The position numbers and the translations under genes were made by a program. Below the pieces are notes generated by a model. That model did no database searches. It saw nothing but the letters and a program-made list of their open reading frames with translations, and was not told the origin of the DNA. This document shows, piece after piece, positions 1 to 64,000 of a stretch of 64,000 nucleotides of DNA (within the stretch, counting starts at the first letter, position 1; every line of letters starts with the position of its first letter). Origin of the DNA: Amphibalanus amphitrite (lineage: Eukaryota > Arthropoda > Thecostraca > Balanomorpha > Balanidae); assembly GCF_019059575.1 (NCBI RefSeq), contig NW_024882908.1, positions 1-64,000 of the forward strand, read 5' to 3'.

Positions 1-268
1 CGGTGACAGCAAACAACGCTGCCTGGTACGGCGTTCTGTCACACACATCGCTATCTGAAATGCATGCTCAGTTAAAAAACATTCAATATTCTGCCCTGCT
101 CACAATCACGAGATTTACCTAACCCAGAATACATTGTCCACAAGGGCAACAGTTCACCAGTTACCAATCAGGCCTCGCACAGCTTGAAAACTTCATCCAT
201 CCGCCAAACAGCACTCAACTATGTACACACAGAAGAGCAGCATATCGCAACTACAGCCGGCTACTCAC

Positions 269-481
269 CCTTCCGAGTGTGAAATAGTAGCGGAACGAGC
301 CGGCGCGCACTATAGGGATCTCGACGAAGATGCTCTGTCGTCGATGATCTTGCTGTCCGACTTCCAGGGCATCGGCTACTTGTCGCGGCAAAACTCCTCG
401 TCGGCTGACGCCGGGTGGTTGCTGTACACGGATACGATGCGCCCAAACAGCGACGGCCCAGGCGAAAGTGGAGTACAAAAC
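269..481 (-). pseudogene. AGL: Glycogen debranching enzyme (AGL) N-terminal exon, reading frame broken
   Basis: On the minus strand this stretch reads, in order but in three different frames, as GFVLHFRLG, then VSVYSNHP and FCRDK, then FVEIPIVRAGSFRYYF. From memory, human AGL near residues 28-100 has GYELQFRLG, VTVYTNYP, FNREKF and CKLNLQQSGSFQYYF with nearly the same spacing, so homology is convincing. AGL is the cytosolic enzyme that removes glycogen branch points. The exon is bounded by an acceptor (CGCCGCAG at 482-489) and a donor (GTGAGTAG reading down from 268). Frame changes fall near 448 (after the FRLG segment, a base appears missing in a GGCC run), near an in-frame TAG at about 377, and near 328. 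This could be a decayed copy or single-base deletion errors in a real exon. The next exon would lie off the left edge. No first AGL exon was recognised upstream. Confidence 0.6.
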
Positions 482-3400
482 CTGCGGCGAGCCAACAAAG
501 ACACAATTACAGTGATATGAGTGTGGCACAGCGACGTGGTGGCTGCTCTTGGTGGCCGCCTTCAGGCCCTCCAGAGCCGATAGGCTACACTACGATTGCA
601 GCCGGAGAGACATCAAAACGACAAGCACAGTAAAATGACGGCATGGAGCGAGATCGAAGGGGAACAAAGGTCAAAGAACGAGGACGAAACGAATGACGGT
701 AATGTGAAGGTTAAGAATCGCGATATTTTCCCTGAAGGATTAAGTTAGGGTAACATCGTGTTACTAAAAGACTTTCGAAAGGCGCTACGGCGCTTTGGCC
801 CATGAGAGTAAGTGTTGCGGACCGACAAATACTCGACACACCATCAGATAATGCACTGAACCGGGTATCGAGTGGCAACATTACACCAGAACAACAAACT
901 CAATCGGGCGCGACTGTAACGCAGCGCTGATGGCGGACGTGCCAATATGCCCGCCCGGTGTACGGTTACGACTCATTTCAAGAGCTGCACAATACAAAGG
1001 TCTTGTTTAACACGACCACGGCTCAACACGACAAGAAATGAGCGCACCGCCGCTAAAAACATACATGAAATGGTGCTAATGCAAACTATCATTACCCTAC
1101 CATCCTGGTATTTTTAAGTCCTTAGCCAAGCTACCCATAGCTTCCACTGTGCGACGGATTTCGGTCCGACCGCCGGCGACCACCCACCTTTGGTCAGCCG
1201 GTAGAGGGTGGTGTCCTGGTGGTCGTTGTCGTGAAGTTTGAGCACGCGGACCTCGGATCATCGCCGGAGCCATGGCACGCCATTCCCGGTAAAAACTGCG
1301 GGTAGCTGCACGAGAATTTGTAGCGGTCCAAAGCCCTGCGAAGTGCCGGAAGGGAGGGTCAGAGCGGGCTCAGGGAGGGAGGGTCGAAGACGGCCGCTCG
1401 CCCTGGAAGATAGGAGTCTCTCTTGACGGTATGAATGTCGACAGGTCCCCAAGGCCGGCACGTGTCAAATGCCATGACTTGCCCCTATTCGTCACGTCAA
1501 GTAAAGCATCACGTACCACGCAAAATGAGCGGATTTATCCAGTAGAATGAGAGGTGGGAACACCCAACCCCTGGATGGAATGAGAAGTGAAAAGGTTGTT
1601 AGCATCAGCGTCAGAGTGTGCTGTTGGTCGTCTTTGCTTATCGACACAGGAGTTGCGCACAAAGTTAGGTAGCTTAGTCATGTGAGAAACGCAAACAAAC
1701 CTAGGCTGCGCGATATAGACAGAATGTGAAGTGTTGAGTCATTGAGAGTTGAGACAGGTTGTTATTGAGACATGTTCAACAACATTGCAATTCGGTTTAA
1801 GGAAGTAGAGAAGACTTAAATGCAAGAGATGGTCAGTGGGGTTCTCACCGAGACAAGTGTGACGTGACATCCAATCAAAACCCGCCCTTACATGCAGAAG
1901 CGATCATGCAGGCCAGCCATACGTTCCGACAAGACAGCGTGCAAAGGAAGGACAAGCGAGGTCGAAGCCCAAAGGCCTAACGGTCGCGTTCGGCGTCGCC
2001 GGCCGATTTTTTAACGTCTCCTTGACCTAACTTGGATGCTGCATCGTTAACACTAATAACATTAATAGATAACCATCAGTCTATATTATGGTTATAAAAA
2101 CACGTGTTGGAACTACGCGACTTGCGAAACCTGTCTATGGCAGGCAATACGCTCAACTTAACAAACTTAAGCAGGCAGTCTACCTTCCGCGTACCAGTCC
2201 AGTGCCAGGCCACCGAAGTGGTGCAGGCGATAAACAAATTACTGGACGGACATCAGCTCTGCAGCGCGTCGGCGAAACCGCGGTACCGCAATGGTGGCGA
2301 ACCGAAATTATAATCGTAATGTAGCGAGACACAAAAAAGAGGTTTGTTAGTTACACAAGGTAGACAACGCGGTATATCACACCATATTAAAAAAAAATCT
2401 AAAGAAAAAGCCACTGGAGCCAGCTAGGTCTCGCTGTGGCCATGCTATGGTCCACGCTACGTCGTTACTACAACCTCGAATGAAAGGGACACCTGTTACC
2501 AGAGAACCTCCCGCCGCATGCACATACAGCACCTCGGCATTGCGCAATGTTATTGGTTGCTGGGTGGCCGATCACAGTAAGTCATCACAGAAGGCCTGAC
2601 GATGAACTGTTGGCCATTGTATGACCAATGACCATGGCACCCGTTACTGCGCGCGCAACGATAACTGCCTCCGTGTTCGCACCACATCCGGATTACCGGC
2701 TAACGAGCAATTAGCTGAAAGTAAGCCATTCTGGTAATGGTGACCGCCTTTGCACGAAACAAGGCCTTTATGTTGGTTGCAAAGGGGCTAAGAATACGAT
2801 TATAAATGAGAGACGCGACACCAACGATACACGCGAGGCCTGTAGTGTAATCCAAGCTATTGTTGCTATTGATCAATCAATAACGATTGTCTGTTTCCTT
2901 CCTGTCGATTAAATATACCACCGTGAGCGAAACAGCGTGGCATTGTGCAGCGGGTTAAGGGTAAGTGAAGCATTGTTGACGCTAGTGTCTATCGGTAACG
3001 CATGGAGATGTGAAGCACAGTCCTTCAGCTAAACAGAATGAGTGACAGCCTGCTGACTGCCCCGTGAACCACCCAGTCACCGCGAGATGTCAGGGGAACA
3101 ATGTCGCCGTTTTGCATCTCTCCGGCGGCATATCGGCCGTTTATTTGATCAGTCCCGACTCAGCGCGGCGCCTGTCGACCCGCGTGGGAGACCTATAACA
3201 TACACACGCCCCCGACGACAGACGGCAGACGCTCGTTCAGCCCCCGACTTCCACCCCCCATCGTAACACCGGCGCTACCTGGCGATCCCAGACATCAAAG
3301 ACGAGCACGTGTATCGGATGTAACACGAGAGTCAGCGGGCCACAGACATGGTTCCGGCACCAGTCCAGCGCCGGGTGACGGGCAGAACACAGGTGTTGGG

Positions 3401-4463
3401 ACATGTCCACATCGGCAGTTGCTATCCACAACATCCGGCGCGATCCGGTCCGTGGCGAGTGACCATGAGTTCGTCGGTGGGGAGGCTGCAGGCTAACCCG
3501 TGCACTGAGCCGACGATTCAGTCAATGAGCTCACAACTGCCGCCACAATGGCGAGAGCTGATCGGGAGATGGTTCGGCCGATTGACCAGACGTGACCGTG
3601 ACCGTGACCGAGAGCCGAGAGCCGGTCGGTCGAACACCGGACCAACAGTGCGCAGTGTGAATAGCAATGGCACGGGGAAGATCAGGGGTCACGGCTGCAC
3701 CTGGGAGCTCAGGACAAACACGCAGGATTGACGCACCCCTCACAGTGAAGGACTCGACGTGGGCTGAATGGGGAGATAATGCTGACACGCAGTAACCGAA
3801 ACTGAGCTGCGGTCGTTTGTTTATGGGACTCTTGGCGTTATCTTGTTCGCAACATACCTAATACGCTCCGAGCGAAGAAGCCACAAAATTGCGTCTGCAG
3901 AGGTGAGTACGAGCTAATCGGTAGTGGCACAATCGACTACGACTCAATGATCGGTTGATCGGTAGTGACACGAAATTGGTGTATTTCCGACCAGTTTTAC
4001 TATCGGCTACGGCAAAACGGGAAGACGACATCGCTGGCCGCACATAAACAAACACCAGCGTCTGCAGGGACTATGGACACCAGCTTATCGGTCGGCGTGG
4101 GCGAACCATACATTCCAGACATACAGTCAGCGCCATCCTGTAAGAAATAAACGGTACAGCAATACCGACTAGCATGTGCTCAGTGCGTGCTGTATGAAAC
4201 ATGTCGGAGTTAAACTGCTGATTCTTGATTTTTGTATACGCTCAACTTGATTATGAACAGCACGCATGCACTGCATGAAAGCTAACAGCCCATTTTAACG
4301 CGAAAATTTTAGCTCACTTTGGGAATGATTTTTATGTTAGGTTCAGCAATATGAGCTCTTGTCGTCGACGATCTTTCTGCCATAACGCAATGTCTTTCCC
4401 ACATGTCTATGTTAATTCAGATAGCATTGACTCGGAGAGGCGGCCGGTTAGCGTAGGAATTTG
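482..4463. other. No recognisable gene or repeat
   Basis: About 4 kb of mixed composition. The open frames are short and do not resemble known proteins. A plus-strand frame at 2143-2278 preceded by an AG acceptor-like site was considered as an exon and not accepted. A short GTGACC triplication occurs near 3590-3610. If AGL is a live gene, its first exon and promoter should lie in this stretch or further right, but I could not find them. Confidence 0.5.
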
Positions 4464-5013
4464 TTAACCCGCGCCCTGCTGGGGGTCCTGGATTTCCACG
4501 CCCTGCTGGGGGGGGGGTGTTTGAACACCCCCCTTGTAACTCGGCTCCTGGGCCACGTAGCGATACGCGGAAGGCGGCGTTCGAAAGAGCGTAAAAAATA
4601 ATGACGAAATCACTTCGGTCAATTTTTTGGTCAGGTTAAAGGTCAGGTCACCAGAGGTCATTGAAGGCAAAATTTCGCCGATTTCCAGGTCGAATGTCGA
4701 AAATTTCCAAGAAGCCAACGCATAACTCGGGAACCAATAGAGCTACAGCGCCGCGGAAAAGCGCATTCGATAGCCCTATTAACGCCCTTTCTGAGTAATT
4801 CTCTCAGATTTGACCTAACGTCAACGGTTTTGCCTGCAGGGGGCAAAAACTGCAAAAAGCCGATTTTTTCGAAAACAGTTTTTCTGCAATAACTTTTGAC
4901 CCAAGCCTTGTACGAGCTTACTTTTACCGGCATCGTGTTCCTCTCGTCAAGACGCATCGAATGAACTATAACTTGACCTTGAAAGGTCAACTTGAAAATT
5001 TGACCTCAGGTCA

Positions 5014-5025
5014 AGGTCATGACCT
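5014..5025. promoter_or_regulatory. Palindromic nuclear-receptor-type site (IR0) inside family A copy 1
   Basis: The 12-mer AGGTCATGACCT is a perfect inverted repeat of the nuclear hormone receptor half-site with no spacer. It overlaps TCAAGGTCA at 5011-5019, the extended monomer site known for FTZ-F1 and ERR receptors. The match to the motif is seen in the sequence; binding is inference. The same palindrome is kept in copy 2 at 11188-11199. Confidence 0.4.
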
Positions 5026-5551
5026 GACCGGAAAGGGTCATGTTGCATATCAGTCGATCCGTATCGTCGAGCTGAACACATCTAAGGCGTTTTCATCGCT
5101 CTAGCATGCCTCTATCAAAAGTTATTTGCGAAAAACTGATAGATACCATTCGTGACCTAAGATGACCTCAGGGCATAAACAAGGGTCACGGACACCATTT
5201 TCAAGTTCAGTGTGTCTAAACCACTTGTAATTCGGTGTTTGGGAGTGTTTATAATGTCTTTCATCCAAAAGAGGCGCATTTCAATTTTCTCCCATTGAAT
5301 GGGGAGGTCGCAAAATTGACCTGACCTTAGGTCATCGATATCAAAATTCTGAGATATACATTTTGTACATGCTATTGCTCTTAGCAATCGCTGAAAGTTT
5401 CAAAGCGATCGGTCACTCGGTGTAGCTATGACAGACATTGAAACTTTTTATGAGGTGAGGTCACTTCAAGTGACCTGGTGACCTGACCTTGAATGACCTT
5501 GGTCTGAAATTTTCACAACATGTGTAGAATTGATGTATGATAAGGTATACT

Positions 5552-5582
5552 AAAAACGGCGGCGCTCCGCGCCGCCGTTTTT
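5552..5582. repeat. Perfect GC-rich hairpin at the end of family A copy 1
   Basis: A 14-bp perfect stem (A5 then CGGCGGCGC, loop TCC, the complement then T5) sits about 60 bp from the right end of the element. The inverted copy 2 has the same hairpin at 10627-10655. It is a conserved structural part of the element and probably explains its subterminal secondary structure. Confidence 0.7.
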
Positions 5583-5645
5583 GAGATATTCGCGAAAAAC
5601 CACAAGGGGGGGTGTTCAAACACCCCCCAGCAGGGCGCGGGTTAA

Positions 5646-8600
5646 TTTAAGGACACCACGAAAGTGTAGGGAAACGACCTTCTTCCTACGAAAATGTGAT
5701 TCAAGCGTGATGGTGTGATGGTGCACTTCGGTCATGTTTGTCAGAATCGACATCATCAAAACATGACAAAATGGCAATCCAAAACACAAAAACAGGATCG
5801 ATGCCTAAACATAAAACATGAACTGCAACAGGTGCCAACCACCACACCAGCAGCGGGGCCGGACGTGACGAGACAGACGGACACCCGACCCCCTCCTACT
5901 CACGGGAACACATCCTTGGGCTCCTGTATGTCGGGCGGCGGGCACAGAATCACCTCAATCACCTCGTCGACGCGTTCGACCACCGTGTTGCGGCCCATGG
6001 CTGCAGCTCGGCCGTAGTCGCCGCGGCACTGGCCGGCGCTCACCGCCAACTGCAGACTGCCGAGCGGGCCGGGCCGGGCCCGTCGGGACCTTGAGGCGGT
6101 CATTTCGCCACCGTCGGGCCGCGCCTCCGCCGCCGAGCGGTTGTACACACCGGCGACCAGTCAGCCGGCGGCCGCGCGCGATCGGCCGATATGCAGCGGG
6201 CGCGCTCCTTACCACCGACGCAGCGAGGACGCCCCCCCCCCCCCCCCATCGGTGTGTGTATGGAAATGGGCACACAGCGCCGGTCTGCGCTGGGTCAACA
6301 GACGTCCGCAGCTTCTCACGGGGACAGGCTGACACAGCCGCGAGGCACAGCACACAGACAGGCCACCGGGCAGACAGACGTCAGGTCGGGTCGGGGTCGC
6401 CGCGGCGGTGGGCCGCCCTCGACCCAGATTGCGATAGTCCGCCGGCGGCAGTCGGCAGACCTGCCCCCCTCCCCCGGTGTGCTGACCACTGCAGCGCGCA
6501 CCAACAGACGCCGTCACCAATGTCAGGCACAGACGCAGCCTTACGCAGGTGCGTGGTTAAAGCGGCCACATCGAGACAGGTTGGTATGCGAGCCGCGCGT
6601 GGTGACGTATGGGTTGGGCCTTCAGTGAGCGAGACGAAGCGACGTTAGAACAAACTACGAAACGGGGGATGGTCCCGTCGGTATGAACCTCACATACTAC
6701 GGCGCCCCACGCATCGAGTTCAAGGTTTCCGATACGACGAGAATGGATAACAATGGGTGTTTTGCTTCTTGATAAACGGCATTTCCGAGAGTTACGAAAG
6801 ACTGCTGTGCGTAATACAGGAACCAAAATAAGATTCAAAGAACAGCAATAAAACTTACTTCAAATATTTCTTCCACATCTATGTTGAATAATTGAAAAAG
6901 GATTGTTAAATATGTGTCTTGTTGTGAATCTTACGTCATCCTTAAACATCCACTAACAAAGTCCAAAAAACGTTTCTTAATTGCTATTTTTCCTAGCTAA
7001 TTGATCGCCATAGCATATTGCGACAATAGTTTACCTTTTAGATCGGGACAATAAGTTACGCAATGCACGACTTTACTCAATCAATAATTAGATGGAATTG
7101 AGTTGCAGTTCATAATCTTCATCACCTGATCAATGGCCATGACTATTGACTACGATTATGCACGCATAAATCCACGCTAAAAATGTGCTGCATAAATGCC
7201 TAACGCAGATTTGCAAGACAAACATGAAATGGCACCCACAGTCGTCACGATTACGTCCGAAGATAAATTCAAAAAATTAAACGAAAAGTTAAATTGACGT
7301 CCGATGACCCAGGAACACCAGTCAACATGCGGCTAAAAGCCTCGAAATTCTATGTCTCGAGATGAGTTAAAAGATCTTTTTCGTGAAATTTTCACTCAGG
7401 TATAGACAATTGGAAAGGCCGAGAGGCATATGTAGACATTTTTTACGATAGGCGAAAAACCGGTAGGTCTGCCGAGTCTAACGGACCCGGTAACACCGCC
7501 AACAAAAGATGTTTACGTCGTCAGCGTCAAATGTTAGGGCAGAGGGCTTGTGCCACCGAATATAAACAATTACTGGCTCCTATCAGAAACTCAATATTAA
7601 CAGCTCCGCAGAGATCGACTTATCAAATCGGGGCTTATCGTACTGCTATAATACAAACCGATATATTGCCGAAAGCCGCCAATCATTGCAAACTTGCAGA
7701 CGTTAGCTACCGTGTACATAAGCAATGACCTAGCACACAGAAAACTAGTCTTAAAATTAAAACTTCATTATAAAGCTCCTTCATTATCAGAAGAGCTGGT
7801 AAGTAGCAACGTCCAAATATTCACAAGTTCATGGACAAAATCACCAGAGGACAAAACCCAAAGCGTTACCAAGAGAAACAAACGCCATACCTTGGAAGAA
7901 GCGATTATCACGCAAAGGTTAGTAAAGCCACCATCATTCATGTGCCACTGCTGAAAGCATGAACTCTCTCAAGGTTAGTATCGTAAGTAATCCAAAGATG
8001 TAGACCGTCACCAGTCCCTGAAAAAGCACCAGTAGGCACCACCCAGCTCCACTGTCATGCAAGGGTTAGTAGATCCAGCGAGTGCCACCACCACCATCCT
8101 GGAAGCACATGTCAAAGCGGCTGTCATGCACGGGTCAGTGGAAGCCCAGCACCCGGCAATCGCCGAAGCCAAGCCACCGGCGTCGGCAACATCGTCGTCA
8201 CTCACGTCATGCCTTCCTCTTCAGGCAGGTCCTCCCCCATGGCGGCGGCTGGCGCACGGCGGGCGCTCGCTCCTGGCTGAAACACGACCGTCACGTCACC
8301 TCTGCCGCTTCGGTCACCTCTGGTCCTCCACTCCGCCGCCGGAGGAGGAACGGACACGGTTATCTGCGACCACTGCCGGGACGGACGTGCGGTGTGCGCC
8401 CGGCGCCGATAGCGCGCCCACTGCGACAGCTCTCTGTACCGTCCAGACCCGTTCACTGGCCGTCACTGCTGACACAGGCCCGGCGAGCCGACACAGAAAA
8501 ACAGCGGCCGTCACGGCGCGTGGCAACAGGCCGCCGGCGGTGGCGAGCTCGGCCCGTGTTTGGTTTCCATGGCGTGAGAGCGGGGCGTGCTCGGGCCGTG

Positions 8601-10566
8601 CCGGAGTCGTGCAAAGGAACGGCGGCGGACGCGCCCGAGCGCCCCGCCCGAGATACGACACCGGACGGAGGGAAACGCCGCACGGTCAGTCGGGAAACCG
8701 GACACCAATCGCGTGAACGACAGACTCGCGGTGCGGCGGAGGCGGAAGAGGAGGAGGATACACGACGACTTGGTAGCGCTGTGAACAATATCGGTCACCG
8801 ACCTCTCATAGGTATCTTTGTTTCATCGAATAATACCGATACATACCAAAAGGCATGAAATAGGGCTTAACATTTGAGGGTGACATAACTCAGTTGATAG
8901 ATGTTTCAGCGGGCACCTCGGTCCATTAGGCACCGGCTGCAGTGCGTCTTCATAAACAGAACTGTTCACGCTGTTCAGCGGTATGCACGCTGCACGCTGT
9001 TACTACAAACAGAAACAGCCAGTCGCACCGCCAGTGTCCATCTCAGCCGCCCAGTTATCGGCCGGCCAGAGCACCAGCGAAGCGCGCTCAGATAGATCAC
9101 TAACTGTCGCTCGCTGGTAAATTCCTTCACGTGCTCTCAGTCCGTCGGGAATGGGCTACGTCGAATTCATGGAAACATCGATAACAGCATGCAGCTAGCG
9201 GTACTCGTATTTCACACCGATAACGTGCGAGTCGCAAGTCATACACTAGATGCCAAAACTCATCGATGTTTAGCAATTATGAGCAAGTCAACAGAAAAAG
9301 TAACAAGATAATAGCGTGCAGATGATTGACCGAAATGATACGTTCAAAAACGTCGGTACTTACTGGTAAGTAGTTGATGCGTATAATTTGCTCCTGCGAG
9401 AATTTGGAGACCCGGAAGTTTATTGGGTCCTGTCAACAGTAAGGAACGAGTGTTAAAGGTAGGCCGAAGAATCACTTCACAGCAGTGATAAGATACGAGG
9501 GCACAAAGACCTCCCAGTCGATGCATCCCACCTCAAAACACCTCAGCTAACAGACAACAAAGCGATTCCAGGTTGACATAGGACATAAGAAAACGATCCG
9601 GCCGTCGGAGGTAGATCGCGTCTTCGGTGTCCGAATTCGGGGTGGATAGCACACAGGTCTCGTAACTCACGCATCCACCAGCATTCACCCCGCTTCTGTA
9701 CACAAGGTCAATCATTAGTCGCATGTCTACTGTCCCGCGACGAACTGAGCTGGCCATCGTGTCATTAAAGGGCACGATGCATGTCGTTTCGGGAGTCCAT
9801 TTGGCTTCTGAATTTGAAACCGTCGGCGCCTCACATCCCTCTTTGACGGTCACTGCTGGCCCACGGACTGCGACCAGACGCATCACCCCACCGGAGGTCG
9901 AGTCACCCGTCATACTGCGGTCACGCATCACGGATAGTCCCGCAGAGTCCAGGGTCCCTCCAGCCCTCCCCTTCAACACGCAGTAAGATGGGCTCCAGAT
10001 GGCCACGTGGCATAAAAGAGAAGACAGCCATGCAGTGAAAATATGGATAGGTATAATGCCCCTATCATGAACTTCTTGAGGCATACAAAACCTTCATTCA
10101 TACCATTCAAAGTATTTTAACTTTTTCTTCTCAAAGGTAAAAAAGACAATGACCTTAGTCTTACACATTTTCCCTTTCATGGAACTGGATGGATATGAGC
10201 ACATAGTGACAATAGCTTTTAGATTGACAAAACGTCTTGGGCTGGGCTTGAATTTAGCATGAACTTCTAGTTCAATACATGCATCTGCAGGCAGAATCCA
10301 GCCTGTCAAGATAACCCTAAAGCAGCAGTGTATCATGCATTAGGTAATCAATAGGTATTCATGGGTTGATGGTTCCACCCCTCCTTGGGAACAGAAAAGT
10401 GATTTATGATTGCAGGAGCACACTTGTGGAACTATGTGATGTAACTATGGAAGTAAAGTCTAAAAAATTATGGATGTTATTCATACATTCTTGAGTACAT
10501 TAAATTTAGGAACTGTGCAGCAAAAATATATTTCATTTCCACAAATGACAGAATTCAAATTTCCAC
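5646..10566. other. Intergenic DNA with two CpG-rich islands and no supported gene
   Basis: Two GC-rich, CpG-rich blocks stand out, at about 5880-6660 (with a 15-base C run near 6233) and about 8050-8800. Both have long open frames in several phases, as expected of GC-rich DNA, and none of the translations resembles a known protein. Either could be a promoter island for an unseen neighbour such as AGL, but nothing shows this. 6840-7980 is AT-rich with no feature seen. Confidence 0.4.
9533..10084 (-). CDS. Unrecognised 183-codon open frame
   Basis: This is the longest open frame in the 9-12 kb stretch, in DNA of ordinary composition. The predicted peptide has several cysteines in its second half (GCEAP, TTCIVPF, GGCVSYETC) and NDT as a possible glycosylation site, which would fit a fragment of a secreted protein. 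No family is recognised. An open frame of this length is expected about once by chance in a window this size, and it has no clear splice context. It is listed only so that it can be tested. Confidence 0.15.
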   Translation of the reverse strand: MPQEVHDRGIIPIHIFTAWLSSLLCHVAIWSPSYCVLKGRAGGTLDSAGLSVMRDRSMTGDSTSGGVMRLVAVRGPAVTVKEGCEAPTVSNSEAKWTPETTCIVPFNDTMASSVRRGTVDMRLMIDLVYRSGVNAGGCVSYETCVLSTPNSDTEDAIYLRRPDRFLMSYVNLESLCCLLAEVF

Positions 10567-11734
10567 TTAACCCCGCCGGGGGGGGGTGTTTGAACACCCC
10601 CCCTTGCGGTTTTTCGCAGATATCTCAAAACGGCGGCGCGGAGCGCCGCCGTTTTTGGCACACCTGTTCGTGCATCTTTTCCGCACATGTTGTGAAAATT
10701 TCAGACCCAGGTCACCTTAGGTCAGGTCACCAGGTCACGCCAAGTGACCTCACCTCAGAAAAATAAGAATGCTCGTCATAGCTACACCGACTGAACGATT
10801 GCCTTGAAACTTTCAGCGATTGATTAGAGCAACACTATCTATAAAATGTATATCTCGGAATTTTGATATCGGTGACCTAAGGTCAGGTCAATTTTGCGGC
10901 CTCTCCATTATAAGTCAATGGGAGAAAATTGAAAAGCGTCTGTTTTGCACGAACGCTATTCTAGACACGCTCAAACATCGAGATGTGGGTAAAATAGACA
11001 CACTGAACCATAAAATGGCAACTGTGACCCCTCGTTATGTCCCCGAGTCATCTCAGGTCACGAACAGAATCTAACAGTTTTTCGATGATAACTTCTGATA
11101 GAGGCGTGCTAGAGCGCTGAAAACGCCTTAGATGTGTTCGGCTCGACGTTGCGGATCGACTGATATGCAACATGACCTTTTCCGGTCAGGTCATGACCTT
11201 GACCTGAGGTCAAATTTTCAAGTTGACCTTTCAAGGTCAAATTATAGTTCATTCGACGCGTCTCGACGAGAGGAACACGATGCTGGCAAAAGTAATGTCA
11301 TAGCTCTTTTGAGTCAAAAGTTATTGCCTAAAAAACGTTTTTCGTAAAAACGGCTATTTTTGGAGTTTTTGCCCTCTGGAGGCTAAACCGTTGACCTGAG
11401 GTCAAATCTGAGAACATTACTCAGAAAGGTCTGTAAAAGGGCTATCGAATGCGCTTTTTTGCGGCGCTGTAGCTCTATCGGTTCCCGAGATAGCCGTTGG
11501 CAGTTTCCAAAATGTTGAAATAGTCAACATTTTACCTTTGGTGACCTCAAGTGACCTGACCTTTGACCTGACCCAAAAAATGACCGAAGTGTTTTCGTCC
11601 TTATTTTTGACGTTCTTTCGATTGCCGCTTACCGCGTGTCGCTACGTGGCCCAGGAGCCGAGTTAGAAGGGGGTGTTCAAACCCCCCCAGCGGCCCGGCG
11701 CGGAATCTCAGAGCACCGGCCCGGCGCGGGTTAA
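10567..11734 (-). mobile_element. TTAA-flanked non-autonomous DNA transposon, family A copy 2 (inverted)
   Basis: Bounded by TTAA at 10567-10570 and 11731-11734, with CCCCGCCGGGGGG at the left and CCGGCGCGGG at the right end. It aligns through its whole length with 4464-5645 read in the opposite direction, including GTGTTTGAACACCC, the GC hairpin, the AGGTCATGACCT palindrome (11188-11199) and a terminal duplication at the matching end. It has no coding capacity. The two copies differ at many positions, so they are not recent duplicates of each other. Confidence 0.8.
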
Positions 11735-14169
11735 GGATGATTGGATTCATCTTTCAGCAGGAGTAACCATATCTAAATATTAATCTAAATGATGGAAAAG
11801 TAGCTAAATAAGATATGATAATTTCCTATCATGTATTTATGTGTGTCCTTTAGCAAATTCATGAAACTGGGCCGCTTTAGAGTTACGACGGACAGCCAAC
11901 ACATCCACTTTTCATTTTCCTACAGCATGATGGATAAACAAGTTAACTTATTCTAATTACAATTTAACACAACAGCATAGATTTGGGGGTAAGATCTTAA
12001 TTAAACCTGAACTTCTGAGGTCCTATAACAGGTCATAAGTAAAAGCCAAGACCTAATGTCATTGGGTATTGGCTTAACACCTGTTTGCCTCATTTAGCTA
12101 TTTAAACATTATGCACATACACAAAGATGATGCCAAGAGCAATCGCAAGGGTAGCTGCATGAAAAATTAAATCATCTGTACTCACTATCCATAAAAGCGA
12201 AGAAAATGGCCATAATGATAAGCCAGGCAGATTATCCAATGCTCTGTGGCGTGAAGGGAAATCAAAACAAACCAATTACGACCTCGCCCACGGGCATTCG
12301 ACGGCTCTCACCCACACAGCTGCTTCGCGTTGATGCTAAAAATAGAGTAGAAAGTAAAAACAACCCACCTTTTCGGTCCTAAATGGTTAAAAAGAATGTA
12401 GTCTTCAACTCAAACTTGGGATTTATATGCAAAGTGAATAGCAGACGACAGGACAAATCGGGCGAATGCAGCGCGTTTTCAGGCCTTCGCAAGGTCACGA
12501 GAAGTCAAGACAGAGGCACCTCTCGGCAGAAAAAGTTACTAACTGGTGAAAAGATGACGCCCCAGTAGCTCCATGCTCCAGCCGGGTTCCAGTTCAGATG
12601 ATTCAGCGATGACCGAGGGAAGGTCACTACGGTCATGCAAACGACCGTCCTGCACGAAGGTCGCTCTGTCTTTCCTGGCCTAAGCTTTTGCCAAATTGTC
12701 AGGGAACTCAGATTTGTTTTTCAATAGAAAACACAATTCTAAAGAATAGTGTTTTAACTATTGACAACAAACCTTCGGTTACTCACGAACTAGTGGTTTC
12801 TGATTGAATACAGACGACTGTGTTGTTTCGAAATTAAAATAAAATTGACAGCAAGGCGCATGGTGTGGAGAACGACGATGTAATTTCGCTTTTGTTTTGT
12901 TTTGTTGGGTTAGGCCCTTTCGGTCCAATAAGACCATTTCAGAGCCGGAGGATGATAGGATATAGGGGGAGACATTGGTCTGGGCAGGCACCCTAGTGAG
13001 TCGCCGGGGCTGAGCCCGTCCAGAGGACAGGCCACCCAGCCCCAAGGCACTCACTGCACCCGGCTACGGGGTGCGCTCCCTCGGGAGCAGCGGTGCCGCT
13101 CCAAGGGAGCAGCCCACATGAGATAAAGTTGCCTGTCCAGCCCAGAGGGAGGTTGCGGCGTGGAGGAGAAGGATTTCAGTATCCTGAGGATAGAAGCACG
13201 GAACGGTGATGCAATTTCGCGCAAGTTTGGTAGGCACTTTGATTTATCATTGGATCTTTGTTTCTAGTGTTACCTATCTTGCATATTGGACAACTGCAAG
13301 ACAGATCGAGAATCGTCAATTAATCGGTAAATCAAATAATCGTCTTCCCATATTCATTGTATTCTACCTGGCACCTGCCTGTGAATGTTTTCACTCTCCA
13401 CTTCCTCAACAGGATGTCATCGCCGCAAGGTACCTAGAAATTCGGTTTTACCAGGCCTTGGTAAGTATCAGCGATGCTTCCTATGCCGTTTATTGCCTAC
13501 ATGTGGCCATGTCTTGTACACAGCCGTCGCCTTTTTGACGACAGCGACCACCCCCGTCCGTCATCGCTCCGCCCCGTGACAAGCAATAAACGGGAGCAGC
13601 AACAGTGAGCGACCTGCACTACGTGTCAGAAATTGGCAGTAAATCGAGGAATTCGGTAAAATGAAAAGGGGTAGTCATTCAGAAAAGGACGAGTTAACAA
13701 TTGTTTACCTATATTGCAATGGCACTTTACAATAGAATGACCGGTGGATGTCTACCAAATCAAGGCCATCAAAAAGAAGACATGGAAAACAAGTGACGGC
13801 AGACAATTGAGCCGAACAGAGATTTATGTACGCGATTACCGATGATGCCAAGAATGTTCAGACAAAAGTTGCTGGAAAAAAAAAAACATTGGCCACCCGA
13901 GCAGCCATAATTTGAGCTAGCAATAACAAATATGTGACGTCTCCTTCAAAGTCGCTGACAACACACCGCAGCCTCGTGACCAATCCGGCTAATAAACCTT
14001 ATCGATAGCATCCTTTCCACACTTGATTCAAATCTGCAACAAACTAGCCATTAATTCAACAATCTCACTGTAACAGCCAACACACAGTCCAACAACGAAC
14101 ACCGTCGCGCGTCGTTCGTCTCCCAGTCTCTCCCTCCCCTCCCCGCTCTCCCCCACGCCCCACGTTCCA
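11735..14169. other. Intergenic stretch with one SINE-like repeat
   Basis: AT-rich from 11735 to 12880. It then holds the retroposon-like repeat listed separately, followed by mixed sequence. A TTTATT at 13489-13494 (AATAAA on the minus strand) is a possible but distant poly(A) signal for TTC29, whose stop codon is at 14170. No gene was seen. Confidence 0.4.
12885..13010 (-). repeat. SINE-like dispersed repeat, copy 1
   Basis: About 105 bp here matches the complement of 52590-52708 closely: TTTTGTTTTGTTGGGTTAGG, then CCCTTTCGGTC, GATGATAGGA and GACATTGGTCTGG in the same order. Read on the minus strand the unit ends in an A-rich CAAAACAAAACAAAAG tail, which suggests a retroposed element. I cannot see an RNA polymerase III promoter, so it may equally be the tail of a LINE. 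Confidence 0.45.
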
Positions 14170-17100
14170 CTACATCCACTTGTTCTGGGCGGCGGGCGCC
14201 TCCTCTGCCTGCACGCCCTGTCTGGCGGCCCTCCACAGCAGCAGGCTCTGCAGCTGCTCCGGCTCGGCGCGGTACACCAGGTCGCTGAAGTCCACCACCA
14301 GACGGCTGGCGCTGCTGATACCGACCATCGCGCTCGCCACGTAACTGTGGTCGTTGATGACGCTCTCGGCCAGTTCCACGTAGTTCCACGCCTGAGAGAA
14401 CTGCCGGAACGCCTGGTCGTTCTTACCCTGGCGTGGACAGAGACGAGGGATGGTTAGATAACTGAGGGAGGACCAACGACATAGGCTCATAAGTCCGGAA
14501 CACTTCAAACGAGAATGGCTGCGAATTTAAGCCGTACAATATTATCAATGCATCACTACAAACTACTGATGTTTCCGCAACTGAACAATCACGAACGAAT
14601 AGCGACCATAACTCATGGAATTCTGACTCGAGTTTCCCTTCCCGTCAGACCCCACAGCACTCATTTCTCCCAAACAAAGCTCTTGCTATCATGACAGCAC
14701 AATCTATTGATTTCTCATTTCGTCAGCGAGAGGCACCGTGGGCGCGGGATGCCTGCGGTTAATAGCCATGATTACGGGTTAGAGGACTGACTGGTTAATA
14801 GGTGCCCTCACCATGGAGAGGTAGATGTGTCCCAGCTCCGAGCTGGCCCGTATAATCTCCTCGTCCAGGTGCTGTCCGCGCGCTATGTGCTCACTGCGCT
14901 TCAGATTGTCCACCGCCAAAGGGAGCTTACCCATCCTGGGGTCAGACAGAGTATAAACGAACAGTAAGTGAGAGCGATAGCTTGCTGTGCTTCGGGAGAG
15001 CAAAACAATCAAGAGTTCTTCCACTAGAACGGCTAATGCTGTACTAAACCGGAAACGTCGCTGATAATGTATACAAAAAAAAAATCCAGAAATACTAAGT
15101 AAATCATTTTTCAGCCAGCAACACGGAAACGCGGATGGTCTTCTGTTCAGACAAGCAGGGTTGCAATCCCAAAACCTAGTAACTAACTGCCTCAAAAGTC
15201 CGTAGAATTCCTGCGTTTCGGCAAGTCACATTTCATGATATCACAATGCGGTCTTAACATCTTATCTCAGCCACCATCCCCTGCCGGCCCCTTACTCACG
15301 CGGCGTGACACTTTGCGATCTTGAAGCAGCCCGTGCAGACTCCCTTGAAGTTGAGCAGTTTGTCCGAGAGCCGCAGGTAGGCCTCGTAGCGGCGCAGCGC
15401 GTTCTGCCAGTTGCCCATCTTCTCCTGGATCTCTCCCAGGTTGTACTGAGCCATCGCCTCGGCCTGCATGTTCTGGGCTGTCGGACGGGAATAAGAAATA
15501 AAATGACGAGGCGACGGGATTTGAGTATTACGACAAGGATAAGATGTCGGTGCTAGTTGATGACTCAAACGGGTCTGATATAGCAGCTGCAGCTGAGTGG
15601 TTTAGTATATCGATTCATTTATCGACAACTAAGAACAATATCACGAAATTAGCCTGAATACATCTGATTAAAGGTATATAAAGTAATGAGTGCGAAAACG
15701 CATTTTATGGGGTTTCAAATCAACGAATATTCAGCGATATAGTGTCATCCGAACCACTTCTAACCAGCCATACCACCCTATCTCGGTCCCGTCTCCCGCC
15801 GGCACTGACCCTGGTTGGCCATGACGGACGCTCTGAGGTAGAGTTTGAAGGCCTTCTCGAGGTCCTCCTTCTCGGCGGCCACCGCCTGGCTGAGGTAGAC
15901 GTCCTGCAGCAGCAGGCACGAGTAGCGGTAGTAGCTGTAGTTGTCCATTGTCTCCCACACCTGTTTGTAGGAGAGCCGGCGGAACTTCTCCAGGTGCGTC
16001 AGCGCAGCGCTGATGTTGTCTGCAGGAGCGCAGATGCGGGATGTTAGGAAGACGATACGTGTCGGGTCTAAGGCGATTGACGGAAAAGATACACCGCCTA
16101 CTGAATTCCGATCATCAGCTATATCGGGGATACAACGGAAAGTAGTTGAAGCTGGACGTCGTTCACAAAAAACACACAATGGAAAACACGACAGCTTACA
16201 AAACAACACCCCGACACGTGTGTGGTTGAAGAAAAACTATCCAGCAACAAAACTGTCAACCCTTACTGTCCATTAATTTCCAGGGAAGATGAGTCATAGA
16301 GACGCACTTACCTTCGAAGAACCACATGATTCCCACGTTGCAGTGAGCCTCGCTCTCCCGCATTTTGCCATCGTCCTCGATTTTCTTGCCGAACTCGAGG
16401 CACTTGTCGAAGAAGTGGTTAGCCAGCCACAGGTCAGGAGGGTCCTTCAGAAAGAAGAAAGCGAGATCGTTGGCCGATCCGTAGGCGGACATGTAGTCGT
16501 CTGAAAGCGTACAATGTTCACTTCACGTACAATTATCAACAAAAACGGGAGGAAACTAACAGTCTTACGACATCGTGGGGCATCCGGCATGAGATACAAA
16601 ACAATGTTTCAAGTTGGTTGCAAGATAAAAAGCGCAAAATTTAGGACAAAAATGGCACACAAGCACACCAAGTCACACCTGAGTACAGTTGAGGGAATGA
16701 TTGAACGCAGGAAATAATGCATGAATGAATGATTGAACCCAGGAAATGATGCATGAATGAATGAATGAATGAATGGATGAATGAATGAATGAATGAATGA
16801 ATGAATGAATGAATGAATGAATGAATGAATGCTGATGAATGTGTGAATGAATAAATTAATGTCGATGAGAGTGGGAATGAATGAATGAATCAATAAACGA
16901 ATGAATCAATGAATGAATGAATCAATGAATGAAAGAATCAATGAAAGAGCGAGTAAATAAATGAATGAATGAATGAATGAATAAATGAATGAAGAGACAA
17001 AGGAATGAATTTCCGCCTTAAAAAAAAAAACAATATTCATGATGGGCATTGGGCAATTTCAACGCTGGTCAAAGGCCACGCAACTCTCTAAAACCCTAGA

Positions 17101-19342
17101 AACCACGCCTAAGCGAAACATCCCCATCCCGTCCTGCGGTCGCACGTCGTCGGACAGACTCCTCCACGTCGACCAGGCACTGTTTGAGTTTCTGCAGCTT
17201 GTGCGGCGTCTCCTCGATCAGCGGTGCCGGCGCCTTGGCGGCCGCCTTCTGCGCCGAGTCGCGCCGCAAAATGTGGTACATCTCCGTGTGCGCGTGGTGG
17301 CAGCCGCGCTCCAGCACGTCGATACAAAAGTTGTGCTTCAGCTGACTACGGTGGCTGGAGGTCGGCAGCGGGCAGAGGCGGCGGTGGTGGTGGCAGGGGA
17401 GAGGAAGAGATGGGTTAGGAGAGGGGCATGATGAGGCGGTCAAGGAAGAGGTAGAATTGAATGAGGTGGAAAAGAGTGAACAAAAGGATTTTTGTGCGAT
17501 ATGGTTAGTGAGTGACATCACAGGTCCTGGGAATCGTTTCATTTTGCGAATATCACATCAGAAAATCACAAGCTGGCCGTACCTTACATCATCATTCCCA
17601 AACCTGTGACTAACCATCTCCCCCACACAGTCCGAGACGTCCCTCCCCCCTCCTCCCTCTATCCTCTTACCAGTGGGCGCTGGCGCGGGCCAGCATCGGC
17701 AGCTGGCACCGCTCGCGCAGGATGCGGTCCTCCAGCTCCTGTTCTGCCGGCATGCGGTGCTTCTTGGTGGAGAACATGCGCTCCATCTCGCGCTGGTTCT
17801 CCGCCAGCTTCTCCGGCTCCCGACGCTGAGAGCTGGTGGGACAGGGGAAAAGTGAGGTAGATCAGCCGCAGGATTATCATCGGACGGGTGATGAGCATTA
17901 TTGGCGCTGTAGAACAGAGCGAGTAGAGAAACCGGGCCAAGCCGCTTTGGCGTTCGCAATCACAAATGGACACGTCCAGCGTTCGATTTAACTTATGCCG
18001 AGTACCAACAAGATTCCGATCACGAGGCAGAGGTTAGGTCAGGATCTAAGCAATAAGCTACGCTTGACACACCGGATCGGAGCATTGGCGATCTGTCCGA
18101 TTCAAACACACCGGAATCTCACAGAAAGGGGTCCTGGACGCTGATCGTTGACCCAATCACGCGGATACTGAGCGAGAGCCCGATCCGAATATAATCCCAT
18201 CTCAAATCTCCGTTCTAATCGTGACGTAGTGGTTATCTTTCACTCATCACCACACACTACTTCAACTGGCTTCCCTTTCCCGGGAACAGGCCCACCTAAT
18301 GACGCTCTCGTCTTCGCCCTCACCTACTACACTCTCCCCAGGTGCACTAGGGCCCAGTATCCCTCTCCCCTCTCGTCCCGCCGCGCTCCGCCGACCTGGT
18401 GATGCGCTGCGGCCGGTCGTCGGCCGCCGAGTGGCGACTGCGGAACACGGGCGGCAGGAAGGAGCGCACCACGCGCCGTTGGCTGCTGATGAAGAGCCGC
18501 GGGTCGCGCTGCCGCAGGTACTGGCTGATGACGCTGCGCTGCTCACAGGCGCCCGGACGCGCGTCCGAGCGCTCGCTCAGGATCGAGGCGCGCGGCTGGG
18601 TGAGGTAGAGCAGCCGCTCACGCAGCTCTTGGCGGCGCTTGTCAGCCAACTACCGATGGACAGGAGTGTCAGTGACGAGTAACAAGCATTGATACTGACA
18701 CATGCTGAGGCATGAGTGGACCAGAACAGGACCAGAGGCCAGTTTTACCAACAGAAATATCGACAGCTGTGGTTATTTCTCGCATAAATAGTTTAACTTG
18801 TGGGAGATGTAAGACCTAAAAGTGGCCACGGCAGATGATTTTCGAAGGCAAGCTTGGCCTCTGGTATAGCCACTGCCAAGTATTTCCTAGAAGCCCTGGT
18901 CAGATCTATTGACACATACTGGTTGGATAGGGAATGTCACAGCTCAAACATCCTTGATTCTGATGAATGAAAAACATGAAGAAACATGGATCAACAAAGT
19001 AACAATGAAAACAACACACAAAAATAGGCAACTCACCCCATATGGGTCATCAGCTGTGTCCTCCCCCTCCTGTTTTTCCTCAACTGCAGTGCTCTCTTTC
19101 TTCCCAATGGCAGCAGACTGCATGGAAGGTGTCTGAATGCTGACACGGTGGGTGCCGGGCTCCTTCTCAGTAGAAGGGTCTTTCATGCTAGAGCTGGTGG
19201 GCTCCTTTGTGGCTGACGGTGCTGGTGCCGGGGCACCAGGTTGGGCTGCAGAGGTGGCAGGCTCAGGGCCCACCTTGCCAGTGGCATTTGTTGAGGGTGT
19301 GACTGTGACCGCTGGTACCATGGCTGCAGACCGGGAACTCAT
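14170..19342 (-). CDS. TTC29: Tetratricopeptide repeat protein 29 (TTC29-like), nine coding exons, complete
   Basis: Minus-strand exons, first to last: 19342-19037, 18649-18396, 17832-17671, 17345-17146, 16500-16312, 16019-15810, 15477-15300, 14935-14812, 14427-14170. Phases agree at all eight junctions and the sum is 1881 bases: 626 residues and a TAG stop. TTC29 is an axonemal protein needed for intraflagellar transport and sperm flagellum motility. Matches to human TTC29 as remembered: HNFCIDVLERGCH (human KNICVDMLRDGYH), LANHFFDKCLEFGKKI (VRNHFYERCFKIAQLI), ESEAHCNVGIMWFFED, LRASVMANQAQNMQAEAMAQ and GKNDQAFRQFSQAW. TPR helices fill roughly residues 300-590. The first ~200 residues are a low-complexity P/S/T-rich head plus a basic segment and are longer than in human (475 aa in all). 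The start ATG lies 14 bases after a good acceptor (TTTGTGTGTGCAG), so a 5' UTR intron is likely. Three donors (GTCAGT, GTGCGA, GTCGGC) are weak. Confidence 0.9.
16690..17005. repeat. Tetranucleotide microsatellite (ATGA)n in a TTC29 intron
   Basis: A near-pure ATGA/GAAT array, most regular at 16755-16830 and broken by short variants up to about 17000. It lies in the intron between the exons at 17146-17345 and 16312-16500. An open frame read through it is spurious. Confidence 0.9.
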
Positions 19343-19354
19343 TGCTTCTGTGAC

Positions 19355-19365
19355 TGCTGCACACA
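19355..19365 (-). other. Probable 3' splice site of a 5' UTR intron of TTC29
   Basis: On the minus strand a pyrimidine/TG-rich run ending in GTGTGTGCAG lies just upstream of CAGTCACAGAAGC and the start ATG at 19342-19340. The noncoding first exon would lie further right, possibly on the far side of the element at 19405-21334. This is inference from the splice consensus only. Confidence 0.4.
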
Positions 19366-19404
19366 CAAAAGTAGCAGGTGAGTGGGACCCCTCCAAATTA
19401 ATAA

Positions 19405-21334
19405 CCCAGCCAGCAATTTTGCTCCGGGCCCAAGCAGGCGCAAGTGCGGATTGCCCGAGATTTTTAGTCAGGCTAAAGTCGGCTAGGGCTTGGGCTAAAG
19501 TTGGCGTATGACACAGAAACGCCGACTAAAGCCCATGCTCTGCCGGAGGTATGCCCGCTCTGCGAGCTCCGGGCAGCCGTAATTTAGCCCTAGTTGAGCG
19601 ACGATTGGCGTTAGCCCGATTTAAGCCCGAGCAGTGAATCCATTTATATAATGGAAATTACTCTGGGCCCGAGCGGGCTGAACTCCGGCAAGCCCACTCT
19701 GTGTGCCCTGTCTATCCCGACTTAAGCCATAGAAGTGAATGGGGTTTATACATTGCAAACTGCTGTGGCTTTGCTCGGGTTCGGCTCGAGTGACGGCTCC
19801 TGTTTTCTCAAGTCTCGACTTGACTTCATCTTGCTTTTGCTTCACACTGGATCAAGTAGCAAGGAGCAGCCAATGCACTTTCAGAAGGTTGTGTGGTTTT
19901 AATGCATATTTAAAATTGCTACGCCCTACGGTCACTCATATGCTCTGTTAACCGGTCATCGAGCATTGCGAAAGGAAAGTAGTGGTTGAGTTTGATTGAA
20001 TGTTTATTTCAAACGACTACAGACACGTCAAATGGAACACAAATACATGAAACAGTGGACTGCAAACTGCAGCAATTATATGGCATGAGTCATGAAAAAG
20101 CGCCATCAAAACTAAAAATCAATCACAAGACCCGCTAGCCTTCCTCCCCGTTCGGCGTTCATAATTCTTGGTTGAACACTTAACTGAAAGCATAAAGTAA
20201 GGACAGCAAGTAATCGCTCATAAGACATAAAGCAATTAGCAAACAATCGTTTATAAAGAACTTCACTCTGGCGAATGGGAGCTTTGGAGGCGTCTGGCTC
20301 CTCCACACACACACACATCTGCAGTAGGTGGTCGGCCAGCTTTCGGCGCAGTTTCCGTATATGTAGGCATACCTACTTAATTATAAGCAGGCAGTTTCCG
20401 CTAAACCACTTGGCGAGGGCGACAGCGGCGTCCACCCGGTCCTGGTTTGTATAACTATTCCATTTTTTGGAACAATTTGCTCGAATGGTACGTACCTGAA
20501 AAAGAGATCAATTGATTTAATTTACATTGCATGTTTGCTTGAAAAATAACTTATTGTTGCATTAATACTGTAACAGCACTTCTCATTGATCCGTATAAAA
20601 TGTTCATTCGAATTTTTCAACGCGGACAGAGAATGAGCGTACTCGGTGATAAATAGATAAATATTTGTGTTTTGTATTTCATTTTCCTGGTTCAGAAGTG
20701 CTGTTATTTCACAAAGATATGCATAAAGGCAGTAGGCACGGAATGCGGCTTTTCTGAGCGAGGGTATAAGTCGCCAGGCTGAACAGCTATTCAGCTTCAT
20801 GTTTGATGGCGTGAAACTCAGTCAAAATAATGACGTTTACATGCGATCAAGCGCACCATTCAATACAATTACCTACCGTAAAACTCCATGCCAGTCCACT
20901 TGATAAGAGCAATGAGCACTATCCCTTCTTCGCGCTGTCACACGCGCCCAAACATCAACCACCAAATGCCCAAACACCGGTGTGTCGTTTCGTCACACAG
21001 CGCGCAGACTGTCACAAACGCTGCACATGATTGGCGCAGAACTGCGCATGCGCGAACAGCCAAACAAGTATGGCTTAACTCCGGCTTTACTCCAGTTAGC
21101 CGAAGGACACAGCCAGCTTGATCAGCCCGCGCTCCGCCCAAGTTAAGCCTGTTTTGGATGCATGGGCAGATGTCGGGCTGAGCTACTGCTATCCGCACGT
21201 GGGCATAGCTGCGGCATGCCCAAGCTCAGCCCTAGTAAAAAATACATTGGTTTTGATCAAAGTGGGCAAACCCAAGCTAAGCCCAAGCTGCCCGACGTTT
21301 GCCACAGTTCAGCCCAAGTGAATTGCTGGCTGGG
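19405..21334. mobile_element. 1.9 kb inverted-repeat element, superfamily unknown
   Basis: The ends are a 14-bp exact inverted repeat, CCCAGCCAGCAATT at 19405-19418 and its complement at 21321-21334. Inside each end is a long stretch of shared GGGCTTAAGC/GCCCGGGC-type vocabulary (19440-19720 and 21060-21310). The middle is AT-richer and has no transposase frame. I found no convincing target-site duplication, so the superfamily is open. It sits directly upstream of the TTC29 start exon and may interrupt the 5' UTR intron or promoter. Confidence 0.55.
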
Positions 21335-23117
21335 AAAGGGAATGCAGCAGATGATAAAGAGAGGCAGAGCAAGATCAAGATAGGGAGATAGCAGGAGAAA
21401 GAAAGGGTGATAGAACTACCACTGTACCTACTAAGCCTTAGCTGTACTCAAAGTATAGTGAAATATGATATTGTAACATTAAATTTGAAACTGATTCAAC
21501 ACTACTTTTACATTGACATTGCTTTCAAGCAACTTGAATTGCTGATGATGGCAAGACCCGGTGTCTATAGTACGGCAGATGTGGCATGAGCGGGAATAGG
21601 CTGTGAGAGCCGGTATCGGTAACCCAACCTGGACTAGATGTCTCACATTTCACAATATAATATGAACTTTTTACCTATAGCAATTAAAGGTGAGGTAACT
21701 GAATGCTGTTGGGGCGGACGTCTCACATTTCAAATATAATCTCAACTTTTAATTACAATTACCATCACACGCAAGAAAACTGAGTGCTGTACGAAAATTG
21801 CCGAAATCTTGTTACCTTAAATTCGAAACTGATTCAGCATTACCAGACCTTCACTTTGCTCGCACGCAACATCGACATCCGAAAACGAGAGTGAGAGCCC
21901 TGGGAGAAACGTCTCTGACTCTCTCAAGTCTCAATATACAGTATTTTCATAAAATTATATGCAAGATAATTGAAGCTGTGCCGGAATAGTATGTCTTGGC
22001 ATCCACAGCACCTATATAAAAACTTAATGCTATGCATATATGCCACATATGACCCGACCCGTCATAATTCACTGCGATCACTGCTTTGTTGACAGTTTTT
22101 GCGTACGGCCTTGGTTTTTGCCTGATGCACTTTAATGCACTTTAGTGATTGAAATTTTCACTTTTGTTTGCGAACAATTCAGTAGGCATGTGAATGGATT
22201 TTTTAAGCTTTTCAAAACAAAATTCTCACATTTCTTACAAAAATATGCACATTTTTAGAAATATTAAAAGCAAGTCTTTATGTTACGTTTTTGAAGCCTG
22301 TTTCTAAAAAGAAGGCGGAATTTCAGTTTTATATCGATGCTGCGTCATAGTCACGCAAGATTATAATGATTTGAAAATATTTCATTTTCAAAATAAGTTA
22401 AATCGCCAATTCCGGGAAAGTAAACATTTGTTGGACTCATTCAACCTGTTTCAAATGTTGAGAGGTGGATAATGTTAGTAAAATCGATAGAAAAATTGAT
22501 GGCGCTGAAGTTCCCGGATGCAACCGAATTCGGCAGTGTTGGTTCGTGTCCGTGTTTATGGTGGCCTGCGCCGCAATTTTTCGTGATAAATGTAATAAGC
22601 GGGATTTATTCGGCTTCCTTTTTTAGCAAGTTATACATCATGAACATCAAAGAACTAGACCTCTACTGAATCTCATGGAAGGTCAGTTCTTTCTGGCCGC
22701 ACCAGCATATGCGAATGGCGCGCCCGTGTTGTGGTCGATGGCGTGTCGTGTCTTCCCGCTTATTTTCAGACAGTTACGCATGTTAGCAGTTAACCTGCAG
22801 TTTTATCACCACATGTCTATATGGTTAGTTGAATTGTAAACAGCCAATATCATACTTATTTCAGCATGCGCCACCTGTCTGTACCTACTCTTACCATTAT
22901 AATTAGGCACAGCACTCACAATTTTGGTGACCTAATTAACATTGGCCATTTTATTTATATACTTCTTTTACAAGCTTTACTTGAATGGTTTAGTGAGTGA
23001 CTCCACATCTGAGTAACTGATGAAGTATGACTACGTTGATACAGAGCGATCACTTCGGCTGCTTAGCAGCTTAGGTAGGTACCTACCCGCACTTTTCACC
23101 CTCAAGAATTACTGGCT
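21335..23117. other. AT-rich intergenic DNA with an imperfect internal duplication
   Basis: Segments around 21475-21545 and 21805-21860 share TTAAATTTGAAACTGATTCA and following sequence, and GTCTCACATTTCA recurs at about 21640 and 21720. This points to an old tandem duplication of some 300 bp. Nothing else was recognised. An open frame at 22472-22669 has no familiar features. Confidence 0.35.
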
Positions 23118-23367
23118 TTGGCCCCTCACACTGGCGGATCCTGGGGGGGGTCCACGGGGTCATGACCCCCCCCAAAAGGTCTGAGAGGGTCATTTGACCC
23201 CCCCCAAAAGCCGAAGACCTAAATGCGCTATAGACGCCGTCTTGCATGCTCAAAATCACCTGTCAAACACTTCTGAGCTAATACCTTTGTTTTTCTGGAT
23301 CGTGTTGCGTGAAAAGGCGTATTGAAGACCAGAATCTTACTCGTTTTTGTCTCAACCGTGCGAGCAC

Positions 23368-23620
23368 CAGGGGATGATCCAGGAAAACTCCAAGGGGATG
23401 GTCATGAATTTAATTCGTGGTGCCCCTACCTATACGCAAAATTAAAAACTCAACGGATTTCGGTCACTTAATTTTGGTGATGTCCTATTTTCATTTTTTA
23501 TTTTGTTTGTTTTATTTTTAGTGCCCCTGGGCCCTGGCAGGTCAAAATCACGTCTGAGGCGAAAGAAATTCACGGGAATCCCAAAAATCACGTCAGGACA
23601 TTCAGGGCCCTCTGACCAGC
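23368..23620. mobile_element. hAT-family segment shared with the element at 59887-60657
   Basis: From the end-like CAGGGGATGATCC this stretch matches the complement of about 60485-60657: GAAAACTCCAAGGGGA, GGTCATGAAT, GTGGTGCCCCTACC, CAACGGATTTCGG and CACTTAATTTTGGTG occur in the same order in both. The two places therefore share one non-autonomous hAT family. In both, the matching segment is followed by a GGCCC-rich minisatellite. Confidence 0.65.
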
Positions 23621-23699
23621 CTGACAGCTAGGGCCCTTCTTACTTCCTGGGGCCTCCAGTGAATAACCGCTAGTGTCTGTGTCTGACCGCTAGGGCCCC

Positions 23700-24210
23700 T
23701 CTGACTCCTCAGTAGGTAGGAGGCCCTCTGTAGAGGAGGTCCTCTGTAGAAAGGAGGCCCTCAGTAGAGAGGAGGCCCCCTGTAGAGAGGAGACCCCTTT
23801 AAAGAGGAGGCCCTCTGTAGAGAGGAGACCTGCTGTAGAGAGAAGGCTCTATGTAGAGAGGAGGCCCTGTGTAGAGAGGAGGCCCTCTGTGGAAAGGAGA
23901 CCGCCTGAATGCAGAAGGCCCTCTGAAGAGTGGAGACCCGCTGTAGAGAAGAGGCCCTCTGAAGAAAGGAGGCCCTCTGTAGAGAAGAGGCCCTCTGAAG
24001 AGAGGAGGCCCTTTGCAGAGATGAGGTCCTCTGGCTCTTTGAAGAGAGGAGGCCCTCTGTAAAGGAGGCCCTCTTAAAGGGAGAGACCCTCAGTAGAGAG
24101 GAAGCCCTCTGTAGAGAGGAGGCCCTGTAGCTTCTGTAGTTAAGAGGCCCTGTGAAAAGAGGAGGCCCGCAGTAGAGATCGGTGGTCCTCTGTAGAGAGG
24201 AGGCCCCCTC
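23700..24210. repeat. Minisatellite, ~18-20 bp unit GAGGCCCTCTGTAGAGAG
   Basis: Roughly 25 degenerate tandem units of an 18-20 bp GC-rich sequence inside the hAT element. The minus-strand open frame through it reads as repeated LQRAS and is an artefact of a stop-free unit. Confidence 0.85.
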
Positions 24211-24214
24211 TGTG

Positions 24215-24695
24215 TTTTGACAAATGTTTTTGCAAATTTTTCGCGGCGCTTCGCGCCGCCGATTTATGTACATACGTACAGGTCAATACGAAATCTTGAC
24301 TGTAATTACATAAACCAACCGTGTCAAATTGAATCAGAATTCATATGTGTGCTGTAAAGGAACTCCGGCTTGTACTGCAATGCTAAAAGGGTGGTAAAAT
24401 TTGTGTTTTGGAGCTGTGTTTCGACACATTCTTTTGCAAATTTTCTCGGCGCTTCGCGCCGCCGATTTATACACCAATCAATAAGAGAGAAATAACAGTG
24501 ACTGTAATAACACCAACCGTGTCAAATTGAATCGGAATTCATATGTGTACTGTGAAGGAACTCCGGCTTGTACTAGCATGCTAAAAAGGTTGTAATATTT
24601 GTGTTTTAGAGCTGTGTTTTGACAACTTTTTTTTGCAAATTTTTGCGGCGCTTCGCGCCGCCGATTCATACACAGGTCAATAAGAGAGATCGTGA
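24215..24695. repeat. Tandem repeat, ~185 bp unit, about 2.4 copies
   Basis: Units begin with TGTGTTTTGACA..TTTTTGCAAATTTT, then the hairpin CGGCGCTTCGCGCCG, then CGTGTCAAATTGAATC and GGAACTCCGGCTTGTACT. Copies start near 24211, 24411 and 24605. The hairpin resembles, but is not identical to, the one near the ends of family A elements. Confidence 0.8.
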
Positions 24696-25042
24696 CTGTC
24701 TGCTACTATTTACTAATGCATTAGGCTAAAAGTGAGGTAACTATATCTACTTCTGGTTTTTTAAGTCGGTCGACCCGCCTCCCCCCCCCCCCCAGTAAAA
24801 AATCCGTGGCGACGCTCCTATATAGGTGGGTTTCACTAACTAAAACTACTGAGCCGAGTGACTTACGATAAAACTTCATCTTATAAACGACGAAGATCAA
24901 ATGTCATTTTTTGATCTCGACATACTCGCTCCCTACCCCCCCCCCCCCCCCGGTCGTCAGAATTCATTCACCAGACCTGGTATGTCGGCCGACTGGTGAC
25001 CCCCCCCAAAACGACCCCCTAGATCCGCCCTTGGCCCCTCAC

Positions 25043-26915
25043 TTGCCAGTTATTAGCTGGTTTGTTCAATCATCCAAACAGAAATATCAATACATAGGTG
25101 AACATAAGTATGGATAGTTGCCTTTTCAATGACTGACCCAGTGGCATGTATCTTTGTGACACTGTAAATGGGCATAATGTATGTGATAGGTGTTTGTGTG
25201 GCCATTCTGCTAGCATTCTTGTGTTCTGAATCTTGATTAGCAGGTCCATGTGTCATTTATAATTATTCTCACTTGCCCTTAAAGGCCAATTACAGTAATT
25301 TGAGCTCTATAGATGACAGGTGAAACTAAGTTATTACTTATTGATAAATCTGACACTCGTCACTCAGTGTTAGTCCTCATCCATTCGATAAGCTATCTTT
25401 CAGCCAAAAGGCAAGGATAGGTTTTCCCAGGCAGTCTAGTATCTCAGCAACTTTTCTGTTCAACTAAAGGCGATGAGTTAGTGGCTGTGTGCTCATAGAG
25501 TCTCAGTCTACAACTAGATCTAGCAGGATTTCATTGTTTTTTAAGGCAATTAATGTATGAGCCAGATTAGTCTGGCTGTACTGGTACCTAGTTCTTTGAC
25601 TTGATGCTTGTGCTGTATTACCTACTTTATATGGCCTTATGCACTTCAGGATTGACTTGATCATTGTGGGAAAGCTTCCTGCTCAGGATTTTCTTATGAT
25701 ATTTGATAGGAAGTGTTAATACATAAGGCTACTGTATAATTAAAACATAAATTTGTATGTATTTTCTCCATGATCTACACTCCACCTTTTGTCCTTCCTA
25801 TTTATCATGAAGGCATTATCTTAAGAAAAGCCTCAGAAATATTTTAAGGAGGATTATTTAATTACTATCAGGGAGCCATGTGATCAATGCTGCTATGATA
25901 ACACTCAAGATCACCAAAATGCATATCCCACAGATCATGCCACAAACAATAATTATCAGTTGATGTTGGCACCAATTTCTAGCTAAGTTGCATTGTGCTA
26001 GCAACAGCGTTACAGAATTACCTTTACTTTTGGGGAAATCCAGAGGAATATATTTATCTACATCACTGGAAGGAAGGAATAGTTATTATTGCAAGGCATA
26101 GTTGGTAGCAAAGTTTTGTCACTTATATCAATTTTAGAAGGTGTGATAATGGTATTTTGACCTCATGATGCAGATAAACATGATAAATGTAGCTTTATCA
26201 CCAGGAGCTGTTGATACATACCTAATGTCAAATAGGCACCTTCATTTCTTTTATATTCATGCATACATTCTAACTGCGACACTTTTGCTTGTCAGTTGTC
26301 AGGGTACAATGGTTCATTAGAACATGTCTAGAACATGTTAAGTTCATGACATTTGATATTGCAGTTAATCATCATTCACCAGAAATGACCAAAATAATTC
26401 CATCCGCGGTGCCCTTAGCTCATGTGGATGTCGCCGCTGACGGAACTGTGCTTCCGATGCGGCGCCCGAAAACTGGCCGGCGCGTCTTCAGCCCAATCCT
26501 TCTGCGGTCGTCAGTGTCGATCTGTCGTATATGGCCATTCCATTATGAACGGGAGCGCTCCGATGGCGGTCCGTTTTTGCCCGTGGCGCCCCGCTGTGAG
26601 GCGATGGCCAGGCCGTGTCACAGGAGGTTGGACTTGGGATGGTCAGCCGGCGGAGGATCGACTGTCTGTTTGATTACTGACCTACGAAGGTCGTTCTTGG
26701 CTATCGACCGTGCTCGAGTCGAAACGGAGGATTCCGAGGTGATAACGTGCCGACGGCCGATTCATTCGGCAGCTGTGTGCAAAAGAAGCACTCGGGTAAC
26801 TTGCAGCATGACAGGTCGATTTAGCGATTGTGTTTTGTAACCAATGTTTATTTTAAGGGCTCTGCAGCGAGCAATTTTGATGGTTCAGCTGAAACCATTG
26901 GTGTGGCTAAAATAA
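25043..26915. other. AT-rich intergenic DNA, then a short GC-rich block; no gene seen
   Basis: 25043-26390 is AT-rich with no feature. 26400-26800 is GC-richer and open in two plus-strand frames, but the translations (for example one with a CFRCG..FCGRQC cysteine pattern) match nothing I recognise. Confidence 0.4.
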
Positions 26916-27117
26916 GTATTCTTAACAAGTGGTGCGGAAACTCGGGGAGCTCACTATGGCAGAGCTGGCCCGCATGAAGAGAGTGAGATCGGCGGCTAAA
27001 GGATGGCTATCCAGAACCGCTGAGAAAGTTGAGAGTGCACTTTCACCCAAGAGAGAGGAGCCACTGCCTCAAAGTGACCCCTCTCTCCCGGGTTTCGGCA
27101 CCACTTGTTAAGAATAC
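26916..27117 (+). mobile_element. Possible scrap of an LTR-type element
   Basis: A ~60-codon frame with a basic, gag-leader-like composition (AAKGWLSRTAEKVESAL) lies between 35-bp inverted arms (26916-26950 and 27083-27117). The arms carry TGGTGCGGAAAC, similar to a primer-binding region. It is far too short to be a whole element and is a fossil fragment at most. The family (possibly BEL/Pao) is a guess. Confidence 0.25.
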
Positions 27118-29264
27118 AAACTCCAAACGAATTATTCTGTCCCTCTCAAACTTGGACTAAGCGGAGAAAAACAACACACGTCCGCACGAGTCGCCATGTC
27201 CAGGCCATATATTGCCAATATTCCCAATGTAAACAAAACAAACGTCGCACAAAACCGGCGCAGCGCTTTAGCCGCAAGAAAAAAGGAAGAAACCGGGCGA
27301 AGGTCCCGGATGTCGACTAAACTGCTGACAGTTAAATCCACAACAATAAGTATCTGTAGGCACCCGATACTCTTCGCTCATGGAAACTAATTGCTAGTAA
27401 TTAACGTTCTGCTGACTGATCAACCTTGTTTTATTTTGTTTGATAATTACCCAATGCCATCGTTCGTATTTGCGCAGCTTGTGGATGCCACTACGCCGCT
27501 ACTGTCAGAGGATGAAGCCTGGAAGTCGCCCTTCAGACACACTCAGTTCATTCATATTTACTGCTTTTCACACATTGAGCAACGTTATCCAGCATATTGT
27601 CTTCATTCCACGCCAGTGCAGTGGTTGATTGTCGAAAATCTAAGCTGTTGTTTGAACATTTCACCTCCCTATCTATTTGTCTTGATAGTATCGGGTTGCG
27701 TTCATGTTGCGTGCATCGCAGGACCGTAGCAACTTGCAGCCTACATAACTGGTGCACAAACCCATATCCGGCGACTACATCCGGTGGGATGCTGCCCCGG
27801 GCCAGCTTTGAGGTCTGTTTCAACTCTGAGACGCACGCTCCGGCTGCGTCGCTCACATGATAGTGATGCAAACCTCACTCGTGCCTCCGAAGGTGCGCAG
27901 AAGGTCGGGCCTGGGAGGGCGGGCGCTGTGTCCATGAGCTGAGCCCGAGGTTCATGTTTGCATTGTCGTTCATGAGTTGATTCGTTGGTTCATGAACTGA
28001 GCCAAAGCTCCATGAGCCGAGTCCCTAGCTCTTGAGATGAGTCCCTCGCTCATGAGCTGAGTTTCTGGCTCGTGAGCCGAGTCCCTGGCTCATGATCTGG
28101 GCATGGTCAATGAGCCATGGTCAATGGGCATTGCGTTATGAGTAGCTACTAGCTTCGTCGATTGGTCTGGTGTGGTTGGAGTCCGACGAAGCCTTGCGGC
28201 GAAAAGTTTGGCTTCACAAGGATCATTTATCCACTGCCACCAAAGCAAGGTTACGCACAGGAAGGGAGATTATGAGTTGCTACGCAAACTATCAACATGT
28301 CTTGACAGTTCGATAGCGTGGAAATTAGCACACTATGCTGAAATTGCTGATAGACGGGATTTGCTGAATAGATAGCTATCATCGAACGGCGCTAATTTTA
28401 AACTATCATGCCTGGTTGATGCCTACTCGTGGGATCTCACCATTCATTTACAGTTGATTAGGGCGCTGAAAGCAAGCGATAGCTGAAGTAGGAAATCGAT
28501 AGTACAAAAGACGTAACAAAGCGCAATGACTGCACCCCCAATAAGCCCCGGACGGGCTCTCGTTCCGGCACTGTTCCGGGCTGTCCGGCCCCGGTAGGGT
28601 CCCGTGGCGCCGGTGGCCGCGCGCCGTGCACCGTTATCTCAGTGTGCGGCGCTGTGAGAGGTGCCTCAGCTGGGCTCGTGCCGGCGCACCGGCCCCGCCC
28701 CTCTCCTCCCTCCCCTCCCCTCCCTCCGGCCACACGCGGCGGAGGCGGGCACCTGCGGCCGACGGCAGCCCAGGTGTGCCCGCCGAGCAGTCGAGCGGCA
28801 GCGACTGCCTCCGTGGGAGTAAGGACAGTAGAGTAGCGCCGATGACGCGCGATTCACGCTCGTAGTTCGGCCCCGCGGGCGACTTTGGCTGCCGTGCCAG
28901 TACCGGACGCCGCCGGAACGACGGAACTGCGAGCGCTTCCGGTCAGGGCCCCGGGCGGCCGAGTGTGGGGAGGGGAAGGGGCGGGGGAACTGTTTGCTAG
29001 CGTGTGTAGCGTGAGGGGATTGTGGTGTCTGGGTTTTAGGGTAAATGAGTAAATTAAACCGGCGACGAAGCGCTACAAGTGACACGCCAGCTTCCGGCTG
29101 CATTATTTTCACCTGAAGTCCAAAGCCGACTTGAAACAATCGATCGATAGCTTCATGCAGCCTTCATGCTTTTACAGCTAAGGGTAAACTGCGTTGACAT
29201 GTCACGTCCTGCCCGCTTCCTGGCTGTGACCTTTTTTGACCCCGACTACGCCCGAGACACTTCG
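27118..29264. other. Intergenic, with a small minisatellite and a CpG-rich block
   Basis: 27934-28110 is a minisatellite (listed separately). 28520-28990 is GC- and CpG-rich, with CCGCCCCTCTCCTCC-type tracts, and could be an upstream promoter island for CECR2. No coding exon is supported. Confidence 0.35.
27934..28110. repeat. Minisatellite, ~26 bp unit CTCATGAGCTGAGTCCCTGG
   Basis: About six to seven degenerate tandem units containing the palindrome TCATGA followed by GCYGAGTCCCTGGCT. Confidence 0.75.
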
Positions 29265-29667
29265 GGGCCCTGTTTCACCGGTGATAGCAGCAAGCTACTA
29301 TCAAATTGCGCGAGCTGACGTAATGTGATGACGTCATACTGCTGACGTAAGGGGCAATTCTGGCGCACGATTGCCGCAATATTGTTTTACGTCATCAGCT
29401 AAATGTTCGAAGTTAATGTCCAAATTTTTCCTAAACCCAACTTCTTTTAAATACATCATATTGAAAAAATATATATCAAAAATATATATACTATCATGAC
29501 TGCGTAAACTCTTACTTTTAGGCTCATACGTCACTTAATGCCGCCGCCAAGGTCGCGGCAATCGTGCGCCGGAACTACCCATTACGACAACAGTATGGCG
29601 TCACGACATGACGTCAGCTCGCGAAACGTGATAGCAGCTTGCTGCTATCACCGGTGAAACAGGGCCC
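29265..29667. mobile_element. 403-bp MITE with ~115-bp inverted arms
   Basis: The left arm GGGCCCTGTTTCACCGGTGA.. is matched by its near-complement ending at 29667, and the similarity continues inward through GCGAGCTGACGT and GGCGCACGATTGCCGC. The core is AT-rich and has no frame. Flanks share only CGG if the end base is shared, so the target duplication is unclear. It lies just upstream of the putative CECR2 promoter. Confidence 0.75.
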
Positions 29668-29689
29668 GGATATCGCCCGGGCCTCCGCC

Positions 29690-29860
29690 GCGCTCCGTCC
29701 TGATTGGCTGTTACGGGACGGTGGGCGGGGCGTCGTACGCTCATGGGCTCAGCTGTGCGTGGCAACAGGAAGCACCTGCGGGCTACTGGGACTGGGTGGG
29801 CGCTGACATGCGTGTTTTCGCGGCGCGGGGTGGATGGTTGTCTGCATTGGCGGTGAAAGA
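29690..29860 (+). promoter_or_regulatory. Putative CECR2 promoter (CCAAT and GC boxes)
   Basis: A short CpG-rich segment has an inverted CCAAT box (TGATTGGCTG at 29701-29710) and a GC box (GGGCGGGGC at 29723-29731), some 480 bp before the first recognised CECR2 exon. The motifs are seen; promoter function is inferred from position. The missing first exon probably starts between here and about 30150. Confidence 0.4.
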
Positions 29861-30199
29861 TCCATCGGATGGAAATAATTAAGTAGCGGAGTTAAAGTGA
29901 GCTTTGGGACATTTTCAGTAAGGTAATGAAAATTGATGAAAAAGTGTTAAATTGCGTTAGTGCGTCTTACTGACTTCAGCCCCTAATTTACTGACGAAAT
30001 CTTTTTCCTTTGCCATGACGCATCAGTTCGCAAGTGTTGAACGTTCCATTTTTCCCTCTGTCGACTGTTTTGCTATAGACGAAAGATTGTTTGCTGTAAG
30101 CAAACGTTTATTAAATACCTGTTGTCGCCCTGTGTGTGTGCTCTAGGAAGTATGTTTATGGGAATTGTTGTCTTGACGCATTTTCTCTGTTCTTTTCAG

Positions 30200-30288
30200 A
30201 TCTCCAAACGTGGTGGGAGATTCCGAGTATTGCCCATTTTTGTTCCTTGTTTCGGGCAGCTTTCAACCTCCTTGATTTTGATATAGAG
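30200..30288 (+). CDS. CECR2: CECR2 exon: start of DDT domain
   Basis: An 89-bp exon after the acceptor TTCTTTTCAG and before the donor GTAAGT. It encodes [20 protein letters not shown] and continues to LLDFDIE, almost the same as human [26 protein letters not shown]. It is AT-richer than the other exons and stands 7.4 kb from the next, so it is easily missed. It ends on a whole codon, matching the phase-0 start of the exon at 37645. Confidence 0.9.
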
Positions 30289-33200
30289 GTAAGTTTATGA
30301 TCACTAATCGCTATTGGTTCATCATGTTGGCGCGAGTCAGCTTGTCAGGATGGCTAGTTTCCATACCGTAAAGTGGGGCTATTTGAGACAGTGGGGCTAT
30401 TTGAGACAGTATTTAAAATCGCTATAAAATGAAGATCGTTTGATTTTTGTGTGATATTTTTGCTCAGGGAGGTGTGGAATCGAGCAGTAAATCGCCTGAG
30501 CAAAAAATTAAGCATAAATTTTAAGTGGTTTTTATTTTATAGCAATTTTAAATACTGTCTCAAATAGCCCCACTGTCTCAAATAGCCCCACCTTACGGTA
30601 CTTATGTTGTTACGGAGCGAGCGAAGCGAGCGGAGTCTTTCCTTAGATTAACGGAAATTTCTGAGTATTAGCGACCGGCCGGCCGTGCGGACGCTTTTGC
30701 GAGGCTTATATCTCAGCAACCACTTGACCGATTTACATGCGGTAATTTTTGTAGGGTAGCTTCATTCCTTCTGCCAAGTATTGGACTATTCCCGATGCAT
30801 GTGGGTGACCCCTTATGCGCGTGCCACGTGCAAAACGAAGAGGTGTCAGTTTTGTAATTGTTGCAATATCTCTGTAACTACTGGGCCGATTGCGCTGAAA
30901 GTTGGTATGTAGGTAGGCACCCACTAGGCAATGCCTATCCATGTGCCAGAGTTTGGGTGCTGCTGCACGTGCGCACGTGCAGGGATCGTTTCCAGATCTC
31001 GAGAACGGCTCGATCGATTGCGCTCAAATTTGGTACACAGTTAGGGACCGGTTAGTAAGGTGCGGTGCAAAAGTCAGTCGGAACCCATTTTGCACGTGCG
31101 CACGTGCAGGGTGTCGCTTCCAGATCTCGAGAACGGCTGGGCCGATTGCGCTCAAATTTGGCACATCGCTAGAGAGTAGACCGGTTAGTAGGGTGCCGTG
31201 CACAAGTCAGTTTGAGGTACCCCCTCGCAATTTTGCACGTGCAAGGCCCACCCTCTCGTTCGCTCCGTTAGTCGCCCCAAAAGGCGTTATACTGGTATTT
31301 ACTTATTTTGTGTACTTATTTTGTGTGCTTATTTTGTGTACTTGTTTTGTATGTACTTATTGTGTGTACTTATTTTGTGCGATTAGACTCGTAAGGCACC
31401 TGAGGGTATGTGATGGTAGGGATTTGCACAGGTGATCTGACTAACTGGTTGGTGGGGTCTGTCGTTCCTTCGCCATTTATAAGAGGTCCGTTGGACCCCC
31501 CCCTTGCCGTTTGGCCCCTGATCGAGCTAGAGCTGTGCGGAAAAAACGAGCGTGTTGCCCATGACGAGAGGAAGCTGATGCTACCCAATTTTAAGGTCCT
31601 AGGTCATTCGTTGACCTTCCAGATCAGGTCAATGACCCAAAAATCGGGGAAAATCGGGCCCTGTCAGAGCTTCGTGAAGTGTGGCTGGTATGGGGTTATT
31701 CGGGGTACCTGACCACGAATATCATATTAGTTTTGATTACAGATGCTGTATTTAGGCCCGGTTGGATCAGGTCAGGTCAGGTCAACCAGTAGGGGTCCTG
31801 CCGGGTATTCGTAGTAGGAGCCAACCGCCTCTGACAGCTTCGTAACCTGTTACTAAGGCACCAAAAGTACTTCGTCAATGTTCAAATGGTTGATTAATTC
31901 GAATTCAGCTCCAAAAGCTAGCTTAGAAACATGTAAAACTTGTCAAAGTAAACCGAAAAGGCCAGTGACTTGACCTGACCTTCAGGAGACCTTGACACCC
32001 ACCCCAATGCATGGAACCACCATCATATCACATGTTTGAACGCTTGAAACCACGAAGACTGCAAACGCGCGCGAGCCGACATACGCCGCATCGCGATTCC
32101 GGCCAAACATGGTCTCGAGAAATAGAGTCATAGGTCAAAGGTCATTTGGGTCAGGGTCATGAAATTTTCAGGGTATGTGTAAAATTGATTAAGTCGAGGG
32201 TACTGTAAATATCTTCGTGATCGGCCGTTTTTATGCGAGTTATTCGCGAAAAACCGAGGGGGTCAGTTAACCCCCCCCCCCTATACGGGCGAGGGTAACC
32301 CCCCTCTATACCCCCTCACGCCGTCCCATTAGAAGCACTCCTTGTGCTTCTAATGGGACGGCGTCGTAAAACAATTAGGTAGCACGATATGTCGTGATCT
32401 CTTTTCTTATGCGTATGCATAGTGGCGTTGATGCACTTGTATCATTCTTGGTAGACATTCTTGGCATTTTCGTGACCGTGAATTTCTAGGACCGTTGTTT
32501 GGTCTAACTTTGGGCCGTGTGGGTAACTTTGTTCCACGAGGAAAAAAATGGCTAAATTTTAATCAGCTTAATACCTATGCGCGAGAAATGGCATTTTTGG
32601 GCCGGAACCAATGAAGTAGTCAATGATAAACCCAGGGACACAAAAAATACGTCATCATGTCGATTTTGGATTTTCTAGATTTTTTTGGGTGAAGCTCCTT
32701 TTTTTCACCCAATATTAAGGTTTAGGTAGGTCCCTGTACGGGGCTCAGATGCTACCAGCCGAATCGACTTTTGCAATTTGCCTGAATAGGACATCATGTG
32801 AACTTTGCATTCGACTATTGGTAATTTATTTTCCTCAAACATTTTTTTTTTTAAATTTGGGGGTGGTCAATGTTTATACATATTTTTTGCCGTTAATTCA
32901 ATAACTTTGGGCCACCCGCAGGAAGGGTACACCATATGATGAAGACACCATATGACACCATATGATGAAGAGGGTCGTCGTGTCGTTCGTTGTGTTCCGT
33001 GCCTTTTATTGTGTGTGGTTCGTCGCGTCGTTGGTTGTGCGTAAATGTCCCAGCGGGATACGTAAGCGACCTACAGTCATGATGGTGTGCATCATCCCGT
33101 GACTATGTTTGTACAGTGTGTCTAAAAAGAATGTACCGTCGCCACCACGTGGCGCTGGTGTCGCGAGCCGGTAGTTGGCTGAATCCGCACCAGACCACAC

Positions 33201-36200
33201 ATTCCCAGGCGCTAGGTGACAGCTGCGCAGCGGCCGGTAGTAGCGTAAGCCCGAACCTTCGTGACACGACCCCGGGGGGGGGGGGAGTGAGGGGAGCGGG
33301 CGGGGCAGCGCGTGTAGGGAGGGGTGCTCCAGCAAGCTGGCAGTTGTCGCGGCCAAAGGTCAAGGGGTCACACACCAAGCGAACGGACGCTGATGTGGGT
33401 TCGTGGGGATCATGAACTTGTGTGTGGTAGGTGCGTCTTGCGATGCACGGGTGATACGCCAGGTTTAAGCCAAAGGATTCAGGGGAGAGCTGAAGAAAAC
33501 ACCTGGTCAACTACGGCGAATAATAGTGCTGAAAAATGGAAAGTATGGGTCAATGCAAGCCTTCATGACTATAAACAACTTTCTGATGACGCAAAGGCCA
33601 GCATTGAATAACGATATCCGGATCGAAATTAGCAATGATTTATAATTAAATGCCGAACTAATAGCGCTGCAAAGTAAATTGTCAAGTCGATTTATACCCA
33701 CTTGGATTAAACTATCCTAAATAAAATTGTTAATTAACTTTCTAACACTGACGTTCTTTATCATACGATAAGTATGGGGTTAACCAAGATTCAGCATCTT
33801 CCGCGTTCAAACAATCACCTGTAAGGCTAGAACATTAATGGCCAGGTAAAAACATGGTCGGGATTTGATTAACCGGATTATAAGTCGATTTTTTTAGTCG
33901 GGATTTGATAAGTCAGATTTTTTTACGCCAACCGCATTTTTAAGACAAGTCAGGTCACTGATATATGACGTCATAAATGAGCAGTCCTAAAATGAACTGT
34001 GTGAAACTGTCCTAAACTGTCCTCAACATTTTAGGACTGTGTGCACGCTCCTAAAATGTTCAACTTCGCTACACCCTCAGTGCAGAGCTTTCATAGGGAG
34101 ATGAAACTTACAGGATCTTATAGTATGATCGAGAGTCTCACAACTTGTATAAATGTATATCTCGGATTTTCTGAAGGGTCGCCTGAGATCAGGTCAGTCT
34201 CTCACCATTAAAAGTCAGGGGAATATGGAAATTGCTAGTTTGGTCCGGAAATGATATACAACTATCTCAAATTTTCAAGCACACGGAATCGTGATTTCAT
34301 GCGCTCCTTGCAAGGTCTGATGCTTTAATTTTGCTTTGTTGATCTTGCGTGACGTCATTTATCACGTAACCAAGGGTATCAGTTTTTCGTCAATAACTCC
34401 CGATCAACTAAAGCTAGCGAGTCGATAAAGCCACTAATGGACATGAAAAGACCTGCCGAATCGATTGATATGCAATATGACCTTCTTTGACCAGCTTCGT
34501 GACCTGACGGGCTGTGACCTGACCTTGACCCGAGGTTAACACCTTAACTCTCGCCCATATTGGTGTTTTTCCAGCCGCAAACGTATAAGGGGGGGGGGGG
34601 GTCCGTTGGACCCTCCCTTGCCGTTTCGCCCCTGATCGAGCTAGAGCTTCGCGGAAAAAACGAGCGTGTTGGCCGTGACGAGAGGAAGTCGATGATACCC
34701 AATTTTAAGGTCCTAGGTCATCGGTTGACTTTCCAGGTCAGGTCAATGACCCAAAAGTCGGGAAAATCGGGTCTGTTAGAAAGTCGTAAAGCGTGGCTGC
34801 TATGGGGTTTTCGGGGTGCTGATCACGAATATCATGTTAGTTTTGATCACAGATGATGTCTTCATGCATTTAGGCCAGGTCGGGTCAGGTCAGGTCAGGT
34901 CAACCAGTAAGGGTATTCGTAGTAGGTGGCAACCGCCTCTGACAGCTTCGCAACATGTTACGAGGGCACCAAAACTACTTCGTAAATGTTCATATGGCTG
35001 CTAAATTCGAATTCAGCTCCTAAAACTGGCCTAGAAACATGTAAAACTCGAAAAAGTGAACCGAGGTCATCAAAGGTCAATGACCTGACCTGACTTTCCG
35101 GTGACCTTGACACCCACCCTAATGCATGGAAGCAACATCATATCCCATGTTTGAACGCTTAAAACCACGAAAAAGACTGCAAACGCGCCGCTAATGCGAG
35201 CCGACATACGCCGAATCGCGATTCCGGCCAAACATGGTCTCGAAAAGTAGGTCGCAGGTCAAAGGTCATTAAGGTCAGGGTCATGACAGTTTCAGGGTGG
35301 ATGTAAAATTGATTAACGCGAGGGTAACGAAAGTTTAATCGCGATCGGCCGCTTTTTACGCGAGTTATTCGCGAAAAACCGAGGGAGGGGGGTCCGTTCG
35401 ACCCCCCCCCCCTATACGGGCGAGGGTTAAGTTGATCTCACCCGAAGAAAAAGTGTACCATTCGACACGCCTGAGCTAGACAAACACGATGCTGCTAAAA
35501 TCGCGGATCTGCGATCATTTTTAGCGAAGTTATTTACCAAAAACCGAACCTGTGCCTTGGGCCACTTGACCTGACATCCGAAGTCATCGGCTGACCCTGG
35601 TCCTTAAATCGGAGACCAATCGCTGCATTTCGTAACGACGCACACGATCGTTTCTTTCGTGAGGCTCTAGCTCAATTAGGGGCGAATCGGCGAAGGGGGT
35701 TGTTTCCTCACTTCCAACCCCCCAACGTCCCTCGGTATTCAGAAAACCTGAAGGTCCGGTGAGGGTTAAAACGTTTCTCCTGAACGAGGAAGAAATGTAG
35801 AAGTCAAAGCTCTATAGACGTCCTGTAAAAGTGGCCATAATAATAAATTCGTTAGAAATAAGATGCTTTTTAAACGACTTCCTCATATAAAATCGGGTGC
35901 TGGGACCAATCTTATAAACGCTTTAGAATGGACAGGGCGTCACTGGCTAAAGTTTGGGTGCAGAAAACGGCTATTACCTAAATGCAAAATGGTTTTCATG
36001 CATTTCAGTCAATTGTATATTGTCGGTCCCAGTGGCCGAGCTAAAAAAAAAAAAAATCGGTAGTGTTTTGCATCTTTTACGCCCTAAGAAACTACACCAT
36101 CTATCGAAGTGGGCGGGCTTATTTGAATGGGAGGGCGCATTATGCACGAATCGAACTGCTTTCGTTTATTTTGGACTGTATTTTACCACATCCACTGCTG

Positions 36201-39200
36201 GTATCACTATTAATATTATCTAATGCCGTGAATACGACAGCATTCCATTTATAAGATTGGGCCAATGGAGTCGCGCCCCGCGAGCTCGGTTTTCCGCTGG
36301 GCCGCTACAGGCCAGGAAGTCGGTCTTCGCCTGAGGGCAGGACAAAGGTCAGCGAGGGAGCGCGGGGTCAGCCAGGTATCGCCAAGTGCCGAGCGGATGC
36401 CGCTCCCTCCCCTCTCTTCCCCTCTTCTCCCCTCCCCACCTCGGTATAGATGGGGAGGGACCGAACTGCCAATGACATGCGAGCGGTCAAGGCCGCTCGC
36501 GCGGCAGCGACCCTGGCGGCCGGATGCCGCAACTGGGATTCAGCCAAGTTGCCGATTCGCCTCCTGTGGGAGAGCCAAACCAGGGGACATACTTTTTAGA
36601 TATACTGTACAATGTACAAGTTTGCTGTTCCTTTTTTAAAAGCCCCTAAGTGGACCAATGTATCCATAACGACCGCTAACATTGATACTTTTGGCTTTTC
36701 CATTGTTTTATTGATGCATTTATTCATATGGTACAAAGTTATTTTTGTGCGGGTAACATTGTGCCACTCTAATTTCAAAAAATAAATTATATGTCATTAT
36801 CCAAAAAAATTAAGAGTGACTATAGGTGACCAGCAGGGATGTCACTGCCTTACTGCACAATTTCCTGAACAATTAACAAAATAATTTGGAAGTAATACGA
36901 AGAAAAGTCAAAAACTGGTACAAAGTTAGGCCAAACAACGGGATCGTCTTTGTTATGTAATGGGACCTGGCGAAGTCACTATGTAGTAAAACTTTACTTC
37001 ATTATTCAGCAAAGTTGACGAGCGCACGAATGCCCTTTCCAAAATCCGTTTTAATTTGGCGCGGCGCTCAGCCATGTGTCCCGACTTTCCAAGACGGAGT
37101 CGCTCTTAATTGTCTGATGCAGGTCTTAAAATGGTACGGCTCTCGCGAGATTAAGCGGTAGGTTTTGCACTTTTACATTTCCGGTTATATCTCAGAAACT
37201 AATCGATCTACGATTAAGCCATTTTACACGTTCATGGCCGGCTTGTTACCCAACAAGTCGATCGCGTCTTCAACACTTAAAAGCTTAAGACGACGAAGAT
37301 ATGGCCTGAAGTACACTACATTTTCTAGGTGCAAAACCTACCGCTAAAACCCGCGAGACCTGTCGTCCATTACCGGTAGCGTTGTTCGGTCGGCGTGGCA
37401 TAGAAAACAGCGGTGCTGTTCAAGCTAATGTAACGTCACAGTGCTGAGACCAGTGACAAGACAACATCCGATTTCATATAGTAAATGTTATGTTGTAACC
37501 ACTATCGAAATTTTACGTTCATTGAATATCTTCCGTACTTAAGTCCCGTTTTCTCTGGTGTAACTGACAGTGCATTCTGGCCGCGATTTGCCGTCGACAT
37601 TTCCCATGCACGTCATCCCACTGAACGGGTCCGTGCGCCGCCAGGACTTGGAGCAGGGCCTGTTGGCGGAGCGAGACGAGTCGCCGCTGCTGCAGCAGCT
37701 GCTGGTGCGCCTGCTGCAGGGATGCCTCCCAGAGTATGACGTCTCCGTGCACAACTGGCAGCACTACCTGAGGCGACTGCTCAAGTTCAAGTGCTTGGTG
37801 AGTTACCCTTACCAACCGCGGTGACCAATTCGTGTCGGCGGCGCTCGAGTAATCGATAGGCGTTTATCCACGAGTTTGTTTATTTGTTTTACACGAAAAT
37901 AGTATCAGTGACTGCCAATTTATGTATTTAATCAAAAGTAGCGTCCCGTTTGTTGTTATTTTCGGGCATTTCATGCGGATTGAACGGCAATAATGCATCC
38001 CACGGACAGTCAGTTGTGGAACTATAATTGCTTCTGAGAGCTGTTGATGCCACAGAACACCGATGGCGCCCCGTGAGGTCGTCCCCTGACGAGTTTTTGT
38101 GTGGCGTGTGTTCCAGGAGGACCCCACCATCGCCAACCCGCTGGGTGAGACGGGCGACTTTTATGACCTGTCGCTGCGCACACGCGTCACCGTCCTCCAA
38201 CTGCTCTGCGACCTGCGTTTGGAGGCAGAGGACGTGATCGACCTTCTCAAGGTGGGTGGAAAGTCCTGGTAGAGCTGGGGGATTATCCTGACTGGTAGGG
38301 TTCAGTGGGCTGTGGGTGGAAGCTTGGGTTTTATGTCAAACTGTTGATGTGTGGAAAGCCTGGACGTGGTCTATACGACCTGTTGGTTTTTCATTCACTA
38401 TAACAGCGCAATTTTCTTTTTGTTCTCAGAACCTTGAGGCGGACAGCCTGCGAGTCGAGCCTTTGGGTCACGACGACTGCGGTGCCACCTATTGGTATTT
38501 TTATGGAACTCGCCTCTATAAAGAGGTAAGTCTGATGCTGCGGGTTACGGACAAAAGTACGTATCGCTAAAGTACGTAGGACAAAAGTACGTAAGCAAAA
38601 GTACGTAGGATTTAAGTACGTATCGCAGAAGTACGTACAGTATAAAGTACGTATGGACAAAAGTACGTCAGGGACAAAAGTACGTATCGCAGAAGTACGT
38701 ACAGTATAAAGTACGCATGGACAAAAGTACGTCAGGGACAAAAGTACGTATCGCAGAAGTACGTATAGTATAAAGTACGTATGGACAAAAGTACGTCAGG
38801 GACAAAAGTACGTATAGCTAATGTACGTAGGGTAAAAAGTACGTATGGACAAAAGTACGTCAGGGACAAAAGTACGTATCGCAGAAGTACGTAGGGTATA
38901 AAGTACGTACGGACAAAAGTACGTCACGGACAAAAGTACGTATAGCTAATGTACGTAGGGTAAAAAGTACGTATGGACAAAAGTACGTCACGGACAAAAG
39001 TACGTATGGCAGAAGTACGTAAGGGTATAAAGTACGTAAACGTATGGACAAAAGTACGTCACGTACAAAAGTACATATAACAAATGTACGTAGGGTATAA
39101 TGAAGGATAAAGACGCAAGGTAAAGACCTTGGGCAAGACGCCCCAGATAATCTATTTTGCTACATAGGCCTACCAGGCCTACCTAAATTTTGTGCTACAT

Positions 39201-42200
39201 CACCTGGAAGGCCAAATTTGTACTCAATGTGTTCTTTGGACATTTTACTTTAAATTCCACCCCTCAAATTCATTCACTTATGATCGGACTCCCAGCTAGG
39301 AAGTGATTTGTGAAGCAACTGCAAATGGGACATTTTGCCCCAACCCCAGGGCAAAACGCCCCACGGCCTGAGGCAAGAAGCCCCATACTCTAGAGTCTAG
39401 CTTAAAGATTAAACATGGTAGTTGGCTAAATCTTATATGAGAGATCCGTTAGACCGCTGGAGGCACGGCACTGAAGTTAGCACCTTCCATCCTATCAGGT
39501 GTTCAGCTATGACACTATTGTATGAGCAGGTTTTTCACGTGCCTCATAAGGCCAAATAATAAATTATTGCAATGCAAATCAGTTAACAATACACTTCCTT
39601 TGCCATACAGTTGCTGAGAAAAATACATATAAATGCATAGAAACTTGCTGTTCGCCAGCTACCGAACATTAGGAAGTGGGTAGTCCGAACAACACATGAG
39701 GTAAAACGCCCCATGGGGCTTTTTGCCCCGCGACCTACTGGGGCGTTTTACCCCATCATGTAGTTCGGTCAGCGAACAACGCCTTGTGCTCCAGCAAGAC
39801 ATAATTTAACACGAACCAACCCGGCATTATAAGCGTTAGACAATAGTTGTTCAAAATACATAAAAGTCGTTAACCTGATGTGGACTACAAAAGAACGCGA
39901 GGATGCATAATCAGATGACCAAACATAAAAATCACTAAAAAAACAACACATTTTTGGCTATATCTCCCAGAGAGTTATCACAATTTCTTTCCAGAATGAT
40001 CATATAGTGCACGTTTAACAGAAGAGAGGACCTTTCCCCAGAACCCTATCAGTTCCGAGAGATATCGGTGAGGCCGCCAGGCGTTTTACCTCGGCGGGGC
40101 GACTTGCCCCGGTCTACCCTACGTGTGGACCAAGTACGTCACGGACAAAAGTACGTATAGCAAATGTACGTAGGGTATAAAGTACGTACCCCACCCATGG
40201 GGTAAGTTGATCAATGTGTAATACCTTTCTTATTCTTTATTTAATGAGCATTTGTTACAAGGCATAGCAAAATTTCTCGATGAGTAAATGGGCGAAAGGA
40301 ACAAAGCTATATTATTTGGTACCTATATGAATTTATCATGAGTTCCCTATAGTATGGCAAGAGGGCAGCAATAAAGAAAAAGTGGCTCAACTTACACTAC
40401 TATACCCTACTTCTAGCATACGTACTTATACACTACGTGCTTTGGCATACGAACCGTACGTACTTTTGGCATACGTACTTTTTACACTACGTACTTTTTC
40501 ATACGAACTTTTGCGTACGAACATTTGCGTACGTACTTTTGGCATACGTACTTTATACACTACGTACTTTTGCAAACGTACTTTTGCGTACGAACATTTG
40601 CGTACGTACTTTTGGCATACGTACTTTATACACTACGTACTTTTGCATACGAACATTTGCGTACGTACTTTTGGCATACGTACTTTTTACACTACGTACT
40701 TTTGCATACGTACTTTTGCGTACGAGCATTTGCGTACGTACTTTTGGCATACGTACTTTATGCACTACGTACTTTTTCATACGTACTTTTGCGTACGAAC
40801 ATTTGCGTACGTACTTTTGACATACGTACTTTATGCACTACGTACTTTTGCATACGTACTTTTACGTACGAACATTTGCGTACGTACTTTTGGCATACGA
40901 ACTTTAGCGCCTACGTATATTTGCGTACGAACATTAGCATACGTACTTTTGTCCTACGTACTTTAGCGATACGTACTTTAGTCCTAAAATCCTGATGCTG
41001 CAGTGGTCTCCCCTTACTCATGTATAATTTTTGTCATTAGGAGCAATCAATCATATTCAGCGAAGTTAACCTGATCTTTTTCTAGAGCATGATGCTGTCG
41101 CAGTTTTGTGAGGATTCAGCACACCACAATAATTTCTTTGTATTTTCATTTTTACACAGTTTCGAAGGGATTGAGTCATAGTTTCATGCACCTCATTCAG
41201 GTTTCCATCTTTGACATGATTGTGTTCGAAGAATGACATCTCATTTCTGGTTACTCCTATTTCCCCGCTATTCGTACGAGAATCAGCGCTTCATCACTGA
41301 CACCGCTCTCTCCACCGTCTGCAGAGCGGCGGGGACGAGAGCGCCGGCCGGCCGGGCTGGCAGTGCGTCTGTGTGTCGGCCGATGACTGGCGGGCGCTGG
41401 CCGACTCGTACAGCGGCTCCCGGTCGCCGCTCGAGCTCGAACTCTACCACACTCTGAAGGAGGACTTCCTGCCGGAGATACCGCGGCTCTTCGCGCAGAA
41501 ACAGAAACTGCAGGCGAGTTTGAGAGACGGGCGGAGGTTGTTGTAGTGGACGGAAGAGGTGGGCGGGACCGCAATAACCTATACAGTATGTGGTATGTGG
41601 TATGCTGAGAGTTCGTCTACTAATTTAAATGATACAAAGTCAATTTATGTGGTGCAGACTAGGGTCGCGGTAGGTCTTACATCTCAATTAATATTTTACT
41701 TTACATTCGGATGTTTACACGTTCTTGATGTTGTACTGCAGTCATCTAACGCGGTTATGTTCCGCCAACAGAAGAAGCGCCAGCTGGAGATGGGCCCGCG
41801 ACGGCAGTCGTCTCGAGGAAGGACGGCCGACCCCGCCTCGCCCGAGTCTGCGCCGTCGCCCACGCCGCCGCCGGCCGCCCCCGCCCCCGCCCCGCCGGTC
41901 ACGCTGGCCCAGAAGGCTGGCAAGGGCATCCGTAAGGGCAAGGACTCACCGGCCGAGTCGCCCCGCAGGGAGAAATCCGACGTCAAAAAGCCGCCCGCGT
42001 CGCCATCCGTCTCCAAACGAGACAGGAATGAGATTAAAGAATCTTCGGGGTCGGCGAAGAAGGATAAAGATTCAAAGAAAGCTGCAGCTAAACTCAAAGA
42101 AGATGTTAAAAAGTCACCCGTCTCAGCATCGCCCAAGCGAGATAAGTCCTCCGCAAAGAAGGCAAAGAAAGAGGATATTGACGATAGTAATGTTGCGGTG

Positions 42201-45200
42201 GATGTTAAATCCTCGGCTGCTTCTAAGAAGCAAGATAAATCTGAGGCAAAGAAGCCAGTTGCACCGGAGAAGTCTGTGCCTAGCAAGAAGCATGATAAGT
42301 CTGCGAAACGAGACAAGAGCGACTCCAAGAAGCCTGTGGTACCATCTCCGAAGCAGTCGAAGGGCGACTCCCGACGGCCGTCTCTGGTCAGCCAGGCGTC
42401 TCTGGACTCCTCCCTGTCAGACGCGGTGACTCCCACCGCCCCCGCTGCCGCCGCGGCGCGGCCGACATCCGGGAGCAAACGGTCGCGGCCCGACCAGCCG
42501 GAGAAGCCCAAGAAGCGGCCCAAGGAGGAGATGGTGGAGGTGGACTCCGAGGAGGAGAGGGAGGCAGAGCGGGTGCGGCGTGACAAGGAGAGAGCCGAGC
42601 TGGAGATGGCAGAGCGGGAGAAGGAAGAGGCGTGAGTACACGGGGCGATGGGAGAGCGAGGGGGTAGATGGCAGGAACATCTTCAGGGGTAATGGGAAAT
42701 ATCAATCTGTCTTAGTCGGCGGCCCTTGAAATCCGCAAGCCAGCAGTATTGTTGCATTAGTTTTTGTCTTTTACAATTAGTAAATGTTTATCAGAATAAA
42801 TATGATACTGCCCTAGTTGCATGCGACTTGGTTAGCTTTCTACTGAAAACTGACCCAGTCTTTCCTCATTTGGCATTGCGTTGAAAAGTCTTTCGTCTTC
42901 TGATTAGTCCAGTCCCTGACCTCTGGTCCCGTTTCAGCTTCATTCGTCGCGCGATCGCCATGATCGAGGCCCGCGAGGTGGGCGCTGCCGGCGGGGACCG
43001 GCGCCGCGGCCGGGACTCGCGTCGACGCTCCACCAGCAGCGGCGGAGGGGGCAGCGCCGGCGGCGGACAGAAGACCACCTCGGACCGGCGCCGTCCGCGG
43101 CGGAAAGAGCCGCGGGCGCCGCCGCCCGCGCCCGCCCCGGCCCCGGAGCCGCCGCCGGCGCCCGCCAGACCGCCAGTGCCCACCAAAGCGTCGCGAAAGT
43201 ACATCAGTGACAGTCTGTCTGAGAGTGAGAGTGCGAAGGAGAACAAACTGGTGCGTCCGCCGCCGCCGCCGATATCCGACTCTGACGACTCGGACGCGCC
43301 GGCGCCGGTGAAATCGGCGGCGCGGAAGGCGAGCCGGCCGCGCAAACAGCCGCAGAAGAAGAAGCCGGCCGGGTCCGACTCAGACGGGGAGGACGACCGG
43401 CGGCCGCCGCGCGACCCGCTGCGGGACGACTCGAACGCTGCGGCTGCGGGCGGCGAGCGGCGCTTCGTGGGCCGGCGCACCAACAACTCGCTGGGCTCGC
43501 TGACGGAGCCGCTGTCGGCGCTGCCGGAGCCGGAGTCGGAGGAGGCGCCGGCCAGCAGTGCTCCGCCGCCCACCCCCGCCACCGGGAAGATACGGAGCTC
43601 GGCCAGGTGAGACAAGGGGAGATCGGAGGGAGCAGCCTAGGTCCTGGGGGAGATATGGACAAGCTGAGAGGGAGATCGTGGAGACAGGACAGGTGTGGCC
43701 TGTATAGGTGGGGTGAGCTATCGAGTTGTTAGGGAGTTCGGGGAGACAACTAGGTGCGAGTTGTGAGCTGGGTAGGCGGTAGCTGGGGTAAGATAATGAG
43801 ATGTGGACGAACTGGTAGGGATGCTGGGGAGATAGTGTAAAATGGGTAGCCTGAGGGTGGGATATCGACGAGTCGTGAACGAGATCGGGGACTAAGGTAT
43901 GGGAGTTATGGCACGATGGGTGAAATTGAGTCGAGGCATGTTTAGTGATGTAGGTATGTGAACCTCCAGCCCACTGAGTCGATACGCTTTCGTTGATATT
44001 GAATATTTGTGGTTACTTGCGGACAATCTCGGATGCGACGCATTTCGCCCATGGCTGCCCGACTTGTTCCGTTGCGTTTCCTTTTCCATCCCGCTTTGCT
44101 TATTAACATCTCGTTCTACAGTCTTATGGCACATGTTTTGTTAGTCGTCTCTGCCACCACACGCCACCGGTGGCTGACCGCCCTTCCACCCTTCCCGTCC
44201 CGTCAGCGTGCTCCACACGGACGAGGAGCTGCGCGTGGGCATGTACAAGGCGCTGGAGGCGGTCAAGGCGCACGAGGAGGCCTGGCCGTTCCTGGACCCG
44301 GTCGAGGAGGAGTACGCGCCCAATTACTACGCCGTCATCCGCCGGCCGATGGACCTCAACAAGCTGGAGAGCAGGCTCGACGCCGGCGTCTACCAGACGC
44401 GCGAGGCGTTCGAGGCCGACTTCAAGCTGATTGTCGACAACTGCAAACTCTACAACGGCCTGGAGAACGGTGAGGCGATGGTGCGGGGCGTAGTTTTACT
44501 GAGATGAGGGAATTGGGTCTTCTTTGCTCATGCATTTGTGTAGGTTTAGTTTTGCGTGTTTGGTGGGACTAAGTAGCTTCATTCCCACCTGCCATGCTTT
44601 TTCGACAGGATCGGTAACTGCTTTGGGAATAGGTTTGTGGGATTGTTAGTCTTATCGTGTCAGACATTGTGATATTTTTTCACATTCGATGACGACACAA
44701 AAGCAAATATTCTAAATAGCCACGCTTTATTCATCGAATGTGCATAAATATCACATTATTAGTCTTGTTCTGTGTGAGTGTTTTACAATTTACATGACTC
44801 CTTATACTTTTTATATTTTGCTTTGACGCAGAAGTTGAATGAAGCCAATGCGAGTGCGTGTATCTCTAGCCCATCAGTCCATTATTTTGCCTGGTGAATT
44901 CCTGTCTCCTTGTTGAAGGCTGAGAAGTTTTCCTCTCAAGGTCCTGCCTAAAAGCCTTCATCTTGCGAATGTCCTCCATTCTCCTACGTTCAAGTAAGTC
45001 CACTGTCTCCAGATATATGACAAGATTTGTAGCATGTATTGTCATATGAAAATGTGTTACCTGGTGTGTTGGTGCATTTTACTTTTCGTAAGAGCTGCTC
45101 AGCTTTCCATGCCTGCATCTAGGCGCATTTAGCGAATAACTGGCAGATTATTGCTGTTTAGAAATTCAAGAAGGTAAACTATGGATGAAAATGTCACGAT

Positions 45201-48200
45201 ATATTTGTTGTAAATGCGTTGAGATTGACTATCCCAATGTCAGTAGCCGCCCCTGTCTTGTCCCAGCCGTCCCGCTGACGGCGCCGCCTCTCTCCCGTTG
45301 CAGAGTACACGGAGATGGTGGTGAACATTGAGCGCGAGTTCCGTAAGGCCGTCCACAAGTACCTGGATATTGAGGAGGAGGATGGCGAGGAGATACTTAT
45401 CGACGTCTCCCAGGTGCAGTCCAAGCAGAGGCGCAACTCGCGCTCGCCACGACCGGCCACCTTAGCCGTCGGCAAGAAACGGGGCCGGAAACCCAAGGCG
45501 GCGGCCGGAGACGGCGTCGGTAAGGGCCGCGGAAGGAAGAAGAAGCAGCAGATGTTTATTGATTACAGTGATGACGAGCTGCTGAGCTCTCCGCGGTCCA
45601 AGCCGCCGACAGCAGAGGATACGGAGAGATTGTTTGATGATCTGTTAAAGACCACCTCGTCGCCGCCGCGCGTCTCTACACCGCCGAGAGCGGCTGAGGA
45701 TCTGTCAAAGAAGAAGAAAAAGAGCAAGAGCCGCCCGCCGCCGCCGGCGCCCGAGCCTGAGCCGGAGCCGGCTGAACCGCCGCCAGAGAAGGTCAAAAAG
45801 CCGTCCAAGGCTACCAAACGCGGCAGCAGCGGCGGTGCGGCGGCCGCCAAGCGGGCGGCCGAGCGGCAGCAGTCCAAGCCGATAGACAGCGACGTCTCTG
45901 ACATGGACGACGACTCGTTCCACGACGGCCTGGCCGAGATGAGCTCTCGGCGGCGCGGCCGCACCGCCGCGCCCCCGTCCCCGGCAGCACCGGCGCCGCC
46001 CCCGTCACCCCCGCCGCCGCCGCCACCGCCGGCCGCCGCTGAGTCGGACGACGACGATGATGATGATGATAGCGAGAGCGGTTCGCCCAAGAAAATCATC
46101 GCCCAGGGTCGCATTTTCGCATCCAAGATGAGACGGAAGAAGGCTGCCGAGCGGCAAACTGCCCCCGTTAAACCGACGCCGCCCAAACCTCCCACGCCCA
46201 AGGCGGCGCCGCCGAAACCGTCGTCCCCGAAAGTGGCGCCGCCCCCGCCCAAGCCGGCCCGCCAGCCGTCGCCGGAGAAACAGCAGGCAAAGCGGGAGCG
46301 TAGTCGGCATCGGTCCGATTCCGAGGAGCCCGACCGGCCGGGGACCAAGAACAAGGACAAGGGTAGCAAGCGGTCGAGGTCGCAGAGCAAGGACAAGAAG
46401 GACAGTAAGCGGAAGAAGAGGAAAACGCACGGGAAGGAGAAGAGGAGTCACTCGCAGGCCAGCCCGGAGAAGGATGAAGATGAATTAGTGGTGAGTACAC
46501 GATCGATGCGGCTTAGTAGTAATTGGCTCGCAGATCTAATTGACAGCTCAGTGGTAATTAAAATCAATTAGGGACGATGTGCATATTGTCGCGTCGGCGT
46601 GCGGCCGCTGGGGGTCAGGGGAGGATTGGGTCACCAGTGGCCCTTGAACGGGTACCTAGGAACTTTGGCGTGTCGTTTCATAATCTTGTAGCTAACATAG
46701 TATAATGTTTATTGTAGATTATTGGGTCTGGCTCTACAATGGGTTTAGAGTGAGACGACACTTTTGCTGTTGCTTCAAGTCTCAATTTAATGCTTATAGC
46801 GCTAACCACAACTAATGAGAGGGCATGACAGCTAGTCTGTCCACTGAATGTCGTGATTTATCGATGTTTCACCTTTCTGGCGCATCTTGTCGAGCCTGAG
46901 AGGGACCCAGCGCCCTCTGTTTTGATTGCCGACTGCGCCAAACACAGCATGTTCCACTCCCTGTCCCACATGCTGAGTTCTCCTATCTCCCTGCTGTGGA
47001 GTCCCGTCGTTGAATCCCTCTTTCTCTATTTTCAGGCTCCAGCCAGCCCCCGCCCGGCCACGCCTCCGTCACCGGCCCGCTCGCCGCCGCCGCGGAGCGC
47101 CGAGCCAGAGCTGGACGATGACGAGTACGCCACGCTGCCCGAGCCACTGCCCGAGAGGCGCCGCTCCGAGTCTGGCTCCGACGCCGAGGACGAGCTGAAA
47201 CCCAAGGAGAAACGCCGAGACCGCATTCGACCGCAGGACATCATGCGACAGAAGAACGCATCGATGAAGGAGAGTTCTGACAGCAAACAGGCCAGCAAGC
47301 CGAAACCGCTCTTCAACAGTAGATCCATCTCTAAAGAGGAGAACGCGAAGCTAGGCGAGTTAATATCGCGGGTGCGTGAGTCGCGCGGTGGCGGTGCCAC
47401 GCTGCTGTCCAACGGGCCGGGACTGACGATGGGGAAAGTGCTGGGAGGGCTCTCGGACAGGGACAAGTCGGGAGAGGAGGTCTGGGAGGAGCTGGTCGGT
47501 AAGCGGCTGAAGGCGGAGCCGACTCTGCCGTCCCGGCGGCGCAGTGCCGAGGATGACGAGCCGCTCCGGCTCATCGCCGAGCCGGAGGAGGGCCAGGAGC
47601 TGCCCGTGCTGAAGAAAACGGCCACTCCCAACCTGCGCGCGTGGTTCACCGCGTTCCGCTCCAAGAAGGACGCCGAGCCCACACCGCCGCCGACTCCGGC
47701 CCCCAAGGTGAAGAAGCCGCCTCCGACACCGCAGCGGGAGGAGACCAAGACGGTGAAGCCGCCGGCGACTCCCTCGGCGGCGTCCTCTTCGCCGAAGGAG
47801 GCAACAAAGAAGACGGAGGCGACGAAGGACTCCGTCAAGGAGAAATCCCCTCCGGCCTCGCTGGCGTCGCCGGGGGCGTCTGCCTCGGCGTCCGCCGCCC
47901 GCGAGGAGCCTCCAAAGTCAGACTCGCCGTCGACGAGCAGTTGGAAGGCGCGCGCGGGCTCCCCACAGCCGCCCGGCCCGCCGCCCGATTTCCAGTATGA
48001 TGACGATGAGTTGGAGAAGGCTCGTCTCCAGGTGAAGGCCCGCGAGGCGCAGCGACTGGAGAGCGAGAAGCGCCGGCTGGAGTCTGCCAACTCGCAGTCC
48101 CCGGCGCACCCGGACGCCAAGTCGCCGTTCTATCAGACCAGCTCAGAGAGTGAGAAGTCGCCCATGACGCCCGGTTACGGCGGCATCGTCTCGCCGGCGA

Positions 48201-49924
48201 TGGACTATCAAAAATCGCCGGCGTTCTCGCCCAAACAGCCGCCGACGGCTCCGTTCTCGGACGCGACCAAGTACAACGGCGGCGTGAAGCCCGGCTTCTA
48301 CCAGGATATGACACAGAAGACGGCCAGTCCGGACAAGTCGCCGTATCGCCGTCCGGGCTCCGTGGCCAGCACCCACTCCCCGGCGTCGGTGGCGGGCAGT
48401 CCCGCCTACCAGCCCAACAGCCCGCAGGTGGGTCCGGCCGCCGCCGCCGCCGCCTTCTCCGGGTACTACGGCGGGGCGCACAAGGAGCTGGGGGCCAGCG
48501 CGGCGGCCAAGTCGGCCGGCCAGCTCATGTCGCCGCCGAGCCGGCCGGCGGGCCCGGGCCGCGTGGCGCCCACCCTGCCCAGTCCGGACCCGGCGGCGCT
48601 GCTGCACGGCCGAACGACCGCCGACGATAAGCCCGGCTTCCCGTTCAAGAAGCGGGTGCAGGCCGACCTGGCGCTGGGCGGCGGTCAGGTGTACCAGCCG
48701 CAGTCTGCCGCCGCGCAGACACCCTACCAGCAAAACCAGCAGCCCACCCAGCAGCAGGCGCACAGCAAGTCGCAGCTGCCGACCGCCGCCGCCTACCAGC
48801 AGCTGCCCGGGAACCTGGGCAATATCTCCCAGCTGGTGACACGGTTACCGCAGCAGCAGCAGCAGCAGCACCAACAGCAGCAGCAGGAGGCTCGGGAGAA
48901 GCAGGAGGCGGTAGCGGCAGCTGCCGCCGCGGCGCAGAAAGAAGCAGCTGCGGCGGCTGAGGCGGCGGCCGCCCGGCAGCTACTGCAGCGGCAAAAGGGC
49001 CAGCAGCTGGAGGCGCAGGTGCGGCTGATCCAGGAGCAGAAGCAGAAGCAGCAGAAGCAGATGGCCGGCGAGCGGCAGCAGGCCGAGAAGCAGCAGCAGC
49101 AGGCCAGCAAGGCTGTCGAGCAGCTGCAGCAGCAGCAGCAGCAGGCCGTCTCTACCGCCGGCATGTCGCCCAACAGCTGGAGCGCCAACTCCGTCTCCTA
49201 CTTCAAACAGATGGCCAGTCCGCACATGCAGCTTTACCACCAGCAGCAGACGATGAAGGCGTTCCAGCAGCACCAGCAGCAGCAGCAACAACAGCAGGAA
49301 CAGCAGCAGCAGCAGCAGCAGCAGCCGCAGGCGCACCAGCACCAGACGCAGCCGCAGCAGCAGCAGCAGAGCGGCGCCGACGGCGGCGGGAAGGCCTCGG
49401 GCGGCGGGAAGACGCCGGCCGTCACCACCAGCTCGTCGTCGGGTCTGAACCTGGGCGGGCTGGGCGGCCTGGTACCCGGCGCCGGCTACAACCCGCTGCT
49501 GCCGTCCAGCTTCCAGGCGTCGCTGGGCGGCGGCACGTACCCGTACCTGGGCCTGGGCCAGTCGCGCTCGCCGCAGCCGGCGCACCAGAACTTCAACCAG
49601 GCGCACGCGTCGCTGTCGCAGATGGGCGGCCAGGCGCGCGCGGCGGCCGGCTCTCCACACAGCTCGCAGGCCTCCTCGTTGCTGACGCCGTCACCGTTCG
49701 GCGCGGCGGCGCGCGGCCACCCGCTGAGCTCGGAGACCATGTACCAGCAGTACTACCGGCAGCAGGAGGAGCTGCTGCTGCACCACCAGGCCGGCGCCGC
49801 CATGGCCATGGCCATGGGCGCGGCGGCCGGCGGCTATCCGCCCGGCTACCCGCACCTCTCGTCGCTGCGCCAGGCGCCCGGCTTCCAGCCGCCGGGGGGC
49901 GTGTCGCGCTCGCCGTTCTTCTAG
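30200..49924 (+). CDS. CECR2: CECR2/dikar-type DDT-bromodomain chromatin protein, ten exons (first exon not found)
   Basis: Exons 30200-30288, 37645-37797, 38117-38251, 38430-38525, 41325-41513, 41742-42631, 42938-43606, 44207-44469, 45304-46490 and 47036-49924 join in phase to 2185 residues and a TAG stop. CECR2 is a nuclear subunit that pairs with ISWI ATPases (CERF complex) and binds acetyl-lysine. The N-terminal third follows human CECR2 almost block for block: [51 protein letters not shown] and [14 protein letters not shown]. Then come a K/S/P-rich basic linker (residues ~220-740), a bromodomain (~740-860), an AT-hook (GKKRGRKPK), acidic runs, and a ~960-residue P/S/A/Q-rich tail. Human CECR2 is about 1484 aa, so this protein is longer. 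Only the exon holding the start codon is missing; exon 2 begins with two bases of a split codon. The first intron found is 7.4 kb and transposon-filled; the others are mostly short. Confidence 0.92.
30364..30600. mobile_element. Hairpin MITE with TA ends (mariner-like)
   Basis: An almost perfect palindrome of two ~67-bp arms (TACCGTAARGTGGGGC, then GTGGGGCTATTTGAGACAG twice) around a ~100-bp core. Both ends are TA, the usual target of Tc1/mariner elements. It lies 76 bp inside the first known CECR2 intron, so the transcript can fold here. Confidence 0.8.
30612..31268. mobile_element. Repeat with inverted ends ACGGAGCG and three internal ~115-bp units
   Basis: The ends ACGGAGCGAGCGA and its complement TCGTTCGCTCCGT form a short inverted repeat. 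Inside, TTGCACGTGCGCACGTGCAGG followed by CAGATCTCGAGAACGGCT, CGATTGCGCTCAAATTTGG recurs at about 30960, 31090 and (part) 31230, and a diverged form at 30850. The unit contains the palindrome GCACGTGCGCACGTGC with CACGTG E-boxes. Confidence 0.55.
31296..31385. repeat. Short tandem repeat TTATTTTGTGTAC
   Basis: Six to seven units of 13-15 bp (ACTTATTTTGTGT) lie between two transposon copies in the CECR2 intron. Confidence 0.8.
31465..32294. mobile_element. Family B TTAA-type element, copy 1
   Basis: Closely related over its length to 34544-35430: GTCCGTTGGACC, GATCGAGCTAGAGCT, AATTTTAAGGTCCTAGGTCAT, CGAATATCAT, AACCGCCTCTGACAGCTTCG and GATCGGCCG..TTATTCGCGAAAAACC occur in the same order. The right end reads CTATACGGGCGAGGGTAA. 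The left TTAA is not intact. It has no coding capacity and is rich in AGGTCA/TGACCT hexamers. Confidence 0.7.
32295..34059. other. Intron sequence of CECR2 with no supported feature
   Basis: AT-balanced sequence. It contains a short inverted repeat GACGGCGT..AGAAGCACTCCTTGTGCTTCT (32320-32365) and a CCCCGG/G run near 33270. CTAAAATGTTC/GAACATTTTAGGAC-type short inverted motifs occur at 34000-34060. Open frames at 33100-33600 do not resemble known proteins. Confidence 0.35.
34060..35769 (-). mobile_element. Family A-related element, copy 3, split by family B
   Basis: 34060-34543 and 35431-35769 align with copy 2 (10567-11734) on either side of a TTAA-flanked insertion. On the left are TGTATATCTCGGA, TCAGGTCA and CGATTGATATGCAA; on the right CATTCGACRCGYCT and AACACGATGCTGSYAAA. 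The right end is GGTGAGGGTTAA at 35758-35769; the left end is lost. It is more diverged than copies 1 and 2. Confidence 0.65.
34544..35430. mobile_element. Family B TTAA-type element, copy 2, nested in family A
   Basis: Exact TTAA at 34544-34547 and 35427-35430, with inverted ends CTCTCGCCCATAT and ATACGGGCGAGGG, then poly-G/poly-C and GTCCGTTGGACC/GTCCGTTCGACC. It is non-coding. The outer element reads straight on once one TTAA and the insert are set aside, which shows that family B moved after this family A copy was in place. Confidence 0.8.
35770..37153. other. CECR2 intron, no supported feature
   Basis: Mixed sequence with a GC-rich block at 36260-36600 and an A13 run near 36040. Open frames here are short and unfamiliar. 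Confidence 0.35.
37154..37345. mobile_element. 192-bp MITE with 17-bp inverted ends
   Basis: The ends AGCGGTAGGTTTTGCAC (37154-37170) and its exact complement (37329-37345) enclose ~158 bp of non-coding sequence. It lies 300 bp before a CECR2 exon. The flanking bases do not show a clear duplication longer than three bases. Confidence 0.7.
37645..38525 (+). CDS. CECR2: CECR2 exons 3-5: rest of DDT and WHIM-like region
   Basis: Three exons (37645-37797, 38117-38251, 38430-38525) of 51, 45 and 32 whole codons. They encode [31 protein letters not shown], the [12 protein letters not shown] helix and [25 protein letters not shown]. The last block is the most conserved part of the family outside the bromodomain and marks the end of the ISWI-binding region. 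All three donors (GTGAGT, GTGGGT, GTAAGT) and acceptors are clean. Confidence 0.92.
38550..39090 (+). repeat. Left TACGTA array
   Basis: A ~64-bp higher-order unit made of four AAGTACGTA-type blocks separated by TGGACA, CAGGGACA, TCGCAG and GGGTATA spacers. It is repeated about eight times, then interrupted by the insertion at 39119-40126 and resumed for about 60 bp. Confidence 0.9.
39119..40126. mobile_element. ~1 kb element nested in the left TACGTA array
   Basis: The ends GGTAAAGACCTTGGGCAAG and the complement of CTTGCCCCGGTCTACC form an imperfect inverted repeat with the shared core GGGCAAGNCGCCCC. The motif GGCAAAACGCCCC or its complement recurs inside (39350, 39700-39750, 40080). It has no transposase frame. 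The host array continues in the same direction on its far side. Confidence 0.55.
40390..40985 (-). repeat. Right TACGTA array
   Basis: Blocks TACGTACTTTTG repeat with CATACG, TGCG and ACACTA spacers in ~60-66 bp higher-order units. This is the opposite orientation to the left array. Spacers differ from the left arm, so pairing between arms would be strong over the ends and patchy in the middle. Confidence 0.9.
41325..41513 (+). CDS. CECR2: CECR2 exon 6, followed by a probable GC donor
   Basis: 63 codons with [18 protein letters not shown] and [20 protein letters not shown], matching human WWLLCQTEEEWRQV and LYKLLSEDFLPEICNMIAQK. The only donor in the right place is CAG/GCGAGT at 41514, a GC-AG intron. 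The next exon has good acceptors at 41741 and, ten codons later, at 41771. Confidence 0.85.
44207..45425 (+). CDS. CECR2: CECR2 bromodomain (exon 9 and start of exon 10)
   Basis: Exon 9 (44207-44469) and the first ~120 bases of exon 10 (from 45304) encode the bromodomain. The visible parts are helix Z ([20 protein letters not shown]), the ZA loop [30 protein letters not shown], and CKLYN, whose Asn (44454-44456) is the acetyl-lysine-binding position. Helix C follows across the splice ([20 protein letters not shown]). All key residues are present, so acetyl-lysine binding should be intact. The junction splits a GAG codon (G/AG). Confidence 0.93.
45471..45497 (+). other. CECR2: AT-hook motif in CECR2
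   Basis: The codons spell GKKRGRKPK, with the RGRKP core expected of an AT-hook that binds the minor groove of AT-rich DNA. A second basic GRGRKKK follows 30 bases later. Human CECR2 has a comparable RRGRPPKRKK, but ahead of its bromodomain rather than after it, so the hook may have moved or arisen separately. Confidence 0.7.
47036..49924 (+). CDS. CECR2: CECR2 last exon: long P/S/Q/A-rich tail
   Basis: A single 2889-base exon of 962 codons ending SRSPFF and TAG. It opens with P/S-rich and acidic sequence. It includes the short hydrophobic-basic patches [19 protein letters not shown] and [14 protein letters not shown], which look constrained. After these come many SPxxP/KSP sites and several glutamine runs (48850-48890, 49125-49145, 49260-49325) set in alanine-rich coiled-coil-like sequence. 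The tail is probably disordered. Glutamine runs are CAG-rich and so potentially length-variable. Confidence 0.88.
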   Translation, partial: APASPRPATPPSPARSPPPRSAEPELDDDEYATLPEPLPERRRSESGSDAEDELKPKEKRRDRIRPQDIMRQKNASMKESSDSKQASKPKPLFNSRSISKEENAKLGELISRVRESRGGGATLLSNGPGLTMGKVLGGLSDRDKSGEEVWEELVGKRLKAEPTLPSRRRSAEDDEPLRLIAEPEEGQELPVLKKTATPNLRAWFTAFRSKKDAEPTPPPTPAPKVKKPPPTPQREETKTVKPPATPSAASSSPKEATKKTEATKDSVKEKSPPASLASPGASASASAAREEPPKSDSPSTSSWKARAGSPQPPGPPPDFQYDDDELEKARLQVKAREAQRLESEKRRLESANSQSPAHPDAKSPFYQTSSESEKSPMTPGYGGIVSPAMDYQKSPAFSPKQPPTAPFSDATKYNGGVKPGFYQDMTQKTASPDKSPYRRPGSVASTHSPASVAGSPAYQPNSPQVGPAAAAAAFSGYYGGAHKELGASAAAKSAGQLMSPPSRPAGPGRVAPTLPSPDPAALLHGRTTADDKPGFPFKKRVQADLALGGGQVYQPQSAAAQTPYQQNQQPTQQQAHSKSQLPTAAAYQQLPGNLGNISQLVTRLPQQQQQQHQQQQQEAREKQEAVAAAAAAAQKEAAAAAEAAAARQLLQRQKGQQLEAQVRLIQEQKQKQQKQMAGERQQAEKQQQQASKAVEQLQQQQQQAVSTAGMSPNSWSANSVSYFKQMASPHMQLYHQQQTMKAFQQHQQQQQQQQEQQQQQQQQPQAHQHQTQPQQQQQSGADGGGKASGGGKTPAVTTSSSSGLNLGGLGGLVPGAGYNPLLPSSFQASLGGGTYPYLGLGQSRSPQPAHQNFNQAHASLSQMGGQARAAAGSPHSSQASSLLTPSPFGAAARGHPLSSETMYQQYYRQQEELLLHHQAGAAMAMAMGAAAGGYPPGYPHLSSLRQAPGFQPPGGVSRSPFF

Positions 49925-50809
49925 CGCCGCTGCCCGGCCCGGCCGGCGCCGTACAACTACCTGTGATACACCGCGGCGTCGTCGTCGCCGCCGTCGTCGT
50001 CGTTTTCGTCGTTTTTATTTGTGTCCACTGTTGGTTCGCGGAGTGCCGCGAGCGTGTCATAATCAGGTTCGGCCACTCGTCGGGGGCGAGGCGAGATGAT
50101 TTATCCAGGGAGGCTCTATGGGCGCAGTGAGCGGGTCTTCCCTGTCCCAAGTGCGTTGTGCATACATATAGTGTTTAGCAGAAGACGTGTGGAGCTTGTA
50201 TATTGGTGGAAGCGTTTATGTGTGTGTCTGTGTGCGCGTGTGCGCAGAAGAACCAGTAGTTTGGTATGTGGTCCGTGTTGTCCGCCCGGTTGTTTTAGAT
50301 CAGTATTGAGCTGTTTTACCGGCGCACGATTCTGTTCGGTTGGGTAGTGTGGACCGGCGCGCCTCTGCCGGTCGCCGGAGGCACTCACTCGCGGTCCGCG
50401 CGCGTGCACCGACCATGTTTAAAACCGACTCGACTCATGAGTGCGTGCGATCATCCCCATTGAGCGGTGTGAGTGGGGCGGCGGCCGGGCGCGCGCTGCC
50501 GGCCGGCCGGCCGCCGGTCGGTCTGTCCGCACGGGTAGATCTCATTGTCCCTGCCGGCGGCGACTCCGCGCAGAGCCTCCACCGCCACCGTGTACATATG
50601 CGGCCGATATATGCAACTGACAAAACTGTGCCGTCGTCAAGAGGTTTTTTACGATGTTATGTACGCATATAAAGCCAATATGTGTAGAGGCCATTTGTTT
50701 TTGTCGTGGCGGAGCCCGAGCGCGGTGCACTCGTCTCGCGTTGTTTTAGTGTTTTGTTCGGCGCGACGCGCGTTCAAGCCTGTGGCTCCTCTCTGTTCTC
50801 AGTCAGACG

Positions 50810-50815
50810 TTTATT
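50810..50815 (-). terminator. Candidate TMTC2 poly(A) signal
   Basis: TTTATT on the plus strand is AATAAA on the minus strand, 413 bases after the TMTC2 stop. If used together with the plus-strand signal at 50861, the two mature mRNAs overlap by a few tens of bases. Confidence 0.35.
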
Positions 50816-50860
50816 ACATCTAGCATCACAGTTGGTTGCACATTCGCTATATGTTTTCGC

Positions 50861-50866
50861 AATAAA
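50861..50866 (+). terminator. Candidate CECR2 poly(A) signal
   Basis: AATAAA 937 bases after the CECR2 stop codon. A second AATAAA is at 51034-51039. Either could be used, and neither has been shown to be. Confidence 0.4.
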
Positions 50867-51227
50867 ATCTCGCTACATGCCGTCAGTGCACTCCACGACT
50901 CTAGCCTACCACACGCCGGGTATTGCCCAACAATTGCGTCCGCCGCGTAACACATCTTTGGTCGAATATCGAGGGCGGTCCGTCCACCGTGCGGTCCGGC
51001 GCCGCCCTCTGCACCGGCGGCCGCCCAGTCGCGAATAAATAACGCCCCACACGAGCGGCCCAGTGGTCCTATGACGTCACAGGTCCAAAGGCAGCATCAC
51101 AGTACCGTCCGCCGGCGCGGCGGGCAATCACAGGTCGGGGCGTCGCTCCGCCCCGCTCCCCACTCTCCCCCGTGGCGGTCGAGGCGTTCTCCGCCCCTCT
51201 CGCCACTCCACTGACGGAGACTGCCTC

Positions 51228-52284
51228 TCATCGGCGCGTCCTGCCCTTCTTTCCGCCGGGCAGCAGGTGTCTTAGTTTCTGCAGATTCGTCTTGGTTATC
51301 TGTGGAAGACAGAGAAACGGTCAGCTCAGACAGATCGATGACGTGAGACGAAAACACTAAAAAAAAAGAGCGTATTGACTATATGGTCAAACTGGCCTCT
51401 GGTATGTTCCCGATACCTACAATCGCGCATTTCCGTGATGATGGCTAGCAAGAACGGTTGAAAAAGCTGCATAAAACTTTCAAGTCTGGATGCTGAGAGG
51501 CGTAATTAATCCATTCAATCCCCAGTTTGTGATCTGGGTACGTCAACTGAGGCCCTGTTGCCTTCGTCAGTTACCTGGTCATCTGGTTTGATGCGCAGCG
51601 CCTCAAGGTACGACTGTTCGGCCTCGGCCAGCTTTCCGTTGACGTGCAGCATCGCTCCCAGGTTCATATGACTGGTGGCCTCCTGAGGGAGTGGGGGAAC
51701 GCTGTCAGAACGGGGCATCGAGGGGCACCTCTACGGGATCACCCTGGCGGTCATACGGGATCTACGGGTCATACGGGATCACCCAAGGGGGCTCCATGAG
51801 TCAGCCCAGCAGACGCCGGGTGATGGGAACAGTGGGTATGTCACATGAGTAGGCGGAAATACGTGACGTACTGGGGAGCTGCTGATTCAGCGTACAGCGC
51901 GCCATACTTACTACGATTACTTTTTTTGTAAATAAGGAGGGCAGGGCAGTTGAACAAGTACGACTCAGACCTCAGGTTATTCCCCAGCCCAGTGACTACT
52001 GCCGGGTGACCTGCCCCATGTGGATGGACAAGCCTTGAGCCTTCCACCCGAATCCATCCCCTGTCCCTCCATCGTCGCCTCCATCGCCTCGCCTCCTTCA
52101 CTCACATTGGGCCGGAGCCGGACGGCGATCCGGTAGTAGTGTTCGGCCTCCTCGTTGCGCGCCGCCTGGCGGAGAATGTTGGCAGCGTTGAACACCATCT
52201 CGTACTCGTGCGGCGCTAGTTCGGCCGCCCGCCGGTAGATGGCAGCAGCCTGCGTCAGCCGCTCCCCGTCCGCCAGGTGCTGGC
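51228..52284 (-). CDS. TMTC2: TMTC2-type O-mannosyltransferase, last three coding exons
   Basis: Minus-strand exons 52284-52106, 51682-51575 and 51299-51228 (TGA) encode the C-terminal TPRs. Human TMTC2 as remembered reads AAELDSTEFDVVFNAAHMLR and so on; here AAELAPHEYEMVFNAANILR, NEEAEHYYRIAVRLRPN, then HMNLGAMLHVNGKLAEAEQS, ALRIKPDDQ and ITKTNLQKLRHLLPGGKKG align without gaps. Each exon boundary has a consensus donor (GTGAGT, GTAACT) and acceptor, and phases agree. TMTC2 is a multi-pass ER membrane protein that O-mannosylates cadherins; the membrane part and most TPRs must be encoded to the right, at more than 52.3 kb, in exons I could not find. The basic C-terminus ends GGKKGRTRR. Confidence 0.9.
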
Positions 52285-53049
52285 CTGTGAATGAAAAAAG
52301 GAGACATTTAGCTTACATGTTCGGGATTAAACCGAGTCGGGGATTCACTCCACATCATGAATAAAGCATTAGGCGGGGACCTGGGGAAACTACACAGTCG
52401 AGCTGGCCGGAAGGCTACCTCACGTCGAGCCGGAAGGCTACCTCAGCAGCAATGAGCAAGCGAGCGCCCTTGCTAGGACCGGTGTAACCGTAAGCCTGGC
52501 CTCAGGCGTCCCATCAGCCCAGCCAAGCCTCAAATTAATCTTTTTCCATTATCACGACATCACCAACCCTTCCTTGTTCACCTACTGGTGTGAGCCCACA
52601 GGGGTGCTCGGCCAGACCAATGTCTCCCCGAATTCCTATCATCCTTCCGGTCCTGGAATGGTCTCGTCAGACCGAAAGGGCCTAATCCGACAAAACAAAC
52701 AAAAAAGTTATCCATCCCGGGGCCAGGGATGACTGTAAACATGACAGTCACCAGCTCATTGAAAAGGGCGAACAAAACTAAATAACAAACATGAAACATT
52801 TACATCCGGCCTTCAGTAAACCTGTTCGGAGCTCGTGTATTCTGACATTCAAATACGTTTTAGGCAAACACATTTTAAAACTGAGTCAAAAGTTTGGCCG
52901 TTTGGATATCGGGCAGTATCGTCCGGCGTTTTTCGCCCGGAGGGAGTGACATCAGTGGTGCCTACCGCAACAGGCAGTTGCATGACTGACAGCCCGACAC
53001 GATAGCTGAATTCGGTGACGGTGCCGGACAGACGCCCTTTCGGTCGATT
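52285..53049. other. TMTC2 intron with a SINE-like repeat
   Basis: Apart from the repeat at 52590-52708, mixed intronic sequence with no recognised exon. Confidence 0.4.
52590..52708 (+). repeat. SINE-like dispersed repeat, copy 2
   Basis: Matches the complement of 12885-13010 (CCAGACCAATGTCTCC, CCTATCATCC, GACCGAAAGGGCCTAA) and ends in an A-rich tail ACAAAACAAACAAAAAAG, as a retroposed copy would. It is inserted in a TMTC2 intron, antisense to the gene. Confidence 0.5.
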
Positions 53050-55035
53050 GAGAGGGAGGGCAAAGTGGTCGGTCGCTCGTTCGGAGCATTTAGAGTGATC
53101 GGCCGGTCAATCATTCGGTCGTTTTGGTCGATTGGAGCGGCCAACCATGCTGGAGCAGTCGATCTGAAGATCATCTGGTTGGTAGGTCTGTCGATCGTTA
53201 TGGTAGGTCGGTTGGGCGGTCGTTCTATAGGCAGCATGGTATCTGCCGGTTGATTCAGTATATGAAGTGGTCTGAGTGGTCATTGAGACGGTCGTTCTAT
53301 CGTTCGTTGGTCAGTTGGTCCGTCCTGGGCGGTTCAGTGGTCGGATATGTTACCCGGTCGGCCAGTTACGCTCACCGGGTGGTCAATTGGTCGGCTATGT
53401 CGATTTGGTTGGTCCGTCGGTTGGTTGGTCAGTACCCGTATGTTACCCGTTCCGTTCCGTTGGTCGGTTATGTTACCCGGTAGGTCGGTTGATGGGTTAT
53501 GTTACCCGGTCTGTCGGTCGGTTGGTCTGCTTGGTACCCGGTCCACGGGTCCGTCGGCCGGTCGGTGACTGGGTTTATTCGGTCGGTCGGGTTCGGTCGG
53601 TTATGTTACCCAGACTCTCGGTCGGTCGGCCTGTTGGTCGGTTGGTCGGTTATGTTACCCTGTCCGTGGTTGGGTCGGCTATGTTAGCCGGTCCGTCGGT
53701 CGGTCGGTTATGTTACCCGATCAGTCGGTCGGGCGGTCGGCGGCGCGAACAACGGGACGGCCGGCTGGTCGGTCGGTTACTTTACCCGATCGGACGGTTG
53801 GTCGGTCGGTTACTTTACCCGGTCGGACGGCTGGTCGGTCGGTTACTTTACCCGGTCGGACGGTTGGTCGGTCGGTCGGTTACGGTTACTTTACCCGGTC
53901 GGCCGGCTGGTCGGTCGGTTACTTTACCCGGTCGGACGGTTGGTCGGTCGGTTACTTAACCCGGTCGGACGGTTGGTCGGTCGGTTACTTTGCCCGGTCG
54001 GACGGTTGGTCGGTCGGTCGGTTACTTTGCCCGGTCGGACGGTTGGTCGGTCGGTTACGTTGCCCGGTCGGACGGTTGGTCGGTCGGTTATGTTACCCGG
54101 TCGGACGGTTGGTCGGTCGGTTACTTTACCCGGTCGGACGGCTGGTCGGTCGGTTACGTTGCCCGGTCGGACGGTTGGTCGGTCGGTTATGTTACCCGGT
54201 CGGACGGTTGGTCGGTCGGTCGGTTACTTTACCCGGTCGGACGGCTGGTCGGTCGGTTACTTTGCCCGGTCGGACGGTTGGTCGGTCGGTTACTTTGCCC
54301 GGTCGGACGGTTGGTCGGTCGGTCGGTTACTTTGCCCGGTCGGACGGTTGGTCGGTCGGTTACGTTGCCCGGTCGGACGGTTGGTCGGCCGGTTATGTTA
54401 CCCGGTCGGACGGTTGGTCGGTCGGTTACTTTGCCCGGTCGGACGGCTGGTCGGTCGGTTACGTTGCCCGGTCGGACGGTTGGTCGGTCGGTCGGTTACT
54501 TTGCCCGGTCGGACGGTTGGTCGGTCGGTTACTTTGCCCGGTCGGACGGCTGGTCGGTCGGTTACGTTGCCCGGTCGGACGGTTGGTCGGTCGGTCGGTT
54601 ACTTTGCCCGGTCGGACGGTTGGTCGGTCGGTCGGCTATGTTACCCGGTCGGCCGGCTGGTCGGTCGGTTACTTTACCCGGTCGGACGGCTGGTCGGTCG
54701 GTTATGTTACCCGGTCGGACGGTTGGTCGGTCGGTCGGTTGTTACCCGGTTCGTCGGCGACGCTAGCCACGGGGTGGCTGGTCGGTTGGTCGGTTTTGTT
54801 GGTCCGTCTGCGGGCCGGTTATGTTACCCGGTCGGTTGCTCTGCTATGCGCCCGTTCGGTCTGTGGGTCGGACGGCGGTGCTAACCACGGGGCGGCCGGC
54901 TGGTCGGTCGGTTATGTTACTCGGCCGGTCGGTTGATCGGTTATGTTACCTGCCCGTCGGTCGGTTGGCTAGTCGGTCGGCTATGTTACCCGGTCGGTCG
55001 GCGGCGCTAACTGCACCGGCCGGCCGGCCGGCCGA
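53050..55035. repeat. Minisatellite block, 33-bp unit CGGTCGGACGGTTGGTCGG..
   Basis: The core at 53760-54740 has about 28-30 units of 33 bp (CGGTCGGACGGTTGGTCGGT then CGGTTACTTTRCC). Some units gain one extra GGTC, and both sides grade into degenerate GGTCGG sequence. A 33-bp unit without stop codons explains the long open frames in three phases (LPGRTVGRSVT repeats); the GGTC slips move the frame. It lies in or near a TMTC2 intron. Confidence 0.9.
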
Positions 55036-58000
55036 CATGCCTCTCTGGCCGCCACAAAGGGCGCACCGTTTGATGGTAAGCGACACGGCAGTTTTTAATG
55101 TAGGTGACAATGCAGCCGAGATTAAAGCCCGCTGCGACCGACAAAAGGTCTGCATAGTCATTTAGTGCACAGCCTTGTCTGCAGCTGGAGCCGAGCTGAT
55201 GTACGAATTACATGTAGGTATTTGAGCCGGCGTGCGGTGATAATAAATATATAACGCACCGAATCCTATCCGGTTAGCTTTTGCGATCCATGGGTTCACT
55301 ATGCCATTCACTGTCTAATTGACCTGTTGCTATACAGACGTTCGTAACACACGAGCAGTCCAGTAGGTACTGGGGCTGGCTCGTTAGATACAAATCAATT
55401 AACCAATCTGGGCGAATCGCTTATGTATGACTATGAAGTTCTGCGAATGTCGCATACCTCGGGCATGCACCCATTTGCTGTGCATGCCTGTCAAGTTGTT
55501 TGTGACCGCTCCACAAAAACCGGCGGTTGTCCGCGCTCGCGTGCAGGTCGGCTGGTTCACGGAATCGTCCCGCCGCCCTCCCCACGTGCCCGGTAAGGCA
55601 GTGCGGAGGTGACACAGCGCACTGGCCATCCGTATAGCATGCAGCGGGCTCCTGAACAGACACCACACGCCAACCAGCCGTCCGATCGTCCCTCAGACAT
55701 AAGGAGACATCCTCGTCCGCTTCGTTCGAGGTCCTGTACTTGGGTCTGTAACTCTACATCACCGGCCCAAACCCGGACCGACCCACACACGATCCGAACG
55801 GCCACATGTCACCCACTCGTGAGCGGTGCATCGGTGCATCTAGCCAAACAGGAAACTGGCCGCCGCCGAATCCGCAGCCCGGAAAAAATGGACCATTTTT
55901 CCTGTCGGTGTGATAATGCCGACATTGGTCCGGTCGACCGACTAGCACGTGATCTGATACGCACCTATGGAATGCAAGTATCGGCCGTATTAATTGTCGC
56001 TTGTCTAGATTTGGCTGAATGACGTGGAGTGGACTGAACATTGGCGTTTCGAGGCCGCAATGGATGGAACTATTGGTGATGGGTCTGCACGTGAGTAGCA
56101 AGTATACTGCGTCGTACTGTGTCGTGAAATAAGGTGGTTGCTAACAAAAATAGTAGCCAAGTGCGCACAAGTTTGGTATGGGCAGCACCGCAATGTACCT
56201 GAATCATGGGCTGGTTGACAGAACGAGACATTAATTGCCGTGGTATTGCTGTGCATTGTTTGCAATAGAATGCCATTGAAACGTGCCGCGTATGTCATTT
56301 GTTGTTGTCAGGCAATTAGATGTTATTTGAGTACAGTCGGCCATTTACGTGTCAGAAGCCGGTAAAATATATGACCGTTATTTAGACATGTGGCACGGAG
56401 TTCGGACGTCACCAGTGATGATACATGTGATGGTTTTCGTTGTTTGCCAACAAAACATGCACGAAGGCAAAAAATTGGTCTGACATGTCATTATCGATCA
56501 GGGTACATTCGCCGTGTGTTTAATCTCAGCCGATGGCTCATTTAGAAGACGCGTTTAATCAAGCTGCGCTCGTCAAAGTGCACACGTGCCACCCAGAACG
56601 TACCAGGCGAGCAGCCAGCCGCTTCATATACCTATCGCTTGGCTGGGCGCGAGCCCGTGCTGGAACAGTATCAGGCCGCACGACACGAGTCCCGTTTTCC
56701 ACTGTCCAAGGTCTCCAAAAGCACGGTGGCGACTGCAAGCGATAACAGCTTAGTTCACAAGTTGCCTTATGTAAAAGGGCTTGCCGATCGCAAGACAACA
56801 GCCATGGGCGTCTACCGTAAATAGAACCCATCATCAGGATGGAAAACGCTGCCATGGCCGGCATGAAAATGGACGCAAGATTCTGTTTTCCACATGCAAT
56901 GACGAAACGATAGCGGCTCATGAAATCGCTTGCATGGATTCATAGAACAAGATGAGTGCACCGAGCTTCGGAGTAACGCTATGCAAATTAGCGGACATTT
57001 TTAGACGAGCTATCACGGGTTCGCTTTGTCTACACCTCTCACGAAACCATTCCGGGTGGAATTTTGAGCCAGGTGCACTGCCCCGGAGACGGCCAGTCCG
57101 AGCCCAAACGGCCCCGCCGATCGCCCCCGTATCATGATTGCAGCGAATAACAGCTGCCCTCGCCACTCCCCAACCCAAAGGCAGCAGCACAATAACCATG
57201 CCGATGCTGCGATTGCCGCTCTGAAACCGCCTTCCTGCATGTCGGCCACCAATCTAATCGTCGAAATCACCACCGAACAGCCGTCTCTACAGCCTCTCCG
57301 AGCCGTCCGCGCTCCCAGCTTCTCTTCATTTCTTTGATCAAGCTCATCTCCGAGCTCAGCTTCGGCGAACCTATCCAGTTACCCAGCCAACCCTCGGCTA
57401 ACCCGGGGCCGGTCTCTGACCTGGCCTGCGGCCGCGCCAAACGGACCACTCGCACGAGCCGGTGTCGGCCGGCGGCGCCCGAGGTCGGGCCGCGGGCGGC
57501 ACAGTCGCAGAAACCGCCGGCGACGCCCGGACGCCGCCGGCCGGGCCGTGAGATGATGTGCTGACACGAACCCCGGCCGACCCAGATGATGGTCAGTCAC
57601 GATACGGGCCCCGGGCCAGACGCGGCCAGTTGGATGGACTGGCTGGCTGGTTTTGGGATCGTCTAAGGGCCGGGAGGGAGACTATAAGGGGGTTGGTGAT
57701 GGAGAGCCGCTCGATATGATTGTTGGATCGCTGGATTGAAGAACAGGTGCAATCTGGACTGAACAACTGTCCAACTGCATTGGAAAGGCGTCAAAAGGAC
57801 TTCAAATGGTGTCCACGTGGATTGGATGAGTGTTAGAGTGAGCCCCGATGGTTAACGGCTTCGTCGTTGTTTCAATTGTCGACGAACTTGAGCCAACTTA
57901 ATTCACGTTCAAACCGAGTTAACAATAGGTGATGGCCACGATTCCACGAATAAATCCACGGGCCTTACCTGTCACTGAAGTTGTCTCAGTACTTTGGCTG

Positions 58001-58379
58001 CCGAACTACAACTGACTCCAGCATTTAACCGTCTCTCGACAGACAAAGGTGGCCATCTATCCCGTTGAACTTATTCCGTGTTTTAAACCACACATGCATG
58101 GAGGTCTCGTTTGGGGCTCGTCTTACAATATGTACTGGCTGTAGCCATCATTAGCCAGAAACGTCGCCTCATCGCGACGTTTCTGTGCCTCTGGGGACAT
58201 TCGAACATCGCTCAGTCTCTGACAGCACCCTCCTATGTATTGCTCGGCAATCCTGAGCAATTTTGCGTCTCAACGGCCCTATACGTCTAATGGAGCAATT
58301 CAATGGCATAAGCTGACTGTATGCATGATATTCAGGCCGTCATCAGACCGCATAGCCCTCTGTTACTACGTCAACCGTC
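55036..58379. other. No supported gene
   Basis: Mixed sequence. Open frames on both strands up to ~137 codons are unfamiliar. I looked for TPR-type TMTC2 exons on the minus strand and did not find them. 57340-57570 is CpG-rich. Confidence 0.35.
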
Positions 58380-58700
58380 CTTCGCGAGGGTATCATCAAC
58401 GAGCGTCATCAACGGACATCGTCAAAGGGCGTCATCAGCGACCGTCATCAGCGCTCGTCATCAGCGTGCGTCACGTCATCAGCAGCCAGCGGCACTGATG
58501 ACGCTCCGTGAGAATCGGCGTCACGGGTCATGGCTTTCCGTCACGGTTACGGCGTCACGGGCGGTAGGTTACGCCTCACGGCCGCGTCACGGGCTGCGTC
58601 ACGGGCGGCGCCGGTTGACGTGACGGCGGCACGTCACTGGCGTCACGGAGCTCCGTCACGGCGCCGCCCGACACGGCGTGACAGACGACTGTGACGGACA
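58380..58700. promoter_or_regulatory. Cluster of CGTCA/TGACG pentamers
   Basis: I count about nineteen CGTCA or TGACG pentamers in 320 bp, arranged as GTCATCARCG and then GCGTCACGG runs. This is the half-site of CREB/ATF factors. It may be a degenerate minisatellite that happens to contain the motif; regulation is not shown. Confidence 0.4.
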
Positions 58701-59469
58701 GACGGCGAGTGTCTTGGAGGACAGGGCAAATCCACACGATGAAGGAAAGAGACCGGTGCAGTGAGAGACGAATTAAGGATGTCACAGTGAGAGACGATGT
58801 CACATCCCGCTTCCCTGAGGCTGCTCCCGGGGTGAAGTGCTCCGCCTCAGCTGCGCAGCATTGTCACTTAACAGCGACGTCATAGCTTGGTCGAGCAGTG
58901 ACCGAGCTTTTATAATATGACGTGCTATTGACGAGCTTTTGTCTACTGAGCCAGTAGCATGACCCGATCGAGTATCGTCTGTTGCTCAAAGGAAGTGTCA
59001 TATAGCCTGGCTTGATTAACTACTGGCGGTAGACAAAGCTGAACGAACGAGAGTGCGATGACGGCTGTTTGTGACGGTTAATGACGGTAGACCATGCTCA
59101 GGTGAGCAGAGCGACCTCCAGGTCATCGTCCCGTCCGCTCACCTTTCCTCATCAAACAGACCGAGGCGGGATGCGGTCGTGCAGAGGACAGGCGTCACAT
59201 CACACCTCTCTGTGGCGGCTCCCGGCCGATTGTCGCCCATCGGGGCGGGGTCAGTCAGCGGCGGGAGGGGAAGGGGGGGGCACTGTCGATACTAGTCGGG
59301 ACAGCTCGCGGTCTCCTGGCCGCCGCGTTAGATCCGTCGGCGGCCGGCCGGCCTCGGTGCCGCTCTGCCGACTCTGATTGGATAGGGAGGAGGGGCATGG
59401 GCTGCACTGAGCTCGGGGCCTCTGCCGGCTGGCGCCGCGCCGCGCGATGCAACATGGGAGAGCTGGCGG

Positions 59470-59525
59470 CCGGCCGGTCCGCCATTTTGTCCGCCGCCGA
59501 CCCGGCCCCGGTGACGTCACGGGGC
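59470..59525. promoter_or_regulatory. CpG-rich promoter-like segment with YY1 and CRE motifs
   Basis: CCGCCATTTTGT at 59479-59490 is a full YY1 motif, and TGACGTCA at 59512-59519 is a perfect CRE palindrome. Both lie in a CpG-rich block (about 59130-59570) next to a hAT insertion. Such a pair is typical of animal housekeeping promoters. TMTC2 on the minus strand would be a candidate target, but no first exon is identified. Confidence 0.4.
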
Positions 59526-59886
59526 GGGCGGTGCCAGCCGGCGTCACGGTGTCACGGCGGGTGACATCGGACGGCGGCATAGGCGGCGGAACGATTTGAG
59601 ACAAGGGGGGGCACCAGCCCAAGGAGCCAAACCTAGGGTACCCCCAAATCCTGTTTTCTCATCGGATTTAGGCCACTTATTTTTCGTCACAGCCCTGACA
59701 CGATGATTTTTTATTTTTATTTATTTATTTTTTTTACTTAACGAAAATGGCAGTTCGCCCCCATATGTGTGGTTAACTTTAAGCTGATCCTCAAGTACCT
59801 ATGTGTTTGTCTCTTCCTTATTGTCGTTGATAAATTCCATTTATCCTACATGTATCAAATTCCCAAGAAGCCATCGCAGTACTTAT

Positions 59887-60657
59887 CAGTGGCGAATCCC
59901 AGGGGGGAGGTCACATGGGTCATGACTTAGGGCCTGGGGTCACCACATGCCTGCCAGGAGCACCACAGACCTGACAGCCGACAGAGGCACCACAGGCCCG
60001 CCAGGGGTACCACAGGCCTAGCAGGGGCACCACGGGCCTGTCAATGGCACTACAGGCCTGTCAGGAGCACCATTGGCCTAGCAAAAGCACTACAGGTCTT
60101 CCAGGGGCATCACAGACCTGCCAGGGGCACCAGAGGCCTACCAGGGGCACTATCGGCTTCGCAGGGGAACCACCGGCCTCGCAAGGGCACCATGGGCCTG
60201 TCAAGGGCACCACAAGCCTGTCGGCACTTTAGGATTGTCAGGGGCACCACAAACCTGTCAAGGGCGCCTGCGTTCTAACAGAGGCACCACAGGCTCGCCA
60301 GGGGCACCACAGACCTGCCAAGGCCCAGGGACACCACAGGCTTAGCAAGGACACCACAGGCCTGTCAGGGGCACCACGGGCCTGTCAGGGCCCATGGGCA
60401 CCTAAGTCATGTCAGGGCCCACGGTAGGCCTGTCAGGGGGCAGGGTAGGTAGGTACCACAGTCTTTCCAGGGGCACCAGCGGCCTAGCAGGGGCACCAGT
60501 CATCACATGCCTAACCAAAAATAAAGAAAAAAACTGAAAATAGGGCACCACCAAAATTAAGTGGCCGAAATCCGTTGAGGTTTTAATTTTGGGTAAAGGT
60601 AGGGGCACCACTTCGATTCATGACCCTCCCCTTGGAGTTTTCCCGAATCCGCCCCTG
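59887..60657. mobile_element. hAT-type element nested inside the one at 59578
   Basis: Begins CAGTGGCGAATCCCAGG and ends GAATCCGCCCCTG, with a 7-of-8 direct repeat GTACTTAT (59879-59886) / GTACTAAT (60658-60665). It carries a minisatellite and shares sequence with 23368-23620. It inserted after the outer element. Confidence 0.8.
59940..60480. repeat. Minisatellite, ~20 bp unit CAGGGGCACCACAGGCCTGC
   Basis: About 25 degenerate units inside the nested hAT element. A related GGCCC-rich array sits at the same place in the element at 23 kb. Confidence 0.85.
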
Positions 60658-60775
60658 GTACTAATTCATCAAATTTAAGGGGGGCACCTTGCTATTGGTG
60701 CCCCCCTTGCAGAATTCAAGGGGGGGCACGGTGCCCCGGTGCCCCCCCCCCCGTTCCGCCGCCTATGGACGGCGG

Positions 60776-62870
60776 TGACACCTCGGGGTGACACGGACCG
60801 GCGGAGGTGACACCAGACACCGCCACCGTCACCACGGCGACACCAACATCACAGGAACGGTGTTTGTATTTATGGCTTCATCGCGGAGCCGCGCAGAAGG
60901 CTCATGCAGATGCGGATGTAAATCAGAATTCATAGCCGTCGTCACTGGGCAGTAAAAGTGTATCCGCAGATGGGGAGTCGATAGCCGCGTTCCCGACGAG
61001 TGGCACGACACAGGGGTGCTGTCTTGGGCGCCATGGCCGCGCGGTGGTGATGTGATGGCGTCAGCGGCTCGTGACGGCGACCCGGCCGAGACGAAGACAT
61101 TTCGGAGCCGGAGACATGTCAGTAGAGCTGGGACGGTCGGCTCACGGCTCTACATTAGCAGAGGTGTGCAAAATAGGATGCCAGATAATAACAAATAGGA
61201 GCAGACTGACGGGAATGAGCGCGAACGTTTGGGCGAATGATCAGCAAAGGGACACTGCACCTACAAGATCTGCCAGCGCTGCCCGATGAAGATGTGAGCT
61301 CGTCATGAGCAGCTGAGCTAGGAGAATTGCCATGAACATTGAGCAATGAGCATGCGGTTATGTCGCGGGAGGACGCTCTCACACGGAAACAGTCTGGCCA
61401 GCTGTGCCGCTATATGATGTATGCATAAAACACGGAACGTCACATGTCCCGACATTTTTAGCGGTTGATGACAGTTACCTCGTAGCATTTCGGCTGCACA
61501 GGGAAGAACGTCCACCCGGAAGACATCGGCCGCAGACCTTTCTGCACATTCTAGCAGATGCCAGATCTTAAATAAAAGTCCAGAAATGCACTGATTCGCG
61601 CCGGAGACAAGAAAGATACCTCTGCTACCTATAGGAACACGCATGCATGCACGAGTTAATTCAAAGGTCCTGCTTTGGCGTTTTCCGCTCGCCGGCGTTG
61701 GAGCACAGCCCGTTCTCTGTGCTCCAGCCGAGGTAACACCGGCACCCTGAATTGTCACCGGACTCAGTCACATACCAATCTGCACGCAAGGACCATCAGC
61801 AGCGAAACAGAAGAAGGAGAAAAACGCCGAGAGCGTCCGACACACAGCACACAGTCCCACAACATGCTGTAACTGTGTAGGAAAAACGGCCAGATTCCTG
61901 CACGTAATGACATTAAAATACATAGGTATACTTCGTGTTATCCAAGGCAGTTGACATTTTCAAGCGACAAGCATCCTGCTTGGTGAGCTACATTGAAGAA
62001 GCATTATAACTCAAACCGAACATACAGCTCCCATTGAAATCGTATCGCACGATTTAATATCTTAGCCAGAGAACTTTAATTGGCTCATTCATTCATGAGC
62101 CATGGTGTAAAGTCGAGACGAAAGGTGAATAGTGAAGAAGAGAAGAGCAATTTGCTTAGCGACTCGATCTCTTTCAAGGCTTCCGTCGGGTCCCCCAGCT
62201 CGCAGTCTCCAATCATATCATCAGAAATATCAGTCTTGAAAGTCTTCCTCGGAGCACAGTGAGTTCTGAAACCACGCAGGCTCAGAGCCATTTGCTTGTC
62301 GGACCAGACGCTCAGATGTCTGACCACAGCAGCCCCATCAAGGGACTGGTGTGCGCTGTACCAGGTCAACTACCAAGTGAGCGAGGTCTCAGCGGGTCGT
62401 GACTCGGCCCGGTCGCACGGTCCGCGCCTGCCAATCTGGCCGGTTACCCTTCAGTCACTGATGGGAGCCAGCACCCACCGCCGAGGGCTCACACCGCGTC
62501 TGCCCTCAATGGGTTCCCGGTGACTGGCAACTGGCTAATCCGTGGCCAGGGCTGTCTGGGAGAGGGCTTCTGTGTGGTAACTGACGAGCCTGGCGCGGCC
62601 CGTGACTCCTGAGCTGTCCCATGACGCCTGGTGGTAGAGCCAAGATGCCCGTGGACGGCTGTGGAGCTGGTGACGACAGTGGGTGCTGCATGAGGTTCTG
62701 CCGCGGCCGAACATCCCCGACGCTCCGTCTGAGCGTCTCACGGGCAATACGAATAGCCGACATACGCCCATACCGAATACGAGCATACGGATCACATGAC
62801 ATCCCCGGCCCTGGATGGATTGCCTGCAATAACGGCTGGGCCAACCGCTGAATGAGGTGCTCGACGGGCC
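60776..62870. other. No supported gene
   Basis: Mixed sequence. A minus-strand frame around 62085-62270 (DDMIGDCELGDPTEALKEI) looks protein-like but has no splice sites I can place and no family I recognise. Confidence 0.35.
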
Positions 62871-62879
62871 AGCGGACGG

Positions 62880-63400
62880 GGTAGTGGTTCACCAGACTGG
62901 TCGCCGGACCGATTAAACGGTCCGACTAAACCGACTGACCAAACTGACAGACCGCACCACTGACTGCCACACGGTTCGCCAGACCGACTGCCAAACGGGC
63001 ACAAACTTACTGAAACGGGCAGACCACCAGACGGACCACCAGACTGACCAACGGACTGACCAACGGGGTAACCAAAGGAAGGATCACGAGACTGGCCAAC
63101 GAACCATATAAACGGGCTGATCACAGGACTGACCTACCGGGAAGACCACAGGACTGCTCGCTACACAGTCCGCCAGATTGACGACCGAAAAGCCATCCGA
63201 ACTGACTGCCGAACGGCGCTCCGGACGGACCCCCGGACCGACAACCGAACGGCCCTCCGGACTGACTCCCGGACCGACAACCGAACGGCCCTCCGGACTG
63301 ACTACCGCACGGCGCTCCGGACTGACTCCCGGACGGCGCTCCGGACTGACCCCCGGACTGACTACCGCACGGCGCTCCGGACTGACGGCCGTACCGCGGC
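62880..63400. repeat. Degenerate minisatellite of ACTGACC/GGACTGAC units
   Basis: 62880-63170 is a loose ACTGACCAAACGG array. 63190-63390 is a tighter array of 36-39 bp units (CTCCGGACTGACTCCCGGAC plus CGACAACCGAACGGCC), five to six copies. Open frames through it are artefacts. Confidence 0.8.
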
Positions 63401-64000
63401 TCCTCGCGCGTCGTCCGGGGCCGGGTGTCGCCAGATGTCAGCGATGCCATCAGTCTGCGGCTATCTGGCGTCGACAGCAGCACCGCATCGCGGCAGCTCG
63501 GCACCCGAGAGGCATTCTGATGGTCGACATTTGCATGTCATGCATTGGCGGAACCTCAGATGGCGACGATTTCCAGAAACTGGCGGCCGCGCGCGGTTCG
63601 GTGGCGATGATTTACGTCCTCGGCAAGGCTTGCAGCTCGGAGGAACATGTGCTAGTAGCTACTGTGGCGCGCCCCGGCAGGTTTTCCCTGCTAGTGTCAC
63701 CTCCGGAAGTGTGACGACTCGGTTGCATGTGTTCTTTTATTCAGAGGGCATTGTTTCCAAACAAGAAGAGATTTTCGCCGTCCAGACCAAGGAAAGTGGA
63801 CAATAGTTTACCGATCGACCATAACAGGTGGTGTCATGATTCATTAACTGCAGGCTCTAACCGAACGTTTGTTGTCCAACGTAAAATGAATAACTATTAG
63901 TTAGAATTGGCTTGAACCCTTCGATGTAGCGGCAGTGTCATTCTATTATGTGCATCTCCACATCTTGAGTGATGCAATAAGAAGATCAATGCCTTTTTTA
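63401..64000. other. No supported gene at the right edge
   Basis: Mixed sequence turning AT-rich after 63800. Two plus-strand frames continue from the minisatellite but are unfamiliar. Confidence 0.3.

Follow-up and report, generated by a model that had tools for sequence, protein, structure and literature searches.

Clusters of AGGTCA hexamers, evenly spaced and conserved in one copy pair, in probable piggyBac-like non-autonomous transposons of Amphibalanus amphitrite

The window analyzed here, 64,000 bases of Amphibalanus amphitrite DNA with about 52% G+C by base counts, contains two families of transposon, A and B, whose interiors carry clusters of the hexamer AGGTCA/TGACCT. Between the two copies of family A these hexamers are conserved at base resolution whereas the spacers within clusters have diverged, except in the central cluster, where both are identical. 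The constraint comes mainly from this one copy pair (A1/A2), to which family B adds weakly. Conserved, evenly spaced hexamers suggest that a DNA-binding protein matters for the spread of the element. We tentatively favor, with somewhat less than even confidence, a piggyBac-type non-autonomous transposon that would keep protein-binding sites while spreading, with a host nuclear receptor as the likeliest putative binder.

The first copy of family A (A1) occupies positions 4464–5645 on the forward strand, spans 1182 bp including a TTAA at both ends, and holds its hexamers in 6 clusters. Its terminal inverted repeats (4464–4485 on the forward strand, 5624–5645 on the reverse) match perfectly over 22 bp with the TTAA included, or 18 bp after it, and start with TTAACCCGCGCCC; the outer repeat is partly duplicated at the left end (4464–4513), where CGCCCTGCTGGGGG is present twice. 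The second copy (A2; 10567–11734, reverse strand) is 1168 bp long with TTAA at both ends, contains 22 hexamers in 6 clusters, and in its reversed orientation is 82% identical to A1 over 1192 aligned columns. Its ends match each other only partly, and the scan for TTAA-bounded inverted repeats did not recover it. In some counts A2 was taken from 10568, one base short, which may shift the counts of bases outside hexamers by about one base and leaves the hexamer counts unaffected.

Family B is represented by a copy with damaged ends (B1; 31485–32296, forward strand; 4 clusters) and by a TTAA-bounded copy of 887 bp (B2; 34544–35430, forward strand; 4 clusters), whose terminal inverted repeats match at 13/16 inner bases. 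B2 is inserted inside a further element, C (33940–35769), which is A-like and more diverged (about 45% from A2); the right-end TTAA of C lies at 35766–35769, and its left boundary at 33940 is a guess, namely a TTAA beside its first hexamer. With B2 taken out, the flanks of C align to A2 across the junction, and a TTAA stands at the insertion point. The original prediction had called family B enriched in the hexamer and otherwise different from A: the enrichment holds (10 hexamers in B1, 14 in B2), the difference only in part, as about 140 bp of right-end sequence are common to both families at 64–68% identity and the B tip, TTAACCCTCGCCC, resembles the A tip.

The scan for inverted repeats bounded by TTAA, with a threshold of 12/16 inner matches, returned four pairs, namely A1, B2 and two short ones (26922–27111 and 30413–30551, with 15/16 and 14/16 inner matches); the short pairs lack AGGTCA hexamers and are perhaps a different kind of small element. 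G-rich palindromes lie near both ends of A and of B2. Those of A1 are near-palindromes (4512–4533, with an inverted copy at 5607–5628), and those of B2 are at 34591–34616 and 35387–35412; the palindromic form is kept between the families while the letters differ, and each is possibly a hairpin or a dimer-binding site. A strong GC-rich hairpin is also seen near the right end of both copies of family A, at 10618–10657 and at 5552–5582, the latter with perfect 14-nt arms, a 3-nt gap and a DNA fold z of -7.4.

With respect to class, TTAA, the target site duplication of the piggyBac superfamily, flanks A1, A2 and B2 at both ends. The available part of a study of coral elements gives piggyBac-type terminal inverted repeats a length of about 12–19 bp and the hallmark tip CC[C/T]T (PMC2872659). 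The inverted repeats of A1 and B2 fit this length; the tips read CCCG at both ends of A1, CCCT at the right ends of B2 and C, and CTCT at the left end of B2. The elements resemble MITEs in combining inverted repeats with a non-coding interior, as judged from the scanned ORFs of at least 90 aa: the 7 stop-to-stop ORFs of this size that overlap A1, A2 or B2 yielded no Pfam family, nor did any of the 30 ORFs scanned as a selection of those in the window. MITEs are usually smaller than 500 bp (PMC2872659, available part), and since the elements measure 1182, 1168 and 887 bp, 'non-autonomous element' is the better name. The TTAA duplications and C-rich tips indicate piggyBac-type mobilization, and A and B are best regarded as TTAA/piggyBac-like, non-autonomous cut-and-paste DNA transposons, whose membership in the superfamily is only probable because A starts with CCCG in place of CC[C/T]T and the 30 scanned ORFs gave no Pfam match.

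Many minisatellites are found elsewhere in the window. Two arrays of TACGTACTTTTG-like units run in opposite orientation (38549–39100 and 40408–40979), and a 33-bp unit (CGGACGGTTGGTCGGTCGGTTACTTTACCCGGT) is repeated in about 29 copies at 53758–54740, where it is open in several frames. Long proline- and glutamine-rich reading frames lie at 41.5–50 kb, three of which were scanned with no Pfam match. Low-complexity frames in this region, at 45279–46571 (430 codons) and 46829–49924 (1031 codons), both measured stop to stop and both lacking a Pfam match, have the appearance of exons from a nuclear protein of the host. Scans of the 64-kb window for tRNA genes and Rfam families returned no matches.

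The hexamer is far more abundant in these elements than chance allows. The 20 exact AGGTCA/TGACCT matches originally claimed for the 1.18 kb of A1 were recovered on recounting with overlaps allowed (8 AGGTCA, 12 TGACCT). Without overlaps the count is 17, where 500 dinucleotide shuffles averaged 0.47 and never exceeded 4, and the commonest non-homopolymer 6-mer of any kind in these shuffles reached at most 9. B1 and B2 likewise lie far beyond their shuffles, with non-overlapping counts of 8 and 11 against means of 0.37 and 0.38. The four element regions together hold 73 AGGTCA in about 5.2 kb (14.1 per kb), as compared with 30 in the other 58.8 kb of the window (0.51 per kb). Chance and base composition as sources of the hexamers are ruled out by the shuffles and by this difference in density.

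The enrichment is also narrow with respect to sequence. Only two of the 18 one-mismatch neighbors are raised fourfold or more inside the elements, GGGTCA (14 inside vs 34 outside; 2.71 vs 0.58 per kb) and AAGTCA (8 vs 22; 1.55 vs 0.37 per kb). AGGTTA is raised threefold on small numbers (3 inside vs 11 outside), and the remaining versions show a rise of about twofold or less, or none, with AGTTCA at about twofold, a figure that comes from just 4 occurrences inside (5.2 kb) vs 23 outside (58.8 kb). The nuclear-receptor half-site consensus is given as RGKTCA in the accessible text of PMC1785376; the enriched AGGTCA and GGGTCA conform to it, and AAGTCA does not.

The purity of the motif bears on whether slippage of a short repeat such as (TCAGG)n generated the hexamers as by-products, with no protein involved, a reading that we disfavor and regard as very improbable. 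The repeat (TCAGG)n is tied to beetle telomeres. The 5-bp overlap expected of it is seen in 14/48 close hexamer pairs, and B2 contains the run GGTCAGGTCAGGTCAGGTCA at 34883–34902. However, imperfect copies of many kinds would be left behind by a simple repeat as it decayed, and most one-mismatch decay products are near background; the orientation and spacing of the hexamers are mixed; and the spacers diverge while the hexamers do not, with sharp six-base edges to the conservation in the A pair.

That conservation emerged from comparisons of A1 and A2. Nineteen hexamers stand at identical columns in A1, with its 20, and in A2, with its 22. Taken from A1 to A2, 19/20 hexamers are intact vs 322/785 other CpG-free six-base windows (Fisher 7e-7), and thus the hexamers of the A pair decay unlike the rest of the element; taken from A2 to A1, the figures are 19/22 and 316/713. 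At the level of single columns, 115/117 A1 hexamer columns are identical and 837/1024 columns outside, and the 2 changes seen in the 117 hexamer bases compare with 23.3 expected from trinucleotide contexts elsewhere in the element. When the hexamer pattern of A1 was shifted circularly, 1/1181 shifts (a one-base shift) reached the observed identity and none reached 19 intact hexamers; from A2 the result was 0/1167. The edge of the conserved unit is sharp: with both copies pooled, the hexamer positions are conserved in 40–42/42 cases, the next base upstream in 24/34 and the next base downstream in 24/30. Two possible sources of an apparent conservation were rejected, CpG decay by the use of CpG-free windows together with trinucleotide-context matching, and clustering by the circular shifts together with omission of the identical central cluster. 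The three hexamers found only in A2 read AGGTTA, ACGTCA and GGGTCA in A1, and the single A1-only hexamer reads TGACTC in A2.

The central cluster lies within a 62-bp block (4973–5034) over which A1 and A2 are identical in hexamers and spacers alike. The zero-spacer palindrome AGGTCATGACCT and the extended site TCAAGGTCA, both originally noted as kept in the second copy, fall inside this block and are indeed kept. With the central cluster left out, 79/81 hexamer bases match, as against 12/22 bases of within-cluster spacers and 47/60 in the 6-bp flanks (P 1.4e-6 for hexamers vs spacers). These figures weigh on the quite improbable reading in which an ancestral, hexamer-rich interior was simply inherited and the conservation of the A pair arose by accident in two related copies or through interlocus gene conversion. 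In its favor are the small sample of just two A copies, the identity of the central 62 bp across spacers as well as hexamers, and the weakness of the support from B; against it, the contrast persists in the other clusters, the changes fall far short of the 23.3 expected, and conversion tracts are not expected to end at six-base borders.

Family B gives a mixed picture. From B1 to B2, 8/10 hexamers are intact vs 219/534 other windows (P 0.02), and in the opposite direction 8/14 vs 218/471 (P 0.43). The context-matched test found 2 changes vs 9.1 expected (P 0.006) in one direction and 5 vs 6.9 (P 0.32) in the other, and the circular shift tests gave 16/811 and 295/827. Joined across the B2 site, element C has 5 hexamers, 3 of them intact in A2 and 2 opposite an A2 gap that covers all or part of the hexamer; its hexamer bases that align to A2 match at 20/22, vs 245/444 outside hexamers. 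In the reverse sense, 50/65 A2 hexamer bases match C, and 3/11 A2 hexamers are intact there. For the part of C left of B2, 2/3 of its hexamers are intact in A1 and 3/3 in A2, while C in turn keeps 2/7 hexamers of A1 and 3/7 of A2. Over the stretch in which the right end of C and the left end of B2 are alike, 1/1 C hexamer and 1/3 B2 hexamers are intact. This pattern, coming from C as one copy, agrees with selection while the lineages were moving and with later decay once a copy had grown old. Hence the possibility, raised at the outset, that the hexamers decay as fast as the rest of the element is not borne out in the A pair, and is answered in mixed fashion by B and by the loss of many sites in C.

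The same data can be set against the view that the host kept the sites after insertion and that the copies are putative receptor-dependent enhancers. Dense half-sites can serve as response elements, as the Alu DR2 sites do according to the accessible text of PMC1785376. However, selection on individual insertions would have had to preserve every cluster in each of two copies that lie about 5 kb from one another, and the loss of many sites in C is what is expected of free old copies. We consider this extremely unlikely.

The hexamers of A1 fall into six clusters: 3 hexamers at 4640–4660; 1 on the reverse strand at 4811–4816, where A2 has 2; 6 at 4974–5025, the central cluster, which comprises ER1, DR0 and IR0 arrangements as well as TCAAGGTCA; 2 on the reverse strand at 5153–5168, where A2 has 1; 3 at 5317–5334; and 5 at 5458–5499, just inside the right-end stretch common to A and B. 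With the element ends included, the successive gaps are 186, 164, 186, 161, 165, 153 and 167 bp in A1; 163, 152, 176, 148, 192, 158 and 179 bp in A2; 132, 160, 200, 162 and 158 bp in B1; and 188, 164, 191, 181 and 166 bp in B2. With the clusters and ends as borders, there are seven pieces in A, of about 169 bp, and five in B, of about 160–180 bp. Steps near 170 bp are comparable in size to a nucleosome repeat.

This layout is more even than random cluster placement produces (0/20000 for A1 and for A2, P 0.0018 for B1, P 0.0001 for B2), also when internal gaps alone are taken (0.0004, 0.003, 0.044 and 0.017, respectively), in a test that was picked after the spacing pattern had been seen. Since A1 is related to A2 and B1 to B2, these are two families and not four independent cases. 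The evenness is robust to cluster merging distances of 40–100 bp. With the pentamer GGTCA it holds in A2 (0/3000) and B2 (0.0003–0.0007), is weaker in A1 (P 0.002–0.035) and is absent in B1 (P 0.25–0.52). A best-period test that moved the clusters randomly gave no significant result (P 0.05–0.23), and GC content by distance from the cluster showed no clear linker/core pattern.

Comparison of the pieces with one another gave, among the best 25 comparisons, the clearest relationship within elements for pieces 2 and 3 of A1, inverted (z 10); the terminal pieces are also related (first and last of A1, first and last of B2), pieces 3 and 6 of A1 scored z 6.3 with uncertain meaning, and most pieces between clusters had no clear homology to one another. 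Masked lag identity was highest in A1 at 153 bp among 380 lags (0.297; mean 0.253, sd 0.016). In B2 it was highest at 291 bp, with 170 bp (0.294; mean 0.249, sd 0.019) the highest within 150–190 bp; the maxima at 153 and 170 bp are weak, about 2.4–2.8 sd. The weak lag signals and the inverted pieces 2 and 3 of A1 allow for an old duplication under the spacing, and a very old tandem duplication of an approximately 165-bp unit is a possible origin of it, to which the lags give a weak hint. The right-end cluster occupies the same place in A and B in mostly reversed orientation (4/5 TGACCT in A1, 3/3 AGGTCA in B2), and the two clusters have no hexamer in a common column, as if the right end needed a cluster and not a particular site.

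Even cluster spacing and transposase binding are both additions to what was originally proposed. Given that arrays of subterminal sites are common, transposase is the main rival to a host receptor: the hexamers could be sites of the element's transposase or of another protein of an autonomous partner, which would synapse or restrain the ends. The accessible text on piggyBac and piggyBat (PMC11707139) describes repeated subterminal transposase sites as common in transposons, where they may even inhibit, and reports for piggyBat three GCGGGA-plus-palindrome sites at an end and active ends of 153 and 208 bp, lengths that here would extend to the outer clusters. Transposase sites would moreover show base-level constraint between copies, as the A pair does. 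The position of the hexamers speaks the other way: they start 116–176 bp from the ends of A1, A2, B1 and B2, none lies within 115 bp, and they span the whole interior. By comparison, the footprint on the left end of piggyBat takes up its outer ~120 bp, and for piggyBac the minimal ends measure 35 and 63 bp (PMC11707139, same portion); the hexamers begin farther in than most of that footprint and than those minimal ends. A need for transposase alone does not predict even cluster steps of about 170 bp continuing to the center, and the core is identical to the nuclear-receptor half-site. On balance, we regard transposase binding as a serious but rather unlikely account, and a host nuclear receptor as the leading and likeliest candidate binder.

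The arrangement of half-sites within clusters constrains which receptor this might be. Among the 48 close hexamer pairs (gap of 15 bp or less, with related pairs of A1 and A2 counted separately), there are 14 one-base overlaps (AGGTCAGGTCA), 6 DR4, 5 ER1, 3 DR1 and one IR1, the last being the classical ecdysone (EcR/USP) palindrome. No fixed receptor-dimer spacing was found among them, only the overlap being dominant, and the overlapping repeats AGGTCAGGTCA could hardly be filled by two receptors together. The varied spacing speaks against the ecdysone receptor as a specific partner and in favor of a protein for which single half-sites suffice. Ecdysone targets, suggested originally, are thus not specifically indicated by this geometry; the broader proposal, of a mobile element with dense receptor half-sites, stands as regards the transposon anatomy, the hexamers beyond chance and their retention between the A copies. 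The extended site TCAAGGTCA is present 7 times when both strands of the four element regions are counted, so that a monomeric receptor is a possible binder. This site also fits the NR5A2 motif TCAAGG(C/T)CA as given in the accessible text of PMC11102866.

The receptor reading would account for these features as follows. The interior is a ladder of AGGTCA clusters about 150–200 bp apart, which would have been retained by selection on still-mobile lineages, with an AGGTCA-reading protein aiding the spread of the element. The putative binder, a host nuclear receptor able to act on lone half-sites or on half-sites without strict spacing, would occupy the linker of every nucleosome in turn, or DNA next to it, and could hold the chromatin of the element open, or phase it evenly, in germ cells or in the early embryo. 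Open or phased chromatin would in turn give access to the transposase, and in old copies the sites would be free to decay. A bolder version, which we consider speculative and unlikely, is that the transposon builds its own chromatin: half-site clusters would be set at each nucleosome step, a pioneer-type receptor would open or phase the copies where the transposase works, mobility would be under hormonal or developmental control, and the layout would have been reached twice. If so, families A and B would have arrived at one layout, of seven and five nucleosome lengths respectively, with sequence largely different outside the shared right end, and every insertion would place a strong receptor-binding array in the genome. 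These observations raise the questions of whether a nuclear receptor can be a host factor for DNA transposition, and of whether chromatin phasing shapes the anatomy of non-autonomous elements.

Relatives were sought by pattern scans of viral contigs and, with one pattern, of genome contigs, and none were found in either. A second scan of genome contigs, with a pattern of 16 specified bases, matched more than 118 stretches, the 118 listed being bacterial by their titles, where roughly 120 are expected by chance on an equal-base estimate. The 118 listed stretches have at most 9 hexamers per 1182 bp, and the densest parts of five of them showed no element-like structure. All were treated as chance matches. 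One such chance match, in a bacterial contig (L099, 1196–1276), has eight TGACCT in about 80 bp and looks like a short tandem repeat.

Transposons with transcription-factor sites are known, and whether the sites serve the element is often unclear. An AGGTCA-array DNA transposon was not found in the open-licence literature, among the titles and abstract beginnings of the matches listed. The comparisons that follow refer to the accessible portions of the reports cited. The heat shock elements of Caenorhabditis Helitrons (PMC6927752) are, like A and B, dense and partly tandem clusters for a single factor spread by a DNA transposon; they are bound by HSF-1, and the authors propose that they may first have served to mobilize the element itself. 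This case differs in factor (HSF-1), in class (Helitron) and in that binding was shown, whereas here binding is predicted from sequence; in the accessible portion we found neither a test of constraint on single bases between subfamilies nor spacing on the scale of nucleosomes. Alu DR2 retinoic acid response elements (PMC1785376) are likewise transposon-spread AGGTCA-type half-sites, some of them receptor-bound, but they consist chiefly of one DR2 pair arising largely by CpG deamination in AluS, whereas A has twenty sites, regularly clustered and retained from one copy to the other. In SINE B1 of mouse embryos (PMC11102866), the orphan receptor Nr5a2, which has pioneer activity, targets TCAAGG(C/T)CA in a transposon at genome activation; on the 601 template its preference is for nucleosome entry-exit DNA, and on a native sequence for sites nearer the dyad. 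SINE B1 differs in being a mammalian retrotransposon, and the portion available makes no mention of an array at nucleosome-length steps.

Among elements of similar anatomy, piggyBac and piggyBat have repeated end motifs that are transposase-bound and near the ends, within the outer ~120 bp on the left of piggyBat (PMC11707139). The coral CMITEs, which are piggyBac-type MITEs, share TTAA duplications and C-rich tips with A and B, and conservation between families is higher in their interior than in their terminal inverted repeats; unlike A and B they are about 100 bp long with a 75-base interior (PMC2872659). AGGTCA arrays are mentioned in the accessible portions of neither report. The bivalve Pearl/HINE elements (PMC7492417) are non-autonomous with interior units of about 140–180 bp (central repeats of ~160–170 bp); these units are tandem copies of each other in a Helentron-class element, whereas the pieces of A and B are mostly without clear homology. 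Thus, the closest precedent in mechanism is the Helitron, in motif the Alu DR2 sites and SINE B1, and in unit length HINE; what is new, in that the compared systems do not join them, is a dense half-site array, base-level constraint and nucleosome-scale steps together in one element.
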